In this document: one piece after another, positions 1 to 64,000 of the stretch
How the letters are laid out: each line of letters opens with the position of its first letter
Numbering within the stretch: the stretch's first letter is position 1
Assembly (NCBI RefSeq): GCF_009811555.1
Contig: NZ_BLIN01000005.1
Coordinates: 2,675,501 to 2,739,500 of the forward strand
Reading direction: 5' to 3'
DNA: 64,000 nt
Source of the DNA: Streptomyces caniferus
GTDB lineage: Bacteria > Actinomycetota > Actinomycetes > Streptomycetales > Streptomycetaceae
Made by a program: the position numbers and the translations under genes
The notes under the pieces: model-generated
Databases searched by the model: none
What the model was told of the DNA's origin: nothing
The model's input: the letters and a program-made list of their open reading frames with translations, nothing else

Positions 1-2
1 TC

Positions 3-347
3 GCACCCGCCGATCAGGAGGTGCTGCGCCTGACGGCCTGGGAGGAACTGACCGTCGAGGAGCTGGCGGTGACCCTCGGGTGCGGCCGGAGCGCGGCGGC
101 CATGCGGCTGCACCGGGCGCGCGGCCGGCTCCGTACGCAGATCGAGCGGATGCGGCCACGGGACAGCGGCACCACCCGGCCCGAGGCGCCTCCGCCACGG
201 TCCGACGCACCGCCTTCACCGCGCCCCTCACCCTCACCGCCCACCCCGCTCCCGGCGACCGCCCGCGCTCTCGCTCCGTCCCCCGCACCGACCCGAGATT
301 CCCCCCACCCCGTACCGACCCGAGCGGGAGGCCGCCGCCATGACTGA
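3..347 (+). CDS. ECF sigma factor, C-terminal part (gene runs off the left edge)
   Basis: The 114 residues visible match region 4 of an extracytoplasmic-function sigma-70 factor. The stretch beginning ADQEVLRLTAWEEL leads into a helix-turn-helix (TVEELAVTLGCGRSAAAMR) that would read the -35 element. After region 4 comes a Pro/Ala/Ser-rich tail of about 60 residues, which is unusual for the family but common in Streptomyces low-complexity tails. Its stop codon overlaps the start of the next gene by 8 nt, so the two are probably translationally coupled. Sigma factors beside CU044_5270 proteins are a recurrent actinobacterial arrangement; that the neighbour acts as an anti-sigma-like partner is inference. 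Region 2 lies outside the window. Confidence 0.85.
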   Translation, partial: APADQEVLRLTAWEELTVEELAVTLGCGRSAAAMRLHRARGRLRTQIERMRPRDSGTTRPEAPPPRSDAPPSPRPSPSPPTPLPATARALAPSPAPTRDSPHPVPTRAGGRRHD

Positions 348-1371
348 GGAACTGGAGCTGCTGCGGCAGGCCGATCCCGTCTCCGCCGACGAGGGACCCT
401 GGCGCGACCGCCCGCTGACCGCACGGGCCGAGGCCCGTCTGCAGGCGCTGACGGCCGACGCCGCCCCCCGCCGCCGTCCGCATGCGGTGCGCCGTCGGCG
501 CCTGGTGATGGGCCTGACCGCCGTGTCGGCGGCCGCCGTCGCCGCCCTGGCGCTCACCTTCTCCGGTGCCGGCAGCAGCCCCGCCGTCGCCGCACCCCTC
601 GCCCTCTCCCTGCACGCCGACGCCCCGTCCGTCCCGCTGGACGTCCTCGCCCGCAAGGCGGAGGCCAGGGCGCGCGCGGCCGGTGCCGGGGACGGGCCGC
701 GCCGGGGCAGCCATCTGCAGAGCTGGTACATGAGCATGGAGTCGGGCCCCGACGCCGATCCGCCCGTCACCGTGCCCGAGGAGCGCATCACCCGCTGGCA
801 CGACGACGGCAGCGGCTCGGAGCTGGTCGTGGCCACCGACCCGCGGCATCCGGGCCGCCCGGTGATCCACGACGACGACGGCCGCTGGCAGACCGTCAGC
901 GACGGCAAGGTGCTGCACCGCAAGACCTATCCCGCGGGCTCGGAGGCCCGGCACAGCGGTCTCGCCTCCCGTACGAGGCCGTCGACGGACCCGGCGGCCC
1001 TGCGGGAACAGCTGTCGTGGCTGTACGGCGGACCGGACGGCGTCCGCACGACTCCGCAGCTCCTGTCGGCGCTCTCCTCCTTCCGCCAGGAGTGGACCCC
1101 GGGGCCGCGGGAGACGGCCGCCGTCGTCCGGATGCTGGCCGACGCGGGCGGGCTCCGGCAGGCGGGCAAGGTCACCGACCGGCTGGGCCGGCACGGGCTG
1201 GCCTATGTGTACGACGGCCCCGACGGCGCCACGAACTCCACCCGCCAGATGGTGATCCTCGATCCGCGTACCGGCGACCTCCTGGGGCTGGAGATCACCT
1301 TCACCAAGGACGAGCCGGACTTCAGGATCAAGGCGGGGGAGGTCATGTCGTACGAGGCGTGGATGCCGTGA
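340..1371 (+). CDS. CU044_5270 family membrane protein
   Basis: This 343-residue protein has a cytoplasmic N-terminal segment of about 55 residues, an Arg-rich patch (RRRPHAVRRRR), one membrane helix at about residues 56-78, and an extracytoplasmic domain of roughly 250 residues. That layout is typical of the CU044_5270 family encoded directly after ECF sigma factors. A GGGAGG ribosome site lies 9 nt before the ATG. The start overlaps the end of the sigma gene by 8 nt, so the pair forms one translational unit. By analogy with other single-pass proteins in such pairs it may sense the envelope and modulate the sigma factor, but no zinc-binding anti-sigma motif (HxxxCxxC) is visible, so that role is inferred only from position. 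Confidence 0.8.
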   Translation: MTEELELLRQADPVSADEGPWRDRPLTARAEARLQALTADAAPRRRPHAVRRRRLVMGLTAVSAAAVAALALTFSGAGSSPAVAAPLALSLHADAPSVPLDVLARKAEARARAAGAGDGPRRGSHLQSWYMSMESGPDADPPVTVPEERITRWHDDGSGSELVVATDPRHPGRPVIHDDDGRWQTVSDGKVLHRKTYPAGSEARHSGLASRTRPSTDPAALREQLSWLYGGPDGVRTTPQLLSALSSFRQEWTPGPRETAAVVRMLADAGGLRQAGKVTDRLGRHGLAYVYDGPDGATNSTRQMVILDPRTGDLLGLEITFTKDEPDFRIKAGEVMSYEAWMP

Positions 1372-1939
1372 CCGGGCGGCCGCCGGGCCCGCGCCCGAGT
1401 GGCGGGCCCAGCGGTCATGGCCGATCCTTGAGGGAACGCGACGATCCACATCGGCGCGGCGGGCAGCATCGCGCCGCCGCGCCGTTCTCGTGTCCGTGCG
1501 CGCGTTCTCGCGTCCGTGAGTGACGTTCCCGCCTCGTGCCCGGCGTTCTCATGTGCCCGAGCGGCGCTCCCGTCCCCCCGAGCAGCACTCGCACGCCCGG
1601 TCGCGGACGTATCGGGCATCTCCGGCTTCTCGGACACCCCCTCCCGGCCACGAGCGCACCGCCCCACCGTGACGCACCCCACAATCCCCCGAAGGTTGCA
1701 GCGGATCATCGCGATATGGATCACAGACATAAGCGCCACTGATCACTTCACGAAAGGGCGTTTCCCCAGCAAGGAGCGGGTATACGGCCACCTGCGCGGT
1801 CGTCCGCGCACTGTCCGTGATGATCCGGTCTGCCCCTATGGTCGACCTTTGCCCGCCGCTCCACGGCGGGCTTTGGCCCGCCGCTCCGTGGTGGGCGGAG
1901 TCATGTTGTCGTCCAAAGAGAGCGCAGGCGAGCGAGCAC
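1372..1939. other. Gene-free stretch with short imperfect repeats
   Basis: No convincing gene is present. Three imperfect copies of CGTTCTCGNGTCCGTG occur at about 1483, 1503 and 1544. AT-richer sequence around 1700-1780 is the likeliest place for the promoter of the downstream transporter gene. Reading frames crossing this stretch are rich in Arg/Pro and look like chance frames. Confidence 0.4.
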
Positions 1940-3451
1940 GTGCCGACGCAGTCCCACGTCGCCCCCGGGCCCCGTACCCCCGTCGGCAGCAGTGCCGATC
2001 CCGCATCCGATCCGCAGCCGGAACAGGCAGCGGAGCCGGCGCAGCAGACCTCGGGCGAGGTGACCGTCGTCGACCCCACGATGGTCAAGCGTGCCGTGTC
2101 GGCGGCCGCGCTCGGCAATGCGATGGAGTGGTTCGACTTCGGCGTGTACAGCTACATCGCGGTCACCCTCGGACACGTCTTCTTCCCGTCCGGGAATCCG
2201 ACCGCGCAGTTGCTGTCGACGTTCGGAGCGTTCGCGGCGGCGTTCCTGGTCCGCCCCATCGGCGGCATGGTCTTCGGGCCGCTCGGTGACCGCATCGGAC
2301 GGCAGAAGATCCTCGCGATCACCATGATCATGATGGCCGCGGGCACCTTCGCCATCGGCCTGATCCCGTCCTACGCCTCCATCGGCGTCGGGGCGCCCAT
2401 CCTGCTGCTCGTCGCCCGCCTGGTGCAGGGCTTCTCCACCGGTGGTGAATACGGCGGAGCCTCCACCTTCATCGCCGAGTACGCGCCCGACAAGAAGCGC
2501 GGATTCCTCGGCAGCTGGCTGGAGTTCGGCACCCTGGCCGGCTACGTCGGCGGTGCCGGCCTGGTCACGCTGATGACCGCGCTGCTGTCCACCGAGGACA
2601 TGACCTCCTGGGGCTGGCGCATCCCGTTCCTGATCGCCGGACCGATGGGCATCATCGGCCTCTACCTGCGGATGCGGCTCGAGGAGACCCCGGCCTTCGC
2701 CCAGTTGGAGAAGGAAGCCCGGACGAAGGAGAAGGTGCGCCGCGAGGCCGAGAAGCGGATCGGCGTCCGCGAGATGATCTTCGGTCAGTGGCGGTCGATG
2801 CTGCTGTGCATCGGCCTGGTCCTGGTCTTCAACGTCACCGACTACATGCTGCTGTCGTACATGCCGAGCTACCTCACCTCGGAGCTGAAGTACGACGAGA
2901 CGCACGGGCTGCTGGTCGTGCTCGCGGTGATGGTCCTGATGATGGGCGTCCAGCCGTTCGCGGGCCGGCTCACCGACCGCTTCGGCCGCCGCCCGGTCAT
3001 CGGCGCGGGCTGCGTCGGCTTCCTGGTGCTGTCCGTGCCGGCCCTGCTGCTGATCCGTCAGGGGTCGCTGGCCGCCATCGCGGTCGGCATGGCCGCCCTC
3101 GGCCTGCTGCTGGTCACCTTCACCGCGGCGATGCCGTCCACGCTGCCCGCGCTGTTCCCGACCCGGGTGCGCTACGGCTCGCTGTCGATCGGCTTCAACG
3201 TCTCCGTGTCGCTCTTCGGCGGGACGACGCCGCTGGTGGTCACCGCCCTGATCGGCGCGACCGGCAACAAGATGATGCCCGCCTACTACATGATGGCGGC
3301 GGCCGTGATCGGCGGCATCGCCGTCCTGCTGATGTCGGAGAGCGCCCGCAAGCCGCTGCCCGGCTCCCCGCCGGCCGTCGAGACCGAGGCGGAGGCGGAC
3401 GAGGTGCTGAAGGCGGCGCGCCGCCCGGCCACGGCCGGTTCGACGGCCTGA
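1940..3451 (+). CDS. MFS transporter, ProP-like (metabolite:H+ symporter family)
   Basis: Twelve hydrophobic segments and the motif GNAMEWFDFGVYSYIA near residue 55 place this in the metabolite:H+ symporter branch of the MFS, which includes ProP (proline/betaine). The intracellular loop motif (GPLGDRIGRQKIL, and again GRLTDRFGRRPVIG after helix 8) is intact in both halves. An Ala/Glu/Lys-rich cytoplasmic loop of about 30 residues separates the halves, as in relatives. The start is uncertain. The GTG at 1940 gives 503 aa with a Pro-rich N-terminal tail; an ATG at 1817 would add 41 residues of atypical sequence; a start nearer the first helix is also possible. A compatible-solute or dicarboxylate substrate is plausible but cannot be told from sequence. 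A strong terminator follows. Confidence 0.85.
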   Translation: MPTQSHVAPGPRTPVGSSADPASDPQPEQAAEPAQQTSGEVTVVDPTMVKRAVSAAALGNAMEWFDFGVYSYIAVTLGHVFFPSGNPTAQLLSTFGAFAAAFLVRPIGGMVFGPLGDRIGRQKILAITMIMMAAGTFAIGLIPSYASIGVGAPILLLVARLVQGFSTGGEYGGASTFIAEYAPDKKRGFLGSWLEFGTLAGYVGGAGLVTLMTALLSTEDMTSWGWRIPFLIAGPMGIIGLYLRMRLEETPAFAQLEKEARTKEKVRREAEKRIGVREMIFGQWRSMLLCIGLVLVFNVTDYMLLSYMPSYLTSELKYDETHGLLVVLAVMVLMMGVQPFAGRLTDRFGRRPVIGAGCVGFLVLSVPALLLIRQGSLAAIAVGMAALGLLLVTFTAAMPSTLPALFPTRVRYGSLSIGFNVSVSLFGGTTPLVVTALIGATGNKMMPAYYMMAAAVIGGIAVLLMSESARKPLPGSPPAVETEAEADEVLKAARRPATAGSTA

Positions 3452-3478
3452 CCCGCAGCCCCACCCCTGCCCGAGTAC

Positions 3479-3518
3479 GCCGAGGGCCCGGCCGGAAGTC
3501 TCCGGCCGGGCCCTCGGC
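3479..3518 (+). terminator. Hairpin terminator after the ProP-like transporter
   Basis: A perfect 18-bp stem (GCCGAGGGCCCGGCCGGA and its complement) with a 4-nt AGTC loop starts 28 nt after the stop codon. It has no U-tract, as is usual for Streptomyces terminators. Confidence 0.85.
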
Positions 3519-3754
3519 GTTCCCGCCCCAGGACGCGCGCCGCGGGGTATCGCCCTCAGGCGGCGTCGCGGTGGGCCGCCCCAGCGCTCGCCGGCGTCCG
3601 CCGACTCCCCTTCGGGGCTGCTTCGGCACAGCGCGGAGTCCAGGGCGGGCCGTCGCACGGCCGGACGGTCAAGAGCGGAACCGGCCGTAGTGCCGTCGCC
3701 GTCTGTGTCCCTGCCGATCACAGGGACCGGCGGGCGGTGGGCGGGGGACGGGCG
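3519..3754. other. Gene-free interval before the DUF2330 gene
   Basis: Between the terminator and the next start nothing gene-like is visible on either strand. The promoter of the DUF2330 gene must lie here, but no confident -35/-10 pair could be picked out. Confidence 0.35.
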
Positions 3755-4921
3755 ATGGACAACGGGGAACGGCCCATGGGCACGGTGACGGGCACGACTG
3801 CCGCGGTGCGTACCGCCACGGGGCGACGCCGGGCGCTGCTGGTGGTGTTGATGCTGCTGGCCGTGCAGCTGGTGTCGCTGGCCCGGCCGGCGTACGCCTG
3901 TGGCTGCGGGGCGATGGTGCACGACCCGAAGACGACCATGGCGGTGAACCGCGAGACCTCGGTGGTGCGGTGGGACGGGAAGTCCGAGCAGATCGTCATG
4001 AGCCTGACGGTGGACGGCACGGCGCCGGACGCCGCGTGGATCATGCCGGTGCCGCACCGGGCCTCGGTGCGGCTCGGCGACCCCGGGCTGTTCGACCGGC
4101 TCACCGCGCTGACCGCTCCGGCCGTGCGGACGCGCCACTACTTCTGGCCCCGGAACGGCGACTGGCCCCTCGACGGTGCGTCCGTCGGCGCCGCGGCACC
4201 CGCTCCCGGCGCCCGCGGCCCCGGAGTCGGGGTGGTCGGCCGCGAACGCCTGGGGCCCTTCGACGTCGCCCGGCTGACCGCCACCGACCCGGCGGCGCTG
4301 GGCAACTGGCTGAAATCCAACGGCTTCCAGCTCCCCGCTGCCCTCACGAGCGCGCTCCGCCCGTATGTGACCCAGCGATGGGAGTACGTGGCGATCCGGC
4401 TGGCCCCGGCCGAGGCGCACCGCCGTCTGACCGGGACCCTCGACCCGCTGCGGCTGTCCTTCGCCAGCGACCGCCTCGTCTACCCCATGCGACTCTCCCG
4501 CCTCGCCAAGACCCCGCAGTCGTTGGGGCTCTATGTGCTGGCGCCCCACCGGATGGAGCCGCGCAGCGCCCTCGGCGGCACGCGGCCCGAGGTCTTCTTC
4601 GCGGGCCGGATCACCCCCGAAGGAGCCCTGCGCGACCTCGCCGGTGCCCACCGGACCTTTCTGACCGCCCTCGACCAGCGCTTCCCGCAGCCGGAGCGGA
4701 TCACCGGCGACCACGAACTCCGCCGCGCCGCCCACGACACCGCCTACCAGCGGGTCACCTACGAGGATGCGCTGCTGAAGGTGGGCGGCATCCCGGCCTG
4801 GATCCTGGCGGTGGGCGGCGTACAGGTGCTCCTGTCGGCGGCCGTCGTGCCGGCGCTCGCACTGCGCCGAAGCCGTGCCGGGACACCTCCGCCCGCGGTC
4901 CCGGTGCCGCCGACGCCGTGA
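3755..4921 (+). CDS. DUF2330 domain protein, exported and membrane-anchored
   Basis: The 388-residue product starts with a signal peptide/membrane segment (RRALLVVLMLLAVQLVSLA) followed by a CGCG motif at the predicted mature N-terminus, which is the hallmark of DUF2330 proteins. A second hydrophobic helix near the C-terminus (WILAVGGVQVLLSAAVVPAL) suggests anchoring, with a Pro-rich cytoplasmic tail. The central region carries the family's WIMPVP motif. The ATG at 3755 was chosen because GGGGGACGG lies just upstream; an in-frame GTG at 3737 would add six residues. DUF2330 has no established function. It runs convergently toward the AraC-type gene with about 160 bp between them. Confidence 0.8.
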   Translation: MDNGERPMGTVTGTTAAVRTATGRRRALLVVLMLLAVQLVSLARPAYACGCGAMVHDPKTTMAVNRETSVVRWDGKSEQIVMSLTVDGTAPDAAWIMPVPHRASVRLGDPGLFDRLTALTAPAVRTRHYFWPRNGDWPLDGASVGAAAPAPGARGPGVGVVGRERLGPFDVARLTATDPAALGNWLKSNGFQLPAALTSALRPYVTQRWEYVAIRLAPAEAHRRLTGTLDPLRLSFASDRLVYPMRLSRLAKTPQSLGLYVLAPHRMEPRSALGGTRPEVFFAGRITPEGALRDLAGAHRTFLTALDQRFPQPERITGDHELRRAAHDTAYQRVTYEDALLKVGGIPAWILAVGGVQVLLSAAVVPALALRRSRAGTPPPAVPVPPTP

Positions 4922-5080
4922 CGCACCCGGCGCGACCGGGCCGAACGCGCCCCGCCCCGGCCCCACTTCGGACAACGCCCCGACCCCACTCCGGGCCGCC
5001 CCCACGCCGGGCCGCCTCGAACCTGCCCCGGCCCCGCCCGGACCTGATGCGGATCCGCCTGCGCCCTGCCCCGGCCCCCG

Positions 5081-5944
5081 TCATCCCCCCGCGCCGGCCC
5101 GGCGGAACACACCCGGCGTGATACCGAAGCAGCGCACGAACCAGCGGTGGAAGTGCGCCTGGTCGGCGAAGCCCGCCTCGGTGGCGGCGTCCGACGTGGC
5201 CCGGCCCTCGACGAGGAGGGCGCGGGCGCGGCGCAGGCGCAGCAGCCGCTGGTAGTCGCTGGGCGCCATGCCGTACTCGCCGCGGAACGCCCGGTAGAGC
5301 GCGAACCGGCTGCATCCCGCGGCATCGGCGAGTTGCTGGGCGGTCAGCGGCTGGTCGTACGCCGCCCTCAGCAGATCGCGGGCCCGCCGGGCCGCCCCGG
5401 CCTGCGCTCCCACGGGGAGTTCGCTTTCTCCGGCCGCCGCGGCGGCCCCCCTGGCATTGCGCCGCACCATCGCTTCGACGGCCGCGGTCAGCCGCTCCTC
5501 CCGTACGAGGGGATCCGCCGCGCCGACGAGCGCCGGGTGCAGCCTGCGCAGCGCGCGGGCCAGCACCGGGTCGTCGACCACCGGCCGGTCGAACAGCGGC
5601 ATGGCTCCCCGGCCGTCCGTCACATCGTCGAGCACGGCGCGTACGACGTCCGGGCCGATGTGCATGATCCGGTAGGTGAAGCCGAGTTCGACGGCGGACT
5701 CCCCGTCGTGCGGGTCGTCCGGGTTGAACGCCATCACCATGCCCGCCGCGCTGGTGTGCCCCGCACCTCGGCAGGTGAAGCGCTGGGCACCGCTCTCCGT
5801 CACCGCGAACGAATAGGCGTCGTGGCTGTGCGGGTGGAAGACATGGCCGACGAAGTGCGCATGCATCGCTTCCAGGGGCCGGTCCGGATCACGCCAGTAG
5901 CGCACCCAGTCCCCGCCCCGGTCCTGGTCGGGCTGCCTGCTCAT
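5081..5944 (-). CDS. AraC-family transcriptional regulator
   Basis: The 287-residue protein has an N-terminal cupin-like sensor domain (about residues 15-150, with HVFHPHSHDAYSFAV typical of AraC arabinose-binding-like domains) and a C-terminal double helix-turn-helix. The latter includes LTAQQLADAAGCSRFALYRAF and the conserved tail TEAGFADQAHFHRWF followed by GITPGVFRR. The ATG at 5944 is the natural start; extending the frame upstream adds 80 residues that lie inside the divergent gene's leader and lack family similarity. It is divergent from the DUF2000 gene, with only 67 bp between the starts, so it probably controls that gene and itself. Confidence 0.9.
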   Translation of the reverse strand: MSRQPDQDRGGDWVRYWRDPDRPLEAMHAHFVGHVFHPHSHDAYSFAVTESGAQRFTCRGAGHTSAAGMVMAFNPDDPHDGESAVELGFTYRIMHIGPDVVRAVLDDVTDGRGAMPLFDRPVVDDPVLARALRRLHPALVGAADPLVREERLTAAVEAMVRRNARGAAAAAGESELPVGAQAGAARRARDLLRAAYDQPLTAQQLADAAGCSRFALYRAFRGEYGMAPSDYQRLLRLRRARALLVEGRATSDAATEAGFADQAHFHRWFVRCFGITPGVFRRAGAGG

Positions 5945-6011
5945 GGCCCCAGTCTGCCGGGCCGCACCAGCGTTCAATACGGCAGTCCGGATGCCGGACG
6001 AGACTCCCCGT

Positions 6012-6473
6012 ATGACGACTGCACCGACCACCACCGCGTCCCCCGTTACGGCGCCGGCCGCCCCCCGCTTCGCCACCAAGATCGCCGTGATCGTCCGGGA
6101 GGACCTCGCCGTCTGGCAGAAGCTGAACGTCACCGCGTTCCTCGCCAGCGGCATCGCACACGCCTCCGGCGACATCATGGGCAAGCCCTACGAGGACGCC
6201 GCCGGCCACGACTATCTGGCCCTGCTCCGCGAGCCGGTGCTGTGCTACACCGCCGACGCCGGTGCCCTGACCCGTACCCACACCCGCGCCCTCAGCCGCG
6301 CCGTCCCCACCGCCCTGTACACCGCCGACATGTTCACCACGGGCAACGACGACGACAACCGCGCGGCGGTGCGCGCGGTGCCCGCCGATGCCCTGGACCT
6401 CGTGGGACTCGCCGTCTACGGACCGCGCTCCACCATCGACAAGATCACCAAGGGCCTGAAACTGCACGGCTGA
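6012..6473 (+). CDS. DUF2000 family protein
   Basis: This 153-residue protein matches the DUF2000 family, small alpha/beta proteins with a peptidyl-tRNA-hydrolase-2-like fold and no established role. Conserved-looking segments are the start RFATKIAVIVREDLAVWQKLNV, split by family convention around the KIAVIV strand, and the C-terminal YGPRSTIDKITKGL. The ATG at 6012 was preferred to one at 5991 because it gives the usual family length after a short Thr/Ala-rich lead. Divergent pairing with an AraC regulator is a recurrent context and suggests inducible expression. It ends shortly before a bidirectional terminator. Confidence 0.8.
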   Translation: MTTAPTTTASPVTAPAAPRFATKIAVIVREDLAVWQKLNVTAFLASGIAHASGDIMGKPYEDAAGHDYLALLREPVLCYTADAGALTRTHTRALSRAVPTALYTADMFTTGNDDDNRAAVRAVPADALDLVGLAVYGPRSTIDKITKGLKLHG

Positions 6474-6527
6474 CGGGGGCGGGTACCGGCGGGCGCCGGG
6501 CGGATCATGTCGGGCGCCGGCAGCGGT

Positions 6528-6560
6528 GAGGGCCGCACACCGTGCTGGTGTGCGGCCCTC
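6528..6560. terminator. Bidirectional hairpin terminator between convergent genes
   Basis: A 14-bp perfect stem (GAGGGCCGCACACC and its complement) with a 5-nt loop lies between the DUF2000 gene and the oppositely oriented VOC gene. It can serve both transcripts. Confidence 0.85.
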
Positions 6561-6570
6561 GGTTCATGCC

Positions 6571-6960
6571 TTACGAGGTCCAGCCGCCGTACGGCACGGT
6601 GATCAGCTCCATCGCGTGGCCCGCCGGGTCCATGAAGTACACGCCGCGGCCGCCGTCGTGGTGGTTGATCGTGCCGGGCTGTTGCCGGCGGGGGTCGGCG
6701 TAGTGCTCGATGCCGCGCTGCCTGATCTGCGCGTACGCCGCATCGAACTCCGCTTCGGAGACCAGGAAGGCGTAGTGCTGGGGGGTGATCTTGTCCGCGG
6801 GGACGGTGGCGAAGTCCAGCGTGACGCCGTTGCTCAGGCCGACAGCGAGGAACGGGCCCCACTCCACGGTGATTTCCAGGCCGAGCAGGTGCGCGAAGAA
6901 CTCCGCGGATTCCCGGTTGTCCCGGGCATGGACGATCGTGTGGTTCAACTCGACTGACAA
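6571..6960 (-). CDS. VOC-family (glyoxalase/bleomycin-resistance fold) protein
   Basis: The 129-residue product has the two beta-alpha-beta-beta-beta modules of the vicinal-oxygen-chelate superfamily. Metal-ligand candidates are the first-strand His (ELNHTIVHARD) and the C-terminal Glu in DPAGHAMELI. The repeated GLEITVEWG and GRGVYFMDP segments fit module ends. The start was set at TTG 6960 because GGAGG sits 6 nt before it; upstream in-frame sequence is Arg-rich and not VOC-like. Substrate is unknown. Relatives include lactoylglutathione lyase-like and drug-binding proteins. Confidence 0.85.
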   Translation of the reverse strand: MSVELNHTIVHARDNRESAEFFAHLLGLEITVEWGPFLAVGLSNGVTLDFATVPADKITPQHYAFLVSEAEFDAAYAQIRQRGIEHYADPRRQQPGTINHHDGGRGVYFMDPAGHAMELITVPYGGWTS

Positions 6961-7255
6961 GGAATGCCTCCGAGGGCATCTCCCGACACCTCCATGCCTC
7001 ACCCGGCCGGTGACCGACACGCGATGTCGCCGTCGATCCTAATCGCCGGTGTCGCCGCGGGGCCGGCGAACGGCGATGCGGCCCCCGCAGCGAGCGGTCG
7101 GCCGGGTTCCCCCACCCCTTCCCCGTGCGCACGCCGGACCACAGGGGACGCTCGCGAGTGGCCCTCGCGTCGCGCGGACCGGCGATGTAAGAGACTGCTC
7201 CCAGGGAATCAAGATCAAGGCGCCGATCCGGCGTCCCTTCTGTGAGAGGTGTCAT

Positions 7256-7591
7256 GTGCCCAGCGTGGTAAAGATCAACGTACTGACCGTTCCCGCCGAG
7301 CAGCGCGAGGTCCTGGAGAAGCGCTTCGCCTCCCGCGCCGGCACGGTGGACTCCTCGGACGGCTTCGAGTGGTTCGAGCTGCTGCGCCCCGTCGAGGGCA
7401 CCGACCAGTACCTCGTCTACACCCGGTGGCGGGACGAGGAGTCGTTCCAGGCGTGGATGGAGGGCCCGATGAAGGCCGCGCACCAGCAGGGCGGCGGGGC
7501 CGAGGGCGGCGAGCGGCCCAAGCCCGCCGCGTCCGGTTCCACCCTGTGGTCGTTCGAGGTCGTGCAGCAGGCCGGCCCCAAGCAGGGCTGA
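7256..7591 (+). CDS. Antibiotic biosynthesis monooxygenase (ABM) domain protein
   Basis: The 111-residue protein is a single ABM ferredoxin-like domain. KINVLTVPAEQREVLEKRF forms the first strand and helix, FEWFELLRP the middle strand, and YLVYTRWRDEESFQAW the conserved later strand with its W-x-D/S-x-x-x-F/Y signature. A Gly-rich stretch (QQGGGAEGG) sits in the last loop. The GTG at 7256 was chosen because GAGAGGTG precedes it; the ATG two bases upstream is in another frame and meets a stop after five codons. ABM domains include cofactor-free oxygenases and heme-degrading enzymes, and this one lacks distinguishing residues, so function is open. Confidence 0.85.
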   Translation: MPSVVKINVLTVPAEQREVLEKRFASRAGTVDSSDGFEWFELLRPVEGTDQYLVYTRWRDEESFQAWMEGPMKAAHQQGGGAEGGERPKPAASGSTLWSFEVVQQAGPKQG

Positions 7592-7656
7592 CCTCTCCGG
7601 CGGCGTCACTCGAAACCCGTTGCGCTGCGCGCCGTCCCGGCCGCCACAATGACGTC

Positions 7657-8193
7657 ATGAGTGACGCCGCCACCCTCCGCCTCCCCTGGACCGTCTCCCC
7701 TGAGCCGGTGGGCTCGCCGGATGCGGAGGCGCTGCTGCGCGAGTACTACACCGAGGTGGCCGACCGGTACTTCGCCCTGCACGAGGGCCGCAGCTCGACG
7801 CCGGCGGAGATCGACGAGGGCGTCGCGGAGTACCCCAGCGCCGATCTGACGCCGCCGAACGGCGTGCTGCTGCTGGCCCGCCACGGCGAGACGGTGGCGG
7901 GCTGCGCCGGCGTGCGGATGCTGGACGCCCGGACCGCGGAGCTCAAGCAGATGTTCGTACGGGCCGGCCGGCGCGGCCTCGGCGGGGCGGGCGTGCTGCT
8001 CACGGCCGCCGAGCGGGCCGCTGCGCGGTGGGGCGCCGAGCGGGTCCGGCTGGACACCCGGCTGGATCTGGTGGAGGCCGTCGCGCTCTACCGGCGGCAC
8101 GGCTTCGTGGAGATCGATCCGTACCACGAGGACCCGTACGCGGAGATCTTCTTCGAGAAGCGGCTGGGTGAGGGTGCGGGTTCGGCCGGCTGA
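7657..8193 (+). CDS. GNAT-family N-acetyltransferase
   Basis: The 178-residue protein carries the GNAT core in its C-terminal two thirds. The acetyl-CoA loop (VRAGRRGLGGAGVLL) follows the ELKQMFV strand, and LYRRHGFVEIDPY is the typical last motif. The N-terminal 60 residues are helical and may shape the acceptor site. The ATG at 7657 follows a TGACGTCA palindrome and lacks a clear ribosome site, so a leaderless transcript is possible. The neighbouring ABM gene ends 65 bp upstream on the same strand, and the two could be co-transcribed. The acceptor molecule cannot be predicted. Confidence 0.88.
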   Translation: MSDAATLRLPWTVSPEPVGSPDAEALLREYYTEVADRYFALHEGRSSTPAEIDEGVAEYPSADLTPPNGVLLLARHGETVAGCAGVRMLDARTAELKQMFVRAGRRGLGGAGVLLTAAERAAARWGAERVRLDTRLDLVEAVALYRRHGFVEIDPYHEDPYAEIFFEKRLGEGAGSAG

Positions 8194-8273
8194 GGTCCGG
8201 CTGCCGCCACCACCGACGTCGCCACCGCAACCCGGCCCGGCCCCCATCGCCCCCTTCCCCCTCCCCCTCCCCC

Positions 8274-10352
8274 TCACTTCGCCAGATCCGGCGGCCGTGG
8301 CGTGCGCGGAGGGATGCGGGGCAGCGGGCGGCGGGCGTCGCCGTTGTGGGGTTCCTCCGCGTCCGAGCCGCACAGTTCCGTCGTCAGCTCCCGCACGAGC
8401 GCGGTGAGGTCGGTGGGGCGGTCCTCGGTCCACCAGTCGCCGAGCATCTCCGCGAGCGACTGCTGACGGGCCGCGGAGAGCCGGTCGGCGGTCTCCCGTC
8501 CGTCGCCGGTGAGCCGGAGCAACAGCCCGTCGCGGGTGACGAGTCCGCGTTCCTCGATCTGCCGGATGCTCTCGGCGATCACCCCGAGCGGCACGGTACT
8601 GCGCTCGGCGAGCCGTGCCGGTTCCACCGAACCGCAGCGGTGGATGCGCAGGATCAGCCAGCCGGCGGCCGGTTTGAGGTCCAGTCCGGCCCGTGCGGTG
8701 ATCTTCTCGTAGATGCGCTTACGGCCTTCGCTGCTGCCCAGTTTGGACAGTGCGCGGGCGCATTCATCGCGCGAGGACCGCTCGACGGGGTTGGAGGAGA
8801 GCACCTCACTGGTGTCGGGCGCGGTGACGCTGCTGCGCAGCGGCTCCTCCCGGAGGAACCAGGCCAGGGCGAACGCGACCAGGACGACCGGGACGGCGTA
8901 GAGGAAGACATCGGTGATCGAGTCGGCGTAGGCGTGGAGGACACCGGCCGCCTGCCCGGACGGCAGCCGGGCGACGGTCCGCGGATCCTCGGCGATCGTG
9001 GACGCGTCGACGCCCGGCGGCAGTTGCGCCCCGGCGACGGCGTCGGCGATCCGCGGCCGCAGGTGGTTGGTGAAGACCGTGCCGAAGAGGGAGACGCCGA
9101 ACGAGCCGCCGATGGAGCGGAAGAACGTGGCGCCGGAGGTGGCGACGCCCAGGTCCTGGTAGGCGACGGCGTTCTGCGCGATGAGCACCAGCACCTGCAT
9201 GACCAGGCCGAGTCCGAAGCCGAAGACGAAGAAGTACGCGCTCATCCCGGCGACGCCGCCGGCCGGGTCGAGCCGGTGCAGCAGCAGGAGTCCGAGCGCC
9301 ACGATGCCGGTGCCGGCGATCGGGAAGATTTTGTAGTGGCCGGTGTGGCTGACGATCTGCCCGGACCCGGTGGAGGCCAGCAGCATGCCGCACACCATCG
9401 GCAGCATGTGCACACCGGACAGCGTCGGTGTCACTCCCTGCACGACCTGCAGAAACGTCGGCAGATACGTCATCGATCCGAACATGGCGAAACCGACGAC
9501 GAAGCCGATGACGGCGGTCAGCGTGAAGGTCCGGCTCCGGAACAGCCGCAGCGGCAGGACGGGTTCGGCGGCCCGGCGCTCGACGACGAGGAACGCCCCC
9601 AGCAGCACGACGCCGAGGGCGCCGCATCCCACGATCTGCCAGGAGGACCAGGGGTAGGTCACGCCCCCGAGCGAGGTCATCAGGACGAAGCAGGCGGCGA
9701 CCGCGGCGATCAGGGCGGTGCCCCGGTAGTCGATGCGGTGCGGGGTGCGGCGGCGCGGGATGTGCAGCACGGCGGCGATGACGGCGAGCGCGACGATGCC
9801 GACGGGGACGTTGATGTAGAACACCCAGCGCCAGGTGAGGTGGTCCACGAACAGCCCGCCGAGCAGCGGTCCGAGGACGCTGGTGCCGCCGAAGACGGCA
9901 CCGAACAGGCCCTGGTACTTGCCGCGTTCGCGGGGCGGCACGATATCGCCGACGATCGCCATCGACAGCACGATCAGGCCGCCGCCGCCCAGCCCCTGGA
10001 GGGCCCGGAAGGCGATCAGCTCCCCGATGTCCTGCGCGATGCCACACAGCACCGAGCCGATCAGGAAGATCACGATGGCGGTCTGGAACAGCTTCTTGCG
10101 GCCGTACTGGTCACCGAGCTTGCCCCACAGCGGCGTCGCGGCCGTCGCGGCCAGGAGGTAGGCGGTGACCACCCAGGAGAGGTGGTCGAGGCCGCCGAGC
10201 TCGCTGACGATCGTGGGCAGCGCGGTGGCGACGATGGTCTGGTCGAGCGCCGCGATGAGCATGCCGAGCAACAGCGCGCCGATCGCGACGAGGACCGTCC
10301 GCCGGGACCGGTCCTCGCCCGGGACGGCAGGAGCGCTGGTGTCCTGCGCCAT
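8274..10352 (-). CDS. DHA2/EmrB-type MFS multidrug exporter with a C-terminal MarR-like domain
   Basis: The first 500 or so of 692 residues are a 14-helix drug:H+ antiporter-2 transporter. Motif C-like and loop signatures are [17 protein letters not shown] in helix 1, [14 protein letters not shown] in loop 2-3 and [15 protein letters not shown] [14 protein letters not shown]. After the last helix a soluble segment of about 170 residues follows. Its core, residues about 560-650, reads as a winged helix: [20 protein letters not shown] then [20 protein letters not shown], as in MarR regulators. The ATG at 10352 is preceded by GGAGACGGAG. Export of a toxic compound is likely. Whether the C-terminal domain binds DNA or ligand, or only stabilises the protein, is unknown. 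Confidence 0.88.
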
Positions 10353-10590
10353 GGGCGTCTCCGTCTCCCTCTGTTCCGCCGGGCCGCCCTGTCCGTCGCG
10401 GACCGCCCTTCGGGCACCTTCCATCCTGGGCGGTCCGTCCGGATATGGCCCGCCGAACGGCGTTCGGCATCAGGGGCCGTTCAGGGGACACGCGGGGTAT
10501 GCCGTACGGATGTCTTCGAGCGCCTGCGCGAACGGGTGCGCCCTCTGGATAATCGCTGCCGGTTCGATGCCTCCAGGGAGGGGACCGCTC

Positions 10591-11736
10591 GTGACGGCAC
10601 CGACATGCCCGCACTGCTTCGCCCCCGTACGCGGCGACGGCCGGCCGACCTGCCTGTGTGCGGCGGTCGATGCGGACGACTTTGATCCGCTGCGCGTTCG
10701 GCCGTACGTGTCACTGCCCGGCGAGGACGACGACGTGGGCGACCCTGCGCGCGGCGACGCGCGGGATGCCGACGACGGGCCGGACGGCGGCTTCGTGGGC
10801 CGGGGCGACCTGCTGGACGACTTACCCGGGGTGGACGCGGCGGTGCACCGGGCCGACGACCCCTCGCCCGACGACCGCTCCGCCGCCGGTTCGCCCCGCT
10901 CGGCCGATCCGTTCCTCGCCGGACCGGTACCCGCCGATCCGTTCCTCGCCGGGCCGTTACCCGCCGGTCCGCCCCTGCCCGGTCCCTTTCTCCCCGGGCC
11001 GTCGCACGCCGCGGGCCCGGCTTCCGCCCCCGCCGCCCGCGGCCCCCTGTTCCCCGGAGCGCGGCGCCGCCCCGGCCCCACCTCCCGGACGTTCAGCGCC
11101 TCGGAGGAGGAGCCGGCCACCGGAACCCCGGTCTCCGCTCCCGGCCGCCGACGCGGCTTACCGGCCGTACTGGCGGCCGCCGGGGCCGCGGTGGCCGCCG
11201 CCGCGGTCCTGATCACCACCGATGCCCTGTCCGGCGGCACCCGGGACCGCGCCGCACCGCCCGACCACGGCGCCGCCTCCCCCAGCGCCGACGTCCCCAC
11301 CGACGACGCCCCCACCCCCATCCGCAGCAGCGCCGCCCCCTCCCGCTCCGCGCCCCGCTCGCCGTCGCCGGCCGTGACCGGCGTCCCCGGCCCCACGACC
11401 GGCGTGAGGCTCTACCGGACCGAGGAGGCGCCCGCCCCCGCTCCCACCCGGGCATCCGGCAGCGTCACCCACTCCCCCGGCAGTCACAGCCCCAGCGCCC
11501 CGCCCACGGGTCCGATCGTGCTGCGCGAAGGAGCCACCGGCCCGGAAGTGGCCGAGCTGCAGGGGCGGTTGCGGCAACTGGCCCTCTACCCCGGCCCGGA
11601 CGACGGCCACTACGGCGCACAGGTGCGGGCCGCCGTGTCCCGCTACCAGCACTCCTACGGGGTGACGGGCGACCCGGACGGCGTCTACGGCGCTCCGACC
11701 CGGACGTCCCTGGAGTCCCGCACCCACGAACCGTAG
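10591..11736 (+). CDS. Membrane protein with N-terminal zinc ribbon and C-terminal peptidoglycan-binding domain
   Basis: The 381-residue product begins with a short Cys-rich ribbon (CPHC then CLC, residues 5-24), followed by an acidic then Pro/Gly/Ala-rich cytoplasmic linker containing near-repeats of ADPFLAGPVP. One membrane helix lies at about residues 188-210 (LPAVLAAAGAAVAAAAVLI), then a Ser/Pro/Thr-rich extracellular stalk. The end is a PG_binding_1 domain (LREGATGPEVAELQGRL, and GVYGAPTRTSL at the end). The GTG at 10591 follows AGGGAGGGGA. This layout suggests a protein tethering the membrane to the cell wall; a signalling role is inference. The upstream MFS gene is divergent. Confidence 0.82.
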   Translation: MTAPTCPHCFAPVRGDGRPTCLCAAVDADDFDPLRVRPYVSLPGEDDDVGDPARGDARDADDGPDGGFVGRGDLLDDLPGVDAAVHRADDPSPDDRSAAGSPRSADPFLAGPVPADPFLAGPLPAGPPLPGPFLPGPSHAAGPASAPAARGPLFPGARRRPGPTSRTFSASEEEPATGTPVSAPGRRRGLPAVLAAAGAAVAAAAVLITTDALSGGTRDRAAPPDHGAASPSADVPTDDAPTPIRSSAAPSRSAPRSPSPAVTGVPGPTTGVRLYRTEEAPAPAPTRASGSVTHSPGSHSPSAPPTGPIVLREGATGPEVAELQGRLRQLALYPGPDDGHYGAQVRAAVSRYQHSYGVTGDPDGVYGAPTRTSLESRTHEP

Positions 11737-11990
11737 GGGCCGGCCGCGCACCGCAGGCACCGGCCGTGATCAGAAGATCCCGGCCGTGATCCGTCGCAGA
11801 CGGCCTCCGACCGGTCCGCCCGGGCCGGGTTCCGATCCATCGGGTCCATTTCCGACCGGGCCCGATCACTACCCGGCTCGGTTCCGACCGATCCCGACTC
11901 CGACCTGGCCCGGTTCCGACCGCATCCCGCTCCGACCAGACCCGGTTCCGGCCTCCGCACACCCCTCCAGCAGGCCGCTGACCAGCACAG
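11737..11990. other. Gene-free stretch with degenerate CCCGGTTCCGACC repeats
   Basis: Between about 11815 and 11955 the motif (C/G)CCGGTTCCGACC and variants such as CCGATCC recur roughly every 20-35 nt, without a fixed period. No credible gene was found on either strand. The stretch leads into the promoter of the HAD gene. Confidence 0.4.
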
Positions 11991-12019
11991 TTGTCGATTC
12001 CCGGTACGTTTTGTATCGT
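11991..12019 (+). promoter_or_regulatory. Candidate promoter of the HAD gene
   Basis: TTGTCG and TATCGT are separated by exactly 17 nt, a good match to a vegetative Streptomyces promoter in otherwise GC-rich sequence. The predicted transcript would start around 12026, inside the left arm of the hairpin that follows. Confidence 0.55.
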
Positions 12020-12081
12020 GAAGAAACAAAGTGGTTCCGCCCGCACTCCCTGACCGGCGGGCGGAGCCACTTGTTTTCTTC
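12020..12081 (+). ncRNA. Large 5' leader hairpin with U-rich 3' arm (attenuator or small RNA candidate)
   Basis: Two 25-nt arms (12020-12044 and 12057-12081) pair at about 22-23 positions, counting one G-U pair, around a 12-nt loop. The descending arm ends in TTGTTTTCTTC, an AT-rich tract very unusual here, giving a terminator-like profile. It sits directly downstream of the predicted promoter and about 65 nt before the HAD start codon. Confidence 0.5.
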
Positions 12082-12146
12082 GCGCGATCCGCACCGTCCG
12101 CATACGGCACAGCGGCCGTATGCCCGTAGCGCCCAGGAGCCCGCCG

Positions 12147-12809
12147 ATGCCGGCCACCACCACGCTCACCGCCCGCGCCCTGCTGCTGGACATGGACAGC
12201 ACGATCGTGAACTCCGAGGCCGTCGTCGAGCGCTGCTGGCGCCGCTGGGCCGCCGAGCAGGAGCTGGACGCGGACGAGGTCCTCAAGGTCGTCCACGGCC
12301 GGCAGGGCTGGGCCACCATGGCCGCGCTGCTGCCGGACCGCCCGATGGAGCTCAACCTGGCGGACAACCGCCGGATGCTGGCGCAGGAGACCGCCGACAT
12401 GGACGGCGTGGTGCCGGTCCCGGGCGCGCCCGCCTTCATGGCCGCACTCGCCACCGCCCCGCACGCCCTGGTGACCTCGGCCGACGTCCCGCTCTCCGAC
12501 GCCCGGATGGGCGCGGCCGGGCTGCCCATGCCCGCCGTGCGGATCACCGCGGAGAGCGTGAGCGCCAGCAAGCCCGACCCGGAGGGCTTCCTCAAGGGCG
12601 CCGCCGAGCTGGGCCACGCGCCCGAGGACTGCCTGGTCTTCGAGGACTCCGAGGCGGGCATCGAGGCGGGCCGGGCGGCCGGTATGCGAGTGGTCGGCGT
12701 CGGCGACCGGGCCGCCGCGTTCGCGCCCACCGTGCAGGTACGCGACCTCACCGAGGTCCGGGTCGAGGTGCTGGCGGACGGCACGATCGCGGTGCACCTC
12801 ACGGCCTGA
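12147..12809 (+). CDS. HAD-IA family phosphatase (phosphoglycolate/sugar-phosphatase type)
   Basis: All HAD motifs are present in this 220-residue protein. Motif I is LLLDMDSTIVNSE (nucleophile Asp, with a Ser replacing the more usual Gly), motif II is the Ser/Thr of LVTSAD, motif III is the Lys in SASKPDPEGFL, and motif IV is VFEDSEAGIEAG. The helical cap between motifs I and II is of the C1 type. AGGAG precedes the ATG at 12147; an upstream ATG at 12120 lacks one. It resembles sugar-phosphate phosphatases such as the 2-deoxyglucose-6-phosphatase group. The preceding hairpin suggests control at the leader. Exact substrate is unknown. Confidence 0.88.
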   Translation: MPATTTLTARALLLDMDSTIVNSEAVVERCWRRWAAEQELDADEVLKVVHGRQGWATMAALLPDRPMELNLADNRRMLAQETADMDGVVPVPGAPAFMAALATAPHALVTSADVPLSDARMGAAGLPMPAVRITAESVSASKPDPEGFLKGAAELGHAPEDCLVFEDSEAGIEAGRAAGMRVVGVGDRAAAFAPTVQVRDLTEVRVEVLADGTIAVHLTA

Positions 12810-12899
12810 GGCCCACGCCGGGTCGGGCCGCGGGGTGAGCGGTGCGCGCCCGCGCGGAGCGCCGCCCCTCACCCGACGGCCGCCCGTCCCGCGAGCGCC

Positions 12900-13481
12900 T
12901 CAGCCGGCGATCGCCTCGTACAGACTGAAGCCCGCGAGCAGCAGCATCACCCCCGCGGCGACCTTGGTGATGAGCTTCAGCGGCACGTACTTCATGAGCG
13001 TACGGCCGCCCAGGATGCCCAGGCCCGCCACCGCCCACAGGGCCAGCACGGCGCCCACGCCGACCGAGAGCGGGTCGTCGTAGCGGGCCGCGAGGTTGGC
13101 GGTCATGATCTGGGTCAGATCGCCGAACTCGGCGACCAGGATCATCATGAAGCCCGCCCCGGAGACCTTCCAGAAGCTCTGGTCGGCGGGCTTCTTCACC
13201 TCTTCCTCGTCGTCGCCCTTCCGGAACAGCAGCACGGCGGCGCCGGCCAGGAAGAGGACGCCGACCACCCCCTGGACCCAGCGGTGCGGGAGGAGCGTGA
13301 GCACGCTGCCGGCGGCGATGGCGAGCGCCACATGCACGAGGAAGGCCGCGGCGACGCCGACGAAGACGTACGAGGCGCGGTAGCGGGTGCCGAGCATCAG
13401 GCCGGCGAGGGCGGTCTTGTCGGGCAGTTCGGCGAGGAAGACGACGCCGAAGACGACGGCGGCGACGGTAAGGCTGAACAC
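12900..13481 (-). CDS. TMEM165/GDT1 (UPF0016) family Mn2+/Ca2+ exporter
   Basis: The 193-residue protein has six predicted membrane helices arranged as two inverted repeats of three. Each repeat carries the family's acidic motif: FLAELPDKTALAGL in the first helix and LVAEFGDLTQIMT in the fourth. The cytosolic loop is acidic (KGDDEEEVKK). In bacteria and eukaryotes this family exports Mn2+ or Ca2+ from the cytosol. The gene uses a GTG start with GAGG about 11 nt upstream. It lies downstream of a yybP-ykoY riboswitch, which independently supports manganese as substrate, and follows an ABC-type permease gene on the same strand. Confidence 0.92.
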   Translation of the reverse strand: MFSLTVAAVVFGVVFLAELPDKTALAGLMLGTRYRASYVFVGVAAAFLVHVALAIAAGSVLTLLPHRWVQGVVGVLFLAGAAVLLFRKGDDEEEVKKPADQSFWKVSGAGFMMILVAEFGDLTQIMTANLAARYDDPLSVGVGAVLALWAVAGLGILGGRTLMKYVPLKLITKVAAGVMLLLAGFSLYEAIAG

Positions 13482-13537
13482 GGGGTGGGATACCTCGATC
13501 GGTCGGGCCGCACCAAAGGGGCCCGGGAAAGGGGTCG

Positions 13538-13572
13538 CTTCGGCACGGCAGCGTCAGACACTGCGGCCGAAG
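13538..13572 (-). promoter_or_regulatory. Expression-platform hairpin of the Mn2+ riboswitch
   Basis: In the minus-strand transcript CUUCGGC(CG)CAGUGUC pairs with GACGCUG(CC)..GCCGAAG around a single-base loop. Its 5' arm shares CUUC with the 3' strand of riboswitch helix P1, so the two folds exclude each other. Ligand binding that stabilises P1 would break this terminator-like hairpin and allow expression. Confidence 0.6.
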
Positions 13573-13722
13573 GTCTCGCTGGCGCGGTAGGGACACCTAC
13601 CGCGCTCCGGGCGCCGGCTCCCCCGTCCCGTCCACGCGCGAGGCGCGCTCCACCGAGGTGGTGACGAGCGGGAGGGCAGTATGTCGACGGTCCGGCAGAG
13701 AGCTACTCCCCTTCTGCTGCCG
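13565..13722 (-). ncRNA. yybP-ykoY (Mn2+) riboswitch upstream of the TMEM165 gene
   Basis: The minus-strand RNA contains both conserved signatures of this class: GAAGGGGAGUAGC (loop L1, plus coordinates 13703-13714) and AGCGAGACCUUC (loop L3, 13569-13580). The flanking GAAGG and CCUUC form helix P1. L3 directly follows a strong hairpin (GCGCGGUAGG and its complement), as in known members. The insert between L1 and L3 is longer than usual. The UAG of L1 is also the stop codon of the upstream permease gene. Confidence 0.82.
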
Positions 13723-14461
13723 TCCAGGGTACGCGGTGCAGCCGTCCGCGGGCGACCAGCTCCAGCACCGTCGCGCAGGCAGCCGCCTGCACCGCCAGCA
13801 GGGCCACCAGCACGAACAGCTGCACCGCACCCGCCTGCACGGGGGAGGCGCCGCCCAGCAGCATCCCGACGAACGCGCCGGGCAGTGTGACCAATCCCAC
13901 GGTCCGGGTCTGGTCGAGCCCCGGCAGCAGGGCGTCCGAGGCGGCCGGGCGGGCGACCTCCATCCGCGCGTCGCGGTCCGGCAGCCCCAGCGCCAGGCCC
14001 GCCTCGAACTCGCCGCGCCGGGTCTCCAGCTCGTCCAGCGCCCGCCGCCCGCCCAGGACGGTGGCGGTCAGCGCGCCGCCGATCAGGATGCCCGCGACGG
14101 GGATCAGGGTGAGGCCGCGCGGCGGCACCAGGCCGGTGAGCAGCAGCAGGCCGACGACCGGGACGACCCCGGCGGCGATCGGCGCGGCGGCCCACCACCA
14201 GGTGCGGTTCTGGGTGATCCGGCGGCCGGCGGTCCGTACCGCCACCGCGAACATCAGCAGGAGGAAGCACAGCAGCCAGGGCAGGGCGTGCACCACCCAG
14301 CCGATGAGGTAGGAGACGGCGGCCAGTTGGGCGGCGGCGCGCAGTCCGGCGACGGCGATGGCCCGGGCATGGCCGAGGTGCGCCAGCGCGGCGACGGCCA
14401 CGGCGGCGGCCAGCAGGACGGCGAGGACGACCCCGAGGGTGACGTTGACCGGCAGCAGCAC
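13703..14461 (-). CDS. UPF0014/FetB-like ABC transporter permease
   Basis: This 252-residue membrane protein has seven or so hydrophobic helices and the segment ITQNRTWWWAAAPIAAG and later LGLPDRDARMEVARPAASDAL, followed by the family-typical TVGLVTLPGAFVGMLLGG. It fits the UPF0014 family that includes E. coli FetB, the permease of an iron exporter. The usual partner ATPase gene (FetA) is not adjacent here, which is odd; the partner may lie elsewhere. The GTG at 14461 was taken as start. The stop codon lies inside the conserved L1 loop of the Mn2+ riboswitch, so this transcript may run into the exporter gene. Metal transport is the likely role. Confidence 0.82.
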   Translation of the reverse strand: MLLPVNVTLGVVLAVLLAAAVAVAALAHLGHARAIAVAGLRAAAQLAAVSYLIGWVVHALPWLLCFLLLMFAVAVRTAGRRITQNRTWWWAAAPIAAGVVPVVGLLLLTGLVPPRGLTLIPVAGILIGGALTATVLGGRRALDELETRRGEFEAGLALGLPDRDARMEVARPAASDALLPGLDQTRTVGLVTLPGAFVGMLLGGASPVQAGAVQLFVLVALLAVQAAACATVLELVARGRLHRVPWTAAEGE

Positions 14462-14670
14462 GCGCTCACTGTAGGGCGGCAGCAGGGGCGCATGCGCGGG
14501 TGCGACTCAACCGGAGTGCCGTGATGCATTTATGGCGCTCCGTCAGCTCCCCTTGAACTGACGTGGGCATGTCGCCACTCTGTTACCTGGTGCCCATCCC
14601 GTGGAAACCCCACATCGTCACCATGGGCCCGCACCGCACGGCAACTTCCCCCCACATTCCGGGAGTTTCG

Positions 14671-15315
14671 ATGAAAAAGGTCTACGCGCGTCGAGTTTCC
14701 CTCGCCGCGGGATCGGCCGCCGCGCTGGTCTGCACGCTGGTGCTCAGCGGCCAGTCCGCCCAGGCCGCACCGCCCAGCCCGCCGGACACGGCCACCGCAC
14801 GGAAGTACCTCGCCGACATCAAGGAACAGGCCGAGGGCCCGCAGGACGGCTACAGCCGCGACAAGTTCCCGCACTGGATCGACCAGGACAAGAACTGCAA
14901 CACCCGCGAGGTCGTGCTCAAGCGGGACGGCACGGACGTACAGCAGGACGGCAGCTGCGCGGCGGTGAGCGGCAAGTGGGTCTCCGCCTACGACGGCGCG
15001 ACCTGGACCAAGGCCGCCGACCTGGACATCGACCACGTCGTACCGCTGTCGGAGGCCTGGAAGTCGGGCGCCGCACAGTGGACCACCGCGCGCCGCCAGG
15101 AGCTGGCCAACGACCTGACCCACTCCCAGCTGATCGCGGTCACCGACAACCTCAACCAGGAGAAGGGCGACAAGGACCCGGCGAAGTGGCTGCCGCCGAA
15201 GGCCTCGTACCACTGCGAGTACGCCCGGATGTGGGTGTCGGTGAAGCACGAGTACGGCATGACCGCGGACTCCGCGGAGAAGGCCGCCCTGAAGAAGATC
15301 CTGGACGGCTGCTGA
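14671..15315 (+). CDS. Secreted HNH endonuclease (DUF1524/GmrSD C-terminal type)
   Basis: The 214-residue protein has a clear signal peptide (MKKVYARRVSLAAG then LVCTLVLSG, cleavage after QSAQA). The mature part carries the HNH fold: LDIDHVVPLSEAWKSGA supplies the D-H and metal ligands, and TDNLNQEKGDKDPAKWLPP supplies the Asn/Lys region. Four Cys residues suit an extracellular, disulphide-bonded enzyme. GGGAG lies 7 nt before the ATG. Streptomyces export several such nucleases for nutrient scavenging or competition. A tandem 9-bp repeat array follows about 45 bp after the stop. Confidence 0.9.
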   Translation: MKKVYARRVSLAAGSAAALVCTLVLSGQSAQAAPPSPPDTATARKYLADIKEQAEGPQDGYSRDKFPHWIDQDKNCNTREVVLKRDGTDVQQDGSCAAVSGKWVSAYDGATWTKAADLDIDHVVPLSEAWKSGAAQWTTARRQELANDLTHSQLIAVTDNLNQEKGDKDPAKWLPPKASYHCEYARMWVSVKHEYGMTADSAEKAALKKILDGC

Positions 15316-15358
15316 GCGCGGCCTTCCGTGGGCTCCGCGGATGGCACGGATCCCTGGA

Positions 15359-15421
15359 TTCCGCGCAATCCGCGCAATCCGCGCAGTACGTGCAGTACCT
15401 GCAGTACGTGCAATCCCGCAG
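15359..15421 (+). repeat. Seven-unit 9-bp tandem array
   Basis: The units are TTCCGCGCA, ATCCGCGCA twice, GTACGTGCA, GTACCTGCA, GTACGTGCA and ATCCCGCAG. The array begins 44 nt after the nuclease stop codon in non-coding sequence. Confidence 0.85.
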
Positions 15422-15592
15422 ATTGATGCGGACCGACTGACACGCATTCCACGGATTCCGCGGTCTCTCCGCTGAGCCGATCCTGTGCGCCCGCCGGCCG
15501 GAACCACCGGCCGGCGGGCGCGCCGCCGCCCCGGCCCCCCGCCGCGCCCGTTGTGCTCCTATCCTCTGACCACGACAAGTGGGGAGGCACCG

Positions 15593-17338
15593 ATGGCCGG
15601 ACTGCGCTTGGGGCCGCTGCTGCGCTACGTCGACGCGCAGAGCGCGACGGTGTGGGTGGAGACCGACGAGCCGTGCGTGGTGCACATCCGCTGCGACGAC
15701 GGCTCGGCCGGCTCGCAGCAGACCTGGCAGGTGGCCGGGCATCACTATGCGCTGGTCCCGGTGACCGGCCTCACGCCCGGCACCGAGACGCCCTACCAGG
15801 TCCTGCTGGACGAGCCGGGGGCGCCCAGCGGCAGCGGGGGGACGGTCTGGCCGCCGCCCGACAGCCGCTTCCCGGCGAGCACCATCCGCACCCTCCCCGC
15901 CTCCGCCGACGAGCCGCTGCGTTTCGCCTTCGGCTCCTGCCGCTGGTCGGCGACACCCTCGAAGGCGGCGCACGATCCGGTCGGCCCGGACGCCCTGGAC
16001 ACCCTCGCCGCCACCCTGGCCGCCGATGCCGGCCGCCCGCGCCCGGACGTGCTGCTCCTGCTGGGCGACCAGGTCTACGCCGACCAGACCTCCGAGGCGA
16101 CCGCCCGCGTGCTGGCCGCCCGCCGCGACATCGGCGAGCCGCCCTGGAAACAGGTCGCCGACTACGAGGAGTACACCCACCTCTACTACGAGTCCTGGCT
16201 CGACCCGGAGGTCCGCTGGCTGCTGTCCACGGTCCCCAGCTGCATGATCTTCGACGACCACGATGTGATCGACGACTGGAACACCTCGGCGGCCTGGCTG
16301 GCCCGGATGCGGGCGACCCCCTGGTGGCGGGAGCGGATACTCGGCGGCCTGATGTCGTACTGGGTCCACCAGCACCTGGGCAATCTCTCGCCCGCCGAAC
16401 TGGCCGCCGACGAGCTGTACGCGCGGGTGCGGGCCCTGCCGGACGCGACGGAGGCGGTGCGGGAGTTCGCGGCCGACGCGGATGCCGATCCGGCGTGCGC
16501 GCGCTGGAGCTACCGCCGCGACTTCGGCCGGGTACGCCTGGTCATGATCGACACCCGGGCCACCCGCGTGCTGGACGAGAGCAACCGCGCGATGCTCGAC
16601 AAGACCGAGGGCGAATGGCTGCGGCAGACGGTGCTGGAGGGGCGGGACGGCTACGACCATCTGCTGCTGGGCAGTTCGCTGCCCTGGCTGCTGCCGCACC
16701 TCATCCACGCCGCGGAGGGCTGGAACGCCGCGCTGTGCGCCGGTGAGCGCGGCCCCCGCTGGGCGCGCAGAAGCGAATTCCTGCGCCAGCGCGCCGACCT
16801 GGAGCACTGGGCGGCGTTCCCCGGTTCGTTCGCCGCGCTCACCGAACTGATCGCCGAGGCCGCTGCCGGTACGGACGCGCCGGCGACGGTCTGTGTGCTC
16901 TCCGGGGACGTGCACCACGCCTACGTGGCGGAGCCGCACTGGCGCGGCGCCGCCCCGCGCCCCGGCAGCCGGGTGCTGCAGCTGACCTGCTCCCCCGTGC
17001 ACAACAGCATCCCCGGCTCGCTGCAGGCCGGCTTCCGTTTCGGCTGGAGCCGGCCGGGCCGCTGGCTGGGGAAGCTGCTGGCCCGGCACGGGCGGCTGAC
17101 CCGGCCGGCGGTGAAGTGGCGGCGCACGGGCGGCCCGTGGTTCGGCAACCAGCTGATGACACTGACGCTGGCGGGCCGGACCGCGCGCCTCGCCCTGGAC
17201 CAGGCCCGCCGGGAGAAGAGCGGCGGCGTCCGGCTCGTCACGGTCTGGCGGGCGGCGTTGTCCGATGCGCGGGTTGCCGGGAAATCGGGCGATGCGGGTG
17301 CCGCGGGCAGGCGTGCAGCGGGAACGGAACGGCCCTAG
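15593..17338 (+). CDS. PhoD-like alkaline phosphatase/phosphodiesterase
   Basis: The 581-residue protein has an N-terminal fibronectin-like PhoD_N region (residues about 1-100) and a metallophosphatase domain. Metal ligands are visible in order: FGSCRW, LLLGDQVYAD, CMIFDDHDVIDDWN, and SGDVHHAYVAE near residue 440. The C-terminal 130 residues extend beyond the core and end in an Ala/Gly-rich tail. GGGGAGG precedes the ATG by 5 nt. No signal peptide is visible, unlike secreted Bacillus PhoD, so it is probably cytoplasmic, as in the Streptomyces paralogues of this family. Phosphate-starvation control was looked for, but no confident PHO box was found. Confidence 0.9.
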   Translation: MAGLRLGPLLRYVDAQSATVWVETDEPCVVHIRCDDGSAGSQQTWQVAGHHYALVPVTGLTPGTETPYQVLLDEPGAPSGSGGTVWPPPDSRFPASTIRTLPASADEPLRFAFGSCRWSATPSKAAHDPVGPDALDTLAATLAADAGRPRPDVLLLLGDQVYADQTSEATARVLAARRDIGEPPWKQVADYEEYTHLYYESWLDPEVRWLLSTVPSCMIFDDHDVIDDWNTSAAWLARMRATPWWRERILGGLMSYWVHQHLGNLSPAELAADELYARVRALPDATEAVREFAADADADPACARWSYRRDFGRVRLVMIDTRATRVLDESNRAMLDKTEGEWLRQTVLEGRDGYDHLLLGSSLPWLLPHLIHAAEGWNAALCAGERGPRWARRSEFLRQRADLEHWAAFPGSFAALTELIAEAAAGTDAPATVCVLSGDVHHAYVAEPHWRGAAPRPGSRVLQLTCSPVHNSIPGSLQAGFRFGWSRPGRWLGKLLARHGRLTRPAVKWRRTGGPWFGNQLMTLTLAGRTARLALDQARREKSGGVRLVTVWRAALSDARVAGKSGDAGAAGRRAAGTERP

Positions 17339-17642
17339 ACCGGATGGGCACGGGCCGGCGGTCACGAGGAACGGAACCGCCGAAGACCGGATGATGCGGA
17401 CGGCGTTCACCGGGCACGGAACGACCGAAGACCGGATGATGCGGACGCTCCGGTCCCGGTGAGCGTTCGTCAGGTCTCGCGGGCCCGGCAACGGCCCGCG
17501 GATCCGGTGGATTTTTGCCCACCCCCGGGTGCTGCGGCGGCGGATCGGGCGGTGATGATGGGGCGCACCTTTGCTCGTCGCCCGCACTCTCGGGCGGCCG
17601 CGCCCGCGCGCCGGCCGTCCGCTGCCCCAGGGAGAGCCCCTC
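17339..17642. other. Gene-free interval with a 23-bp direct repeat
   Basis: CCGAAGACCGGATGATGCGGACG occurs at 17380-17402 and again at 17425-17447, a 45-bp spacing, as part of a slightly longer imperfect duplication. The remainder (17460-17640) shows no clear gene; frames extending the next coding region upstream are Arg/Pro-rich. Confidence 0.6.
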
Positions 17643-19772
17643 TTGGCCGCCGACCATCTCGCCGACCGCCAGCACCGGCCCGCCCTCGCCGTCGTCGGCG
17701 CGGGGCCGCGCGGGACGAGCGTCCTGGAGCGGATCTGCGCCTCGGCCGCCGAACTGGCCCCGGGCGACCGCCTGACCGTCCATGTCATCGACCCCGCCCC
17801 GCCCGGCGCCGGCCAGGTGTGGCGCACCACGCAGCCGTCCGAGCTGCTGATGAACACCGTGGCGTCACAGGTCACGCTGTTCACCGACGACAGCGTCGAG
17901 TGCGCGGGGCCGATACGCACCGGGCCGAGCCTGTACGCCTGGGAGGGCTGCGACGTCGGCCCGGACGACTATCCGGGGCGTGCGCTGTACGGCCGCTATC
18001 TGGAGTGGGTCTTCCGCCGCACCGTGCGCACCGCTCCCGAGGAAGTGACGGTCGTGGTCCACCGGGCGTGCGCGGTGCACCTGGCCGAGGCCCCCGACGG
18101 CTCGCAGTCGCTCACCCTCGACGACGGCCGCACGCTGCACGGCCTGGGGGCGGTGGTCCTCGCCCAGGGCCACCTGCCGGCCGCCGCGGACCCCGGCCAA
18201 CGGCACCTGGCCGACTACGCCGCCGGGCACGGCCTGCACTATCTCCCGCCCGCCAATCCCGCCGACCTCTCCGCCGGTCTGGAGGCGCTGGCCCCGGGCC
18301 GCCCCGTGCTGCTGCGCGGTCTCGGCCTCAACTTCTTCGATCACATGGCGCTGCTGACCACGGCCCGCGGCGGCCGGTTCGTCGAGGGTGCCGACGGAAC
18401 GCTGACGTACCTGCCGTCCGGCCGCGAGCCCCGGCTGTACGCGGGCTCCCGGCGCGGCATCCCGTACCACGCCCGCGGCGACAACGCGAAGGGTGCGCAC
18501 GGCCGTCATCTGCCGCTGCTGCTGACGCCGGACGTGATAGCGGCCTTCCGCAAGCGCGCGGACTCCGGCGATCCGCCCGACTTCCTGGCGGAGGTCTGGC
18601 CGCTGGTCGCCAAGGAGGTGGAGGCGGTCTACTACGAGGCACTGCTGCGGCGACGCGGTGCGTGCGGTGCGGGCGATGGGTGCGGTGCCGGCGATGCGGG
18701 CGGTGCAGGCTGTTCGTGCGGTGCGGACAGTGCAGGCGGTGCGGGCGAGGAGCCGCGGCTCCGCTTCCGGGAGCGCTTCCTGAGCAGCACCCACCGTTGT
18801 CTTGATGAGGCCGCCGCCCTGGACGCCTTCGGCATCGCACCGGACGAGCGCTGGGACTGGGACCGGGTCACCCACCCGCACGCGGGGCGGTCGTTCGCCG
18901 ACCGGGCCGCCTTCCGGGAGTGGCTGCTGGGGCATCTGCGCCAGGACGTGGCCCACGCCCGGCAGGACAACGTGGCCGGCCCGCTCAAGGCGGCCCTCGA
19001 CGTGCTGCGGGACCTGCGCAACGAGCTGCGGCAGATCGTCGACCACGGCGGGCTGGCCGGCGCCTCCCGCCGCGACCACCTGGACCGCTGGTACACCCCG
19101 CTCAACGCCTTCTTGTCCATCGGGCCGCCGCGGCGCCGGATCGAGGAGATGACGGCGCTGATCGAGGCGGGGGTGCTGGAGGTCGTCGGCCCGCGGATGG
19201 CCGTCCGGCCCGGCAGCGCCGACGGCCGCGGGCCCGGGTTCACGGCGCACTCGCCGGACGTTCCGGGCTCGGAGGTGACGGCGACGGCACTGATCGAGGC
19301 GCGGCTGCCGGAACCGGACCTGCGCCGCACCGCGGACCCGCTGCTGGCCCGGCTGCTGGCCGAGGGCGGCTGCCGGCCGCACACCGTGGACGGCTACGAG
19401 ACGGGCGGACTCGATGTGTCACCGAGCCCGTACCACCTGGTCGGGGCCGATGGCGGGCACCATCCGCGGCGCTTCGCGGTCGGGGTGCCGACGGAGGGCG
19501 TGCACTGGGTGACGGCGGCGGGGGCACGCCCCGGGGTGGGATCGGTCACCTTGGCGGACACGGACGCCGTGGCTCGGGCGGCACTGCGGGCCGCGAGGAC
19601 GGGGGCAGGGACGGGGTCGGGTGCGGGGGCGGATGCGGCGGCCGGGACGCGGGGTGTGGGTGCGGCGGACGTGGATCCGGTGGCCAGGACGGGCGCGGAC
19701 GCGATTCCGGTGGCCGGTACGGGCGCAGGTGCGGCCAGTTCGGGCCAAAGGTCGCCTTTGACCAGAGGTTGA
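17643..19772 (+). CDS. FAD/NAD(P)-binding protein with low-complexity inserts
   Basis: A Rossmann fingerprint close to the start (ALAVVGAGPRGTSVLERI) and the motif VVLAQGHLPAAADP near residue 180 fit the large FAD/NAD(P)-binding family typified by uncharacterised actinobacterial proteins of 600-700 aa. At 709 residues it is long for two reasons. A stretch of about 30 residues made of Gly/Ala/Cys/Asp (GACGAGDGCGAGDAGG) interrupts the domain near residue 345, and the last 75 residues are Gly/Ala/Thr/Val-rich. The TTG at 17643 was chosen for the AGGGAG about 9 nt upstream; an ATG at 17571 gives 24 more unlikely residues. Substrate is unknown. Confidence 0.8.
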   Translation: MAADHLADRQHRPALAVVGAGPRGTSVLERICASAAELAPGDRLTVHVIDPAPPGAGQVWRTTQPSELLMNTVASQVTLFTDDSVECAGPIRTGPSLYAWEGCDVGPDDYPGRALYGRYLEWVFRRTVRTAPEEVTVVVHRACAVHLAEAPDGSQSLTLDDGRTLHGLGAVVLAQGHLPAAADPGQRHLADYAAGHGLHYLPPANPADLSAGLEALAPGRPVLLRGLGLNFFDHMALLTTARGGRFVEGADGTLTYLPSGREPRLYAGSRRGIPYHARGDNAKGAHGRHLPLLLTPDVIAAFRKRADSGDPPDFLAEVWPLVAKEVEAVYYEALLRRRGACGAGDGCGAGDAGGAGCSCGADSAGGAGEEPRLRFRERFLSSTHRCLDEAAALDAFGIAPDERWDWDRVTHPHAGRSFADRAAFREWLLGHLRQDVAHARQDNVAGPLKAALDVLRDLRNELRQIVDHGGLAGASRRDHLDRWYTPLNAFLSIGPPRRRIEEMTALIEAGVLEVVGPRMAVRPGSADGRGPGFTAHSPDVPGSEVTATALIEARLPEPDLRRTADPLLARLLAEGGCRPHTVDGYETGGLDVSPSPYHLVGADGGHHPRRFAVGVPTEGVHWVTAAGARPGVGSVTLADTDAVARAALRAARTGAGTGSGAGADAAAGTRGVGAADVDPVARTGADAIPVAGTGAGAASSGQRSPLTRG
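18657..18750 (+). repeat. In-frame GC-skewed repeat encoding a Gly/Ala/Cys stretch
   Basis: GGTGCGGGCGATG-like units (variants TGCGGTGC, GGCGGTGC) are repeated within the FAD/NAD(P)-binding gene and stay in frame. They encode GACGAGDGCGAGDAGG and continue as GAGCSCGADSAGGAG. Confidence 0.7.
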
Positions 19773-19787
19773 AGTTGCAAGTATTGA

Positions 19788-19804
19788 TTAGGTTTCCCTA
19801 ACCT
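19788..19804 (+). promoter_or_regulatory. Candidate iron box (DmdR/IdeR type) upstream of the DoxX gene
   Basis: TTAGGTTTCCCTAACCT resembles the IdeR/DmdR consensus TTAGGTTAGGCTAACCTAA, keeping both AGGTT and TAACCT half-sites in the correct spacing. It lies 47 nt before the DoxX start, in an AT-rich island next to TTGAAGTTGCAAGTATTG, where a promoter would be expected. Confidence 0.6.
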
Positions 19805-19850
19805 CTGTCTCCGACGGTTACCTCGTCCCCAAAACCGTGAGGAGCCCCCC

Positions 19851-20315
19851 ATGTCCACACCCCTGACCCCGCTCATCCAGAGATCGGCCCCGCACGCGCA
19901 CGCGCTCTTCCGCATCGTCGTCGGACTGCTCTTCGCCTGCCACGGCGCCTCCTCGCTCTTCGGCGTCCTCGGCGGCGCCATGGGCCAGGGCGGCACCGTG
20001 CCCACCGGCGCCTGGCCGGGCTGGTACGCCGCCGTGATCCAGCTGGCCGGCGGCCTGCTCGTGATGCTCGGCCTGGGCACCCGCCCCGCGGCGTTCATCA
20101 GCTCCGGCTCGATGGCCTACGCCTACTTCTCCGCGCACCAGGGTTCGGCGCTGTGGCCGATACAGAACGGCGGCGAGGCCTCCGCCATGTTCTGCTGGGC
20201 CTTCCTGCTGATCTTCTTCATCGGCCCCGGCTCGTGGGCCCTCGACCGGGTCTTCTTCGGCGAGGGCGAGCGGGAGCAGGCTCCGGCCGCCCACCAGGAG
20301 CCTTCCGCCGCCTGA
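19851..20315 (+). CDS. DoxX family membrane protein
   Basis: The 154-residue product has four hydrophobic helices with DoxX signatures: LFRIVVGLLFACHGASSLFG in helix 1 and GLGTRPAAFISSGSMAYAY in the third. The C-terminal tail is acidic/Ala-rich and cytoplasmic. GAGGAG sits about 8 nt before the ATG. DoxX proteins accompany thiol- and oxidative-stress systems in actinobacteria, although their biochemical role is not settled. The iron-box-like site just upstream suggests iron-dependent repression, which would be a link between iron status and this membrane protein. A strong hairpin follows the gene. Confidence 0.88.
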   Translation: MSTPLTPLIQRSAPHAHALFRIVVGLLFACHGASSLFGVLGGAMGQGGTVPTGAWPGWYAAVIQLAGGLLVMLGLGTRPAAFISSGSMAYAYFSAHQGSALWPIQNGGEASAMFCWAFLLIFFIGPGSWALDRVFFGEGEREQAPAAHQEPSAA

Positions 20316-20355
20316 CGCACACCCCCTTGCAGGGGCCGTCCCCGGCCCCCGCCCT

Positions 20356-20395
20356 CGCGCGGCCCGTACGCCCTCTCCGCCGTACGGGCCGCGCG
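20356..20395 (+). terminator. Hairpin terminator after the DoxX gene
   Basis: A 15-bp perfect stem (CGCGCGGCCCGTACG and complement) with a 10-nt loop lies 40 nt after the stop. The rest of the 310-bp interval up to 20625 holds only a GC-rich spacer and the presumed promoter of the DedA gene. Confidence 0.85.
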
Positions 20396-20625
20396 GCATC
20401 TCCGCCGCAGGGACGGTGCGACGCTCCGTCGTACGGCCCGCGCGCCGCATCCGCAGCGCTCCGGGCGCCCCGGCGCTCCCGGCGCCATGCCCCGCCCCCC
20501 GGCACCGCGGCGCGCTCCACCCCCGCCCCCTGGCCCGCAAACTCCAGGCGTACGCTGTATGGCTGAAGGGCCGCCCCTGCCGCACCGAGCGACGTCGCGG
20601 CGGGGTTCGGACCGGGAGCAGGACG

Positions 20626-21279
20626 TTGCTGGAAAGACTGGGGTCCCTGAGCGGCACCCCCTGGATGTACGCGATCGTCAGTCTCTCGATCGTGCTCGAT
20701 GTGTTCGTGCCGATCCTGCCCAGCGGAGTCCTGGTGATCGCCGCGGCCACCACGGCCGCCGGCACCGGCACCGCGGCGGACGCGGTGAGCGGCGTCGACG
20801 TCACGTCCTCCGTCCACACCGGCACCCACCCTGCCGAGATGTTCGCCCTCATACTCTGCGCGGCCAGTGCCTCGGTGCTCGGCGACATGGTCGCCTACCG
20901 GGTCGCCTGGCGCGGCGGCGACCGCTTCGACCGCGCCATCGGCCGCTCCCGCCGCCTGACGGCGGCGCAGAAACGACTCGGCACGGCGCTGACGCGAGGC
21001 GGCGGCAGCATCGTCGTCCTGGCCCGCTTCGCACCCGCCGGGCGCTCCGTGGTCAGCCTGGGCGCGGGCGTCGCGCACCGTACGGTCCGCGAGTTCCTCC
21101 CCTGGTCCGCCCTGGCCGGACTCGCCTGGGCCGCCTACAGCGTCGGCCTCGGCTACTTCGGCGGGCAATGGCTCGGCACGTCCTGGGTGGGCACCGCCCT
21201 GTCCGTGATAGCCCTCTTCGCCGCCGGCTCGGCCGCCGCCTTCCTGATGCGCCGCCCGGACCGCCGGGCCACACACTGA
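20626..21279 (+). CDS. DedA family (SNARE-associated, VTT-domain) membrane protein
   Basis: The 217-residue protein contains the VTT/DedA core: a first helix ending FVPILPSGVLVIAAATT, the loop with GDMVAYRVAWRGGDRF, and the characteristic FAPAGRSVVSLGAGVAHRTVREFL segment with its conserved Arg and Gly residues. Two C-terminal helices follow. The family's re-entrant motif normally reads E..P.P.E; here P-I-L-P-S replaces it, so the acidic residue is absent. TTG at 20626 was chosen because GGGAGCAGG lies 7-10 nt before it. DedA proteins are implicated in lipid-carrier recycling and proton-motive-force homeostasis. No operon partner is obvious. Confidence 0.82.
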   Translation: MLERLGSLSGTPWMYAIVSLSIVLDVFVPILPSGVLVIAAATTAAGTGTAADAVSGVDVTSSVHTGTHPAEMFALILCAASASVLGDMVAYRVAWRGGDRFDRAIGRSRRLTAAQKRLGTALTRGGGSIVVLARFAPAGRSVVSLGAGVAHRTVREFLPWSALAGLAWAAYSVGLGYFGGQWLGTSWVGTALSVIALFAAGSAAAFLMRRPDRRATH

Positions 21280-21297
21280 CGGCCGGAGGGGACGACC

Positions 21298-21613
21298 AGG
21301 TCGAGGTCAACCCTCACAAGTTCGACGATCTCTCCCTCACGTGGAACACCATCGATCCCCGTCATCCGGTCCGGTGGCCCGGATTCGACCTGCGGTGGCG
21401 TCCCGGGCCCCTTCCCGGACTGCGCGATCTGCGGGGCCTGCCCTCAAAGGCGTCGAACTGCTCGAGTGGACGGGCAGGGATCTGGCGCAGGGAACCACCG
21501 ATGTCAGCTTCGTCTTCGAGACGAGCAGGGTGACCGTCTTCAACGCTCTCGACGAGAACGGGCTGAGCTTCGGCCCGCCCGGCCGGAGTCAGCGGTCCCA
21601 CGCGCTTCACTGA
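21298..21613 (+). pseudogene. Small hypothetical gene broken by a frameshift
   Basis: Two reading frames together give a coherent protein-like sequence. The first (from VEVNPHKFDDLSLTWN) runs to about 21441. The second continues LKGVELLEWTGRDLAQ and ends near LDENGLSFGPPG. They join if one base is restored in CCTGCCCTCAAAGG around 21440-21450. Both halves show the strong third-position GC of coding DNA, and no start codon is evident at the 5' end. This therefore looks like a recently inactivated single-domain gene of about 100 codons of unknown family. A sequencing error at one position is the alternative explanation for the frameshift. Confidence 0.45.
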
Positions 21614-21766
21614 CACTCTCGGACTTCCGGATCACCGCCAGTCGGCCCTGAGCCCTTGCTCGACGGCCAGGGCGCGGTGGCCGGTGCCGGCCCAGGCCTC
21701 GGAGGGCGGCCATCGCCGATCGCCTCAGCCGGAGAGCCGGACAGCGGCGGCAGGGCCGGGTGCCGG

Positions 21767-22324
21767 CTACTGCCCCACCCGGCCGTCGAGGCATTCACGC
21801 AGCAGATCGGCGTGCCCGCAGTGGCGGGCGTACTCCTCGATGCGGTGGACCCACAGCTCCCGGACGGTGTCGCCGTCCCGGCCCACCCGCGCACCCGGAT
21901 CCGGGTACTCGGCCAGCGCCGCATCGGCTGCCGCCTGTTCACGGGCAAGATCGGCGAATGCGCCGTCGACCACCTCCTGCCGGGCGACGGCTCCCTCGAA
22001 GTCACCACCCGCTCCGTACAGCTTCGGCGCCGGATCCCCTGGCTGAATCCAGTTGCGCCAGTCCCGCTCCACCTCGGCAAGATGGCGGACCAGGCCCAGC
22101 AACGACAGCGTCGACGGCGGCACCGACCGGTGCGCCAGTTGCTCCGGAACCAGCCCCTCGCACTTCATCCGCAGGGTCAGCCGGTAACTCCGCAGGAATT
22201 CCTGCAACGTCGCCAACTCACCGTCCGGGCCGGCTCCCGCACTGTCGCGCGGGTCCTCGTCGGGGTCCGCCCACATGTCGGGGTGGACACTCGCCTTGCT
22301 CCACCGCTCCGGTACGTCGCCCAT
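21767..22324 (-). CDS. DinB family (DUF664-type) protein
   Basis: The 185-residue protein fits the DinB/YfiT four-helix-bundle superfamily. LQEFLRSYRLTLRMKCEGL opens the first long helix. The metal-binding His residues expected of the family are LGLVRHLAEVERDW and VHRIEEYARHCGHADLL, in the correct order and spacing. The family includes bacillithiol- and mycothiol-dependent transferases, and in Streptomyces mycothiol is the plausible cosubstrate. That is inference, since no substrate residues are diagnostic. The ATG at 22324 gives the normal family length; an upstream extension reads into the promoter region of the divergent GNAT gene. Confidence 0.85.
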   Translation of the reverse strand: MGDVPERWSKASVHPDMWADPDEDPRDSAGAGPDGELATLQEFLRSYRLTLRMKCEGLVPEQLAHRSVPPSTLSLLGLVRHLAEVERDWRNWIQPGDPAPKLYGAGGDFEGAVARQEVVDGAFADLAREQAAADAALAEYPDPGARVGRDGDTVRELWVHRIEEYARHCGHADLLRECLDGRVGQ

Positions 22325-22490
22325 CGTGCTGATGATCCTGAGCAGTGGCACGGCAGGCAAGCGATTCTTCGCGGCAGCCAAGCGACCATCGAGGAGTGCT
22401 CGTCGACACCGGCATGTACCGACGGCCGCCACCGGCGTCGGAACCGAAATCCCTTCGCCCGTTGCGGCCCCCGGTGCGACGATGCCGGGC

Positions 22491-23075
22491 ATGAGCGGCA
22501 CCCACGACAGCGACGCCTCACCCGCCGCCGGCGGCAACGCCCCCGACGCCCCGGCCCCGGCACCCGACACCTGGCGCCTCCGCCCCGAAACCGCCCAGGA
22601 CGTACCGGCCGTCCGCCGGATCCACCTCGCCGCCTTCGAGACGGCCGGCGAGGCGGACCTCGTCGATGCGCTGCGCCGCGACCCGGCTGCCTGGCTGCCG
22701 GGGCTGTCGTACGTCGCCGGGACACCCGACGGCACCCTCCTCGCCCATGCGCTGCTGACGCGCTGCCATATCGACGACGCCCCGGCCGTTGCGCTCGCCC
22801 CGTGCGCGGTGCTGCCCGCGTATCAGCAGTGCGGTGCGGGCGGCGCGGTGATCAGGGCGCTTCTGGAGGCGGCGCGGGAAGCCGGCGAGCGGACCGCGAT
22901 CGTGCTCGGCCATCCGTCGTACTACCCGCGCTTCGGATTCGTACCGGCCGCCACCCGGTTCGGCATCCTGCCCCCGCAACCCTGGCCGGACGAGGCCTTC
23001 CTGGCGCTCTCCCTGGACGGCTCCCCGCCCCCGCGCGGCACGGTGCGCTACGCCGCGGCGTTCGGCATCGACTGA
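22491..23075 (+). CDS. GNAT-family N-acetyltransferase (YhbS-like)
   Basis: After a Pro/Ala-rich lead of about 28 residues, the protein (194 aa from this ATG) contains a GNAT core. WRLRPETAQDVPAVRRIHLAAF is the N-terminal signature, VALAPCAVLPAYQQCGAGGAV the acetyl-CoA loop with Q-x-x-G-x-G/A, and LGHPSYYPRFGFVPA the C-terminal motif characteristic of YhbS-type members. An ATG at 22482, three codons upstream, is equally possible; neither has a clear ribosome site. It is divergent from the DinB gene with about 165 bp between. The acceptor substrate is unknown. Confidence 0.85.
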   Translation: MSGTHDSDASPAAGGNAPDAPAPAPDTWRLRPETAQDVPAVRRIHLAAFETAGEADLVDALRRDPAAWLPGLSYVAGTPDGTLLAHALLTRCHIDDAPAVALAPCAVLPAYQQCGAGGAVIRALLEAAREAGERTAIVLGHPSYYPRFGFVPAATRFGILPPQPWPDEAFLALSLDGSPPPRGTVRYAAAFGID

Positions 23076-23349
23076 ACCTCGGGGCCGGCCTCGCACAGGT
23101 CTGGGCGGGCCGGCCCGTCGCCCCGCAAGGCTCCGTCCGGCTCCGGCCTGCCCCGCTCCGGCCCCGCTCCGGCGGTCCGCGGCCCAGGGCGGGGGCCGGG
23201 CGCGAGGCCGACACAGAGTAAAGTCGACCGTCACCACCCCGCCCACCGTCTCCCGCGAGCGCCTCACCGCTCCCCCGGCGCCGGACCGGCGCCGCACCGC
23301 AGCGGCACCCCTGGGACGGGCCCGAACCACACACGCGAGGCACTTTTCG

Positions 23350-24570
23350 GTGAACCAACCGCCGGTCGTCGAATGGACCGAGGCCGACGAGCCCCGATCC
23401 GCCCGTTGGCGCTCCGAGAACGGGACGCCGCCACCCCGCCGCATCGTCATCGCGGACGACCGGACGAAGGCCGACGACGCCTACCGCGCCGCCTGCGAGG
23501 GCACCGCGCTGCTGTGGCGCGGCGACTTCCACAACGCCCGCCAGCTGCTGACGGCGCTGGCCCGCCGCATCGACCGCCGCCCGCGCAAGGCGCCGCCCGC
23601 CGATGTCACCCAGGCCTTCCATGTGCACCGCGCCGCGCAGAACCACCGCGCCCGCATCCTGGGCATGCTGCTGGTCCCGCTCGATGCGACCCTCGCCGTC
23701 CCGCTGCACCGCGCCCCCGATGTCCGCGAGGCCTGCGCCAGGGCATACGGCCCCGACGAGCCCGCCGCCGGGGGAGCCGCCACCGGGAAGGCCGCGGGCG
23801 CTACCGCGTCCACGGACCCGACCGCCTCGCTCGTCTCGCTGCGTGAGCTGCTCGGTCTCATCGGCGCCAACGAGTGGCGCAAGAAGGGCGTCGAGATCCC
23901 GGCGCTCGGCGGCGACCGCATCCATCCGCACTACGGCGTCTTCTCCCCGGCCCGCGGCGAGTACGTCGACCTGGTGGCCGAGGCTCCGCTGCCCGGCGAG
24001 GAGCTGGCGTTCGACATCGGTACCGGCACCGGCGTACTGGCCTCGGTGCTCGCCCGGCGCGGCGTCCGCCGGGTCGTGGCCACCGACCAGGACCCGCGCG
24101 CGCTGGCCTGTGCCCGGGAGAACACCCAACGGCTGGGCGTCGCCGGACAGGTGGACGTGATCGAGGCGGATCTGTTCCCGGCCGGCCGCGCCCCGTTGAT
24201 CGTCTGCAACCCCCCATGGGTGCCCGCGAAGCCGACCTCGCCCGTCGAGTACGCGGTGTACGACCCGGGCAACCGGATGCTGTACGGCTTCCTGAGCGGC
24301 CTCGCGGACCATCTGACACCGGACGGCGAGGGCTGGCTGATCCTGTCCGACCTGGCCGAACACCTCGGCCTGCGCCCGCGCACCGAGCTCCTCGACGCCT
24401 TCGCCGAGGCCGGTCTCACGATCCTGGGGCGCCTCGACATCACCCCGCGCCACCCACGTGCCCGCGACACCTCCGACCCCCTCCACGTGGCCCGCGCGGC
24501 CGAGGTCACCTCCTTGTGGCGCCTGGGCCTCGCCGACCGGGCCGACAGGATCGAGGCCGAGACCCCTTAG
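23350..24570 (+). CDS. Class I SAM-dependent methyltransferase (PrmC/HemK-like N6 type)
   Basis: The C-terminal half of this 406-residue protein is a Rossmann methyltransferase. Motif I is AFDIGTGTGVLASVLARRG, the acidic end of strand 2 is VATDQDPRALACAREN, and motif IV is LIVCNPPWVPAKP, the N-P-P-W/Y tetrad of enzymes that methylate amide or amino nitrogens. The N-terminal 140 residues are a separate helical domain (HVHRAAQNHRARILGMLLVP) with an Ala/Gly/Thr-rich linker around residues 138-158, possibly for substrate binding. The GTG start has GAGG 10 nt upstream. Substrate could be a protein glutamine or a small molecule. A six-unit tandem repeat follows the stop. Confidence 0.85.
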   Translation: MNQPPVVEWTEADEPRSARWRSENGTPPPRRIVIADDRTKADDAYRAACEGTALLWRGDFHNARQLLTALARRIDRRPRKAPPADVTQAFHVHRAAQNHRARILGMLLVPLDATLAVPLHRAPDVREACARAYGPDEPAAGGAATGKAAGATASTDPTASLVSLRELLGLIGANEWRKKGVEIPALGGDRIHPHYGVFSPARGEYVDLVAEAPLPGEELAFDIGTGTGVLASVLARRGVRRVVATDQDPRALACARENTQRLGVAGQVDVIEADLFPAGRAPLIVCNPPWVPAKPTSPVEYAVYDPGNRMLYGFLSGLADHLTPDGEGWLILSDLAEHLGLRPRTELLDAFAEAGLTILGRLDITPRHPRARDTSDPLHVARAAEVTSLWRLGLADRADRIEAETP

Positions 24571-24585
24571 CGGACCGGCCACCCC

Positions 24586-24700
24586 GTAGGGGATCCGCCA
24601 ACCCGTAGCGGATCCGCCACCCCCGTAGGGGATCCACCGTTCCGTAAGGGTCCCGCGACTCCGTAGGGGATCCGCCATTCCGTAGGCGTCGCCCTCACCC
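24586..24700 (+). repeat. Six-unit 19-20 bp tandem array after the methyltransferase gene
   Basis: Units begin with GTAGGGGATCCGCCA or variants at 24586, 24605, 24625, 24644, 24663 and 24682, a period of 19 nt with one of 20. Copies diverge at 2-6 positions. The array starts 15 nt after the stop codon and is non-coding. Confidence 0.85.
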
Positions 24701-24834
24701 CATGGGCGCTCCGCCGCCTCTCAGCTCCCCTGTCCGCCGGGCCGAAGGTTCCGCGTGCGGCCGAATGTTCCGCGTGCGAAGGGGAGTCGGACACTGCCTG
24801 GGGTCTGCAGCCCCCCGGACGTACGCCCCGCCGG

Positions 24835-25599
24835 TCAGCTCAGCCGGGCGTCGGCGTACACGACCATCGCATCGCGCTGGTAGACGGCCAGCCCAACGGC
24901 GATCTTGTCGTAGTTCGCACGGATCTGCGGGTCGTCGGTGTAGGTACGGGCCAGCCCCTTGTACGCTTCCGCGTTCGGGGTCCAGAACCGGCAGACCCCC
25001 TGGTAGTGGGTGTCCATCTCGGCCTGCACCGCAGGATCGGCAACCGGTGTGCCGGCCACCATGAACTCCGCCAGGCGGATCATCTGTGCCGTCACCTCAC
25101 GCTGCCACCGCTCGGTGTCCTCGGCGGTCATCGCCGCGAGGGCCTCCCGGGACTGCTTCCACTGCTCCGGCCACCGCTCGCGCACCTCGGCCTCGACCTC
25201 GGGCTGCGGCTCGAACCCCTCGAACAGGTTCTCCGGCCTGTTGATCTTTGTCATGCCGTCGTTTTCCTTGCCTTCCTCGAGTTCGGCGATGGTCCGCGCG
25301 ACCGTGTTGACCAGCGTCTCCAGCCGGTCCCGTTCCGCCAGCAGCCGCCCGTGGTGCTCGCGCAACACGGCCACCCGGTCGACCTGACTGTCCAGAACGG
25401 CCTGAATCTCACGCAGTCCCAGGCCCAGCTCCCGCATCAGCAGGATCTGCTGCAGCCGCAGCAGATCGGCCTCCTCGTAGTAGCGGTGCCCGTTACTGCC
25501 GGTCGAGGCAGGCGGCAGCAGACCGATCGCGTCGTAATGCCGCAGCGTCCGGGACGTCACCCCGGACATCCGGGCCACCTCCGCGATCGACCAGCCCAT
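24835..25599 (-). CDS. tipA: TipA-like MerR-family regulator (MerR HTH plus TipAS drug-binding domain)
   Basis: Residues 1-70 are a MerR winged helix (SIAEVARMSGVTSRTLRHYD, then GHRYYEEADLLRLQQI). A coiled coil of about 40 residues follows. Residues about 116-254 match the TipAS domain, which binds thiopeptide antibiotics in Streptomyces lividans TipAL. GGGAGG lies 9 nt before the ATG at 25599. As in tipA, an internal in-frame ATG (25254, preceded by AAGGAAA) begins exactly at the ligand-binding domain, so a short TipAS-like protein could be made from the same gene. The upstream region has a duplicated GGTTTCCG that may be part of its operator. Autoactivation by a drug ligand is expected from the family. 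Confidence 0.9.
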   Translation of the reverse strand: MGWSIAEVARMSGVTSRTLRHYDAIGLLPPASTGSNGHRYYEEADLLRLQQILLMRELGLGLREIQAVLDSQVDRVAVLREHHGRLLAERDRLETLVNTVARTIAELEEGKENDGMTKINRPENLFEGFEPQPEVEAEVRERWPEQWKQSREALAAMTAEDTERWQREVTAQMIRLAEFMVAGTPVADPAVQAEMDTHYQGVCRFWTPNAEAYKGLARTYTDDPQIRANYDKIAVGLAVYQRDAMVVYADARLS

Positions 25600-25763
25600 C
25601 GTCGTGCCTCCCATCGCCGGGCCGGTTTCTCCGGCTCCACGTATGACGGTAGAAGTTGACGCAACGGAAACCGCAAGCGGAAACCGGTGCCGGTGTCCTG
25701 CCCGTCAGACTCGCGGACCGCTCGCTCGCTGACGGCCCGCTCGAAGGGACTCCGCCCCGGCCG

Positions 25764-26276
25764 TCATTCGTGATCCCCTCGCATGACCGCGGCGTAGCGA
25801 TCACCCAACTTCGCGCGCAGCTCCATCAGCTCGCACGCGGCCCTGCCCGCGACGTGTGCGGCCGGGGGCACACGTTCGGTGGTTTCCCACCAGAGGTCGT
25901 CGTCCGGCCGGTCGTTCAGCACCCCGGCCCGGACCAAGGCGTCGATCTCCACCACGCGCTGCGCGAAGGCCTGTGCCCAGTCCTGCTCGTCCGGCCGGAG
26001 GAACGGCGAACTCCGGAGGAGGAGAAGGTTGACCTCTCTCATTCCGCTTCGTCCCGGAACAGCGGAGCCGGCCTGGCCGGACATGGCCGTGCGTTGGCGT
26101 TCCTCAAGGTCGGACAACGCCTCCCAGACCTCCCCCAGCGCCTCCACCCGCCGCGCCCGGAAGGCCGCCCGCGCCTCGCGCGCCTGGGTCCGCTGCCATT
26201 GCCACAGTCCGGCCGCCGTGACCAACCCGGTTCCGATGAAGGTGAGGACGCCCACGATGACGGTGTCGGAGACCAT
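25764..26276 (-). CDS. Small single-pass membrane protein of unknown function
   Basis: The 170-residue protein starts with one membrane helix (VIVGVLTFIGTGLVTAAGLWQW), followed by a basic segment and a long, probably helical cytoplasmic domain. That domain contains ARRVEALGEVWEALSDLEER and, near the end, AACELMELRAKLGDRYAAVM. Membrane-anchored coiled proteins of this shape are common as actinobacterial hypotheticals, and no recognised domain was found. It is transcribed on the same strand as the TipA-like gene, with about 165 bp separating its stop from that start. Its own 5' end abuts a 60-bp tandem duplication. Confidence 0.65.
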   Translation of the reverse strand: MVSDTVIVGVLTFIGTGLVTAAGLWQWQRTQAREARAAFRARRVEALGEVWEALSDLEERQRTAMSGQAGSAVPGRSGMREVNLLLLRSSPFLRPDEQDWAQAFAQRVVEIDALVRAGVLNDRPDDDLWWETTERVPPAAHVAGRAACELMELRAKLGDRYAAVMRGDHE

Positions 26277-26330
26277 GGCGCGAGGCTACTGAAGTCGCGA
26301 ACCCCATGGGACGGGATTGCCCAGGGGGCT

Positions 26331-26450
26331 CCACCACGCCTGGCCCGGCCACCACTGGCCCGGCCACCACTGGCTGCGTCCCTTCCGTCCCCACCACGCC
26401 TGGCCCGGCCACCACTGGCTCGGCCACCACTGGCTGCGCCCCTTCCGCCC
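26331..26450 (+). repeat. 60-bp tandem duplication with internal CCCGGCCACCACTGG repeats
   Basis: Positions 26331-26390 and 26391-26450 are two copies of a 60-bp unit differing at three positions. Each unit itself contains two adjacent 15-bp copies of (C/G)CCCGGCCACCACTGG or a close variant. It lies between divergent genes. Confidence 0.9.
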
Positions 26451-26513
26451 CCACACAGGGGCCGAAGGGGCGTCCCACCTCCGCCCCGGCCCGTCAGGCA
26501 CGATGGAGGCACC

Positions 26514-27170
26514 ATGGATCTCCGGCACCTCCTCTCCCGCGCCCGACGGCTCGCGGCCTCCACGAGTCCCGGCCGACGGCGGCTGCTCGGCATCACCGGC
26601 CCGCCCGGCGCCGGCAAGTCCACGCTCGCCGCCCACCTCGTGGCGGAGCTGGCGGGGCAGGCGGCGCTCGTCCCGATGGACGGCTTCCACCTCGCCGAGG
26701 CGGAGTTGCGCCGTCTGGGCCGTACGGACCGCAAGGGCGCGCCCGACACCTTCGACCCGGCCGGATACGCCGCACTGCTGGCGCGCCTGCGCTCCCCGGA
26801 GCCGGACACCGCCGTCTACGCCCCGGCGTTCGACCGCCGTATCGAGGAACCGGTGGCCGGCAGCATCCCCGTGGCACCCCGCATTCCCCTCATCGTCACC
26901 GAGGGCAACTACCTCCTCCTCGACGCCGCCCCATGGCCGCGGGTCCGGGCGCTGCTCGACGAGGTCTGGTACGTGGAGCTGGACGCCTCCGAGCGGGTCC
27001 GGCGACTGGTCGACCGGCACGAGCGGTTCGGGCGTCCGCGCGCCGACGCCGAGCGGTTCGTGCACGCCTCGGACGAGGCCAACGCCCGCGTCGTGGCGGC
27101 CACTCGCGACCGCGCCGATCTCGTCATCACCTTCGCACCCGAAGAGGCCCCGCCTCCATCGTGCACATGA
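26514..27170 (+). CDS. Nucleoside/nucleotide kinase family protein (P-loop, PanK/Udk-like)
   Basis: The 218-residue protein has a textbook Walker A, LGITGPPGAGKSTLAAHL, then VPMDGFHLAEAELRRLGRTD, which matches the substrate-binding segment of the phosphoribulokinase/uridine-kinase/pantothenate-kinase fold. PLIVTEGNYLLLD is the Walker B-like strand, and HERFGRPRADAERFV the lid region with catalytic Arg residues. GGAGGC lies 5 nt before the ATG. Related proteins include the fructose-linked YggC/FrcK group, and the exact substrate is not predictable. Its 3' end overlaps the convergent gene by 44 nt. Confidence 0.88.
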   Translation: MDLRHLLSRARRLAASTSPGRRRLLGITGPPGAGKSTLAAHLVAELAGQAALVPMDGFHLAEAELRRLGRTDRKGAPDTFDPAGYAALLARLRSPEPDTAVYAPAFDRRIEEPVAGSIPVAPRIPLIVTEGNYLLLDAAPWPRVRALLDEVWYVELDASERVRRLVDRHERFGRPRADAERFVHASDEANARVVAATRDRADLVITFAPEEAPPPSCT

Positions 27171-27552
27171 CCCCGCTCCCCCGCCGCCTGCCCTGACCGA
27201 GCAGCCCGGCCACCGACAGCGCTCCCCACCCGACGGACACCGCCACGGCCTTCAGCTTCCGGTCGCGGCCCGGCAGCGTCGCACCGAGCAGTACGGCATC
27301 GCCGAAGTCCGCGGCGATCCGTACGTACGCGGCGGTGCGCAGGGCCGGGCCTTCCGGGGCCAGCGTCATCGCCAGCCCGCTCGCCGCATCCCGCCAGGCC
27401 AGCGGACGCAGCGAGGTGCGGGTCGCCGGCGCGGTCCGCCCTTCGCCGTCGACCAGCCCCGAGGGCCGCGCCAGCAGATCGGGCAGCGCCGCCACCGCCA
27501 CTCCGTACACGGCCGTGGCCACCCCGACCGCACGCAACAGACCGACCTTCAT
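27127..27552 (-). CDS. Small membrane protein of unknown function (DUF4267-like)
   Basis: The 141-residue product has three or four hydrophobic segments (VGLLRAVGVATAVYGVAVAAL, then a central helix around YVRIAADFGDAVLLGATL, then AVAVSVGWGALSVAGLLG). It resembles the DUF4267-type small membrane proteins, though that family call is tentative. The ATG at 27552 was chosen over one at 27615 because GGGTGG precedes it and the upstream residues are hydrophilic. It is divergent from the MarR gene, with an intergenic region carrying a perfect operator-like palindrome, so it may be part of that regulon. Its 3' end overlaps the kinase gene. Confidence 0.6.
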   Translation of the reverse strand: MKVGLLRAVGVATAVYGVAVAALPDLLARPSGLVDGEGRTAPATRTSLRPLAWRDAASGLAMTLAPEGPALRTAAYVRIAADFGDAVLLGATLPGRDRKLKAVAVSVGWGALSVAGLLGQGRRRGSGVMCTMEAGPLRVRR

Positions 27553-27654
27553 CCGCCGTCCACCCTTCTCGTCGACCGGCCGCACGAGCCCCGTCAGGCC
27601 CGTCCGCCTCATCAACTCCTTTCCTCGGCAGGCCCCTTCCCAAACGACATCACC

Positions 27655-27671
27655 GATGTCATCATGACATC
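27655..27671. promoter_or_regulatory. 17-bp perfect palindrome at the MarR start (operator candidate)
   Basis: GATGTCAT-C-ATGACATC ends one base before the MarR start codon and is followed by ATGAGTG. A second ACATCACCGATGT element lies immediately upstream (27647-27659). Occupancy by the MarR dimer would block initiation, as in many autoregulated MarR loci. Confidence 0.65.
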
Positions 27672-28301
27672 ATGAGTGTCGATGAGGGGTGTGCGGACGA
27701 TGCGAAAGACACTGACGGCGGAGGGCCGGCGCCCACCGAAGACCTGCTGTACGGCGTCATCCGACGCCTGTGGCCCCTGCACCGCACGGTCGTCCGCGCG
27801 GTGGAGCGCGAATTGGCGGACTCGGGCATGACCGCCGGCGAACACGCACTGCTGGACGCACTGCGCACCGAAGGACCGCGCACCGTGCCGCAGTTGGCGC
27901 GGGGAATGGGGCTCGACCGGCAGCCGGTGCAGCGCTGGGTGAATCACGCCCTGGAGCTGGGCCTGGTCGTGACGGCCCCGAACCCCGCACACCGCCGCTC
28001 GTCCCTGATCCGGCTCACCACCGAAGGCACGGAGGCGATACGCGGCGTCCAGGAATTCGAGACCACGGAGCTGAGACAGCGTCTGGCCGACCTGTCCGCC
28101 GAGGACGTCCGTACCGCATTGCACGTACTGGACCGGCTCGGCGAGGAGTTCCGCCACCTGGCGAACGACTCTCGCACCGCGCCGGAGGAAACCGACAGTC
28201 CCGGCAGTCGACGCAGTTACGGCAGCAGCGACAATAGCGACGATGATGGCATCACGCCTGCTTCCTTGCATCCAGTACACAAAGGACGGTCCAGAAGATG
28301 A
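27672..28301 (+). CDS. MarR-family transcriptional regulator
   Basis: A central winged helix defines this 209-residue protein. MTAGEHALLDALRTEG is the first helix pair, TVPQLARGMGLDRQPVQRWV the recognition region, and HRRSSLIRLTTEGTEAI the wing with its Arg/Ser tip. Flanking helices form the dimer interface. The C-terminal 45 residues are Ser/Asp-rich and probably disordered. The stop codon overlaps the hydrolase start (ATGA), so the two proteins are translationally coupled and the hydrolase is probably the regulated activity. The palindrome at the start codon suggests autoregulation. Ligand is unknown. Confidence 0.9.
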   Translation: MSVDEGCADDAKDTDGGGPAPTEDLLYGVIRRLWPLHRTVVRAVERELADSGMTAGEHALLDALRTEGPRTVPQLARGMGLDRQPVQRWVNHALELGLVVTAPNPAHRRSSLIRLTTEGTEAIRGVQEFETTELRQRLADLSAEDVRTALHVLDRLGEEFRHLANDSRTAPEETDSPGSRRSYGSSDNSDDDGITPASLHPVHKGRSRR

Positions 28302-29146
28302 CCCGGGGAATCACCGCCTGGTCCGAGATCGACAACGGCATCGTGCCGATCGACGACGGTGAGCTGTTCTACGAGACGGCCGGCTCGGGCCCCGCGGTGG
28401 TACTGCTCCACGGCGGGATGCTCGACCAGCACATGTGGGACGAACAGTTCGCCTGGCTGGTGAACTCCGGCCTGCGCGCGATCCGCTACGACTTCCGCGG
28501 CCACGGCCTGTCCTCCACCGTGGCCGGGGACTACGCCAACCACGACGACCTGTGCACCCTGCTCGACGCGCTCGAGGTCCCCGGCGCCGTCCTCGTCGGC
28601 CTCTCCCATGGCGCGCGCGTCGCACTCGACACCGCCATAGCCCGCCCGGAGCGGGTGACGGCCCTCGCCCTCGCCTCCCCCGGCATCAGCGGCCGCACCT
28701 TCACCGACCCCTTCGTCCTGGAGCACATCAAGGCGCAGGTGGCCGCCATCGGCGAAACGGACGGCGCGGAACGGTACGTCGAGCACTTCCTGCGCATGTG
28801 GGTGGACGGACCGCATCGTGAGCCCGCCGCGGTGCACCCGGGATTCCGCGAGCGGATGCGCGCCTCGGCCGAGGCCAATGTGGAAGTCCATGCCGACGGC
28901 GCGGGTGCCGGCATGCCCCTTGAAGTCGGTGCCGCCGACCGCCTGGGCGAGATCCGGGTGCCGACGGTCGTGTTCGACGGCGACCTCGACAGCAGCGACA
29001 TCTCCACCAACGCCCATGCGATAGCGCTGACCGTTCCCGGCGCCCGAAGAGTCCGGATACCGGGCGCGGCCCATATGGTCAATCTGGAGAACACCGCCCT
29101 CTTCGACCGCGAACTCCATTCTTTCCTCTCGTCCCTGGACTACTGA
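28298..29146 (+). CDS. Alpha/beta hydrolase
   Basis: The 282-residue protein follows the alpha/beta hydrolase plan. The oxyanion-hole segment is VVLLHGGMLDQHMW, the nucleophile elbow is LVGLSHGARVAL (Ser about residue 104), the acid is the Asp in VFDGDLDSSD and the base is His in PGAAHMVNLEN. GYDxRGHGxS-like YDFRGHGLSST is also present. The cap region is short. The start overlaps the MarR stop by 4 nt, so this is the second gene of a two-gene operon whose regulator probably senses the enzyme's substrate or product. Natural substrate is not predictable. Confidence 0.92.
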   Translation: MTRGITAWSEIDNGIVPIDDGELFYETAGSGPAVVLLHGGMLDQHMWDEQFAWLVNSGLRAIRYDFRGHGLSSTVAGDYANHDDLCTLLDALEVPGAVLVGLSHGARVALDTAIARPERVTALALASPGISGRTFTDPFVLEHIKAQVAAIGETDGAERYVEHFLRMWVDGPHREPAAVHPGFRERMRASAEANVEVHADGAGAGMPLEVGAADRLGEIRVPTVVFDGDLDSSDISTNAHAIALTVPGARRVRIPGAAHMVNLENTALFDRELHSFLSSLDY

Positions 29147-29272
29147 GCCACCGCACGGACCACCGGCCTGGGCCCTCGGCTCCCGGGGCCGCCGGGACCA
29201 CCAGGCCCCCGGACCGCCGGGGCCACGTCAGCCACCAGGGCCACCGGCTCCATGGACGGCCGGGGCAGCCGG

Positions 29273-29335
29273 TCAGCCGGAGCAGCCGGAGCAGCCGGAG
29301 CAGCCGGAGCAGCCGGAGCAGCCGGAGCAGCCGGA
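29273..29335 (+). repeat. Seven-unit 9-bp tandem array (GCAGCCGGA)
   Basis: One TCAGCCGGA unit is followed by six exact GCAGCCGGA units, perfect over 54 bp, in the non-coding interval between the hydrolase gene and the cobalamin riboswitch. One frame would read an Ala/Gly repeat, but no gene surrounds it. Confidence 0.92.
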
Positions 29336-29448
29336 ACGCCAACGACCACCCCCGCGGAACAACCGACCACCAACCGACCGACAACCACCCCTCCCCCGCC
29401 GGGGACGAACCCCGCGAACCCCACCCCTACCCGGCGGCGGTTAGAGTG

Positions 29449-29638
29449 ACCGGGCCGTGGTGTTCGGGAAGACCGGTGACGGACCTTGGGGTCCCAGACC
29501 GGAGCGGCCCTCGCCACTGTGATCGGGGAGTTACCGTCCCTTCCGCAGGCGCACGACGCGCCCGCGGCGCCACTGACCGCAGCCCGCGGCCGGGAAGGCG
29601 GGGACGGGCGCGTGCACCCGTAAGCCAGGAGACCGGCC
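29449..29638 (+). ncRNA. Cobalamin (B12) riboswitch upstream of the NiCoT gene
   Basis: The leader contains the class hallmarks in order: GGUGUUCGGGAAGACCGGUGACGG, split here at the conserved GGUGA-like core; GCCACUGUGAUCGGGGAG; GCCACUGACC followed by the hairpin and GGGAAGGC; and the B12 box AAGCCAGGAGACCGGCC near 29620-29636. It ends about 50 nt before the NiCoT start, so cobalamin should repress the Co2+ permease. Confidence 0.92.
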
Positions 29639-29686
29639 ACGGCATCTCACGAACTGATCCACGAGGTGCTGGAGCGTGACCGCCGG

Positions 29687-30841
29687 ATGGCCCTGTCCAC
29701 CGATACCCGCCATACCCCTGCTTCCGCCACGTTCCGCTGGCGCCGGCAGGACACCGTCCGCACCGCGGGCCTGATGGCCGTCATAGCCGGTCTGCACGTC
29801 GTCGCCTTCGGCGTGCTCTTCCTGCTCGTCGTGCCGCATCACTACGCCGTGGGCAGCCAGGTCTTCGGCGTGGGCCTCGGTGTCACCGCGTACACCCTCG
29901 GTATGCGGCACGCCTTCGACGCCGACCACATCGCCGCGATCGACAACACCACCCGCAAGCTGATGGCCGACGGCAAGCGGCCCGTCTCGGTCGGCTTCTG
30001 GTTCGCCCTCGGCCACTCCAGCGTGGTCGTCGCAATGGCGGCCCTGGTGGCGGGCGGCGCCCAGCTCGCGGGCACCCTGCTCAACGACGAATCCCGTACG
30101 CACCAGATCCTGGGCACGATCGGCACCACGATCTCGGGCACCTTCCTCTACCTCATCGCCGCCCTCAACCTGATCGCGCTGGCCGGGATCTGGCGGGTCT
30201 TCCGCGGGATGCGCAACGGCCACTACGACGAGGCCGAGCTGGAGCAGCGCCTCGACTCGCGCGGCTTCATGAACCGCTTCCTGGGCCGGTTCACCCGCTC
30301 GATCTCCCGCCCCGGCCAGATGTTCCCGCTGGGCTTCCTCTTCGGGCTCGGCTTCGACACCGCGACCGAAGTGACCCTGATGGTGATGGCGGGCAGCGGC
30401 GCCGCGGCCGGTCTGCCCTGGTACGCCGTGCTGTGCCTGCCGCTGCTCTTCGCGGCCGGCATGAGCCTGTTCGACACCCTCGACGGCACCTTCATGAACT
30501 TCGCCTACCAGTGGGCGTTCTCCAACCCGGTGCGCAAGGTCTACTACAACCTCACCATCACCGGCCTGTCGATCGCCGTCGCCTTCTTCATCGGCACGAT
30601 CGAGCTGGTGACCGTGCTGCACGAGAAACTCGGCCTCAACGACCCGCTGACCGGCTGGATTTCCGGCCTCGACCTCGACAACGTCGGGTTCCTCATCGTC
30701 GGCCTGTTCGTGGTGGTGTGGGCCGCGGCGCTGACGTACTGGCGCCTGGCCGGCGTCGAGAAGCGCTGGGCGGAGCGGGCGGAGCGAACCGGCCCGGCCG
30801 CACAGCCGGAACCGGCGGAGCCGGCCACCCCGGACGCCTGA
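29687..30841 (+). CDS. NiCoT family nickel/cobalt permease
   Basis: The 384-residue protein has eight membrane helices and the NiCoT signatures: RHAFDADHIAAIDNTTRKL in helix 2 (the H-x4-D-H metal-recognition motif), FALGHSSVV in helix 3, and LFGLGFDTATEVTLM in helix 5. The N-terminal 25 residues and the Pro/Ala/Glu-rich C-terminus are cytoplasmic. The ATG at 29687 was preferred; an in-frame GTG at 29666 would add seven residues. The cobalamin riboswitch in the leader indicates that cobalt uptake for B12 synthesis is the main role, although family members also carry nickel. Confidence 0.93.
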   Translation: MALSTDTRHTPASATFRWRRQDTVRTAGLMAVIAGLHVVAFGVLFLLVVPHHYAVGSQVFGVGLGVTAYTLGMRHAFDADHIAAIDNTTRKLMADGKRPVSVGFWFALGHSSVVVAMAALVAGGAQLAGTLLNDESRTHQILGTIGTTISGTFLYLIAALNLIALAGIWRVFRGMRNGHYDEAELEQRLDSRGFMNRFLGRFTRSISRPGQMFPLGFLFGLGFDTATEVTLMVMAGSGAAAGLPWYAVLCLPLLFAAGMSLFDTLDGTFMNFAYQWAFSNPVRKVYYNLTITGLSIAVAFFIGTIELVTVLHEKLGLNDPLTGWISGLDLDNVGFLIVGLFVVVWAAALTYWRLAGVEKRWAERAERTGPAAQPEPAEPATPDA

Positions 30842-31043
30842 CCCCCATCGGCCGCACGAGCCCCGAGCTCCGTACGCCGAGCCGAAGCGTCCCGGGCGCC
30901 CGGAGCGGCACAGGGACGCATCCGCCCCACCAGACGGGGACGGGGCCGCAGCCGAGCCCCGTCAGAGCGGCGAAGCACGACGGCCCGGCCGGACACAACG
31001 AAGCCCGGCCGCCCCGCCGGACGTGACGGGGCCCGGCCGCCCT

Positions 31044-31544
31044 TCAGGTGGCAGAACCGGCCGCCGCGCCCGTCACCAGATCCGGCCCCCAGCGCTCCAG
31101 CGCCGCCGCCAGATCGAGCGGCCGCAGCCGCTCCGGCTGGTCCGGACCCGGCCAGTCCTCCCGCGGGACCCGCCACATCACCTCGAACTCGATGCCGTCC
31201 GGGTCCTTGGCGTACAGCGACAGAGCGACGAGGTGATCACTCGACCCCACCAGCGCGCCCCGCTCGACGAGTTGCGCATGGGCCGCGACGAGTTCACCGA
31301 GCGTGCCGATCTCCCAGGCCAGGTGGTACAGCCCGACCCGCCCGGCCTCGGGCCCGGGCGCATCCGGCCTCACCGGGAACAGCGCCAGATCATGATCGTT
31401 GAGTGAGCCGGGAGCGCGGAGAAACGCGGCCCGCCCCGGAATCTCGGTGGCCACCACGAGCCCGAGGGCCTCGGTGTAGAAGGCCACCGAACGGGCCACC
31501 TCACGGACGTAGAGCACCGCGTGGTTCAGACGTCGTACGGACAT
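31044..31544 (-). CDS. VOC-family (glyoxalase/dioxygenase) protein
   Basis: The 166-residue protein has VOC module signatures at both ends: LNHAVLYVREVARSVAFYTE opens module one, and LSLYAKDPDGIEFEVMW closes module two with the expected Glu ligand. Metal-ligand candidates are His in LNHAVLYV, His in GLYHLAWEI and Glu in GIEFEVMW, the 2-His-1-Glu set of extradiol-dioxygenase-type VOC enzymes. The ATG at 31544 follows GGAGAGCAGG; 16 more in-frame residues upstream look non-native. It ends about 200 bp from the NiCoT gene in convergent orientation. Substrate unknown. Confidence 0.87.
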   Translation of the reverse strand: MSVRRLNHAVLYVREVARSVAFYTEALGLVVATEIPGRAAFLRAPGSLNDHDLALFPVRPDAPGPEAGRVGLYHLAWEIGTLGELVAAHAQLVERGALVGSSDHLVALSLYAKDPDGIEFEVMWRVPREDWPGPDQPERLRPLDLAAALERWGPDLVTGAAAGSAT

Positions 31545-31704
31545 GCAGCCTGCTCTCCACTCTCCTGCCGCGACACCACCGGGGGCTGCCACGCCTCCCC
31601 CACTCCTGCACTACCCCGCCCGCCCCGCCGCCGCCCGGAAACCTCCGGCCGTATCCGGCCGTTTCCCGGCCCCGGCGCCCGGCATCCGGCGCCCGGCGCG
31701 TGGC

Positions 31705-32256
31705 TCACTTCCGCACCAGCAGGACCGCGCCCGCCAGCACCACACCCAGCACCAGCGCGACCACGCCGTAGCGCAGCCGATGCGTACGCAGGCCCGGCAG
31801 AAGGCGGTCAATGGCGTAGCGTCCGGGCCCGGTCAGCGCCAGCGTCGCCGCACCCGCGGTCAGCAGCAGCTCGTACTCCACGCCCTTGGGCGCGAAGAAG
31901 CCGCCGCCCCACTTCACGGCAAGCGCATTGACCATCGTGCCGACGACCGCCGCGGCGGCGAGCGGCGTGAGCAGCCCGACCACCAGCCCCAGCCCACCGA
32001 GCGTCTCGCTCAGCCCCGCGACAACGGCCATCACCCGGCCCGACGGATAGCCGCTCATCGTGAAGAACTGCCCGGTCCCGTCCAGCCCCGGACCGCCGAA
32101 CCAGCCGAACAACTTCTGGGCGCCGTGGGCCGCCATGGTCAGTCCGAGCGCCAGCCGCAGCAGGAGCAACCCGGTGTCGTAACCGTGCGGAGAAGGAACG
32201 GAGCGCGTCGAGGCACCGATGCGCACGGTCTCGACAGTGCTGAGGGGGGACGTCAT
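31705..32256 (-). CDS. DoxX family membrane protein
   Basis: The 183-residue protein has four or five membrane helices with DoxX features: LLLRLALGLTMAAHGAQKLF in helix 1, the GGPGLDGTGQFF loop, SETLGGLGLVVGLLTPLAA in helix 3, and a final helix near the C-terminus (VVALVLGVVLAGAVLLV). Compared with the shorter DoxX at 19851 it has a longer hydrophilic N-terminus and a C-terminal helix. The start ATG 32256 is preceded by GAAAGAG. A perfect ACTTGAA palindrome lies 55 nt upstream and probably binds a MarR-type redox or quinone sensor, which is not encoded in this window. Confidence 0.88.
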   Translation of the reverse strand: MTSPLSTVETVRIGASTRSVPSPHGYDTGLLLLRLALGLTMAAHGAQKLFGWFGGPGLDGTGQFFTMSGYPSGRVMAVVAGLSETLGGLGLVVGLLTPLAAAAVVGTMVNALAVKWGGGFFAPKGVEYELLLTAGAATLALTGPGRYAIDRLLPGLRTHRLRYGVVALVLGVVLAGAVLLVRK

Positions 32257-32310
32257 AAGAGCGCTCTTTCACAGGTCGGGGACGCCTCCGCGGCAGCATC
32301 GCGGAGAATT

Positions 32311-32326
32311 ACTTGAAACTTCAAGT
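32311..32326. promoter_or_regulatory. Perfect 16-bp palindrome ACTTGAA-AC-TTCAAGT (operator candidate)
   Basis: The site lies 55 nt upstream of the divergently read DoxX start. TTGAA/TTCAA half-sites are typical targets of MarR/DUF24-type repressors that control DoxX and quinone-detoxification genes, although no such regulator gene is adjacent. Confidence 0.55.
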
Positions 32327-32519
32327 CACCTTCCCGACGATACACAGCACCCCCACGACGGACAACAAGGCCCCGCACGAACCGACACCCGAAACCCCAC
32401 CGCCCACGAGCCAGGACCATCACCGGAAGGAACAACTCGTCCCGGCTGAAACCACTCGACGGCATGACCACAACGCCACACGCTCCGATGAACCCAAGCG
32501 GCACAGCAGGAGGCAACAC

Positions 32520-32837
32520 ATGGCCATCCCGAAGAAGGACTCACGCCCCCTCACGGTCGACGGCGTCGCCTACCGATGGTCCATCCGCCGCAAGCCCACC
32601 TACGCCCAGGGCACCTGCCGAGGCACCTTGAGCATCGCGGCCCAACTCGCCCACGCCCCGGGCTCGGTCGCCGTACTGCGCACGCCCCATCCCCACCCGG
32701 CCAACTGGCTGGGCGCCCCTGCCCCCACCGTCCGCCCCGCCGCAGTGGCCCACGCCATCCGCTCCGCACTCCACCGGGGGTGGCAGCCGAACGAGCCGGG
32801 TCGCCCGTTCCTCCTCGACCTGCCGCCCACCGCCTGA
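32520..32837 (+). CDS. Small conserved-type hypothetical protein
   Basis: The 105-residue protein has a strong AGGAGG ribosome site 5 nt before its ATG and clean Streptomyces codon use, so it is very likely real. It opens with MAIPKKDSRPLTVDGVAYRW, followed by basic residues, then a beta-rich centre. Near the C-terminus RPAAVAHAIRSALHRGWQPN forms an amphipathic helix. The small-domain shape is similar to widespread actinobacterial hypotheticals of about 100 residues. It is divergent from the DoxX gene, 263 bp away. No function can be assigned. Confidence 0.75.
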   Translation: MAIPKKDSRPLTVDGVAYRWSIRRKPTYAQGTCRGTLSIAAQLAHAPGSVAVLRTPHPHPANWLGAPAPTVRPAAVAHAIRSALHRGWQPNEPGRPFLLDLPPTA

Positions 32838-33194
32838 TCGAGCGGACGACCGCCTCACACCAGCCGGACTCCGCACACGACGGTGCGCCGAATCAGCATC
32901 CCGATCCACCGCGCGACGGCTCGTACGAGCGAGCCCCCTCCGGAGGGCTGTGCTCGATGAGTGCGACGGCCGGACAGGGGTGCTGGCGTACGCCCCCGTC
33001 CGGCATCGCCGATGTCAGCTGTGGATGTCAGAAACCTTCTTGGTCCGTAGCTCTGGAGAGATCCACCCTCGGAGGTCATACGGGCTGCCGACGGGGCCGT
33101 TGAGGCCAGTGCCGGGCACTGACGGTTGGCCATCCGAGCTCACCGGCGGCTTCGATGAGCCCTGAACATGCCGATTCGCGGTCGGTTCGGGGTT
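32838..33194. other. Gene-free interval
   Basis: No gene is supported on either strand. The sequence is somewhat lower in GC than its surroundings and may hold decayed coding material. The interval ends at the 3' end of the secreted-protein gene. Confidence 0.35.
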
Positions 33195-34583
33195 TCAGTT
33201 CACGGTGAAGTAGTAGTCATTGGGCGCCAGTTGGATGCCGGAGCGGGTTGTCGCGTAGACCGTGAGGTCACACCAGCCGTCCGAGGCCGGGGTCCAGTCG
33301 ATGCTCGCGGCGTGGTGGGCGTCCGCGGGAACCGTGACCTCCGGGTCACCGTTGTTGAAGGTGTACGTGTAGCTCACGACATCCTTCACCTTCGGCGTGA
33401 ACGTGAACGTGCCCGGGACGCCGGCGCCACCGCCCGAACCGTTCTCCGGGTAGGCCTCCGAAGCGACGGTGGACGTGGTGTCGTAGCTGATGCTCCATCG
33501 AGCCGCGTCGCTGCCCCAGCCGTTCGCGCTCTTGCTGGTCACCTGAAGGTCCCCGCCGTAGATACCGTCCAGCGCGAGATCCACGGTCGCCGTGCCGTCC
33601 GTCCCGGCCGCGACCTCGAAGGTCCTCTCGTCCTGAACTCCGCTGGTCCGCACGGAGTAGCTGACGACCGGGCTCTTCGCCTGGAGTTCGGGGTCGGGAC
33701 GGAACGTGAACGTGGTCGGCTCGCCGAACTCGGGTTTCGGGACGGCCGGGGTGACGGTGGGCGTCGTGGAGCTGACGCGGAAGGTGTAGCTGGCGATCGG
33801 CGACCAGTTGTGGGCCCGGTCCAGGCTGCGCACCCACAGCGTCTTCGGACCGGAGCCGTCCGGCGGGACGAGCCTGAGCGTGGCCGAACCGCCGAGCGCG
33901 TCGGCGCGCTTGAAGTACTTCGTGTCGGAGTACCGGTCGACGGGCTGCGGAATGCCGTGGTCACCGATGCTCGTGCCGATGACCGGCATTTCCTGCTGCC
34001 AGGAGAACTCGAACCCCTCGACATCCTCGACACCGCCCGCGCCCAGTGTGAACTCGACCGGCTCGCCCCCCTTGTTCCACACGTCCGGAAGGTAGTTCGG
34101 CGAGGTGACGGTGGGCGCTTCGGCCGGGGCCGTCTTGTCGGTCGCGACATAGCAGGGGGCCGACCAGTCCGAGGCCGCGCCCCCGACCACCGTCTGCGCC
34201 TGCCACGCGTAGGTCTGCCCATCGGCGAGCGCACCGGCGGGCAGGGTGGCGGGGGCCTCGAAGCCAGGCTGGAGACGGTCACGGGTGACCGTCGTGATCC
34301 GCGTCGGATCGGTGACCGGCCAGGCCTGGTACCGGACGCCGACCCGGGGGTTGCCGGTGGTGTCGGTGATCCCGGGGATGCCCTCGACGACGAGGCCGTC
34401 GTGGGTCGACTGGTACGAGGGCCGGTCCGCATCGGTCGAGCAGTGCCGGTATCCGTTGAACAGCTGAGTCGGAGCGGTAGGCCTCCCGTCAGCCGCGCTC
34501 GCGGGCGACGTCGCGGCGGCCAGTGCCAGGCCGAGGGCTCCCAGAGAAGCGAGGACTGCACGGGGTCTCGCGCCGAAGGACAT
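33195..34583 (-). CDS. Secreted multi-domain beta-sandwich (Ig/FN3-like) protein
   Basis: The 462-residue product has a classical signal peptide (PRAVLASLGALGLALAAATS, cleavage after ASAA). The rest consists of repeated beta-sandwich modules of about 90-100 residues. Repeating cues are YAWQAQTVVGGAASDWSAPC, TLWVRSLDRAHNWSPIASYT and the later KSANGWGSDAARWSISYDTT, each a typical W/Y-rich late strand of bacterial Ig or FN3-like domains. The single pairs of Cys suit extracellular disulphides. GGGAGGGATC precedes the ATG. No catalytic domain or cell-wall anchor is visible, so it is probably a secreted binding or structural protein. It is the last intact gene left of the integrated element. Confidence 0.78.
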   Translation of the reverse strand: MSFGARPRAVLASLGALGLALAAATSPASAADGRPTAPTQLFNGYRHCSTDADRPSYQSTHDGLVVEGIPGITDTTGNPRVGVRYQAWPVTDPTRITTVTRDRLQPGFEAPATLPAGALADGQTYAWQAQTVVGGAASDWSAPCYVATDKTAPAEAPTVTSPNYLPDVWNKGGEPVEFTLGAGGVEDVEGFEFSWQQEMPVIGTSIGDHGIPQPVDRYSDTKYFKRADALGGSATLRLVPPDGSGPKTLWVRSLDRAHNWSPIASYTFRVSSTTPTVTPAVPKPEFGEPTTFTFRPDPELQAKSPVVSYSVRTSGVQDERTFEVAAGTDGTATVDLALDGIYGGDLQVTSKSANGWGSDAARWSISYDTTSTVASEAYPENGSGGGAGVPGTFTFTPKVKDVVSYTYTFNNGDPEVTVPADAHHAASIDWTPASDGWCDLTVYATTRSGIQLAPNDYYFTVN

Positions 34584-34789
34584 GGTCAACTGATCCCTCC
34601 CGTTTGGCGCCCGCACTCAGCGCACTGATGCGCACTGACGTACGAGCAGCGAAGGGATCGTACTGGGGTGCCGCAGACCGACGCATGAGGATTAAGAACT
34701 GCCGAGCGGGCGACGGCACGGCCCCTGGTCGGCCGGACAGGGGGCCGTGCCGTCGGTACGGCTTCTTGCTGATCGCGCCACCCACACGT

Positions 34790-34912
34790 CGCGCTGCGGC
34801 GAGACGACCGAAGCTCTCGGGGCACAGCCAGATCGCCGTCACCATGAACACCTGGACGCACATCGTGCAGGACACACGGCGGAAGGCGCTGAGCCACGCG
34901 GCAAGCAGTAAG
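34790..34912 (+). pseudogene. C-terminal fragment of a tyrosine integrase (earlier integration)
   Basis: A stretch of about 35 codons reads KLSGHSQIAVTMNTWTHIV then QDTRRKALSHA. It is recognisable as the last catalytic motif and tyrosine region of a pSAM2-type tyrosine recombinase, in which G-H-S-x(10)-Y normally occurs. Here the tyrosine position reads W (NTWTH for NTYTH), so it would be inactive. It lies about 115 bp left of the attL repeat and in the same orientation as the element's own integrase fragment beside attR. It is therefore probably the remains of another element that used the same tRNA site. The rest of that gene is missing. Confidence 0.6.
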
Positions 34913-34989
34913 CCACATGGACCGGCTTCCGCAGCAACGCCCTTCCGCAAGCCGACCTGCGCCATTGATATCAATTCCGGATGCAAAAC

Positions 34990-35020
34990 ACCCCCTGCCA
35001 TGATCAACAGGGGGTCTTTC
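34990..35020 (+). terminator. Hairpin terminator left of attL
   Basis: ACCCCCTG pairs with CAGGGGGT around a 10-nt loop and is followed by CTTTC. It sits where an integrase terminator lies relative to the att site, in keeping with the integrase remnant just upstream. Confidence 0.75.
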
Positions 35021-35026
35021 GACTGG

Positions 35027-35068
35027 TGGGCACAGCAGGATTTGAACCTGCGACATCTGCTTTGTAAG
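35027..35068. repeat. attL: 42-bp copy of the tRNA-Val 3' half
   Basis: This sequence is identical over 42 bp to 49711-49752, which spans the 3' end to the anticodon loop of the tRNA-Val gene. Identity stops abruptly on both sides. It marks the left boundary of the integrated element. Confidence 0.93.
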
Positions 35069-35491
35069 CGTGGTGGTGGCCTCCGCAGTAGATCTGCTGG
35101 TCGGTGGGCGGGCGGCCGGGCCCGGCTTCTCCATAGCTGCGGGGACCGGTAAGCACCCTCGTTGACCGTGGCTGCCCCTCCGTTGTGGCACGCATCTGGC
35201 ACGCCGTGATTTGCGGCCCGCCCGGACCTCAGCCGACGACAGTCAGCCACGATGGCGGGTACGTCAACCGACCAGGCGCGCGTATACCTCGCTGCCCCCC
35301 GGCATCCGCCACGCTGCCAGCGCCGCCCACCAGAGCAGGCCACGACGGCCGGCGCATGCGGACGGTGCCTGAGCCCTCAGCTTGGGGCTTCTGCTGCGAG
35401 TTCTCCCTCGCGGCACCTGAGCTCTACAAGTAGGGTGATTAGCGCGCTGACATCGCCTATGCTGACGATCGGTCAGGCAGGAGGGACGGCG
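35069..35491. other. Gene-free interval inside the left end of the element
   Basis: No gene is supported. The last 60 bp contain the ribosome site of the membrane-protein gene, and the promoter must lie nearby, but no clear -35/-10 pair was seen. Confidence 0.35.
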
Positions 35492-35971
35492 ATGCCGGGG
35501 GAAAGCGGGCAAAGAGTCAGTGTCGAACGGAACGAGTTCGCACTGGAGCGCTACCGATACATTCTGCAGCAGATCCACGCAGTCAACGAGAATGCTTACC
35601 GCTTCCTCGCTATTTACCAGACGCTCGCCACCACGCTAGTTGGCGCGGCCTTGACCCTCTTTGTTGGGTACCGCAAATGGGAGGTGACGCCAGCAACCGC
35701 AAGGGGCGGGGTTATCGGGATCTTGATCCTTGTCACAATGGCCGCCGCATTCACTGTCATGCTGATTGTGGTGGGTGCCGTCGCCTGGCTCGACTACCGC
35801 AACGAAGAGTGCGACGTCACCGATGAGATGGTCGGACCAGGCTTCCGAAAGCGTCCACGGCCGGGCAACCTCTTGCGCTGGTACGAAACTTACGTGCTGC
35901 TGTTCATTATCGTCTCGATGATCACCATGTGGATACTCGCCGAGTCGTTCATTCTGCCGGCAATGAGGTGA
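35492..35971 (+). CDS. Small multi-pass membrane protein (element cargo)
   Basis: The 159-residue protein has an N-terminal amphipathic helix (ERNEFALERYRYILQQIHAV), then a hydrophobic hairpin (YQTLATTLVGAALTLFVGY and GVIGILILVTMAAAFTVMLI), a charged loop (DYRNEECDVTDEM), and a C-terminal helix (YVLLFIIVSMITMWILAESF). It therefore has three or four membrane segments. GGAGGGAC precedes the ATG. The helix-plus-hairpin layout resembles small membrane proteins of the RipA or SLATT kind, some of which act as effectors in defence loci, but I cannot place it confidently. Without the IS that follows, its stop would lie about 190 bp before the HD/Hsp90 ATPase gene on the same strand. Confidence 0.72.
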   Translation: MPGESGQRVSVERNEFALERYRYILQQIHAVNENAYRFLAIYQTLATTLVGAALTLFVGYRKWEVTPATARGGVIGILILVTMAAAFTVMLIVVGAVAWLDYRNEECDVTDEMVGPGFRKRPRPGNLLRWYETYVLLFIIVSMITMWILAESFILPAMR

Positions 35972-36074
35972 CTGCTCCCAGCGGCCTTCCTGACTTCGTC
36001 AGGACATCTTCGCACAGAGCGGTTAGGCGCAGCCTGTCGAACGATACATCGCCAACCTTCTAGACTACTTACGC

Positions 36075-36946
36075 TAAGGGCTGTCCCATAATTGATCTAT
36101 GACGTGCTGGGTGGCTTGCTCGTTTGTTCGTCAGCCGGCGAGGGTGAGGTTGTGCAGGCGGGCGATGCCGAGCATTGCGTGGTGGACGCCGTTGCCTTTG
36201 AGGCGGCAGTCGCGGAGGATCTTCCAGCTCTTCATGCGGGCGAAGGTGTGCTCGACGCGGGCGCGGACCTTGCGGTGGGAGGTGTTGTGCTCTTCTTTCC
36301 AGGCCGGGAGTTCGGTCTGGACGCGTTCGCGGCGGTGCGGGATGACCAGGCCGGTGCCCCGGTAGCCGCCGTCTGCGATCACCGTGGTCTTGCCGACGGC
36401 GTCCCTGGCGCCGGACAGCTCCCACGCTTTGCAGTCGTTGCGGTTGCCGGGCAGCGGCCGGCCGACAGTAACGACCAGCCGGGTGTCGGCATCGATGACG
36501 ACCTGGTGGTTGGTGGAGTACCGCTAGTTCTTCGACTGCTCGGCGACCGTGTGGTCACGGGTGGGAACCAGAGTGCCGTCCACGATCAGCACGGTGTCCT
36601 TGCGGAACCGCTTGCGCGTCTGGAGCGCAAGCGAGGGCGCGAGGTGGTCGATGATGCGGTCAGCGGCCGACTTCGCCACTCCACACAGCGGGGCGAGTTG
36701 GCGCAGCGTCAGGTTCGTCCGCCAGTACGCGGCGACCAACAGCACCCGGTCCTCCAGCGACAGACTCCAGGGCCGGCCCTTGCGGACCGGGTCCACGCCC
36801 TCTCGCCGCAGCGCCGTGATCAGCTTGCCGAACTGCCGCGGGCTCAGCCCGGTGAACGGGGCTATCCAGGACGGCTCCGAGGACGTGATCACACCAGCCA
36901 CGGCGAGATCATCTCACCTACGACCAGCAGTTGCGGGACAGCCCTT
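36075..36946 (-). mobile_element. IS5-family insertion sequence, 872 bp, transposase inactivated
   Basis: Inverted ends TAAGGGCTGTCCC(A/G)(T/C)AA are found at 36075 and, in complement, up to 36946. Between them a single minus-strand DDE transposase frame fills the element. No direct target duplication is evident; the flanks read ACGC and GTCG. The IS sits between the small membrane protein gene and the HD/Hsp90 ATPase gene. Confidence 0.88.
36131..36901 (-). pseudogene. IS5-type DDE transposase with an in-frame amber codon
   Basis: The 256-codon frame runs uninterrupted except for one TAG (complement of 36524-36526) at codon 126. There EQSKN-stop-RYSTNHQVV would normally read EQSKNYRYSTNHQVV, so a single TAC-to-TAG change explains it. 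All three catalytic acids remain: Asp in VLIVDGTLVPT, Asp in TVIADGGYRG and Glu in RARVEHTFARMK. The N-terminal part holds the DUF4096-like helix-turn-helix (LTLRQLAPLCGVAKSAADRI). The copy is recent in appearance but should not make full-length protein, unless the amber is suppressed or the copy is complemented by another one. Confidence 0.88.
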
Positions 36947-37036
36947 AGTCGGCGTTGGTAAAGACATTGGCTGGCATCAAGGAAACTTTCTCGTTCTGGT
37001 AGCACGGCGCTAGCGTAACGCTGCACACTGATATAC

Positions 37037-39724
37037 ATGCACATCGACGGCCGAACTGCGGCAGGGCTCTGGAAGCGAGCGTTCTCTCCTGACAGCTTCA
37101 CAGAATCAGCGACTGAACGGGATAGATTCAGCTCGGCGCTTCACGATATGCGTACCCGTGGGGCACATTTGGCAGTTGAGATATCCGCCGACATGCCCGA
37201 TTTTACGCAGCATGATGTCACGCACATGGATTCCCTGTGGGAATTGGCTGACTTGGTTGCTGGCCCCCACACAACCCTAAATCCCGCCGAGGCTTTTGTC
37301 TTCGGCGGTGCTGTTATTGTGCATGACTTGGCAATGAGCCGCGCTGCTCATAGTTTGCTCGGTGGCGTTAGAAGTCGCGCCGACTGGCCCGATGCGCTTG
37401 CCTCGGAACTGCGATTTCAGCTACGCCGATCCCCGCATCCGTCCGAACTGGCAATGCCTCCGGAGGAAATTGCCGCCAGGGCGGAGAAGATTCTCTTTCG
37501 TCGAGCCCACGCCGAGTTGGCCGAGTCACTGCCGCTGACTTCATGGAAATCTCTGAGCGGTGACACCATGTATCTGATTTCTGATCCAGAAATCAGAATC
37601 GCTTACGGACGACTGATTGGCGAAATCGCTGCCAGTCATCACTGGAACTATGAAAAGGTAACCGAGCGGCTCTCCGCACCGGTAGGCGCGCCAGGGTTTG
37701 CCCCAGTCAGCTGGAAGGTCGACAGCCTGTATCTTGCTTGCCTCCTGAGAACAGCAGACGCTTCACATCTAGACGCCACACGCTCCCCAGACATTCTTGC
37801 CGCAGTACGCGAGATTTCTTCAGATTCGAGAGATCATTGGATCTTTCAAAGCAGACTACAGCGCCCTTACTTGCAGAATGAGAAATTGTGCTTTACGGCT
37901 CCAGCCGGTTTCAGCCGTGAAGAGATGAGTGCATGGTGGCTAGCTTATGACACGCTCAAGATGGTAGATGGAGAGCTTAAGAGCGCCGATACCTTACTGC
38001 TGGCCTCAGGACGTACACCATTCCAGGTGCGCGGCGTGGCAAACGTTCAGTCACCTTCTGCCTTCAGCTCGATAGCAGGTTGCCATGATTGGGAGCCGAT
38101 TGAGGCACGGGTTAAGGTTGGCGACGTTGCGAACCTGGTACGCCGACTGGGTGGAAAAGAACTGTACGGACAGGACTGGACCATCGGACTGAGGGAGATC
38201 CTCACAAACGCCTGTGACGCAGTGAAGGCAAGAGAGGCCCTTGCAGAATACAGGGGCGGACGGCGTGTGGTGGGAAGAGTCACCATTTCTGTAGAGGTCA
38301 CGGAAGATCAGGTCTGGCTATCCTGTCATGACAATGGAATTGGCATGACCTCTGGTGTGATGGGGCACCAGCTGCTCGACTTTGGTTGTTCCTCATGGCT
38401 CTCTCCGGATACGGCAAAATCCACCCCGGGGCTTATCGCGAGCAAGTTCGAGCCCACCGGAAAGTTCGGCATTGGGTTTTTCTCAGTCTTCATGCTGGGT
38501 GAGCGTGTTCAGGTCATTTCTCGCTCTCTTTCCGAGGGCCCATCGGAGACGTGGATTCTAGAATTTAGCTCTGGAGTGAATAAGCGCCCCACGCTGAGAA
38601 AAGCCGCTCAGAGTGAGCAACTTGACGAACCGGGAACCAGCGTTAGAGTGGCTCTAGACGCATCCATATACGCACAGTCCGAGAACTCGGTGGTATTCCG
38701 CTTCAAGACGCATGGATCTGCATTCACAACCGAGGGATTTGCGTCTATCTCGGATATCATTGCGTATGCCATGCCAGCCGCAGAGTGTGATTTGTGGGTT
38801 GAAGAGGCGGGCGTACCTGCAGAGGCCAGTCCAGTAATCGCAAAGAACGACTGGGTCACTGTAGATGGGTACCGCTTCCTATGCAGGGTGTTGGGCATAC
38901 CGGAAAAAGCACTCACCGATAAGGACGCTGACCCATATTCTACCCTTCGCGACTTTGCTGAGCAGCATAAAGACGATCTGTCTGTCATACGAGATTCTTC
39001 AGGGCTGCCAGCGGGAAGACTATGCATGGTCCCTGAGTCGACGAGGAGCGGGTTTTATTCTGCTCGCGACTCGTCATTTGTGACCGCTGGGCCGGCCAGG
39101 ACGAGTACTCGGGTTTACGCTGCGGCCGGAATTGCCATTGGCCGCCCAAGTAGAGCTGCGCGGGATAGTGCAATTCCTATCCTTGAGCCTGCCGAAATGG
39201 CGAAATGGGCAACGCGTGAAGCAGTCCGCCTCGCTGAACGGATTGCAGCTGGAACCCTTGAGGCAGGGGATTGGTGCATCGATGCAGCCGAACAAATTCT
39301 GCAATTTGGCGGAGACGTGGGCTTCCCGTTCTGGCGTACTAGCCAAGGATGGCTGACGCAGGATCAACTAGTCAGCTGGATGAAGGGGCGAACGGTGTTG
39401 TTTGTGACGCATCCCGTCTTTGCAGATGTTCGGGTTGGTCGCACCGATATCCCGGCTTCCCTCGAAGAGGGCATTGTCGTCTACGAGTGGTCCCATCGGG
39501 ACGCGCTATGGGGTGTCAAGGACTGGCCTGCGGTGAATAATGAGTACCGTGGCTGCACGGGTGCCTTGCTGAGAGCGATTGCTGAAGCGTGGGACGTGGT
39601 GATCTCGAGGGTGGTGGAGGCGAGTGCGAAGCGGGAGCAGGAATTCGTGATTGGGCGCCACGAAGGAAATGAGATGCGAGGAGAGTGCACCGTCTTCTCT
39701 CGCAGTGACCTTGAACGTACATGA
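37037..39724 (+). CDS. HD-domain/Hsp90-type (GHKL) ATPase, putative conflict-system protein
   Basis: In this 895-residue protein, residues about 40-260 form an HD-type domain: FTQHDVTHMDSLWELADL supplies the first His and His-Asp, and VIVHDLAMS a second His-Asp. Residues about 360-520 hold a GHKL/HtpG-like ATPase: LREILTNACDAVKAR (N box, with Glu, Asn and Asp), CHDNGIGMTSG (G1) and EPTGKFGIGFFSVFMLGE (G2/lid). About 350 further residues follow. HD-CE-like domains fused to Hsp90-type ATPases are predicted by comparative genomics to be nucleotide-dependent immune or stress proteins. GC is far lower than in the flanks, AGA and ATA codons are used, and a TTA codon occurs at 37994, implying bldA-dependent translation. 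No ribosome site precedes the ATG, and an IS lies just upstream. Confidence 0.85.
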   Translation: MHIDGRTAAGLWKRAFSPDSFTESATERDRFSSALHDMRTRGAHLAVEISADMPDFTQHDVTHMDSLWELADLVAGPHTTLNPAEAFVFGGAVIVHDLAMSRAAHSLLGGVRSRADWPDALASELRFQLRRSPHPSELAMPPEEIAARAEKILFRRAHAELAESLPLTSWKSLSGDTMYLISDPEIRIAYGRLIGEIAASHHWNYEKVTERLSAPVGAPGFAPVSWKVDSLYLACLLRTADASHLDATRSPDILAAVREISSDSRDHWIFQSRLQRPYLQNEKLCFTAPAGFSREEMSAWWLAYDTLKMVDGELKSADTLLLASGRTPFQVRGVANVQSPSAFSSIAGCHDWEPIEARVKVGDVANLVRRLGGKELYGQDWTIGLREILTNACDAVKAREALAEYRGGRRVVGRVTISVEVTEDQVWLSCHDNGIGMTSGVMGHQLLDFGCSSWLSPDTAKSTPGLIASKFEPTGKFGIGFFSVFMLGERVQVISRSLSEGPSETWILEFSSGVNKRPTLRKAAQSEQLDEPGTSVRVALDASIYAQSENSVVFRFKTHGSAFTTEGFASISDIIAYAMPAAECDLWVEEAGVPAEASPVIAKNDWVTVDGYRFLCRVLGIPEKALTDKDADPYSTLRDFAEQHKDDLSVIRDSSGLPAGRLCMVPESTRSGFYSARDSSFVTAGPARTSTRVYAAAGIAIGRPSRAARDSAIPILEPAEMAKWATREAVRLAERIAAGTLEAGDWCIDAAEQILQFGGDVGFPFWRTSQGWLTQDQLVSWMKGRTVLFVTHPVFADVRVGRTDIPASLEEGIVVYEWSHRDALWGVKDWPAVNNEYRGCTGALLRAIAEAWDVVISRVVEASAKREQEFVIGRHEGNEMRGECTVFSRSDLERT

Positions 39725-40471
39725 ACCGAACAGCACAGCACGAAGAGTGAGGCACTTCCGAGGAATAGGCTGCGTGACTTCCCAAAGCTTGGGATAGGGA
39801 ACAACGGAGGTCGGCAGAACGGCTTTGGGATGGAGCTGCTTTGGCGGCGAGTGATCATGGCACCGTAAGATTGCAGCGCGTTGGGCAGTCTGTGGACCTG
39901 CCTGGAAAAGCACGACGTTGGGGCCATGCTCTTCGAGGCTCACGCCAAAGTGGCTGCCTAAAGGTGTGGAGCCGACCGCCCCGGCCACGACGTACCCCTT
40001 CTCTGGCCAGGCGGCCGATTGCTCAGCGCGCGGCACGGGCGCCGGCCGGTCTGGAGCGGGGCGGAGACAGAAGCGCAGGCCCGGCCGGGGCCGTGCCGCG
40101 CGCGGGGAGCGGAGCTAGCCGCCTTGAGTAAGTGAAGACAGGGTTCGACAGCAGTCCGATGCGTCGGAACCTGGTGCACGGTGCCCCTCGTTGCGAACCA
40201 CCGGCGGCCTGGTCGCTGGGGTCTGTTTGGCTGGTCATCAGTGGCCCTGCGGCCGGTAGCCATCGGCTGAGGTCACCGCGGTTGCTGTGATTCGCTGCTG
40301 CACAAGCACGGCAGGCTGACCATCGCCCTAGAAGTGGGCAACCTGGCGCTCGGGGAATGGAGAACGTGCGCCGTCTGTGCGCCCATGCCCTCTTGTGCAA
40401 CTCGCAGGCTCAACGCATCGTGAGTGGAAACTGCTCGGCGTTTTGACGCCTCAAGGGGAGGGCGGTGCGGT
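39725..40471. other. Gene-free interval between ATPase and unknown gene
   Basis: About 750 bp hold only short Arg/Pro/Ser-rich frames on both strands, none with a convincing start or coding bias. Base composition rises from the AT-rich ATPase gene toward chromosomal GC around 40000. It may contain decayed genes. Confidence 0.4.
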
Positions 40472-41110
40472 GTGGGCTCGGTAACTCCGTGGGCGAGTGA
40501 GACATTCGGCAGTCTGGCCGGCCAACTGGCCGAAGCCATCCCGGCCTGCCTCGTACAGGCCCACGACAGGGCCCGCCATGGCCATGAAGGCGTCAACACT
40601 CAGACGCTGGAAGCGTACGGTCACGGGCTACATGCGGTGCAGTACGAGGCACTGGCAGCTGGCTTGGCATCCTTCGAAGGCGCAACGGCTATACGGCTAC
40701 AAGGCCGCACGGTAATGGTCATCGACGACAACGTCATCTACCCAATCCGGTACGCGAAGAAAGATGTACCTGTGACCTCGGCGCGATTGCGTCGAGCCGT
40801 CGGCTTCCGCGCTGACCTGATCAGGCGCCACGGGCCCGAACCCAGGCAGCAGGCGCTTGACCTGGGCCTCGATGAACTCGATGAACCGGAAGTGCACCCC
40901 GACATCGCGCTCCTCCCACCGGAGTTCCGTTTGATCACCGTTGCGTACGCCTGCTCCATGGAGCGAGGCGTCATGCGCGTTGAATGGGGCGCTGCAGAGC
41001 TACGACGCGAGGACCGCTACCTCATCTGGCACAAACACGAACCACTGCTTCCACTCGCTGACCCTCGCGCGGCTGCTACCTGCGCCCCCCGTAATCGATC
41101 AACCCTCTGA
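40472..41110 (+). CDS. Unknown cytoplasmic protein (element cargo)
   Basis: The GTG at 40472 is 10 nt after AGGGGAGG and gives 212 residues; a GTG at 40424 would add 16. The protein starts with a helical region (ETFGSLAGQLAEAIPACLVQ) that includes HDRARHGHEG. It continues into a beta-alpha section (TVMVIDDNVIYPIRYAK), and the end (LPPEFRLITVAYACSMERG) looks like a strand-rich core followed by an acidic tail. The overall order, a helical start, a VVIDD-like strand and a late ITVAYAC strand, recalls unclassified phage- or element-borne proteins. No domain was recognised. It is transcribed alone between two long non-coding intervals. Confidence 0.6.
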   Translation: MGSVTPWASETFGSLAGQLAEAIPACLVQAHDRARHGHEGVNTQTLEAYGHGLHAVQYEALAAGLASFEGATAIRLQGRTVMVIDDNVIYPIRYAKKDVPVTSARLRRAVGFRADLIRRHGPEPRQQALDLGLDELDEPEVHPDIALLPPEFRLITVAYACSMERGVMRVEWGAAELRREDRYLIWHKHEPLLPLADPRAAATCAPRNRSTL

Positions 41111-42157
41111 CCTGCCGCTGAGCTGTCGGCGGTTGTCAGTGTTGGTCATCGTTGAGCGTCCTTCCACGGCCCCCAGACGGCCCCGGGAGGGCGCTTCGAC
41201 GTGAGGTCGGCGGAACGGGTTGGGGACGACTGGTCACGACGGTGGTGCACCTAGCGGAGCGCCCATGACGGGCTGAGCCACATCGCGGCAGCGGATAGCT
41301 CCCCCTGAGCCACGGATCAGGGGCCGGCCGGTCCGCTTACGCGTCCGCATCCGTGACGGTGGCGGTACGGCGGCTCGCCCATGCCAGCCTGCATGCCCGG
41401 AGCGCTCGGCCCTGCTGCCCCCACCCCTCCCGTAGCCAGCTCTTGTCGCCGAAACCACTTATGGCACGGTCGGCAGCGCGCCCGCCATGTAAACCGCTCA
41501 CCGCTTCCGCCCCACCTCACCACCTACTTCTTCGCACTTCCTCGCCGCCCTCGGGGCTCCCCGCCTGGACCTGCTCCTGAGGCACGGCGCCTGCGCGGCT
41601 GCTCAGCTCGTCCTGATGGTGGGTGACCGGGGCTGGGCCGGTGGATGGCTCGGTGGTGGCGTTGGCCGGTGGGGTGTCTGCTCGGTCCGGCGCTGCTTTT
41701 GGGCGGGACAAAGCGTCTAACGGATCATCCTGTGACAGCTTCGGTGGCGCGGGGCCTGGGGCCGGGCGGCGCGGGCCGTAGGCATGGCGCCGCCCGAGCC
41801 CCTGAGCCCGCGCCGGCCCGTGTGACGGGCCGGTGGGGTGTGATTCGTAGCGGCGGCTGCCAAAGCCGTTGGCCTGCGCGCCGGATGCCGAAGGCAAGAG
41901 CACCCACAAGGCCAGAGCCGCAAGCCACTCCCCCGTGACCGAGCCGCGAGACGCTGACCAACGAGGTACACGGCGGCTGCTGGCCTCGATCGGCATGGCA
42001 CGCACTCAACGGGCTGCTACCGCGCGATCGGCACCCGGAGACCCGGCAAGGGAACGGCACCACCCGCGAGAGCCCCCGGAGTGCTCTTCCTCCCCCACCT
42101 CCCCGCCCCCGTCCCCGGCCGAAGGACGGGGCTTGAACTCGTAGAGAAAGTTGTTAC
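41111..42157. other. Gene-free interval in the element
   Basis: About 1.05 kb hold no supported gene. The longest minus-strand frame (41517-42005) starts with a hydrophobic segment (VTGEWLAALALWVLLPSASG) but becomes Pro/Ala/Arg-rich with no ribosome site. It could be the decayed remains of an AICE gene such as a spread or mobilisation function. Confidence 0.35.
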
Positions 42158-43252
42158 TCAAGCCTCGGATGGGATGTGCCAGAGTGGGGCCTGGTACTGC
42201 TCCGGGCGGCCGTTGAGCAGTAGTTCTCTGAGTTCTTGGCGCTGGCTGCCGCTGAGTCCGAAGGCTTCGGTGAGCCGGCGGAACGTTGTGTGCGTGATTC
42301 CTCTGCCCTGTGCACCGGTCTGGAACTCGTCGAGCTGGCGGAGTACGGCCTTGGGGTCGAGCTTCTGAGCGGGCTGGCTGCCCAGCCAACTGGCCTTGTT
42401 GCGCTCGTAGTCGATCTCAGAGAATCCGCAGATCTCGCGGCTGTGCTGCTCGACCTCGTGCAGGTTCTCCGTCGCGAGGATGGCTCGGGCGAGCTGGTTG
42501 TGGTTGAGGGTTTCGTCCAGGTCGACCTCGTGCACTACCGGTCCCTCGTCGGTGAGCGGGACAGGTAGGCCGGCGTCTCTCACTTCGCACAAGCCGCGGG
42601 CTCCTCGTGCTGCCGCTGCCAGCATCGCCGTTGCCTCGGAGGGGTGCCACTCCAGCACCGAGCTGACTGGTTGGACGTGCTCGGCGGTGAGTGTCAGGGC
42701 AACTGGGCCCATGCGACTGCTTAGGGCGTCAGCGGGGAGCTCGCCGTCCAGACCGGGGCCGGCGACCAGGAGCCGTACGGGGTAGTTGAGCTCGCAACAC
42801 GCCGCGAGGGTGAGTGCGTCTGCGAGGGGGCTGCGGAGTGTGGGCTCGTCGCCCTGGGCGAGGATGTCGCCGCCCACATCCAGGAGGTCGATGGAGTCCG
42901 GTTCCAAGTGCTGTACCAGCTCTTCGAGTTGGCGGACCATGCCCTCGGCGCCGTGATGCGGATCGATGAGCGCGAAGGTCTGCGGGAGCTCTGCGGCAAG
43001 CCTGGGAAGCGTGGAGCCCGCGGGAGCAATCGGTGTTGCGTCGGCGGGAACGGCCTGGACGCTTCGGGTGAGGGGGCGGAGGCCGGTGAAGTTGGCAGGC
43101 CCTCTTGGGCCCGGGATGGGGTCGACCAAAAGACGGTCCCACGCGTAGGTGAGGACCACCGCCGGAGTCTCGCCGCCGTAGAGGGCTGCATCCAGCATCG
43201 CCGCGGCGACAGCGTCGCCGCCTCCTCCTGCTGCCACGATCAAGCGCGTCAC
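42158..43252 (-). CDS. DUF1152 family protein
   Basis: The N-terminus TRLIVAAGGGGDAVAAAML and the following VVLTYAWDRLLVDPIPGPRG are the DUF1152 signatures: a Rossmann-like start with a glycine cluster, then W-D-R-L-x-x-D-P. Later LDVGGDILAQGDEPTLRSP fits the family's conserved Gly/Asp segment. The function of DUF1152 is not known. The GTG at 43252 gives 364 residues with a short leader, since the promoter and operators lie at 43266-43303. A GTG at 43285 would place the start codon inside an operator box. The C-terminal 70 residues (DPKAVLRQLDEFQTGA onward) look like an added small helical domain. It is divergent from the first GntR gene. Confidence 0.8.
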   Translation of the reverse strand: MTRLIVAAGGGGDAVAAAMLDAALYGGETPAVVLTYAWDRLLVDPIPGPRGPANFTGLRPLTRSVQAVPADATPIAPAGSTLPRLAAELPQTFALIDPHHGAEGMVRQLEELVQHLEPDSIDLLDVGGDILAQGDEPTLRSPLADALTLAACCELNYPVRLLVAGPGLDGELPADALSSRMGPVALTLTAEHVQPVSSVLEWHPSEATAMLAAAARGARGLCEVRDAGLPVPLTDEGPVVHEVDLDETLNHNQLARAILATENLHEVEQHSREICGFSEIDYERNKASWLGSQPAQKLDPKAVLRQLDEFQTGAQGRGITHTTFRRLTEAFGLSGSQRQELRELLLNGRPEQYQAPLWHIPSEA

Positions 43253-43277
43253 GTGCGCCAGCGTACGGGCTGCTGTA

Positions 43278-43318
43278 CTAGCCACTCACTCTATAGTGGC
43301 TAGAGGTAATAGCCACTT
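43278..43318. promoter_or_regulatory. Three TAGCCACT operator boxes between DUF1152 and GntR genes
   Basis: TAGCCACT occurs at 43279-43286, as its complement AGTGGCTA at 43295-43302, and again at 43310-43317. The first two form a 9-bp inverted repeat (CTAGCCACT/AGTGGCTAG). The same box recurs upstream of the 44171 gene, so it is the likely site for the GntR protein encoded next door. Confidence 0.7.
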
Positions 43319-43334
43319 AGGGAAGGGGGAACGG

Positions 43335-44075
43335 ATGCCGAAGATCGAGGAGACCCAGCCCAAGTACCTTCAGATCGCGCACCACATTCGCGATCAGATC
43401 CTGCGGGGCGACTTGCGGCCTGGTGACGAAGTGCCGTCGGAACGTCAACTGGCGGCGGACTGGAACGTGTCGCGCCCGACGGCTGCGCGTTCGCTGGAAG
43501 CTCTGCGGCACCAGGGGCTGGTCGAGAAGCGGCAGGGCTCGGGCACGTACGTGCGGGGCCTGGCGGTCAACCGCCGTGCTCGTGAGCTGTACGGGCGGGC
43601 CAGGCAGACGGGCAAGATCTACACGCCCGGCGAGTACGCGGTGATCACGTCGGCGGGCTGGCTGGAGGCCCCGGAGTATGTGACGGAGTCGCTGAACTTG
43701 GCTGCCGGCGCCCGTGCGGTGCACCGTCGGCGGGTCACGAAGAACGACTCCGGCCCCATCACGCTCTCCACCTCCTGGTTCGGCCCCGATGTGGGCGAGC
43801 GCGCGCCGAAGCTCCGGGACCCCGACCGAATCCGGGAGGGCACGCTGATGTACGTCGAGAACATGACCGGGCGTCAAGGCAGCTACGCCGAGGACCGGAT
43901 GTGCGCTCGCCTCGCGACCGAGGATGAGGCCTCCGATTTGGAACTGGAGCCCGGATCAGCGGTGCTGATCGTCCATCACGTCGTCTATGACCTGCAGGAT
44001 CACCCCCTGGAGTTCGCCGAAGCGACGTACCCACCCAGCCGTTGGGCCTTCGAGCAGGGTTACCCGATCGGGTAG
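43335..44075 (+). CDS. GntR/HutC-type regulator of the element (first)
   Basis: Residues 1-75 are a GntR winged helix: KYLQIAHHIRDQILRGDL, then VPSERQLAADWNVSRPTAAR (the recognition helix), then LVEKRQGSGTYVRG. Residues about 90-245 form a UTRA ligand-binding domain with TLYVENMTGRQ-type strands and EPGSAVLIVHHVVYD near the end. GGGAAGGGGG lies before the ATG at 43335. It resembles KorSA/Pra-region regulators of Streptomyces AICEs. Boxes AAGTGGCTA flank the gene on both sides (three upstream, two downstream), suggesting that it controls itself, the divergent DUF1152 gene and the downstream small-protein operon. Confidence 0.88.
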   Translation: MPKIEETQPKYLQIAHHIRDQILRGDLRPGDEVPSERQLAADWNVSRPTAARSLEALRHQGLVEKRQGSGTYVRGLAVNRRARELYGRARQTGKIYTPGEYAVITSAGWLEAPEYVTESLNLAAGARAVHRRRVTKNDSGPITLSTSWFGPDVGERAPKLRDPDRIREGTLMYVENMTGRQGSYAEDRMCARLATEDEASDLELEPGSAVLIVHHVVYDLQDHPLEFAEATYPPSRWAFEQGYPIG

Positions 44076-44108
44076 AAAGCCTTGATCCTCCGACCGAAAC
44101 GCTTGTCC

Positions 44109-44142
44109 AAGTGGCTAATGCCGCTATCCAGTAAGTGGCTAA
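44109..44142 (+). promoter_or_regulatory. Two AAGTGGCTAA operator boxes before the 44171 gene
   Basis: AAGTGGCTAA is present at 44109-44118 and again at 44133-44142, a centre-to-centre distance of 24 bp. This is the same core as the boxes upstream of the GntR gene. They lie 30-60 nt before the next start. Confidence 0.7.
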
Positions 44143-44170
44143 GGCCACTTTCTCGGAAGGGGGCACGGGC

Positions 44171-44350
44171 GTGAGTCAGAAATCTGCGGAGTTACGACAC
44201 GTCGCCGCGGCCGCGTGTCGTGGATGCCGAGGCCGGGGCTGGAAGCGGGTCGGCTCCCGCTCGGCCTTGGCGGCCTCCGCGGCTGACGCTCGCGCCCGTG
44301 CTACGTCCAAGCGGCACTGTCTGGACTGCGGCGGCACCGGTAGGGAGTAG
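44171..44350 (+). CDS. Small CxxCxGxG zinc-ribbon protein
   Basis: The 59-residue protein carries two half-sites of a DnaJ-like zinc ribbon: ACRGCRGRGWKRVGS near residue 16 and HCLDCGGTGRE at the end, each with a C-x-x-C-x-G-x-G pattern. Together these can bind one zinc ion. The intervening Ala/Arg-rich helix is short. The GTG at 44171 is preceded by GGAAGGGGG. Such small ribbon proteins occur in AICE regulatory regions with no known job. It is followed 6 nt later by the RsbW-like gene, so they form an operon under the AAGTGGCTA boxes. Confidence 0.72.
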   Translation: MSQKSAELRHVAAAACRGCRGRGWKRVGSRSALAASAADARARATSKRHCLDCGGTGRE

Positions 44351-44356
44351 GACGGG

Positions 44357-44800
44357 ATGAGCGACGTCACTGGAGGCCCTGAGGGGCAGGGGGTTGAGCC
44401 CGTGTACATCGGCGCCATGACCTTGTACCCGGTGCCCGAGTCCGTGGCACGGGCTCGGCGCTGGTTCAGAAAGTTCACAGATCCGCATGGGCTGGCCTGC
44501 TCGGTGGAGGACTGTGTGGTGATGATCTCCGAGCTGGTCACCAACGCTGTTCTCTACGGCGAGGCGGAGGAATCCTGGCGGGTGCGCGTGGAGTGGTGGC
44601 GTGTCGGTGAAGCGCTGCGGGTGGACGTGCACAACGCCGGATTCCCCGCGAAAGTCCGCATGCGCGAGGCTGCCGACGACGAATCGCACGGACGGGGCCT
44701 GCGCCTTGTCGATGCACTGGCGGACTCATGGAGCGCCCGCCCGAGCCGCTTCGGCGGAACAGTCGTCTCGTTCACAGTCGATGAGGCTTGGAAGCCTTGA
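44357..44800 (+). CDS. RsbW/SpoIIAB-like HATPase_c protein
   Basis: The 147-residue protein is an HATPase_c_2 domain of the anti-sigma/serine-kinase kind common in Streptomyces. The N box is VVMISELVTNAVLYG (catalytic Glu and Mg-binding Asn), the G1-like loop is VDVHNAGFPAKV, and the G2 box is DDESHGRGLRLVDAL. Key features of SpoIIAB-type ATP binding are therefore kept, but no sigma-binding surface can be identified. The ATG at 44357 has GGGAG upstream, overlapping the end of the preceding gene. A PP2C-type phosphatase is encoded 0.9 kb downstream, so kinase and phosphatase activities are both present in the element, although no STAS antagonist is. Confidence 0.85.
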   Translation: MSDVTGGPEGQGVEPVYIGAMTLYPVPESVARARRWFRKFTDPHGLACSVEDCVVMISELVTNAVLYGEAEESWRVRVEWWRVGEALRVDVHNAGFPAKVRMREAADDESHGRGLRLVDALADSWSARPSRFGGTVVSFTVDEAWKP

Positions 44801-44846
44801 TGGACCTGGGCTCTGCGTTGCTCACGGGGGCGTGGGTATGCACTGC

Positions 44847-44897
44847 CTACTCACGTGAGTAGTCTGGTTGACAGGTTGACTTGGCTGATGTGAGTAG
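44847..44897 (+). promoter_or_regulatory. Promoter/operator region of the second GntR gene
   Basis: CTACTCACGTGAGTAG (44847-44862) is a perfect 16-bp palindrome, and its half-site GTGAGTAG recurs at 44890-44897. Between them TGACAGGTTGACTT (44869-44882) is the exact reverse complement of AAGTCAACCTGTCA at 47237-47250, upstream of the tra leader gene. Confidence 0.7.
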
Positions 44898-44907
44898 GCG
44901 GCGGGCT

Positions 44908-45636
44908 ATGGCGTACGAAGTGGCTGCACCAAAGTATGTGCGGCTTGCGCAAACGCTCCAGGGTCGGATCGAAGACGGTACCTACCCGGCCGGCACTCTC
45001 GTACCGAGCGAGAATCAGCTGGTCCAAGCCTTCGGCATGTCCCGCCCGACCGTCGTCCGGGCTCTCGAACTCCTCAAGCGGGACGGCTGGCTGGAGTCTC
45101 GGCAGGGGTACGGCACGATCGTCCGTGGTCGCCCTGAAGTGATCGAGCAGAAGGACCAGCGGGGGCGCGACGCGCTGGAGCGGGAGGAGTCGGCCGCGCT
45201 AGGTCGCCTCGTCCAGGTCGGCCAGGTGCCCATCCCCCCGCGGGTCGCCTCGATTCTCGGCGTGCCCAAGCGGGCCGAGGTGCTCGTCCGGCGGCTGCTG
45301 GTCGAGGACGAAGGTGAGCCGGTGGAGCTGGCTTCCTCGTACTTCCCTGCCGACCTGGTCGACGGCACAGACCTTGCTGACTCGGCCCCACTGGCCGAGG
45401 GCCTGCGTGCGCACGTCGAGTCTCGTAAGCGCGTGCGCTTCGACCATGTCACCGAGCGTGTCTCCGCTCGCCTGCCGAACAAGGAAGAGGCCGAACTGCT
45501 GGCTCTTCCCAAGGGTGAGCCAGTACTCAGCGTGCTGGTCGTCGCCTGCGATGTCTCGGGGCAGGCCCTACAGGTCACGGATGTGCTGCTGCCTGGCGAC
45601 CGCCAAGAGCTCGAAGACACGTACCGCCTGGGCTGA
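44908..45636 (+). CDS. GntR/KorSA-like repressor of the element (second)
   Basis: The 242-residue protein has a GntR winged helix at the N-terminus (PKYVRLAQTLQGRIEDGTYP, then LVPSENQLVQAFGMSRPTVV and LESRQGYGTIVRGR) and a UTRA domain over residues about 95-240 (PRVASILGVPKRAEVLVRRL, then EPVELASSYFPADLV). This is the arrangement of KorSA, the repressor of pSAM2 transfer and maintenance genes. The ATG at 44908 was chosen, since a TTG at 44881 lies inside the shared operator. The shared 14-bp operator indicates that it represses its own gene and the tra operon beginning at 47285. Confidence 0.88.
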   Translation: MAYEVAAPKYVRLAQTLQGRIEDGTYPAGTLVPSENQLVQAFGMSRPTVVRALELLKRDGWLESRQGYGTIVRGRPEVIEQKDQRGRDALEREESAALGRLVQVGQVPIPPRVASILGVPKRAEVLVRRLLVEDEGEPVELASSYFPADLVDGTDLADSAPLAEGLRAHVESRKRVRFDHVTERVSARLPNKEEAELLALPKGEPVLSVLVVACDVSGQALQVTDVLLPGDRQELEDTYRLG

Positions 45637-45677
45637 CTTCGACTGCCGGCCGACCGTCGCCGCCGCCGGGGCAGCAT

Positions 45678-46991
45678 TCAGGATGGCATGGTCCGCTCGC
45701 TTCCGGCCCTGGGGCCGATGTAGGCGGCGTTCGGCATGGGCCAGTCCAGGCACAGAACGGTGGCATCGTCGCGTGGGTCGTGGTTCGAGAACTCCAGAAC
45801 GGCTTCAGTCAAGGCACGTACAGCGTCGCGTGGGTGCCACTCGCCGGTCTCCCGGATCAGGTCGTGCAGGCCCGTTTCGGTCACGTGGGACTCCAGCATT
45901 CCATCGGTGAGCAGAACCAGCCGGTCACCCTCACGCAGGTCGAGGCTCTGGACGCGGTAACCCGGGTTCGGGGTAACGCCGAAGGGCAGATCGACCAGGG
46001 GAGCGACCTCCTCGACCTGCCCTTCGCGCAGGCGCAACGGCCAGATGTGGCCGGCGTTGACGAAGGTGGTCTGGCCGGTGTCGAGACTGACACGCAGCAG
46101 TTGGCCGGTGGCCATGACTTGGCCGCCGTGCCGAATGACGGCCTCACGCACCTGGTCCGATTGGTCGGCGAACGCCCGATGTGCTCGGTCTGCGTAGTCC
46201 GCGACGGCCTGGTGGGCGCCCTGGGCCTGATCGAGGAGGGTGCCGCCCACCCGGCGAGCGTTGCGCAGGGCTCCTACGACCATGGTCGCCAGCAGCGCTG
46301 CCTGTACGTCGTGCCCCATGGCGTCGGTGAGGGACAGGTGCAGGGCGTGACGGTCGAGCGTGTAGTCGAAGGTGTCCCCACCGATGTCGGCAGCCGGCTC
46401 CAGTGCTCCCGCGACGATGAACCGGCCGGTGTCACAGGTGAAGGAGTCAGGGAGTAGGCGGTGCTGGATCTCGGCGGCCAGCGACAGCCGTGTGGTGCGC
46501 CGGCCCCATTCGTACAGATCGGTGAAGCGCCGGTTGACGATCACCACGTAGGCCAGCGCATGGGCGGCCTCGACGATGAGTTGCATCGTCTGGCGATCAG
46601 GGAGGACGGGCAAGGTCAGCTCCAGCAGACCGATCGCATCCCCGCGGTCGGACACCGGCGCAATGATCTGGGAGGGGCCCGGTCCCCCCTCTCCCGCCCG
46701 CTCGCCACTCGCCACGTGCACTTGCACTTGCTGGGAGCGGACCACCCGCTCGTAGACCGAGCCGCGCAAGTCGATCCGCTGCGGCTGCTCCGGACCACCC
46801 TCCGTCGCGGTCCCGGTCAGCCGTACGACCGCCTTGCCGCCGAGGTCTGTGATCAGAAAGGACACCTCGGTCGCGGCAAGCTTCCTCGCCAGCAGTTGGG
46901 CCAGGACGGCGACGGCCACCTCCGGGGGTGCCGACTCCACTGACGCCAACAACTCGCCCAGCCATGCCCGTTCATCAGCCACGCGGCGCAC
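45678..46991 (-). CDS. PP2C/SpoIIE-type serine phosphatase (RsbU-like) with N-terminal sensor domain
   Basis: The 437-residue protein has a GAF-like sensory domain over residues about 10-170 and a SpoIIE/PP2C domain over residues about 190-420. Metal-binding Asp residues appear in AADIGGDTFDYTL and LSLTDAMGHDVQAALL, and later in VLLTDGMLESH, with a final DDATVLCLDW. This organisation is that of Streptomyces RsbU-like phosphatases that dephosphorylate anti-anti-sigma factors. A GTG at 46991 was taken as the start. It opposes the GntR gene 41 bp away. The RsbW-like ATPase on the element may be its functional counterpart, but no substrate STAS protein is encoded here. Confidence 0.88.
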   Translation of the reverse strand: MRRVADERAWLGELLASVESAPPEVAVAVLAQLLARKLAATEVSFLITDLGGKAVVRLTGTATEGGPEQPQRIDLRGSVYERVVRSQQVQVHVASGERAGEGGPGPSQIIAPVSDRGDAIGLLELTLPVLPDRQTMQLIVEAAHALAYVVIVNRRFTDLYEWGRRTTRLSLAAEIQHRLLPDSFTCDTGRFIVAGALEPAADIGGDTFDYTLDRHALHLSLTDAMGHDVQAALLATMVVGALRNARRVGGTLLDQAQGAHQAVADYADRAHRAFADQSDQVREAVIRHGGQVMATGQLLRVSLDTGQTTFVNAGHIWPLRLREGQVEEVAPLVDLPFGVTPNPGYRVQSLDLREGDRLVLLTDGMLESHVTETGLHDLIRETGEWHPRDAVRALTEAVLEFSNHDPRDDATVLCLDWPMPNAAYIGPRAGSERTMPS

Positions 46992-47284
46992 CTCCTCCGC
47001 GACATCGACCGACCAGTCGACTGGTCACCTGGCCAGGCCCGCTCGGAACCTCGTCCAATACTGATTGCATCCATTTATTCCTATACAGGAAGAATATCCG
47101 CCTCGCGTTGGCGAAGACGCATCGCCGCTGCAAGCGGGCCGCCTGAAGCCGATCAGCAGTCCGGCCACGACCACCGAACAGCACCAGCCGGAATCACTTG
47201 ACAAGTCAACCTGGCTTCCCTGGCTTCGGATTTGCTAAGTCAACCTGTCAGGTCGGCTGGCAGGATCTCACGAAGGGGAAATCT
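46992..47284. other. Intergenic region holding the phosphatase and tra promoters
   Basis: An AT-rich core (about 47060-47100, including TTTATTCCTATACAGG) probably drives the minus-strand phosphatase gene. Toward the right, TTGACA at 47198-47203 and the operator repeats belong to the tra operon. No gene is visible. Confidence 0.5.
47203..47250 (+). promoter_or_regulatory. Tandem AAGTCAACCTG operators before the tra operon
   Basis: AAGTCAACCTGG (47203-47214) and AAGTCAACCTGTCA (47237-47250) are 34 bp apart. The second is identical over 14 bp to a site at the second GntR gene. TTGACA at 47198 overlaps the first box and is a plausible -35 element. Confidence 0.7.
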
Positions 47285-47635
47285 GTGCGTGTAATCCGAG
47301 TCGAGACCTCGTCCGCCACGATCCTGATGACCGAGGCCCCGGAGCCGAAGGTCAAGGACCGTCAGACGGGCGAGATCGCGAAGGATGCCGTAAGCGGCGA
47401 AGCGCTGATGAAGATCGGCGTGGTCTACATCGACGAGGGAGAGTCGTCGCTGATCGCGGTGACCGTCCCGGAGAGCGGGGTTACCGACGGCCTGGTCGTC
47501 GGTGCACCCGTCTCCCTGCCGGGTCTCATCGCCCGGCCCTGGGGGAGCGTCTTCAACGGCCAGGCCCGTCACGGCATCGCCTACCGGGCGGCTGCCATCG
47601 CTCCCGGCGCCTACCCGGCCGGGCAGGAGAGCTGA
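47285..47635 (+). CDS. AICE tra-operon leader protein of unknown function
   Basis: The 116-residue protein starts at GTG 47285 with AAGGGGA upstream; a frame extending to 47198 runs through the operators and was not used. It is beta-rich: VIRVETSSATILMTE at the start, a short turn with KVKDRQTGEIAKD, then IGVVYIDEGESSLIAVTV and VGAPVSLPGLIARPWGS. This is the small protein commonly found immediately before the FtsK/TraB-like gene in Streptomyces AICEs, where it has no assigned activity. It is separated from the translocase gene by 5 nt and certainly co-transcribed. Confidence 0.78.
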   Translation: MRVIRVETSSATILMTEAPEPKVKDRQTGEIAKDAVSGEALMKIGVVYIDEGESSLIAVTVPESGVTDGLVVGAPVSLPGLIARPWGSVFNGQARHGIAYRAAAIAPGAYPAGQES

Positions 47636-47640
47636 TCTCC

Positions 47641-48990
47641 GTGCCCGACGTCATGACGCTCATGGAGCTGGGCGGGCCGCTCGCTGCAATAGGTGGAGCG
47701 GCCTACGCCCGGAAGGCCCATCCGACGGCCTACTGGTCAACCGTGGGGCTTCCGCTGTCGGTTGTCCGGCTGTTGGCCTCGTACGTCTCGACCATGGACG
47801 CCTGCGGTCTGACCGTCGAACCGTCCCGGCTGCGGGCCCTGGCCGTGCGAGCGACCACGCGTCGGGAGGTTCGTCCGGTGCCCCCGAGGCGGGGCATTCC
47901 TCGTCCCACCTCGACGGGGCTGCGTGTCCGGATCCGGCTCGCTCCTGGCCAGGAGCCGGCGGACGTGGCGGCTTCTTCCGAGAGGCTGCGGGATGCCTGG
48001 GGCGTTCACGCCGTGCATGTCGTGAGCCTCAAACCGGGCGTCGTCGAACTGCGGTTGGTCGGCTTCGATGTGCTGCGCAAGGTGAAGATGCCCCGCCAGG
48101 CCAGGAGTGAGCTGCTGGCGGTGCCGGTGGCGCTCCGGGAGGACGCAACCGCGTTTGTCCGCGACTACCGGACAGCCCCTCACCAACTGGTGCTCGGGGC
48201 GACCCTGTCGGGCAAGTCGATGTTCTTGCGCAACCTGCTCACCGGGCTGGCCGCTCAGCCGGTGGCTCTGGTCGGGATCGACTGCAAGCGCGGTGTGGAG
48301 CTGTCGCCGTTCGCCCCTCGGCTGTCTGCCCTGGCAACGGAGCCGGATGAGGCCGCGAAGCTGTTGCCCGTCCTGGTGAGGGAGATGGAGGACCGATACG
48401 ACCTGATCAAGACTCGTCAGGGCATCGCGCCGAATACGCCGGATGAAGAGATCACCTCGGACGTCTGGAGCCTGCCGGAGGGCGAGCGACCCCACCCGAT
48501 CGTGGTGTTCGTGGACGAGGTCGCCGAGCTGTTCCTCGTAGCCACCAGAAAGGACGAGGAGCGGCGCGACGAAATGGTGACCCAGTTGATCCGGCTCGCC
48601 CAGCTCGGCCGAGCCGCCGGTATCTACCTGGAGATCTGCGGACAGCGCTTCGGCGCCGAGCTGGGCAAGGGCGCCACCATGCTTCGTGCCCAGCTCACCG
48701 GACGCGTCTGCCACCGGGTCAACGACGAAGCCTCGGCAAAGATGGCGCTCGGCGATATCGCACCCGAAGCGGTCGGTGTCGCGTCGACCATCCCCGCTGA
48801 GATGCCGGGCCTCGCTGTGGCCGGCGATTCCTCCGGCGGTTGGATCCGCGTTCGTACTCCCTATCTCTCGCTCGCTGATGCCGCGGCCACCTGCCGTGAG
48901 ACCGCCGAACTCGTACCCGACGTACCGGCGCTGGAGCGTGCCGCATCAAGGGCGCCGGCGCGCCCAAGACCGCGGAACGCCCGTACCTGA
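47641..48990 (+). CDS. FtsK/SpoIIIE-type DNA translocase (TraB/TraSA-like), 3' end altered by deletion
   Basis: The 449-residue protein has an N-terminal region with a single short hydrophobic stretch (GGPLAAIGGAAY), a linking domain over residues about 90-160, and an FtsK motor. Walker A is VLGATLSGKSMFLRNLL (about residue 190), with Ser in place of the usual Gly/Thr. Walker B is PHPIVVFVDEVAELF, and the typical GIYLEICGQRFGAEL follows. TraB-type proteins move double-stranded plasmid DNA between hyphae. The last 17 or so residues (ERAASRAPARPRPRNART) are Arg/Pro-rich and come from out-of-frame integrase DNA, so the native C-terminus was lost. The motor core seems whole. Confidence 0.85.
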   Translation: MPDVMTLMELGGPLAAIGGAAYARKAHPTAYWSTVGLPLSVVRLLASYVSTMDACGLTVEPSRLRALAVRATTRREVRPVPPRRGIPRPTSTGLRVRIRLAPGQEPADVAASSERLRDAWGVHAVHVVSLKPGVVELRLVGFDVLRKVKMPRQARSELLAVPVALREDATAFVRDYRTAPHQLVLGATLSGKSMFLRNLLTGLAAQPVALVGIDCKRGVELSPFAPRLSALATEPDEAAKLLPVLVREMEDRYDLIKTRQGIAPNTPDEEITSDVWSLPEGERPHPIVVFVDEVAELFLVATRKDEERRDEMVTQLIRLAQLGRAAGIYLEICGQRFGAELGKGATMLRAQLTGRVCHRVNDEASAKMALGDIAPEAVGVASTIPAEMPGLAVAGDSSGGWIRVRTPYLSLADAAATCRETAELVPDVPALERAASRAPARPRPRNART

Positions 48991-49607
48991 CGGTGCCGGA
49001 GGTCTATCGAATCGCCGATGCCATGCCGCCGCACTTTCACGTCCTGGTGCTCCTCGCCGCGTTCACCGGGCTGCGCTTCGGCGAGCTGGCAGCATTGCAG
49101 CGTCATGACGTCGACCTGGAGCGGCGCACGATCTCGGTCCGCCGGTCACAGGCCGAGACCCGCACCCAGGGCCTGACGATCACGGCCCCGAAGAGCGGCG
49201 CCGGCATTCGTACCGTGGCGTTCCCCGCCTCGCTGGTCGACGAGCTGGCGGCCCACCTCAGCCAACATGTCGAGCCGGGGCGGTCCGGCTTGGTCTTCGT
49301 CGGGCAGCGGGGCGGCCGGTTACGGCGGAACAACATCAGAAGGGTCTGGCTCCAGGCGCTTCGTGCCGCTGGCCTGTCGGACGTTCACTTCCACGACCTT
49401 CGCCGTACCGGGAACACTCTGGCTGCGACCGGCGGCGCCACGACCTGCGAGCTGATGCACCGAATGGGCCACTCGTCGGTACGGGCGGCGCTGATCTACC
49501 AGCATCTGGTCAACGGCTGTGATCAAGCGATCGCCGATCACGTCGACGAGCAGATCCAGCGGTCGAGGCGAGACCGGGGCGGCTCGGACGGGCTATCTGG
49601 CACGTGA
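48939..49607 (+). pseudogene. Tyrosine integrase, N-terminally truncated catalytic half
   Basis: Reading from about 48939 the frame gives CRIKGAGAPKTAERPYLTVP and then the full catalytic domain. The catalytic residues are Arg in FTGLRFGEL, Lys in TAPKSGAGIRT, His-x-x-Arg in HDLRRTGNTLAA, His in RMGHSSVRA and nucleophile Tyr in ALIYQHL. The usual N-terminal arm-binding and core-binding domains, some 170 residues, are absent, because upstream sequence belongs to the translocase gene in another frame. A GTG at 48993 could start a 204-residue fragment. The end lies 104 bp before attR, the normal place for an AICE int gene. Confidence 0.88.
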
Positions 49608-49650
49608 GTGGCACGCCCCCGCTCGACACCGTCCGCCACAGAAAACGATC

Positions 49651-49692
49651 AAGGCCCAGGAATCCGAATTCGCACCGGATGACCTGGGCCTT
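49651..49692. terminator. Hairpin terminator between int and tRNA-Val
   Basis: AAGGCCCAGG and ATCCG pair with CGGAT and CCTGGGCCTT in an extended stem followed by TGTCG. It can end the int transcript on the plus strand and, in reverse, lies beyond the tRNA 3' end. Confidence 0.8.
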
Positions 49693-49710
49693 TGTCGTTT
49701 GCGTGGTGAG

Positions 49711-49752
49711 TGGGCACAGCAGGATTTGAACCTGCGACATCTGCTTTGTAAG
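49711..49752. repeat. attR: 42-bp core shared with attL
   Basis: TGGGCACAGCAGGATTTGAA and the following 22 nt, to TTTGTAAG, are identical to 35027-35068. They form the 3' half of the intact tRNA-Val gene on the minus strand. Confidence 0.93.
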
Positions 49753-49782
49753 AGCAGCGCTCTACCGCTGAGCTATGCGCCC
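49711..49782 (-). tRNA. tRNA-Val (anticodon UAC)
   Basis: The minus strand reads GGGCGCATAGCTCAGCGGTA onward and folds into a cloverleaf. It has an acceptor stem GGGCGCA/TGTGCCC, a D arm GCTC/GAGC, an anticodon stem CTGCT/AGCAG with loop CTTACAA (anticodon TAC), and a T arm with GTTCAAATC. The last nucleotide before CCA addition is A. CCA is not encoded. The 3' half was re-created by the element on integration. Confidence 0.95.
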
Positions 49783-49924
49783 TGGTCGAGCCGACAGACT
49801 ACCTTGCCTCCAGGGCCGAACGGCAAACCAGTGCTCGAAGTGCGAACTCACCGGCCGGTGTGTTCGTTTCCGGTGAGTGGGAGAATGACATTCGGTCCTG
49901 GGGCGATCCGATCGGGAGAGGGAA

Positions 49925-51310
49925 GTGACGGCGACAGAGACGCAGCCGCATGAGCAGCGAGAACGCCGTCGCGTCCGTGGGGGTCCGCTCCGGGATGTGA
50001 TGGGACTCGTGTTGTTGCCGTTGCCGTTGTTGGTGGCGATGGTGCCGATGTCGTTCGCGGGTGGGGGGACCCGTCGCTGGTTCGGGCGCGGGGAGAGTCA
50101 GCGGGCCGATGCGCAGGCCGCGAAGGACGCCGCGGCAGCCGCGTTCTACGAGCTGGACACCGCACACCGTGACCTGCGGATCTCCATAGAGACGATCACC
50201 GCCGTCGACGATTCGCCGGCCGCGCGGAAGGCCGCGGCGGACTACGAGGGCTTCGGCCGGCGGATCGACGAGGTGAGTCAGCAGTACATCACCGCGGTCG
50301 ACTCCCACGATCTGGACCGTGACGATCTGGACGGCGCCGCGGTGGCGCGGGCGCGCGCCGATCTGACGCGGGCCAAGGAGGAGCTGGATCGCGTCAAGGG
50401 CGAGCTCGAGCGGTTCGCGCAAGGGCTCGGGCCCCTGCTGCAGACCGCCGAGACGCAGCTGGCGCGGCTGGCTCCGGCCGTGGAGCGGGCGCGGCAGGCG
50501 CTGCTGGCGGCGAGCAATGCACTGGACGCGGTCCGTGCGCAGGGGCTGCGGGCCGATGATCTCGCGAGCCGGCTGGCGGCGCTGGGGCCCGAGCTGACCA
50601 AGCTCAATCAGGGCGCCGGGCAGCATGGCGTACCGGAGACGATTCAACGCGCCGACGACATGGTGCGCAGGGCCGAGGACGTACGGGCCGAGGCCGAGCG
50701 GCTGCCGGGGAAAGCGGCGGAGATCGACAAGCGGCTGGTGTCGTTGCGGACCCGGGCGCAGGCGATCACGACGCGTGCCGGGAAGGTCGACCCGGTCCTC
50801 AGCGAGCTGCGGCGGCGGTACAGCGCGGCGTGCTGGCAGGACCTGCAGCAGGTACCGGAACAGGCCGCGCAGTCGGTCCAGCAGGCCGAGATCAAACTGC
50901 AGGAGGCGCAGCGGGCGCGGGACGAGCAGCGCTGGGCGGACGCCACGAGCCGGCTGGCGACCGTACGGGCCCTGCTGGACGGCACCGACGAGGCGGTCTC
51001 GGCGGCCGGTGACCGGCTGCAACGCCTCGACGCGGTCTCGTTCGACCGGCAGAAGGAGGTCGAGCGGACACGCTTCGCGATCCGGGATGCGCAGCGGCTG
51101 GCGATGTCCGGGCGCAGCACCCCCGATCCGCGGCATGCCGGGCCCCTGGACGACGCGGTGGCGCGGCTGGACCGTGCGGTCGCGGGCCTGGAGGGACGGC
51201 ACCCGGACTGGTGGCACTTCCTGACGGAGACCGAGGCGGTACGGCAGACGGCCGCCCGGGTGGTGCAGGAGATCCGCGAGACCAGGGGCGGCCCGGGGTC
51301 CGGCGGCTGA
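49925..51310 (+). CDS. Membrane-anchored long coiled-coil protein
   Basis: The 461-residue protein has a short basic N-terminus (EQRERRRVRGGPLR), one membrane helix (VMGLVLLPLPLLVAMVPMSFAG), and then about 370 residues of heptad-rich Ala/Glu/Arg/Leu sequence. Examples are DLTRAKEELDRVKGELERF and EQAAQSVQQAEIKLQEAQRA. These make a long, probably cytoplasmic coiled coil reminiscent of tubulin-like or DivIVA/Scy-type scaffold proteins. The GTG at 49925 follows GGGAGAGGGAA. It is the first chromosomal gene to the right of the tRNA. Structural or septal roles are suggested only by shape. Confidence 0.78.
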   Translation: MTATETQPHEQRERRRVRGGPLRDVMGLVLLPLPLLVAMVPMSFAGGGTRRWFGRGESQRADAQAAKDAAAAAFYELDTAHRDLRISIETITAVDDSPAARKAAADYEGFGRRIDEVSQQYITAVDSHDLDRDDLDGAAVARARADLTRAKEELDRVKGELERFAQGLGPLLQTAETQLARLAPAVERARQALLAASNALDAVRAQGLRADDLASRLAALGPELTKLNQGAGQHGVPETIQRADDMVRRAEDVRAEAERLPGKAAEIDKRLVSLRTRAQAITTRAGKVDPVLSELRRRYSAACWQDLQQVPEQAAQSVQQAEIKLQEAQRARDEQRWADATSRLATVRALLDGTDEAVSAAGDRLQRLDAVSFDRQKEVERTRFAIRDAQRLAMSGRSTPDPRHAGPLDDAVARLDRAVAGLEGRHPDWWHFLTETEAVRQTAARVVQEIRETRGGPGSGG

Positions 51311-51519
51311 GACTCCGGGGAAACAGCCAGGACTCCGGGCCGGCGGCTGGGGCGCTGGGTGGTGGCTGAGGCCGATGGCCCGGGCCGCAGGCAAAGAGCC
51401 CTGCCTTGGATCACGGCGTGCATGCGCGGCCCCCGGGCGCGATGGCGTGATGTCCCGCGTGGGCGGATCCTGGAGAGAAGTACGGCCCAGGCGGCATACC
51501 TGCGCGAAGGAGGCCGGAG

Positions 51520-52269
51520 ATGGCTACTGGGGCTACTGGCCAGACCCTGCACGGGCCCTCGAACCCATTTCACCGGACGAAGACGCACCACACCCGGCTC
51601 GATGAGCATCTGCCCGTGGACCACCGGCTCAGCAAGATCTACCGCATCGGCGCGGGGCTGATGGGCTTGGTGCTGATCGCCTTCGGCGTCCTCGGACTGG
51701 CCCACCACATCGGCTTCTTCGACACCGGCGGCGACACCGTTGCCGGGCTGAACACCAACGGTTCCCTGAGCGTCCTCTCGATCGTCGTCGGCGCGATCCT
51801 CGTCGCCGGGATGGTGATCGGCGGGAACGTCGCCTCGACCCTCAACATCGTGTTCGGCGGCCTCTTCCTCCTGAGCGGCTTCGTGAACCTGGCACTGCTG
51901 CAGACCGACGCGAACTTCCTCGCCTTCCAGCTCCAGAATGTCCTCTTCAGCTTCGTGGTCGGACTGATGCTGCTGGTCTTCGGGATGTACGGGAGGGTCA
52001 GCGGCGGCCTCACGCACGACAATCCGTATTGGCGCGCCCGCCACCCGGAGGAAGCGGAACAGTTCGACCGTGGACAGCTGCGTCCCGTCTCGGGCATGAC
52101 GGCCGCACGGCAGTCGGCGCGGGTCAGGATGCAAGGTGCCTCGCATGCGGGCCGCGGGTCGATCGGCGCCGGCACCAGCGGGAGCAGGTCCCGCACGGGT
52201 ACGGGCCTCGGCGCGGGTACCGGCTCCGGCGCCCGTACGGACACCCGGACCGGCGGCAAGAAGCCCTGA
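51520..52269 (+). CDS. DUF4383 family membrane protein
   Basis: The 249-residue protein contains four membrane helices in its central part: YRIGAGLMGLVLIAFGVLGL, LSVLSIVVGAILVAGMVIGG, TLNIVFGGLFLLSGFVNLAL and FSFVVGLMLLVFGMYG. The conserved NPYWRARHPE follows the last helix, the DUF4383 signature. Charged ends flank them: a His/Thr-rich start and a low-complexity Gly/Thr/Arg tail of about 45 residues. GGAGGCCGGAG precedes the ATG. The function of DUF4383 is unknown. A very stable hairpin follows the gene. Confidence 0.85.
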   Translation: MATGATGQTLHGPSNPFHRTKTHHTRLDEHLPVDHRLSKIYRIGAGLMGLVLIAFGVLGLAHHIGFFDTGGDTVAGLNTNGSLSVLSIVVGAILVAGMVIGGNVASTLNIVFGGLFLLSGFVNLALLQTDANFLAFQLQNVLFSFVVGLMLLVFGMYGRVSGGLTHDNPYWRARHPEEAEQFDRGQLRPVSGMTAARQSARVRMQGASHAGRGSIGAGTSGSRSRTGTGLGAGTGSGARTDTRTGGKKP

Positions 52270-52282
52270 GCCGGGGTGGAGA

Positions 52283-52330
52283 CGTCAGGGCGTACCGAGG
52301 TGGGAATGGGGTGCTCGGTACGCCCTGACG
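52283..52330 (+). terminator. Hairpin terminator after the DUF4383 gene
   Basis: A 17-bp perfect stem (CGTCAGGGCGTACCGAG and complement) closes a 14-nt loop, 14 nt after the stop codon. The rest of the interval to 52492 contains GC-rich CACGGCCGGTG-like repeats and no gene. Confidence 0.88.
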
Positions 52331-52492
52331 GCTGGGGTGGGGACACGGCCGGTGGGGAAACGGCCGGTGTGGTCGCACGGTTCCGGTGTGCTCGCACGGT
52401 GGGAGTGCTCGCCCGGCTGGAGGGGTCGCCCGGCTGAGGGAGAGCGGGCAGGGGCCTGGGGGGCAAGGAGAGCAGGGAGCAGGGAGCACACG

Positions 52493-53197
52493 ATGAGCCG
52501 TTCGGGGCACGACGCCTCCTCCACGGGGCACGGTCTTCACCATGCGGCGGTCGAAGCGCTCGCCGAGCGGATCCTCAAGGGCACGTACGGTGAGGGCGAC
52601 AGCCTCGTCATGACGGAGGTGCAGGCGGAGCTGGACGTGACCCAGACCGTGCTGCGCGAGGCGATCAAGGTGCTGACCACGAAAGGTCTCCTCGACACCG
52701 ACGAGAGGCGTGGCACGTTCGTCCGCCCCCGGGAGGACTGGAACCTGCTGGATTCGGACGTGCTGCGCTGGAAGCTCGCGGCCGGCGTCTCGTCCGACTT
52801 CTTCGCCGATGTGCTCGAACTGCGCCGGTCCATCGAGCCCGCGGCGGCCGCGCTCGCCGCGGAGCGCCGTACCGACGACGACCTGGTGGCACTGGACGCC
52901 GCGCTCGCCACGATGGGCGCGACCGCACGCGATCCGGTACTGCTCGTGCGCGCCGATGCGTCGTTCCACACGGCGATGCTGCTCGCGTCGAACAATCGCT
53001 TCTACGCGCAGATGCGCCGGGTGATCGTGCCGGTGCTCGTCCAGCGCGACCGGGACGTGTTGGCGGCGGACGGCGCGTCCGAGCATCCGCATGCGGCCCA
53101 TGCCGCGGTGGTCGAGGCCGTACGGAACCGGGACGTGGACGGGGCCTATGTGGCGATGCTCGAACTGCTCGATCTGTCGGCGCGGGAGCATCCGTAG
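52493..53197 (+). CDS. FadR/FCD-type GntR regulator of galactonate use (DgoR-like)
   Basis: The 234-residue protein joins a GntR winged helix (HAAVEALAERILKGTYGEGD, with LDVTQTVLREAIKVLTTKG as recognition region) to an all-helical FCD domain. In the latter, Asp/His metal ligands are visible in RADASFHTAMLLASNN and SEHPHAAHAAVVEAV. AGGGAG lies before the ATG at 52493. It is encoded 180 bp ahead of a galactonate dehydratase gene on the same strand, as DgoR is in enterobacterial dgo operons, so it is very likely the local repressor, induced by D-galactonate. A specific operator could not be picked out by eye. Confidence 0.88.
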   Translation: MSRSGHDASSTGHGLHHAAVEALAERILKGTYGEGDSLVMTEVQAELDVTQTVLREAIKVLTTKGLLDTDERRGTFVRPREDWNLLDSDVLRWKLAAGVSSDFFADVLELRRSIEPAAAALAAERRTDDDLVALDAALATMGATARDPVLLVRADASFHTAMLLASNNRFYAQMRRVIVPVLVQRDRDVLAADGASEHPHAAHAAVVEAVRNRDVDGAYVAMLELLDLSAREHP

Positions 53198-53376
53198 TTG
53201 TAGGGCCGCGGGAGGGGCGGGGGTGCGGCCGTGAGCGGAGGCGGGAGCGCACCGCAGGCGGCCCGGCACCGGTTATCGCATCGGCCCGCGCGGGCAGAAC
53301 ACCGCGCACGGGCCGGGCGCCACCACCACGCGCCGCACGGGCCGTCCCCCCGCACTCCGGAAGAACGGACCGGCCC

Positions 53377-54522
53377 ATGAAGATCAGCCGCATCGAGACG
53401 TTCCTCGCCCCGCCGCGCTGGATGTTCGTACGGGTGGAGACCGATGAGGGCGTCGTCGGCTGGGGCGAGCCGGTGGTGGAGGGGCGGGCCGAGCCGGTGC
53501 GGGCGGCGGTGGAGGTGCTGTCGGAGTACCTTCTGGGCCAGGATCCGGCGCGTATCGAGGACCACTGGCAGGTCATGACCAAAGGCGGGTTCTACCGCGG
53601 CGGGCCCGTCCTGTCGTCCGCCGTCGCCGGCCTGGACCAGGCGTTGTGGGACATCAAGGGGAAGCGGCACGGCCTCCCCGTCCACCAGCTGCTGGGCGGA
53701 CCGGTCCGCGAGCAGATCCGCGCATACGCCTGGGTCGGCGGCGACGAGCCGCATGCCGTCCGCGACGCGGTCACCGCGCAGGTGGAGGCGGGTTTCACCG
53801 CCGTCAAGATGAACGGCTGCGGCCGGATGACGCCGGTGGCGACCCGCGCCGAGGTACGGGAATGCCTGCTGCGCGCCGAGACCGCGCGTGAAGTACTCGG
53901 CGACGAACGGGACTTCGGCCTCGACTTCCACGGCCGGGTCTCGCCCGCCAACGCCCGCAGGCTCCTCCCCCTGCTGGCCGATTACGCACCGATGTTCGTC
54001 GAGGAGCCGGTGCTCAGCGACTACCTGCAAGCCCTCCCCGACCTCGTCAACGCCTCCAACATCCCCCTCGCACTCGGTGAACGTCTCTTCACCCGAAGAG
54101 AGTTCCTGGCTCCGCTCCAGGCCGGCGTCGCGATCCTCCAGCCCGATATCTCGCATGCGGGCGGCATCTCCGAGCTGCGCCGGATCGCCGCGCTCGCGGA
54201 GGTGTACGGGGCCCAGCTCGCCCCGCACTGCCCGCTCGGTCCGGTCGCGCTCGCCGCCAGCCTCCAAGTCGCCTTCACCACCCCGAATTTCCTCATCCAG
54301 GAGCAGTCCATCGGGATCCACTACAACCAGGGCGCCGAGCTGCTGGACTACGTGGTGGACCCGGAGCCGTTCCGCTTCCACGGCGGGTCGCTGCTGCGGA
54401 CCGACCGGCCCGGGCTCGGCGTGGAGGTGGACGAGGCCGCGGTGCGGGCGGCGGACGAGCGCGGTCACGCCTGGCGGAACCCCGTGTGGCGCCATGAGGA
54501 CGGGGCGTTCGCCGAGTGGTGA
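53377..54522 (+). CDS. dgoD: D-galactonate dehydratase (enolase superfamily, DgoD-type)
   Basis: The 381-residue enzyme converts D-galactonate to 2-keto-3-deoxy-D-galactonate. The N-terminal capping domain begins MKISRIETFLAPPRWMF, and the barrel carries the metal ligands Asp in FGLDFHGRVS, Glu in MFVEEPVLS and Glu in ALGERLFTR. The general base His of the D-x-H-G-R motif and a second catalytic His in LAPHCPLGPV match galactonate dehydratases and distinguish them from mandelate racemases. Length is exactly usual. GGAAG precedes the ATG. The regulator upstream and the aldolase and kinase downstream complete the De Ley-Doudoroff D-galactonate pathway. Confidence 0.92.
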   Translation: MKISRIETFLAPPRWMFVRVETDEGVVGWGEPVVEGRAEPVRAAVEVLSEYLLGQDPARIEDHWQVMTKGGFYRGGPVLSSAVAGLDQALWDIKGKRHGLPVHQLLGGPVREQIRAYAWVGGDEPHAVRDAVTAQVEAGFTAVKMNGCGRMTPVATRAEVRECLLRAETAREVLGDERDFGLDFHGRVSPANARRLLPLLADYAPMFVEEPVLSDYLQALPDLVNASNIPLALGERLFTRREFLAPLQAGVAILQPDISHAGGISELRRIAALAEVYGAQLAPHCPLGPVALAASLQVAFTTPNFLIQEQSIGIHYNQGAELLDYVVDPEPFRFHGGSLLRTDRPGLGVEVDEAAVRAADERGHAWRNPVWRHEDGAFAEW

Positions 54523-54852
54523 GGCGGACGACGGTGAACCGCGCGTGAGCCGAAGGGTGAGCCGGACTGCGGGGGGGGCGCACGCGGGTCCGGGGTCCGG
54601 GGTCCGGAGCCGTGGCCCGCTCCCGCTCCGTGCGACGAACGGCACGACGCACAAGGCGCCGCACGACGAACAAGGCACCACGCACGACGCACGTGCAGGT
54701 CACCCCGCAGCCAGCCCTGGGCCCGCCCCATGCGGCACGCCCGGCACGCCCGTCAGCCCGGCCCGGAATAATCGAAAGTGTCACCCGCGTGCCCGAACGA
54801 CCCAGCCGCGCAGTACGCACGCGGCGGGGTGCAGGAGAAAGCAGGAAACGCC
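54523..54852. other. Gene-free interval inside the dgo cluster
   Basis: No gene is visible in about 330 bp. The interval includes a G9 run with a CCGGGGTCCGG direct repeat around 54590-54606. A second promoter for the aldolase and kinase may lie near 54760-54840. Confidence 0.4.
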
Positions 54853-55473
54853 ATGGACCTCAGCACAGCACTCCGGGCCGAGCGGCTGGTCGCCATCGTC
54901 CGGGGCAGAGATGCGGAGGCGTCCTTCCGTACGGTCATGGCGCTGGCGGAAGCAGGCCTTCCGCTGATCGAGATCTCGCTCAGCGGAAAGGACGCCCTCA
55001 CCGTGATCCGACGGGCGCGCGCCGAGCTCGGCGACGCGGCCTGGCTCGGTGCCGGCACCATCCTGACCGCGGCCGACGCCCGGCGCGCCGCCGAGGCCGG
55101 GGCGAATCTCATCGTCACGCCCGGTCTGGGAGCCGGCCTGGAGGAGTCCGTACGCCAGGGGCTGCCGACGCTCGCCGGGGTGATGACGCCGTCCGAGGTG
55201 ATCGCGGCCGACGCGCTGGGCGTCTCGGCCCTGAAGTTGTTCCCGGCGTCGGTCGGCGGGCCCGCGTATCTGCGGGCGTTGCGCGCCCCCTTCCCCGAGC
55301 TGCCGTTCGTGCCGGTCGGTGGCGTGGACGCAGCCGCCGCGGAGGCGTACTTCGCCGCCGGCGCGGTGGCGGTGGGCGTCGGCTCGCCGCTGGTCGGGGA
55401 CGCGGCGGACGGCGGCGATCTGGACGGGCTGCGCAAGCGCGCGGCGGAGTTCAGGGCGGTGTGCGCACGATGA
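54853..55473 (+). CDS. dgoA: 2-dehydro-3-deoxy-6-phosphogalactonate aldolase (KDPGal aldolase)
   Basis: The 206-residue class I aldolase cleaves KDPGal to pyruvate and glyceraldehyde-3-phosphate. The catalytic Glu sits in GLPLIEISLSGKDAL, the conserved loop is LGAGTILTAADARRAAEAGA, the Schiff-base Lys is in VSALKLFPASVGGPA, and the phosphate-binding turn is VPVGGVDAAAAEAYF. This is the normal length for the KDPG/KDPGal aldolase family. Position next to dgoD favours the galactonate variant over Entner-Doudoroff KDPG aldolase. The ATG at 54853 has GCAGGAAAC upstream. Its stop overlaps the kinase start (ATGA), so the two are co-translated. Confidence 0.9.
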   Translation: MDLSTALRAERLVAIVRGRDAEASFRTVMALAEAGLPLIEISLSGKDALTVIRRARAELGDAAWLGAGTILTAADARRAAEAGANLIVTPGLGAGLEESVRQGLPTLAGVMTPSEVIAADALGVSALKLFPASVGGPAYLRALRAPFPELPFVPVGGVDAAAAEAYFAAGAVAVGVGSPLVGDAADGGDLDGLRKRAAEFRAVCAR

Positions 55474-56684
55474 CGGCGCAGCCGGTTTCCGGGGGCGGGG
55501 AGGCGCAGGACGGGGGCGCCGCTCCCCTCCCCGAGGCCACCCCGGGCCGTCCACGGGTCCCCCGGCACCCGGGCCGCCCGGACGTCTTCACCTTCGGCGA
55601 GACCATGGTCGCGCTGCGCGGCAGCGGCCCGCTGAAGCTCGGCGGCACGATGCAGGTCTCCGTCGCCGGAGCGGAGAGCAATGTCGCGATCGGGCTGGCC
55701 CGGCTCGGGCACAGCGTCCGCTGGGCGGGCGCGGTCGGCGAGGACGAGGCGGGTCAGCTGGTGCTGCGGACGCTGCGCGCCGAGGGCGTCGAGGTGTCCG
55801 GGGCCTCGACCGATCAAGACGCCCCCACCGGGCTGCTCCTCTTCGAGCCGCGGCTGCCCGAGGTCACCCGGGTCCACTACTACCGTGCGGGATCGGCCGG
55901 CTCGCGGCTCACGGCAGACGTGATCGACCGCGCCTTCCGCGCAGCCCCGCCCACCGTCCTGCACCTCACGGGCATCACCCCGGCGCTCAGCCCCACGGCT
56001 CGCTCGGCGGCCCTGCGATCCCTCCAACTGGCCCGCGAGCACGGCTCCTTGGTCTGTCTCGACGTCAACTTCCGCGCCCGGCTGTGGACCGCCGAGGAAG
56101 CCTGTGCGGTCCTCCGCGAGTGGATTCCCCACGTGGATGTCCTGATCGCCTCCGATGACGAGCTCCCGCTGTGCCTGCCGGGAGGCGGGGGTGCGATGCC
56201 CGCGCCGCAAAGCGGGGGTGCGGGGCCCGCGCCGGAAGGCGGCTACCGGGAGACCTCGCCGGACCGGGAGCGCACCCCGGACGGACCGCAGAGCTCGGAG
56301 GCACCCTCGGGACCAGCCGACAACAACGAACCCACCAACCCCCCTCTCCCCACCATCGCCGCACAGGCCAAACTCCTCCTGGACCTCGGCGTCGACGAGA
56401 TCGTGGTCAAACTCGGCGCGGAAGGAGCAACGGCCTACACCCACGGGGGCTCCCTGCACCAGCCCGCCAAGACAGTGCGAGCCGTCGATGCCGTAGGGGC
56501 CGGCGACGCCTTCGTGGCGGGCTATCTGTCGGCGCTGCTGGACAGCGAGGAGCCGGCCGGGTGCCTGGAGCGCGCCGTCACCACCGGAGCGTTCGCCGTC
56601 GCGTCCCCCGGCGACTGGGAGGGCGCGCCGACCCGTGCGGAGCTGGGCATGCTGGGCGCGCCGCCCGGCACCGTCGTCCGCTGA
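55470..56684 (+). CDS. PfkB-family 2-keto-3-deoxy-galactonate/gluconate kinase
   Basis: The 404-residue protein is a ribokinase-fold sugar kinase: TFGETMVALRGSGPL at the start, GAESNVAIGLARLG with the substrate Gly/Asn, and VDAVGAGDAFVAGYLSALL near the end with the catalytic Asp and anion hole. It phosphorylates KDGal ahead of the aldolase, in the place taken in E. coli by the unrelated DgoK. It is about 80 residues longer than usual because of a 37-residue low-complexity N-terminal extension and a Pro/Gly/Ser-rich insertion of about 55 residues (PGGGGAMPAPQSGGAGP onward) in the middle of the fold. The gene overlaps dgoA by 4 nt. Confidence 0.88.
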   Translation: MTAQPVSGGGEAQDGGAAPLPEATPGRPRVPRHPGRPDVFTFGETMVALRGSGPLKLGGTMQVSVAGAESNVAIGLARLGHSVRWAGAVGEDEAGQLVLRTLRAEGVEVSGASTDQDAPTGLLLFEPRLPEVTRVHYYRAGSAGSRLTADVIDRAFRAAPPTVLHLTGITPALSPTARSAALRSLQLAREHGSLVCLDVNFRARLWTAEEACAVLREWIPHVDVLIASDDELPLCLPGGGGAMPAPQSGGAGPAPEGGYRETSPDRERTPDGPQSSEAPSGPADNNEPTNPPLPTIAAQAKLLLDLGVDEIVVKLGAEGATAYTHGGSLHQPAKTVRAVDAVGAGDAFVAGYLSALLDSEEPAGCLERAVTTGAFAVASPGDWEGAPTRAELGMLGAPPGTVVR

Positions 56685-56709
56685 GCGGGGCCGCGGTTAA
56701 TCTGTGCCC

Positions 56710-56931
56710 ATGCCTCGTTACGAATACCGGTGCCGCCCCTGCGACTCCACCTTCGAGCTGAACCGGCCGATGGCCGAGTCCTCCGCCCCGGCCGTGTGCC
56801 CCGAAGGCCACGAGGACACCGTGAAGCTCCTCTCCACGGTCGCCGTCGGCGGCTCCGCCTCCGCCCCCGTCCGCGCCCCGAGCGGAGGCGGCGGGGGCGG
56901 CGGCTGCTGCGGAGGCGGCTGCTGCGGCTAG
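56710..56931 (+). CDS. FmdB-type zinc-ribbon protein
   Basis: The 73-residue protein opens with PRYEYRCRPCDSTFEL, the C-x-x-C ribbon with the aromatic Y-E-Y start that defines FmdB/CxxC_CXXC_SSSS proteins. A second ligand pair is less standard: VCPEGHEDTVKLLS supplies a Cys and perhaps a His. The end is a Gly/Cys run (GGGCCGGGCCG-like), typical of actinobacterial members. The ATG at 56710 was used. FmdB was first described as a regulatory protein for formamidase, but most members have no assigned role. The stop codon is part of the following terminator stem. Confidence 0.88.
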   Translation: MPRYEYRCRPCDSTFELNRPMAESSAPAVCPEGHEDTVKLLSTVAVGGSASAPVRAPSGGGGGGGCCGGGCCG

Positions 56932-56947
56932 GGGGAGAACCCCCTAG
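56928..56947. terminator. Short hairpin between convergent FmdB and O-methyltransferase genes
   Basis: CTAGGGGG and CCCCCTAG form an 8-bp stem with an AGAA loop. The stem includes the TAG stop of the FmdB gene. A second GC hairpin (CCCCGGGG family) follows at about 56957-56983. Confidence 0.75.
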
Positions 56948-56989
56948 GGGCGCACCCCGGGGCCGCGCCGCAGCCCCGGGCCCCGGCCG

Positions 56990-57649
56990 CTACCTCTTGC
57001 GCGCCAGCGTCAGGCCGTCGGCCACGGTGAGGATCACCGCCTCCATACGGCCGTCCTCCGCCACGTGGTCGTTGAACGCCCTGATCGCCAGGGCCGAACC
57101 GCTCGCCGCCGGGTCGACGACCTCCCCGCGGTACAGGACGTTGTCCGCGACGATCAGGCCCCCCGGCCGCATCCGGGGCACCAGCTCTTCCCAGTAGGCG
57201 ATGTAGCCGCCCTTGTCCGCGTCGAGGTAGGCGAGGTCGATATGCGGTTCGGTGGGCATCGCCCGCAGCGTCTCCAGCGCGGGCGCGATCCGCAGCTCGA
57301 CACGGTCCCCGACACCGGCCTTCTCCCAGGCCTCGCGGCCGTACGCCGTCCACTCCTCGGACACGTCGCAGGCGATCAACGTGCCGTCCACGGGCAGCGC
57401 CTGGGCCATGGACAGCGCCGAGAACCCGGTGAACGTACCCACCTCGACGACATGCCGAGCCCCGATCAGCCGCACCAGGAACGCCAGCAGCGGCCCCTGC
57501 TCCTCCGCCGACTGCATCCCCGCGGCCTCGGGGAACTGCTGACGGGTGAGCTCCACGATGTCCCGCTGCGCGGCGTTCAACGGCGGGTTGTGGGCGAGGA
57601 CGTAGTCGTACATCTCCGCTGTGATCGGCGTGCTCTTGGACTCAGCCAC
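56990..57649 (-). CDS. Class I SAM O-methyltransferase (catechol/caffeoyl-CoA type)
   Basis: The 219-residue protein is an OMT family 3 enzyme. Motif I is HVVEVGTFTGFSALSMA, the metal-binding Asp lies in LAYLDADKGGYIAYW, and the second acidic pair in IVADNVLYRGEVVDP. These residues would hold Mg2+ and the catechol-type acceptor. The N-terminal helices (YDYVLAHNPPLNAAQRD) are family-typical. The GTG at 57649 follows GGGGAG. Bacterial members methylate catechols or small phenolics, and the true acceptor is unknown. The gene stands before the Ter-associated operon, divided from it by about 145 bp. Confidence 0.9.
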   Translation of the reverse strand: MAESKSTPITAEMYDYVLAHNPPLNAAQRDIVELTRQQFPEAAGMQSAEEQGPLLAFLVRLIGARHVVEVGTFTGFSALSMAQALPVDGTLIACDVSEEWTAYGREAWEKAGVGDRVELRIAPALETLRAMPTEPHIDLAYLDADKGGYIAYWEELVPRMRPGGLIVADNVLYRGEVVDPAASGSALAIRAFNDHVAEDGRMEAVILTVADGLTLARKR

Positions 57650-57794
57650 TGGCTCTCCCCTTGATCAAGGATCGCGGCCTCGGCCGATCACCGGACGATG
57701 CGGCCGACCGCCTCGGCGAGACTAACCGAGCCGCCCCCTGCACCGACTGCTTTCCGCCGTCCCGTTCACCCGCGCCTCGTCCCCGTACCCCGTC

Positions 57795-58670
57795 TCAGCC
57801 GGCGCGGCCCGGGGACGCGGCGCCGCGGAGGAAGGACCGTACGATCTCCTCGCCCGCGGCGACGCCCCGCTCGTCGAGCGCGGTGACATGAGGGGCGTGC
57901 CAGCCGGAGTCCGCCAGTTCGCCGTGTCCGGGGCGCCAGCCACGGTCCGCGGCGAGCAGCAGATCGGCGTCGAGAAGGGAATCGCCGGCCGCGAGGATCT
58001 CGGACGCACCGGTACGGCGCGCCACTTCCGCCACGGCTGCGCTCTTGGTCAGCGGCCGCGGTACGGCATAGATCTTGCGGCCTTGCAGGGACACGGTCCA
58101 GCCGCGTTCGTCCGCCCAGCCGGTGAGGTCCTTCACCCAGGTGTCCGGCAGCAGCTGCCGCTCCACGACGAGGTAGGCGAAGAGGTCCTCGGCGACCCGC
58201 TCCTTGAGCAGCCAGGCCGGGTCGGCGGTACGGACGAGGTGCGCGCGGATCTCGTCCAGGGGAGCGCACTGTGCGGCGAGCCGGCGGGCGACGGTGCGCT
58301 GCCAGTCCCGGTCGGACTCGCCGTGTACGAGCAGCTGGCCGCCGTTGGCGCAGACGGCGAACTCGGGCGGCGGGCCGGGCAGATGGATCCGGCCGTACTG
58401 CTCGCGGGTGCGGGTGGTGGCCGGGACGAAGGTGGTGGCGGCGGCCAGTTCGGCGAGCAGACCGGCGGCCGTCTCCGTCATGTAGGACAGCGGCTTGCGC
58501 TCGTACATCTCGACGCACAGGAGCCGGGGGGCCTCGGCGTCGGGCATGGTGAGGCCCAGCGCGGGGGCCGAATAGATCAGGGTGCGGTCGAGGTCGCTGG
58601 CGACCAGAGGAGGGGCAGCGCGCAGCGCTTCCAGGGAAGGGTGGTGGTGGGCGAGGGGCCGGCCGCTCAT
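57795..58670 (-). CDS. HAD-superfamily hydrolase of the Ter-associated cluster
   Basis: The 291-residue protein is a Cof/sucrose-phosphatase-like HAD. Motif I is LVASDLDRTLIYSAPAL, motif II the Thr in TFVPATTRTREQYGR, motif III the Lys in RPLTKSAAVAEVAR, and motif IV SEILAAGDSLLDADLLL. Between them lies a C2-type alpha/beta cap. The enzyme occurs in Ter gene neighbourhoods that are predicted to make a nucleoside-like metabolite, and it would remove a phosphate in that pathway. The start overlaps the end of the upstream fusion gene by one base (TGATG), so translation is coupled. Confidence 0.88.
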   Translation of the reverse strand: MSGRPLAHHHPSLEALRAAPPLVASDLDRTLIYSAPALGLTMPDAEAPRLLCVEMYERKPLSYMTETAAGLLAELAAATTFVPATTRTREQYGRIHLPGPPPEFAVCANGGQLLVHGESDRDWQRTVARRLAAQCAPLDEIRAHLVRTADPAWLLKERVAEDLFAYLVVERQLLPDTWVKDLTGWADERGWTVSLQGRKIYAVPRPLTKSAAVAEVARRTGASEILAAGDSLLDADLLLAADRGWRPGHGELADSGWHAPHVTALDERGVAAGEEIVRSFLRGAASPGRAG

Positions 58671-61114
58671 CAGGAGGTCACCGCCTTGCCGTCGGCGCCC
58701 GTGGCGCCACGGGTGAAGCGGGGGTGGATCAACCCCACGCAGGTGTAGGGCAGTTCGTCGACCTCTTCGACGGGCACGCCCCGCTGTTCCGCCAGCAGGC
58801 GCACATGATCGAGGTCGGCCCCTGCCCCCTGCCGGGCGAGGATCTTCCAGGGGACCCGGCGCAGCAGGACGCGCGTGGTCTCGCCGACCCCGGGCTTCAC
58901 GAGATTGACGTCGTGGATGCCGTGCTCCTCGCTGATCCGCTCGACGGCCGCCCAGCCCTCCCAGGTCGGGGCCCGGTCGGCGGCGGCCAGTTCCTTCACG
59001 TCCGCGGCGACCTCCGCGGCCACCTCGTCGAAACGGGCACTGACCGCGTCCAGGAACGCGCGCGACACATCGACCCCGGCCAGGTCGCGGTAGAACTTCG
59101 CGCCGTGGAAGTCGTCCGGCCCCACGAGGTCGTCGCGCAGGACGGTGCGGGATATGAGGCCGGAGACCGTGGAATTGAGGCAGGCGGACGGGATGAGGAA
59201 GTCGTCCCGGGTGCCGTAGGTCTCGACGCAGCCACCGGGGTCGGCGAGCACGGCGATCCGTGGGTCGAAGCCCGGGAAGTCCTCCAGAGCCTGCGCGAGT
59301 TCGCGGGTGATGGCGCCCTTCCCCGTCCAGCCGTCCACGAAGACGACATCCGCCGGGTCGTGGTGGGCGGCCAGCCAGCGCAGCGCGGTGGTGTCGATGC
59401 CCCGGCCGCGGACGATGGAGACCGCGTAGTGCGGCAGGTCCAGGCCGTGGGTGTGCAGCGCCCAGCGGCGCATCAGCACTCCGACGGGTGTTCCGGCCCG
59501 GGCCAGTGACACCAGTACGGGGCGCGGGCTGCGTTCGGCGAGCACGGTCTCGGTGACGGTCCCGACCGCCCGTGCGATACGGCGCGCGGAGGTCTGCAGC
59601 GCGCTGTGGAAGAGCGCCTGGTACTGCTCGCTCGGCTGGTATTCGACCGGCAGCGACTCGGCGTAGTGGGCGCCGCCGCGCTGAATCGCCTCCTCGCGTT
59701 CCTCGGTCGGCGCTTCCAGGGTGACGTCGGAGAGGTCCTGGAGCAGCCAGCCGACCTCGTCGGCGGTGTAGGAGGAGAAGGCGGGGCCGCGCAGCGGCTC
59801 GGGGAGGGGCATGGATCCGGCCTGTGGTCGCGGGGCGTGGGAGGGGACGACGGCGAGCAGGAGCCGGTCGGTGTGCTCGGCGAGCCGGTCCAGCAGACCG
59901 TCGGCGGCGTGCAGCTCCGGGAGGTCGCCGTGCGAGTCCACGACGGCCACGATCGCGTCGAAGCGGCGGTCCGGGTCGCTGCCTGCCGCCACGTTGTAGG
60001 CGTACCGCTCCCCCGGTCCGTCGGCCGGCTGGTCGTGGGCGGGGAAGGACAGCCGGGTCCGTATCGCGTAACCGGGGTCGTCGACGGCGAGCACCGGCGA
60101 CCGGGTGGTGGTGGAGAAGAAGACGCCCCGCTCGGCGCCGCCCTTCTCCTCGGCCAGGAGGCCGTCCAGCGCCTCGGCCATCCGCAGCGGCGCGTACATC
60201 AACTCCTCGTTGCCGAGGACGAGGATGCGGCGGGCGCCGTCCAGATGCTGCGCGATACGGGTCGCCATGTCCGGCAGGGCGGTTTCCAGCCGGGCGCGAT
60301 GCGACGGGGTGAAGCCGTGCCGGCCGCCGTCGGGCAGTCCGGCGGGCCAGCCGAGGTCGACCCGTACGACGTCCGCACCGCGACCGCCGGGCGCCGTCGG
60401 CTGCTGTGCCGCGCCGGTCTCCTGGGCGGCGACGAGTTCCTGGCCGCGGGTCAGGACGTCCGCGGGCAGCTGGACGCCGCCCGCGGCCAGCGCCACGAGG
60501 TCGACGCGGGCGCCCAGGTCCGCCGCGAACTTCTCCAGGTGGCTGCGGTCCGCGTCGGAGCGCATGTCGACCAGGGCGACGACCACGTACCGCTCACGCG
60601 GGAACCGCGCATGCAGCGCCTTGATCGTGTTCAGGACGGTCCTGCCGGTGGAGAACTCGTCGTCGACGAGCACCAGCGGCCCGTCCCCGGCCAGGAGTGC
60701 GCGGTCCTCCGGGAGCAGCAGATGCGAGGTGGCGTGGCTGTGCTCCTCCTCGAACCCGCCCACCTGCGCCACGCCCGCCACCGGTCGGCGGGTGGAGTGC
60801 AGATACGGCGCGAGGGCCAGGCCGTCGGCCACCGAATGTCCCAGGCCGGTGGCGGTCTCGGCGTAGCCCAGGACGACGGAGCGGGCGGCGGCCTCGTCAC
60901 CCAGCAGCTCGCGCACCCGGCGCCCCAGCCCGACGCCGGCCCCATGGACCACTCCGGGCCGCTGGGGCACATGCTTGCCGAGCACGTTCGACACGAGCAG
61001 ATGGGCCCGCTTGGGGTTGCGGCGCAGCGCCAGCCCCAGCAGTTCCGGCAGCTCGTCCCCGCCGCTCAGCGAGACGCCGAGCCGCCCGGCGACCCATTCT
61101 CCCGTCCAGACCAC
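58670..61114 (-). CDS. Phosphoribosyltransferase-TRSP-StiP fusion protein (Ter-associated)
   Basis: The 814-residue protein has three parts. Residues about 1-230 form a PRTase_2 domain, with PRPP loop LVLVDDEFSTGRTVLNTI and LALRRNPKRAHLLVSNVLG. Residues about 250-400 resemble the TRSP domain (HGFTPSHRARLETALPDMA, FFSTTTRSPVLAVDDPG). Residues about 425-814 match StiP, once called a cysteine protease (LQDLSDVTLEAPTEERE, SLARAGTPVGVLMRRW, FVDGWTGKGAITREL). In tellurite-resistance loci these are predicted to help form and transfer a nucleoside-like product. A GTG at 61114 with GGAGGAGA upstream is better than one at 61153, which abuts a hairpin. PRTase-TRSP and StiP are separate proteins in many bacteria. 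Confidence 0.85.
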   Translation of the reverse strand: MVWTGEWVAGRLGVSLSGGDELPELLGLALRRNPKRAHLLVSNVLGKHVPQRPGVVHGAGVGLGRRVRELLGDEAAARSVVLGYAETATGLGHSVADGLALAPYLHSTRRPVAGVAQVGGFEEEHSHATSHLLLPEDRALLAGDGPLVLVDDEFSTGRTVLNTIKALHARFPRERYVVVALVDMRSDADRSHLEKFAADLGARVDLVALAAGGVQLPADVLTRGQELVAAQETGAAQQPTAPGGRGADVVRVDLGWPAGLPDGGRHGFTPSHRARLETALPDMATRIAQHLDGARRILVLGNEELMYAPLRMAEALDGLLAEEKGGAERGVFFSTTTRSPVLAVDDPGYAIRTRLSFPAHDQPADGPGERYAYNVAAGSDPDRRFDAIVAVVDSHGDLPELHAADGLLDRLAEHTDRLLLAVVPSHAPRPQAGSMPLPEPLRGPAFSSYTADEVGWLLQDLSDVTLEAPTEEREEAIQRGGAHYAESLPVEYQPSEQYQALFHSALQTSARRIARAVGTVTETVLAERSPRPVLVSLARAGTPVGVLMRRWALHTHGLDLPHYAVSIVRGRGIDTTALRWLAAHHDPADVVFVDGWTGKGAITRELAQALEDFPGFDPRIAVLADPGGCVETYGTRDDFLIPSACLNSTVSGLISRTVLRDDLVGPDDFHGAKFYRDLAGVDVSRAFLDAVSARFDEVAAEVAADVKELAAADRAPTWEGWAAVERISEEHGIHDVNLVKPGVGETTRVLLRRVPWKILARQGAGADLDHVRLLAEQRGVPVEEVDELPYTCVGLIHPRFTRGATGADGKAVTS

Positions 61115-61153
61115 GCGTTCCGTCTCCTCCGTCGTACCGTTCGTCTCGTTCAC

Positions 61154-61196
61154 CGCGGGCCAGGCCCGCGGCAGGTCACTGCAGGCCTGGCCCGCG
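61154..61196 (-). terminator. Intra-operon hairpin between aldolase and PRTase-StiP genes
   Basis: CGCGGGCCAGGCC and its perfect 13-bp complement flank a 17-nt loop in the 98-nt gap of two co-oriented genes. It may attenuate transcription into the downstream enzymes. Confidence 0.65.
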
Positions 61197-61212
61197 ACAG
61201 GTGCACCGCGGG

Positions 61213-62385
61213 TCAGGTCTGCGGCAGGCTCGCCGTCAGCAGCTCCACGAACCCGATGCCCTCCCGGGCCACCCCGAACGCCTCGGCGCGCAGCAGGGTC
61301 CGCTCGGCCCAGGCGCGGTGCGGCTTCACCTCGTTCATCTTGTTCGTATAGGCGGAGCGCAACACCCCGCCGTCGCCCCGTTCGGGCCGCAGGATGTCGA
61401 CCGCGTCGCTGAACTCCTCATGGCTGACGACCGAGAGGGCGTGCACCGGCGCGACGTGCGAGGGGTGAATGCAGGTCTTGCCCTGCAGACCGTTGGCGCG
61501 GTCGAGTTCGATCTCCCGCAGCAGGCCGTCCATGTCGTGCTCGATCAGGGCGGTGCGCAGTTCCTCGGCGCGTCCGAGGAAGGGGCTGCGGCGCAGCTGC
61601 GGCTTGAACATCCGCTCCTGCAGCCGGAAGTACTCCCACACCGGGCCGGTGACCGTGAAGCCCGTGCCGTCCGCCCGTCCCAGCACGTTCACCACGTCGG
61701 CGATCACGGAGGCGACGAGCTGCACGTCGTACGCCGTCATATCGGGGGCTCTGCGCAGTCCGTAGGCGGAGCAGAAGTCCGTGACGCCGAGCCGCAGGGC
61801 AAGCACCCGGTCCCGGTACTTGTCCACGGTCCGGGCGATGCCCTGAAGGGTCTCGGCGCGGCTCTCCAGATGCAGCAGCTGCGGTGATTCCAGCACGGGC
61901 ATCGCGAACAGCCGTCGTACGCAGTCGGCCTCGGCGGCGGTCAGCGCTTCGAGGAACGGGACGCCACGCTCCTCGGTGAACTTCGGAAGTACGAATCCGG
62001 ACAGCCTGTGCACGGCGGCGCCCATCCGGCGCACCAGATCCGGAATCTGCTCGGGAGCGCGGACGCGGATGAACAGCAGCGGCAGGTCGGTGCCCGCGGC
62101 GGCGGCCTCCTCGAGAAGGCCGAGCTGCCGCACGAGGTTCTCCTCGCCGGCCTCGACATCCCCGTCGCTTATGGAGTCCTCGAGGCACAGCACCATGGAC
62201 TTCACGCCGAGTGCGGCCTGCTTGACGACATCGGCGGCGAGCCGGGGGCGGGTGGCGGGGCTGTAGAGCGTGGCTCCCAGGGCGACCGCGAGCGTGCGGG
62301 CCGGGGAGTCCGCGGTGAACTCCACCGGCTCCTGGTGGAACAGTGTCTTCCGGATGTCGGGCGGAAGGTGCCCAAAGTGACGCAT
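61213..62385 (-). CDS. HpcH/HpaI aldolase/citrate-lyase-like enzyme of the Ter cluster
   Basis: The 390-residue protein is a TIM-barrel C-C lyase of the citrate lyase beta/HpcH-HpaI superfamily. The barrel start LAVALGATLYSPATRPRLA is followed by SMVLCLEDSISDGDVEAGEE (metal-binding acids), then LFIRVRAPEQIPDL, and near the end GLQGKTCIHPSHVAPVHAL, the usual K-x-x-I-H-P motif. Relatives in Ter neighbourhoods belong to the same predicted metabolite pathway as the PRTase and HAD enzymes. The ATG at 62385 has GGGGAG 5-6 nt upstream. It is divergent from the TerD gene, with 218 bp between the starts that probably carry both promoters. Confidence 0.87.
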   Translation of the reverse strand: MRHFGHLPPDIRKTLFHQEPVEFTADSPARTLAVALGATLYSPATRPRLAADVVKQAALGVKSMVLCLEDSISDGDVEAGEENLVRQLGLLEEAAAAGTDLPLLFIRVRAPEQIPDLVRRMGAAVHRLSGFVLPKFTEERGVPFLEALTAAEADCVRRLFAMPVLESPQLLHLESRAETLQGIARTVDKYRDRVLALRLGVTDFCSAYGLRRAPDMTAYDVQLVASVIADVVNVLGRADGTGFTVTGPVWEYFRLQERMFKPQLRRSPFLGRAEELRTALIEHDMDGLLREIELDRANGLQGKTCIHPSHVAPVHALSVVSHEEFSDAVDILRPERGDGGVLRSAYTNKMNEVKPHRAWAERTLLRAEAFGVAREGIGFVELLTASLPQT

Positions 62386-62603
62386 ACAACTCCCCGTATA
62401 CATGCGGGACCCGGGCACCCCCGCTGCGTCTCGCTGTCTGGATCCAGCCGGTAATCGTACGTGTGTGGGGGCCCGGTTAGTTCCCGCGTGCATGAAAAAC
62501 ACGTAACCCCCACGAGGCGCCCGGGTGTCCGCGATCGCGGCCCGGGAACGGCTCGTGGCCCCCCGCGTTGTCGCTGCGACCTCCGGGAAGGCAGGATTGC
62601 GGC

Positions 62604-63737
62604 ATGACGCACGCGATGTTGAAAGGGTCGAACGTACCCCTCGACGCCACGGCCGTCCGGGCCGTCCTGCGCTGGACTCCCGGTGCAGGTGTCCCTGATG
62701 TCGACGCCTCGGCCCTGCTGGTGGGGCCCGAGGGGCGCGTGCAATCCGACGAGGACTTCGTCTTCTACAACCAACCGCGGCACCCCAGCGGCCTGGTGCG
62801 GCACCTGCCCAAGACCCGGGTCGAGGAGAGCCTGACCGACACGATCGAGGCGGATCTGTCGGCGCTGGACGCGTCGGTGGACCGGGTCGTGCTGGCCGCG
62901 TCGTCGGACGGCGGCGCCTTCGCGGGCGTCACGGACCTGCGGGTCCTGCTGTACGACGCGGCGGCGAGCGACGGCGAGCCGCTCGCGGTCTTCGACGTGG
63001 TGCCCGAGACGGGCGACGAGACGGCCCTGATCTGCGGGGAGTTGTACCGCCGCGCCGACACCTGGAAGTTCCGCGCGCTGGGGCAGGGCTACGAGAGCGG
63101 CCTGGTCGGTCTGGCCACCGAGTTCGGGATCTCGGTCGACGAGAACGAAGCGGCCGCCGACGGCTCGCCGGCCGCGGAGACACCGCGGTCCGAGGCCCCG
63201 GCATCGGAAGCACCGGCGTCCCAGGCGCCGACGCCCCCCGCCCCGGAGCCCGCGCCGACCGCCGACCCGGCCCCGCAGAACGCCCCCGGCCCGGCGACGA
63301 CCGCCCCCGCCGCCTCCGCGACCCCGCCGCCCAGCACCTGGCCCGAGGAAGCCTCCGGCCCCCCGTCCGCCGCGGACCCGCAGGCCCCTCTGGCGTCGGA
63401 CCCGGACGCGGTCACCCAGCATGTGCCGGACGCCATGCCGGAGCCGTTCTCGTCCGCACCGCTGCCGTCGTCCCAGGCGCCGGGGACGCCGCCCACGAGC
63501 GGCGGCTACGGCTACCCCCAGAACGTTCCGCCGCCGCCGGCCCAGCCGCCGGCCCAGCCCGCCTACGGCTACCCGGGCCCGCCGCCCCAGTACCAGCCCC
63601 AGCAGCCGCCACCGTCGCCGTACGGCGCTCCGCAGCAACCGCCCGCCTCGACCTACGGCTACCCGATGCAGCAGCCCTTCGTGCCGGACCCGTCCTTCGT
63701 CCTGCCGCCCCAGGGACCGCAGTTCCAGCGGCGTTAG
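62604..63737 (+). CDS. TerD-family (tellurium/stress resistance) protein with long Pro-rich tail
   Basis: Residues 1-170 form a TerD domain: MLKGSNVPLDATAVRAVLRW, SALLVGPEGRVQSDEDFVFY with Ca2+-binding acidic positions, VVLAASSDGGAFAGVTDLRV, and ALICGELYRRADTWKFRALG then GQGYESGLVGLATEFGI. The remaining 200 or so residues are Pro/Ala/Ser-rich, ending with repeated P-x-Y-G-Y and QPPxxYG motifs. Such a tail suggests surface or membrane interactions rather than catalysis. TerD proteins bind calcium and help resist tellurite, phage and oxidative stress. GGAAGGCAGG lies before the ATG. It shares its promoter region with the divergent aldolase gene. Confidence 0.92.
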   Translation: MTHAMLKGSNVPLDATAVRAVLRWTPGAGVPDVDASALLVGPEGRVQSDEDFVFYNQPRHPSGLVRHLPKTRVEESLTDTIEADLSALDASVDRVVLAASSDGGAFAGVTDLRVLLYDAAASDGEPLAVFDVVPETGDETALICGELYRRADTWKFRALGQGYESGLVGLATEFGISVDENEAAADGSPAAETPRSEAPASEAPASQAPTPPAPEPAPTADPAPQNAPGPATTAPAASATPPPSTWPEEASGPPSAADPQAPLASDPDAVTQHVPDAMPEPFSSAPLPSSQAPGTPPTSGGYGYPQNVPPPPAQPPAQPAYGYPGPPPQYQPQQPPPSPYGAPQQPPASTYGYPMQQPFVPDPSFVLPPQGPQFQRR

Positions 63738-63773
63738 CGCGCTCCGGCGGAGGTCCCCGCCGGCCTCGGCGAG

Positions 63774-63792
63774 CCCCGGGCAGGGCCCGGGG
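63774..63792. terminator. Hairpin between convergent TerD-type genes
   Basis: CCCCGGGC and GCCCGGGG form an 8-bp stem with an AGG loop, 36 nt beyond the TerD stop and 56 nt from the stop of the convergent gene. Confidence 0.65.
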
Positions 63793-63848
63793 CGGGCGGG
63801 CCGTGGAACGAGCGGCCCGCAGCGCCGGCGGGCCGCCGCACGGCCGGC

Positions 63849-64000
63849 TCATGCGTTCGTCTTGTAGCCCCGCCCCCACTGGAGCCCCCAGCCGTACAGC
63901 CGGTCGAGCTCCGCCTGGAAGCCGTAGACGTACTTCACCTCGCGGCGCACCGTCAGCTCGCCCTTGACGTTCTCGAGCATGAAGATGGCGCAGGAACGGG
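63849..64000 (-). CDS. TerD/TerA-type protein, C-terminal part (gene runs off the right edge)
   Basis: The last 49 codons are visible. They read CAIFMLENVKGELTVRREVK followed by YVYGFQAELDRLYGWGLQWG and a short basic end (RGYKTNA). This is recognisable as the C-terminal end of a TerD-superfamily protein of the larger, TerA-like kind common in Streptomyces Ter loci. It faces the TerD gene and lies 111 bp from it. Its presence extends the Ter-associated cluster beyond the window. Confidence 0.7.
   Translation of the reverse strand, partial: RSCAIFMLENVKGELTVRREVKYVYGFQAELDRLYGWGLQWGRGYKTNA

Follow-up and report, generated by a model that had tools for sequence, protein, structure and literature searches.

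A candidate two-gene conflict module of an Hsp90-type ATPase and a three-helix membrane protein carried by an integrated element of Streptomyces caniferus

Organization of the locus

The window, a 64,000-nucleotide stretch of the S. caniferus genome, contains a gene for an HD-CE/Hsp90-type ATPase preceded on the same strand by a gene for a small membrane protein (Table 1). Both reading frames are intact. The open frame of the ATPase spans 901 aa, with only six codons upstream of the ATG, and a listed 239-aa ORF beginning at 35252 represents an over-extended start of the membrane gene.

Table 1. Features of the locus (window coordinates; protein positions in aa)
Feature	Position	Strand	Details
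att-like end	35026-35068	.	43-bp perfect repeat of tRNA-Val 3' end, identical to 49710-49752
Three-helix membrane protein, putative effector	35492-35971	+	159 aa, ATG, GGAGG upstream
IS5-type insertion sequence	36077-36945	-	869 bp; transposase in pieces, two frames; TA duplication
ATPase gene	37037-39724	+	ATG start, 895 aa; HD-CE, Hsp90-type (GHKL) ATPase and variable C-terminal region
ATPase protein layout			HD-CE aa 53-315; ATPase aa about 373-545; variable part aa 546-895
Unassigned segment 3' of ATPase gene	39808-40127	.	common to three other pair loci
FtsK/SpoIIIE-type gene of element	47641-48990	+	E 8.9e-35
Tyrosine integrase of element	48993-49607	+	short (204 aa); E 3.5e-20
Second att-like end	49710-49752	.	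3' end of tRNA-Val (49710-49782, minus strand)

The two genes are separated by an insertion sequence with 11-bp perfect ends (AGGGCTGTCCC), which may uncouple their expression in this copy. An earlier sequence-only reading had placed an IS of 872 bp here; the element is present, although its size had to be corrected, and the gap of about 190 bp expected without it agrees with the 194 bp computed. The same reading had proposed an element at a tRNA site, and the pair is indeed cargo of a 14.7-kb element between 43-bp direct repeats of the tRNA-Val end. With tRNA att repeats, an integrase and an FtsK-type transfer gene, this element can be classed from its sequence as AICE-like. A replication initiator and an excisionase are also expected of an AICE, and neither was found among the scanned ORFs, a subset of those in the element. 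The element also contains genes for a regulatory phosphatase and an anti-sigma-type ATPase. The segment 3' of the ATPase gene is 88.5% similar to its counterpart at locus L001, 91% over 155 bp at L025 and 78% over 94 bp at L034.

The low GC content noted earlier was borne out (ATPase gene 55.9%, membrane gene 57.7%, window 70.7%). The accompanying mention of rare codons found little support, with a single TTA codon in the ATPase gene and none in the membrane gene.

Features of the two proteins

Profile searches upheld the predicted fusion of an HD-type domain to a GHKL ATPase: the protein matched Pfam HD-CE (PF24391; E 3.7e-44, 151.8 bits, cut-off 27, aa 53-315) and HATPase_c_3 (E 3.1e-7, 30.9 bits, cut-off 25, aa 385-526), and the QHDVTH, VHDLAM, N, G1 and G2 motifs are all present. 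Members of the HD phosphohydrolase superfamily are marked by conserved H, HD and D residues. Among 59 aligned ATPase relatives, H96, D97, H158, H201, D241, D432, G434, G436, G478 and G480 are invariant, and H59, D60, H63, E387, N391 and D394 are kept at at least 90%; H59, H63, H96, D97 and D241 are also invariant across 10 divergent members. The HD-CE domain here follows the superfamily residue pattern, with putative catalysis, and the HATPase profile together with the N, G1 and G2 motifs places the second domain, at the level of sequence, with the GHKL/Hsp90-like ATPases.

A PDB sequence search with the ATPase returned Hsp90-family chains only (best 60 of 151 matches), and Hsp90 appears to be the nearest kin of the ATPase domain. 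This kinship, and the presence of the regulatory phosphatase and anti-sigma-type ATPase in the same element, would suit a pair that plays no part in conflict and works as a regulated chaperone or in stress signalling. We regard that reading as very improbable, since the protein falls far under the NCBIfam equivalog cut-offs for HtpG (57.9 bits vs 371 and 59.6 vs 455), and its sparse distribution, presence in viral contigs and decayed copies (see below) also count against it.

Neither HD-CE alone (best 0.07) nor the C-terminal half (best 0.29) gave anything convincing against the PDB by sequence. Identity between ATPase clades is 20-44% for HD-CE and 12-25% for the C-terminal half, with synonymous differences near saturation; judged by these identities, the C-terminal half is fast-changing.

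The membrane protein has three hydrophobic segments and was modelled as three helices (mean pLDDT 85.3), in keeping with the three- or four-helix protein anticipated upstream on the same strand. Its family shares the signature ERY...WxDYRxxE and is unnamed above cut-off in any library used. The protein itself reached no Pfam cut-off, DUF2157 scoring 27.7 bits, below the cut-off of 32.4. The earlier suggestion of a SLATT protein failed for this membrane protein, as no SLATT occurred among the 16 Pfam families matched by 11 members (E up to 10), but it held for the partner of a related ATPase at the Streptacidiphilus locus L002, where a SLATT_2 gene (E 2.9e-22) lies 21 bp downstream of the ATPase gene, in the membrane protein's place. 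An hhalign comparison revealed no similarity between the membrane protein and the L002 SLATT_2, which was represented by a single sequence, and the membrane-protein profile had no match in the PDB by sequence at E up to 1. Comparing the fold of the model with the PDB brought up designed helix bundles and similarly generic hits, which were set aside; the absence of SLATT among them excludes nothing.

Linkage and distribution

The sequence-only reading had proposed looking for the membrane protein beside ATPase homologues, and the outcome favoured the pair. Across 392 sampled genomes of the genus, the membrane gene adjoins the ATPase gene at 9/9 ATPase loci, and an HD-CE ATPase or its remnant is found at 12/12 membrane-gene loci. 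The membrane gene occurs in 11 of these genomes, which include all nine with the ATPase (hypergeometric P about 1e-16, a value that ignores shared ancestry of the genomes). The association of the two genes exceeds chance. At seven pair loci they share a strand and a 9-bp spacing; the pair is convergent at L025, and at the Nonomuraea locus L067 the ATPase gene comes first and overlaps the membrane gene by 4 bp. The pair recurs side by side in many independent settings and is very probably functionally coupled.

A confinement of ATPase homologues to housekeeping loci was not seen: they are sparse in the genus (9/392 genomes), a Nonomuraea query found them in 2/394 genomes of the class, and some lie in viral contigs. 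Decayed copies also occur, at L035 and at L029, where the membrane gene has an in-frame stop. A plasmid search returned two ATPase records and one membrane-protein record, and the L076 membrane relative had no plasmid match. Several Streptomyces pairs from one ATPase clade (L026-L028, L030, L032) have normal, high third-position GC, which indicates that some copies do not look like recent acquisitions. These fetched loci yielded no tRNA gene, and a mobile carrier is therefore not evident for them.

Two viral contigs carry a distant membrane-protein relative beside the ATPase gene, one pair being divergent and the other convergent (E 1.6e-15 and 6.1e-12 in a set of 2,405 ORFs). A viral-contig scan with the membrane alignment recovered these two loci, both already in the alignment, and no other. 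A single-sequence scan of the viral contigs with the membrane protein gave no match, a viral-contig scan with the L082 relative recovered only itself, and so did a protein search with the L076 relative. At 4/9 distinct viral loci the immediate neighbour of the ATPase gene encodes a phage repressor or integrase, with the repressor gene upstream (33 bp at L074, 60 bp at L078/L079, 68 bp at L082) or the integrase downstream (L082 and L083). The ATPase had no match among 50,697 phage records. These neighbours, and the position of the cargo by the end of its element, could reflect a system that excludes rival elements or stabilizes the host element rather than one directed against lytic phages. We consider this improbable in view of the L026-L028, L030 and L032 pairs with no evident mobile carrier.

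At 10 of 24 ATPase loci, neither a membrane-protein relative (by profile) nor a SLATT was detected among the scanned neighbours, although one of them (L083) has sequence only from the ATPase onwards, leaving its upstream side unseen. The ATPase may therefore act alone. These loci fit an alternative that assigns the effector role to the ATPase protein: triggering of the clamp would let its HD-CE domain destroy nucleotides or another phosphate ester, and the membrane protein would serve as an anchor, as a sensor of membrane events or as an inhibitor. Two CRISPR-type proteins likewise carry HD-CE, joined to Cas_APE2256, and one of them is encoded next to Cmr2; HD-CE there occupies the expected effector place, and even these fusions keep the HD ligands. 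This alternative is nevertheless unlikely, because linkage is complete within the genus and the protein that replaces the membrane protein in L002, SLATT_2, is regarded as an effector.

Comparison with known systems

Domain order and lengths of the ATPase protein match those of many unnamed homologues among the HD-CE (PF24391) proteins with an Hsp90-like ATPase, whose Pfam entry does not include a membrane partner. No literature mention of 'HD-CE' was found among the matches listed, which is no proof of absence. The only match of the PADLOC 2023 defence models to the locus was TmtA (E 0.0059 over 24 residues), which did not qualify as a detection. Relative to the type III CRISPR Cas_APE2256-HD-CE proteins, the same HD-CE domain and conserved H/D/R residues are present, but an Hsp90-type ATPase stands in place of Cas_APE2256; neither that nor another CARF domain was among the Pfam matches of the ATPase protein.

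SLATT proteins have been predicted to form pores in response to nucleotides (PMC7159879), and DRT10 phage defence depends on SLATT (PMC12632851). The membrane protein resembles such effectors in being small and long-helixed and in having a partner position that SLATT_2 holds beside a related ATPase; it differs in its three membrane helices and in the sequence comparisons above. The Shedu protein VcSduA (paraMORC3) requires its GHKL ATPase for defence, and that ATPase is proposed to control the effector (PMC12137116). Our ATPase protein lacks the DUF4263 nuclease (Pfam, E up to 1), and the putative effector is encoded apart from it, as a membrane protein. Panoptes (OptS/OptE) likewise joins a nucleotide enzyme and a membrane effector in two genes (PMC12657218), although the ATPase protein here has no CRISPR-polymerase domain.

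Proposed function

A conflict or defence role for the pair is likely. We somewhat favor a two-gene conflict module, most likely anti-phage, carried as cargo of the integrated element, and the balance tips slightly towards the membrane protein as its effector. Passage of the signal through HD-CE chemistry is a more tentative proposal. The linkage in varied gene orders, the SLATT_2 replacement, the viral setting, the Cas_APE2256 fusions, the divergence pattern of the ATPase and the VcSduA precedent speak for the module; the ATPase loci lacking a partner, the absence of phage-record matches and of a PADLOC family, the generic fold of the membrane model and the tree discussed below speak against it. 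A mechanism can be envisaged where the C-terminal half of the ATPase protein senses an invader product and ATP-driven closing of the Hsp90-type clamp relays this to HD-CE, which would then act on a signal that bears phosphate and is most likely a nucleotide. The membrane protein would stay silent until this signal appears and then permeabilize or depolarize the membrane, with the result that an infected cell would no longer support phage. The pair would be a rare, mobile and probably undescribed bacterial antiviral system, in which an Hsp90-type machine joins the sensors that bacteria place before membrane-disrupting effectors; HD-CE proteins would gain a concrete testable partner, and ERY...WxDYRxxE would define a membrane-protein family.

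More speculative, and somewhat doubtful, is an undescribed immune type whose Hsp90-type clamp, itself bearing an HD phosphohydrolase, governs a replaceable membrane effector via a diffusible phosphate-bearing signal. One conserved membrane protein, or a SLATT in place of it, would then work with ATPases whose HD-CE domains agree at only about 20% of residues and whose sensor halves differ more. The most novel point is that the membrane partner seems exchangeable and belongs to a family without a curated profile. Partner exchange between ATPase clades, hinted at by the divergence figures, is itself a suggestion rather than a finding, because the tree of the membrane protein is star-like and an AU test on it gives no rejection of monophyly for ATPase clade A (p 0.371) or clade B (p 0.165); the tree does not reject a history shared with the ATPase. 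With the SLATT_2 swap and the unequal divergence of the two genes, the choice between protein contact and a diffusible signal becomes testable by mixing partners.

Linkage of the ATPase and membrane protein genes

The sequence-only reading had asked whether the membrane protein recurs beside homologues of the ATPase, and in a census of 392 Streptomyces genomes (ATPase at E up to 1e-40, membrane gene at E up to 1e-6) it did: the ATPase was found in 9 genomes and the membrane gene in 11, with the two adjacent in 9/9 ATPase loci. The membrane gene comes first on the same strand in eight of these, seven with a spacing of 9 bp and the eighth being the window's own locus, which holds an insertion sequence; the ninth pair is convergent. 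Three of the 12 membrane-gene loci lie beyond these nine (L033, L034 and L035), and in L033 and L034 the membrane gene accompanies a quite different HD-CE and HATPase protein of 1,022–1,030 aa. At L035 (about 8804–10149) a decayed ATPase adjoins a broken membrane gene, and L029 has an in-frame TAG within its membrane gene (8983–9456), a decaying copy. Independently of the census, at least 15 of 62 ATPase relatives (P0122–P0183) have a membrane protein relative on a contig of identical length, 120 of 379 membrane relatives being taken in, which makes this count a lower bound.

The pair is rare across the class. The ATPase, searched with the Nonomuraea protein, was found in 2 of 394 sampled genomes, one of which (G686) lacks the membrane gene and has an ATPase split over two frames, and the membrane protein alignment matched one of the 394, the window's own. 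Among 24 loci fetched via the ATPase or HD-CE (identical L078 and L079 counted once), the membrane family is adjacent to the ATPase in 13 and a SLATT_2 protein stands there instead in one, from Streptacidiphilus (L002). The membrane-family profile found no partner in 10 (L066, L068, L074, L075, L077, L078/L079, L080, L081, L083 and L084), thus indicating that the ATPase is not tied to this membrane partner outside actinomycetes; the SLATT search covered only scanned neighbours, and the L083 sequence begins at the ATPase. Of all the results, these loci weigh most heavily against the two genes forming a fixed system.

The integrated element

The pair lies immediately within one end of a 14.7-kb element (see table), which also encodes FtsK/SpoIIIE, a short tyrosine integrase, two GntR-type regulators, a SpoIIE phosphatase and a small ATPase. 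At L002 a similar tRNA-Val end (89% over 46 bp) is about 0.8 kb from the ATPase and SLATT_2 pair, and tRNA-Ser genes are present in L001, L029 and L084. No second full copy of the IS was found in the genome, which has partial matches of 72–89% identity. The segment of unassigned nature stays in place at L025 despite an inverted ATPase gene.

Features of the integrated element and the gene pair
Feature	Position	Strand	Details
Direct repeat	35026–35068 and 49710–49752		Perfect, 43 bp; bounds the 14.7-kb element at tRNA-Val
Membrane gene	35492–35971	+	159 aa, three hydrophobic segments
IS5-type element	36077–36945		869 bp, TA duplication, transposase pieces in two frames; between the pair's genes
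ATPase gene	37037–39724	+	895 aa; HD-CE aa 53–315, HATPase_c_3 aa 385–526
Segment of unassigned nature	39808–40127		Common to three other pair-bearing loci
GntR-UTRA regulators (two), small HATPase_c_2 protein, SpoIIE phosphatase	43296–46991		In element

The two proteins

Both domain matches of the ATPase protein exceed the Pfam cut-offs. All 60 PDB sequences among the matches listed (best 60 of 151) belong to the Hsp90 family (best E 9.1e-24), and by sequence the ATPase domain is Hsp90-like; comparison with NCBIfam ruled out HtpG as its identity. Residues conserved across 59 relatives include H96, D97, H158, H201 and D241 in HD-CE and D432, G434, G436, G478 and G480 in the ATPase domain; E387 and N391 are conserved at ≥90%, and the C-terminal half also has an invariant residue, R709. 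S5-fold domains lend a basic "finger" to such ATPases, according to an excerpt of PMC2292703, and our guess is that R709 could be this finger. Beyond residue 546 the protein is far more variable than in its remainder.

The membrane protein attained no Pfam cut-off and had no PHROG match at E up to 0.01, and neither PADLOC nor NCBIfam gave a match to a longer reading frame of its gene at E up to 1. A structure model predicts helices at residues 3–59, 67–113 and 130–157. Of its 379 relatives 120 were listed, and the listed ones that have a source name are mainly from Streptomyces; the residues that it has in common with far relatives (E19, R20, Y21, W99, D101, Y102, R103, E106, R119, P122, W130 and E132) are charged or aromatic and adjoin the membrane segments.

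Divergence and proposed mechanism

Evolution was compared over 13 pairs, whose ATPases comprise three clades (A, B and C) plus Nonomuraea. The window membrane protein is 70–80% identical to clade B partners and 70–76% to clade C partners; for HD-CE the values are 38–42% and 20%, and for the C-terminal halves 16–20%. Within clades the membrane protein and HD-CE change at about equal rate (identities of 69% and 77% for L001–L025, 71% and 80% for L033–L034, and 94% and 96% for L028–L032). Synonymous difference between the window and clade B is 0.46–0.65 for the membrane gene, below the 0.71–0.79 of HD-CE. The simplest reading of these sequences would be that modules have exchanged their membrane genes, or their ATPases, although the membrane tree is poorly supported and, by an AU test, is compatible with the ATPase clades, both of which count against exchange.

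Beyond the observed gene linkage, domain make-up and conserved residues of the pair, a mechanism is proposed where the variable half of the ATPase protein would sense, the Hsp90-type clamp would close, a product or substrate of HD-CE would be the signal and the membrane protein would open, with growth arrest as the outcome. One membrane family goes with ATPases whose HD-CE domains are 20% alike, and SLATT_2 can stand in for the membrane protein. That fits a signal that diffuses, or else a contact that is very conserved, better than a finely co-evolved interface, which is offered as an argument and not as a finding. HD-CE is already a Pfam entry and the ATPase is therefore not new; the open-licence literature searched gave no account of the linkage to the membrane family, of SLATT_2 replacement or of placement beside a repressor gene.

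A candidate role in defence

A role in defence is suggested because the pair is sparse, frequently low in GC and within an integrated element, and because some loci on viral contigs place the ATPase gene by repressor or integrase genes. Genes in such positions often shield the lysogen. P2/P4 hotspots (PMC9122126) are a case in point. The ATPase was found in ten viral-contig loci, the viral status of contigs in that collection being predicted, and had no match in 50,697 phage records. A repressor gene lies upstream of the ATPase gene by 33 bp in L074, 60 bp in L078/L079 and 68 bp in L082; an integrase follows the ATPase in L082 (with the membrane gene in between) and in L083. An integrase lies about 3.2 kb upstream in L077, and in L076 there is a Rha gene downstream.

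The defence reading also draws on the fusion of HD-CE to Cas_APE2256, which we take to be a CARF family, in two proteins of one genome, G658 (L070, 801–3098; L071, 1598–3781). The two fusion proteins may represent a type III CRISPR effector class that has yet to be described; the L070 locus also holds Cmr2 and RAMP genes. Two likenesses to known systems point the same way: at L002 SLATT_2 replaces the partner of the ATPase, SLATT being a component that DRT10 defence requires in the account excerpted from PMC12632851, and the window protein has a GHKL ATPase, as is needed in VcSduA (PMC12137116, in part).

Other neighbours of HD-CE ATPases were observed. On viral contig L077, a predicted membrane protein of 247 aa (7564–8307), 418 bp downstream of the ATPase and facing it, has no Pfam match above cut-off and is unrelated to the membrane family; it is possibly another partner type. 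A 313-aa protein of no Pfam family lies immediately upstream of the ATPase on viral contig L081 (4945–5886). Zymomonas mobilis plasmid pZMOB03 (L066, 4971–11248) carries an HD-CE ATPase without the membrane gene; this ATPase precedes a TIR-AAA-TPR gene by about 1 kb. Viral contig L075 has a second GHKL gene (802–2778, 658 aa, HATPase_c_3 1.4e-16) about 3.2 kb upstream of its HD-CE ATPase (5977–8637).
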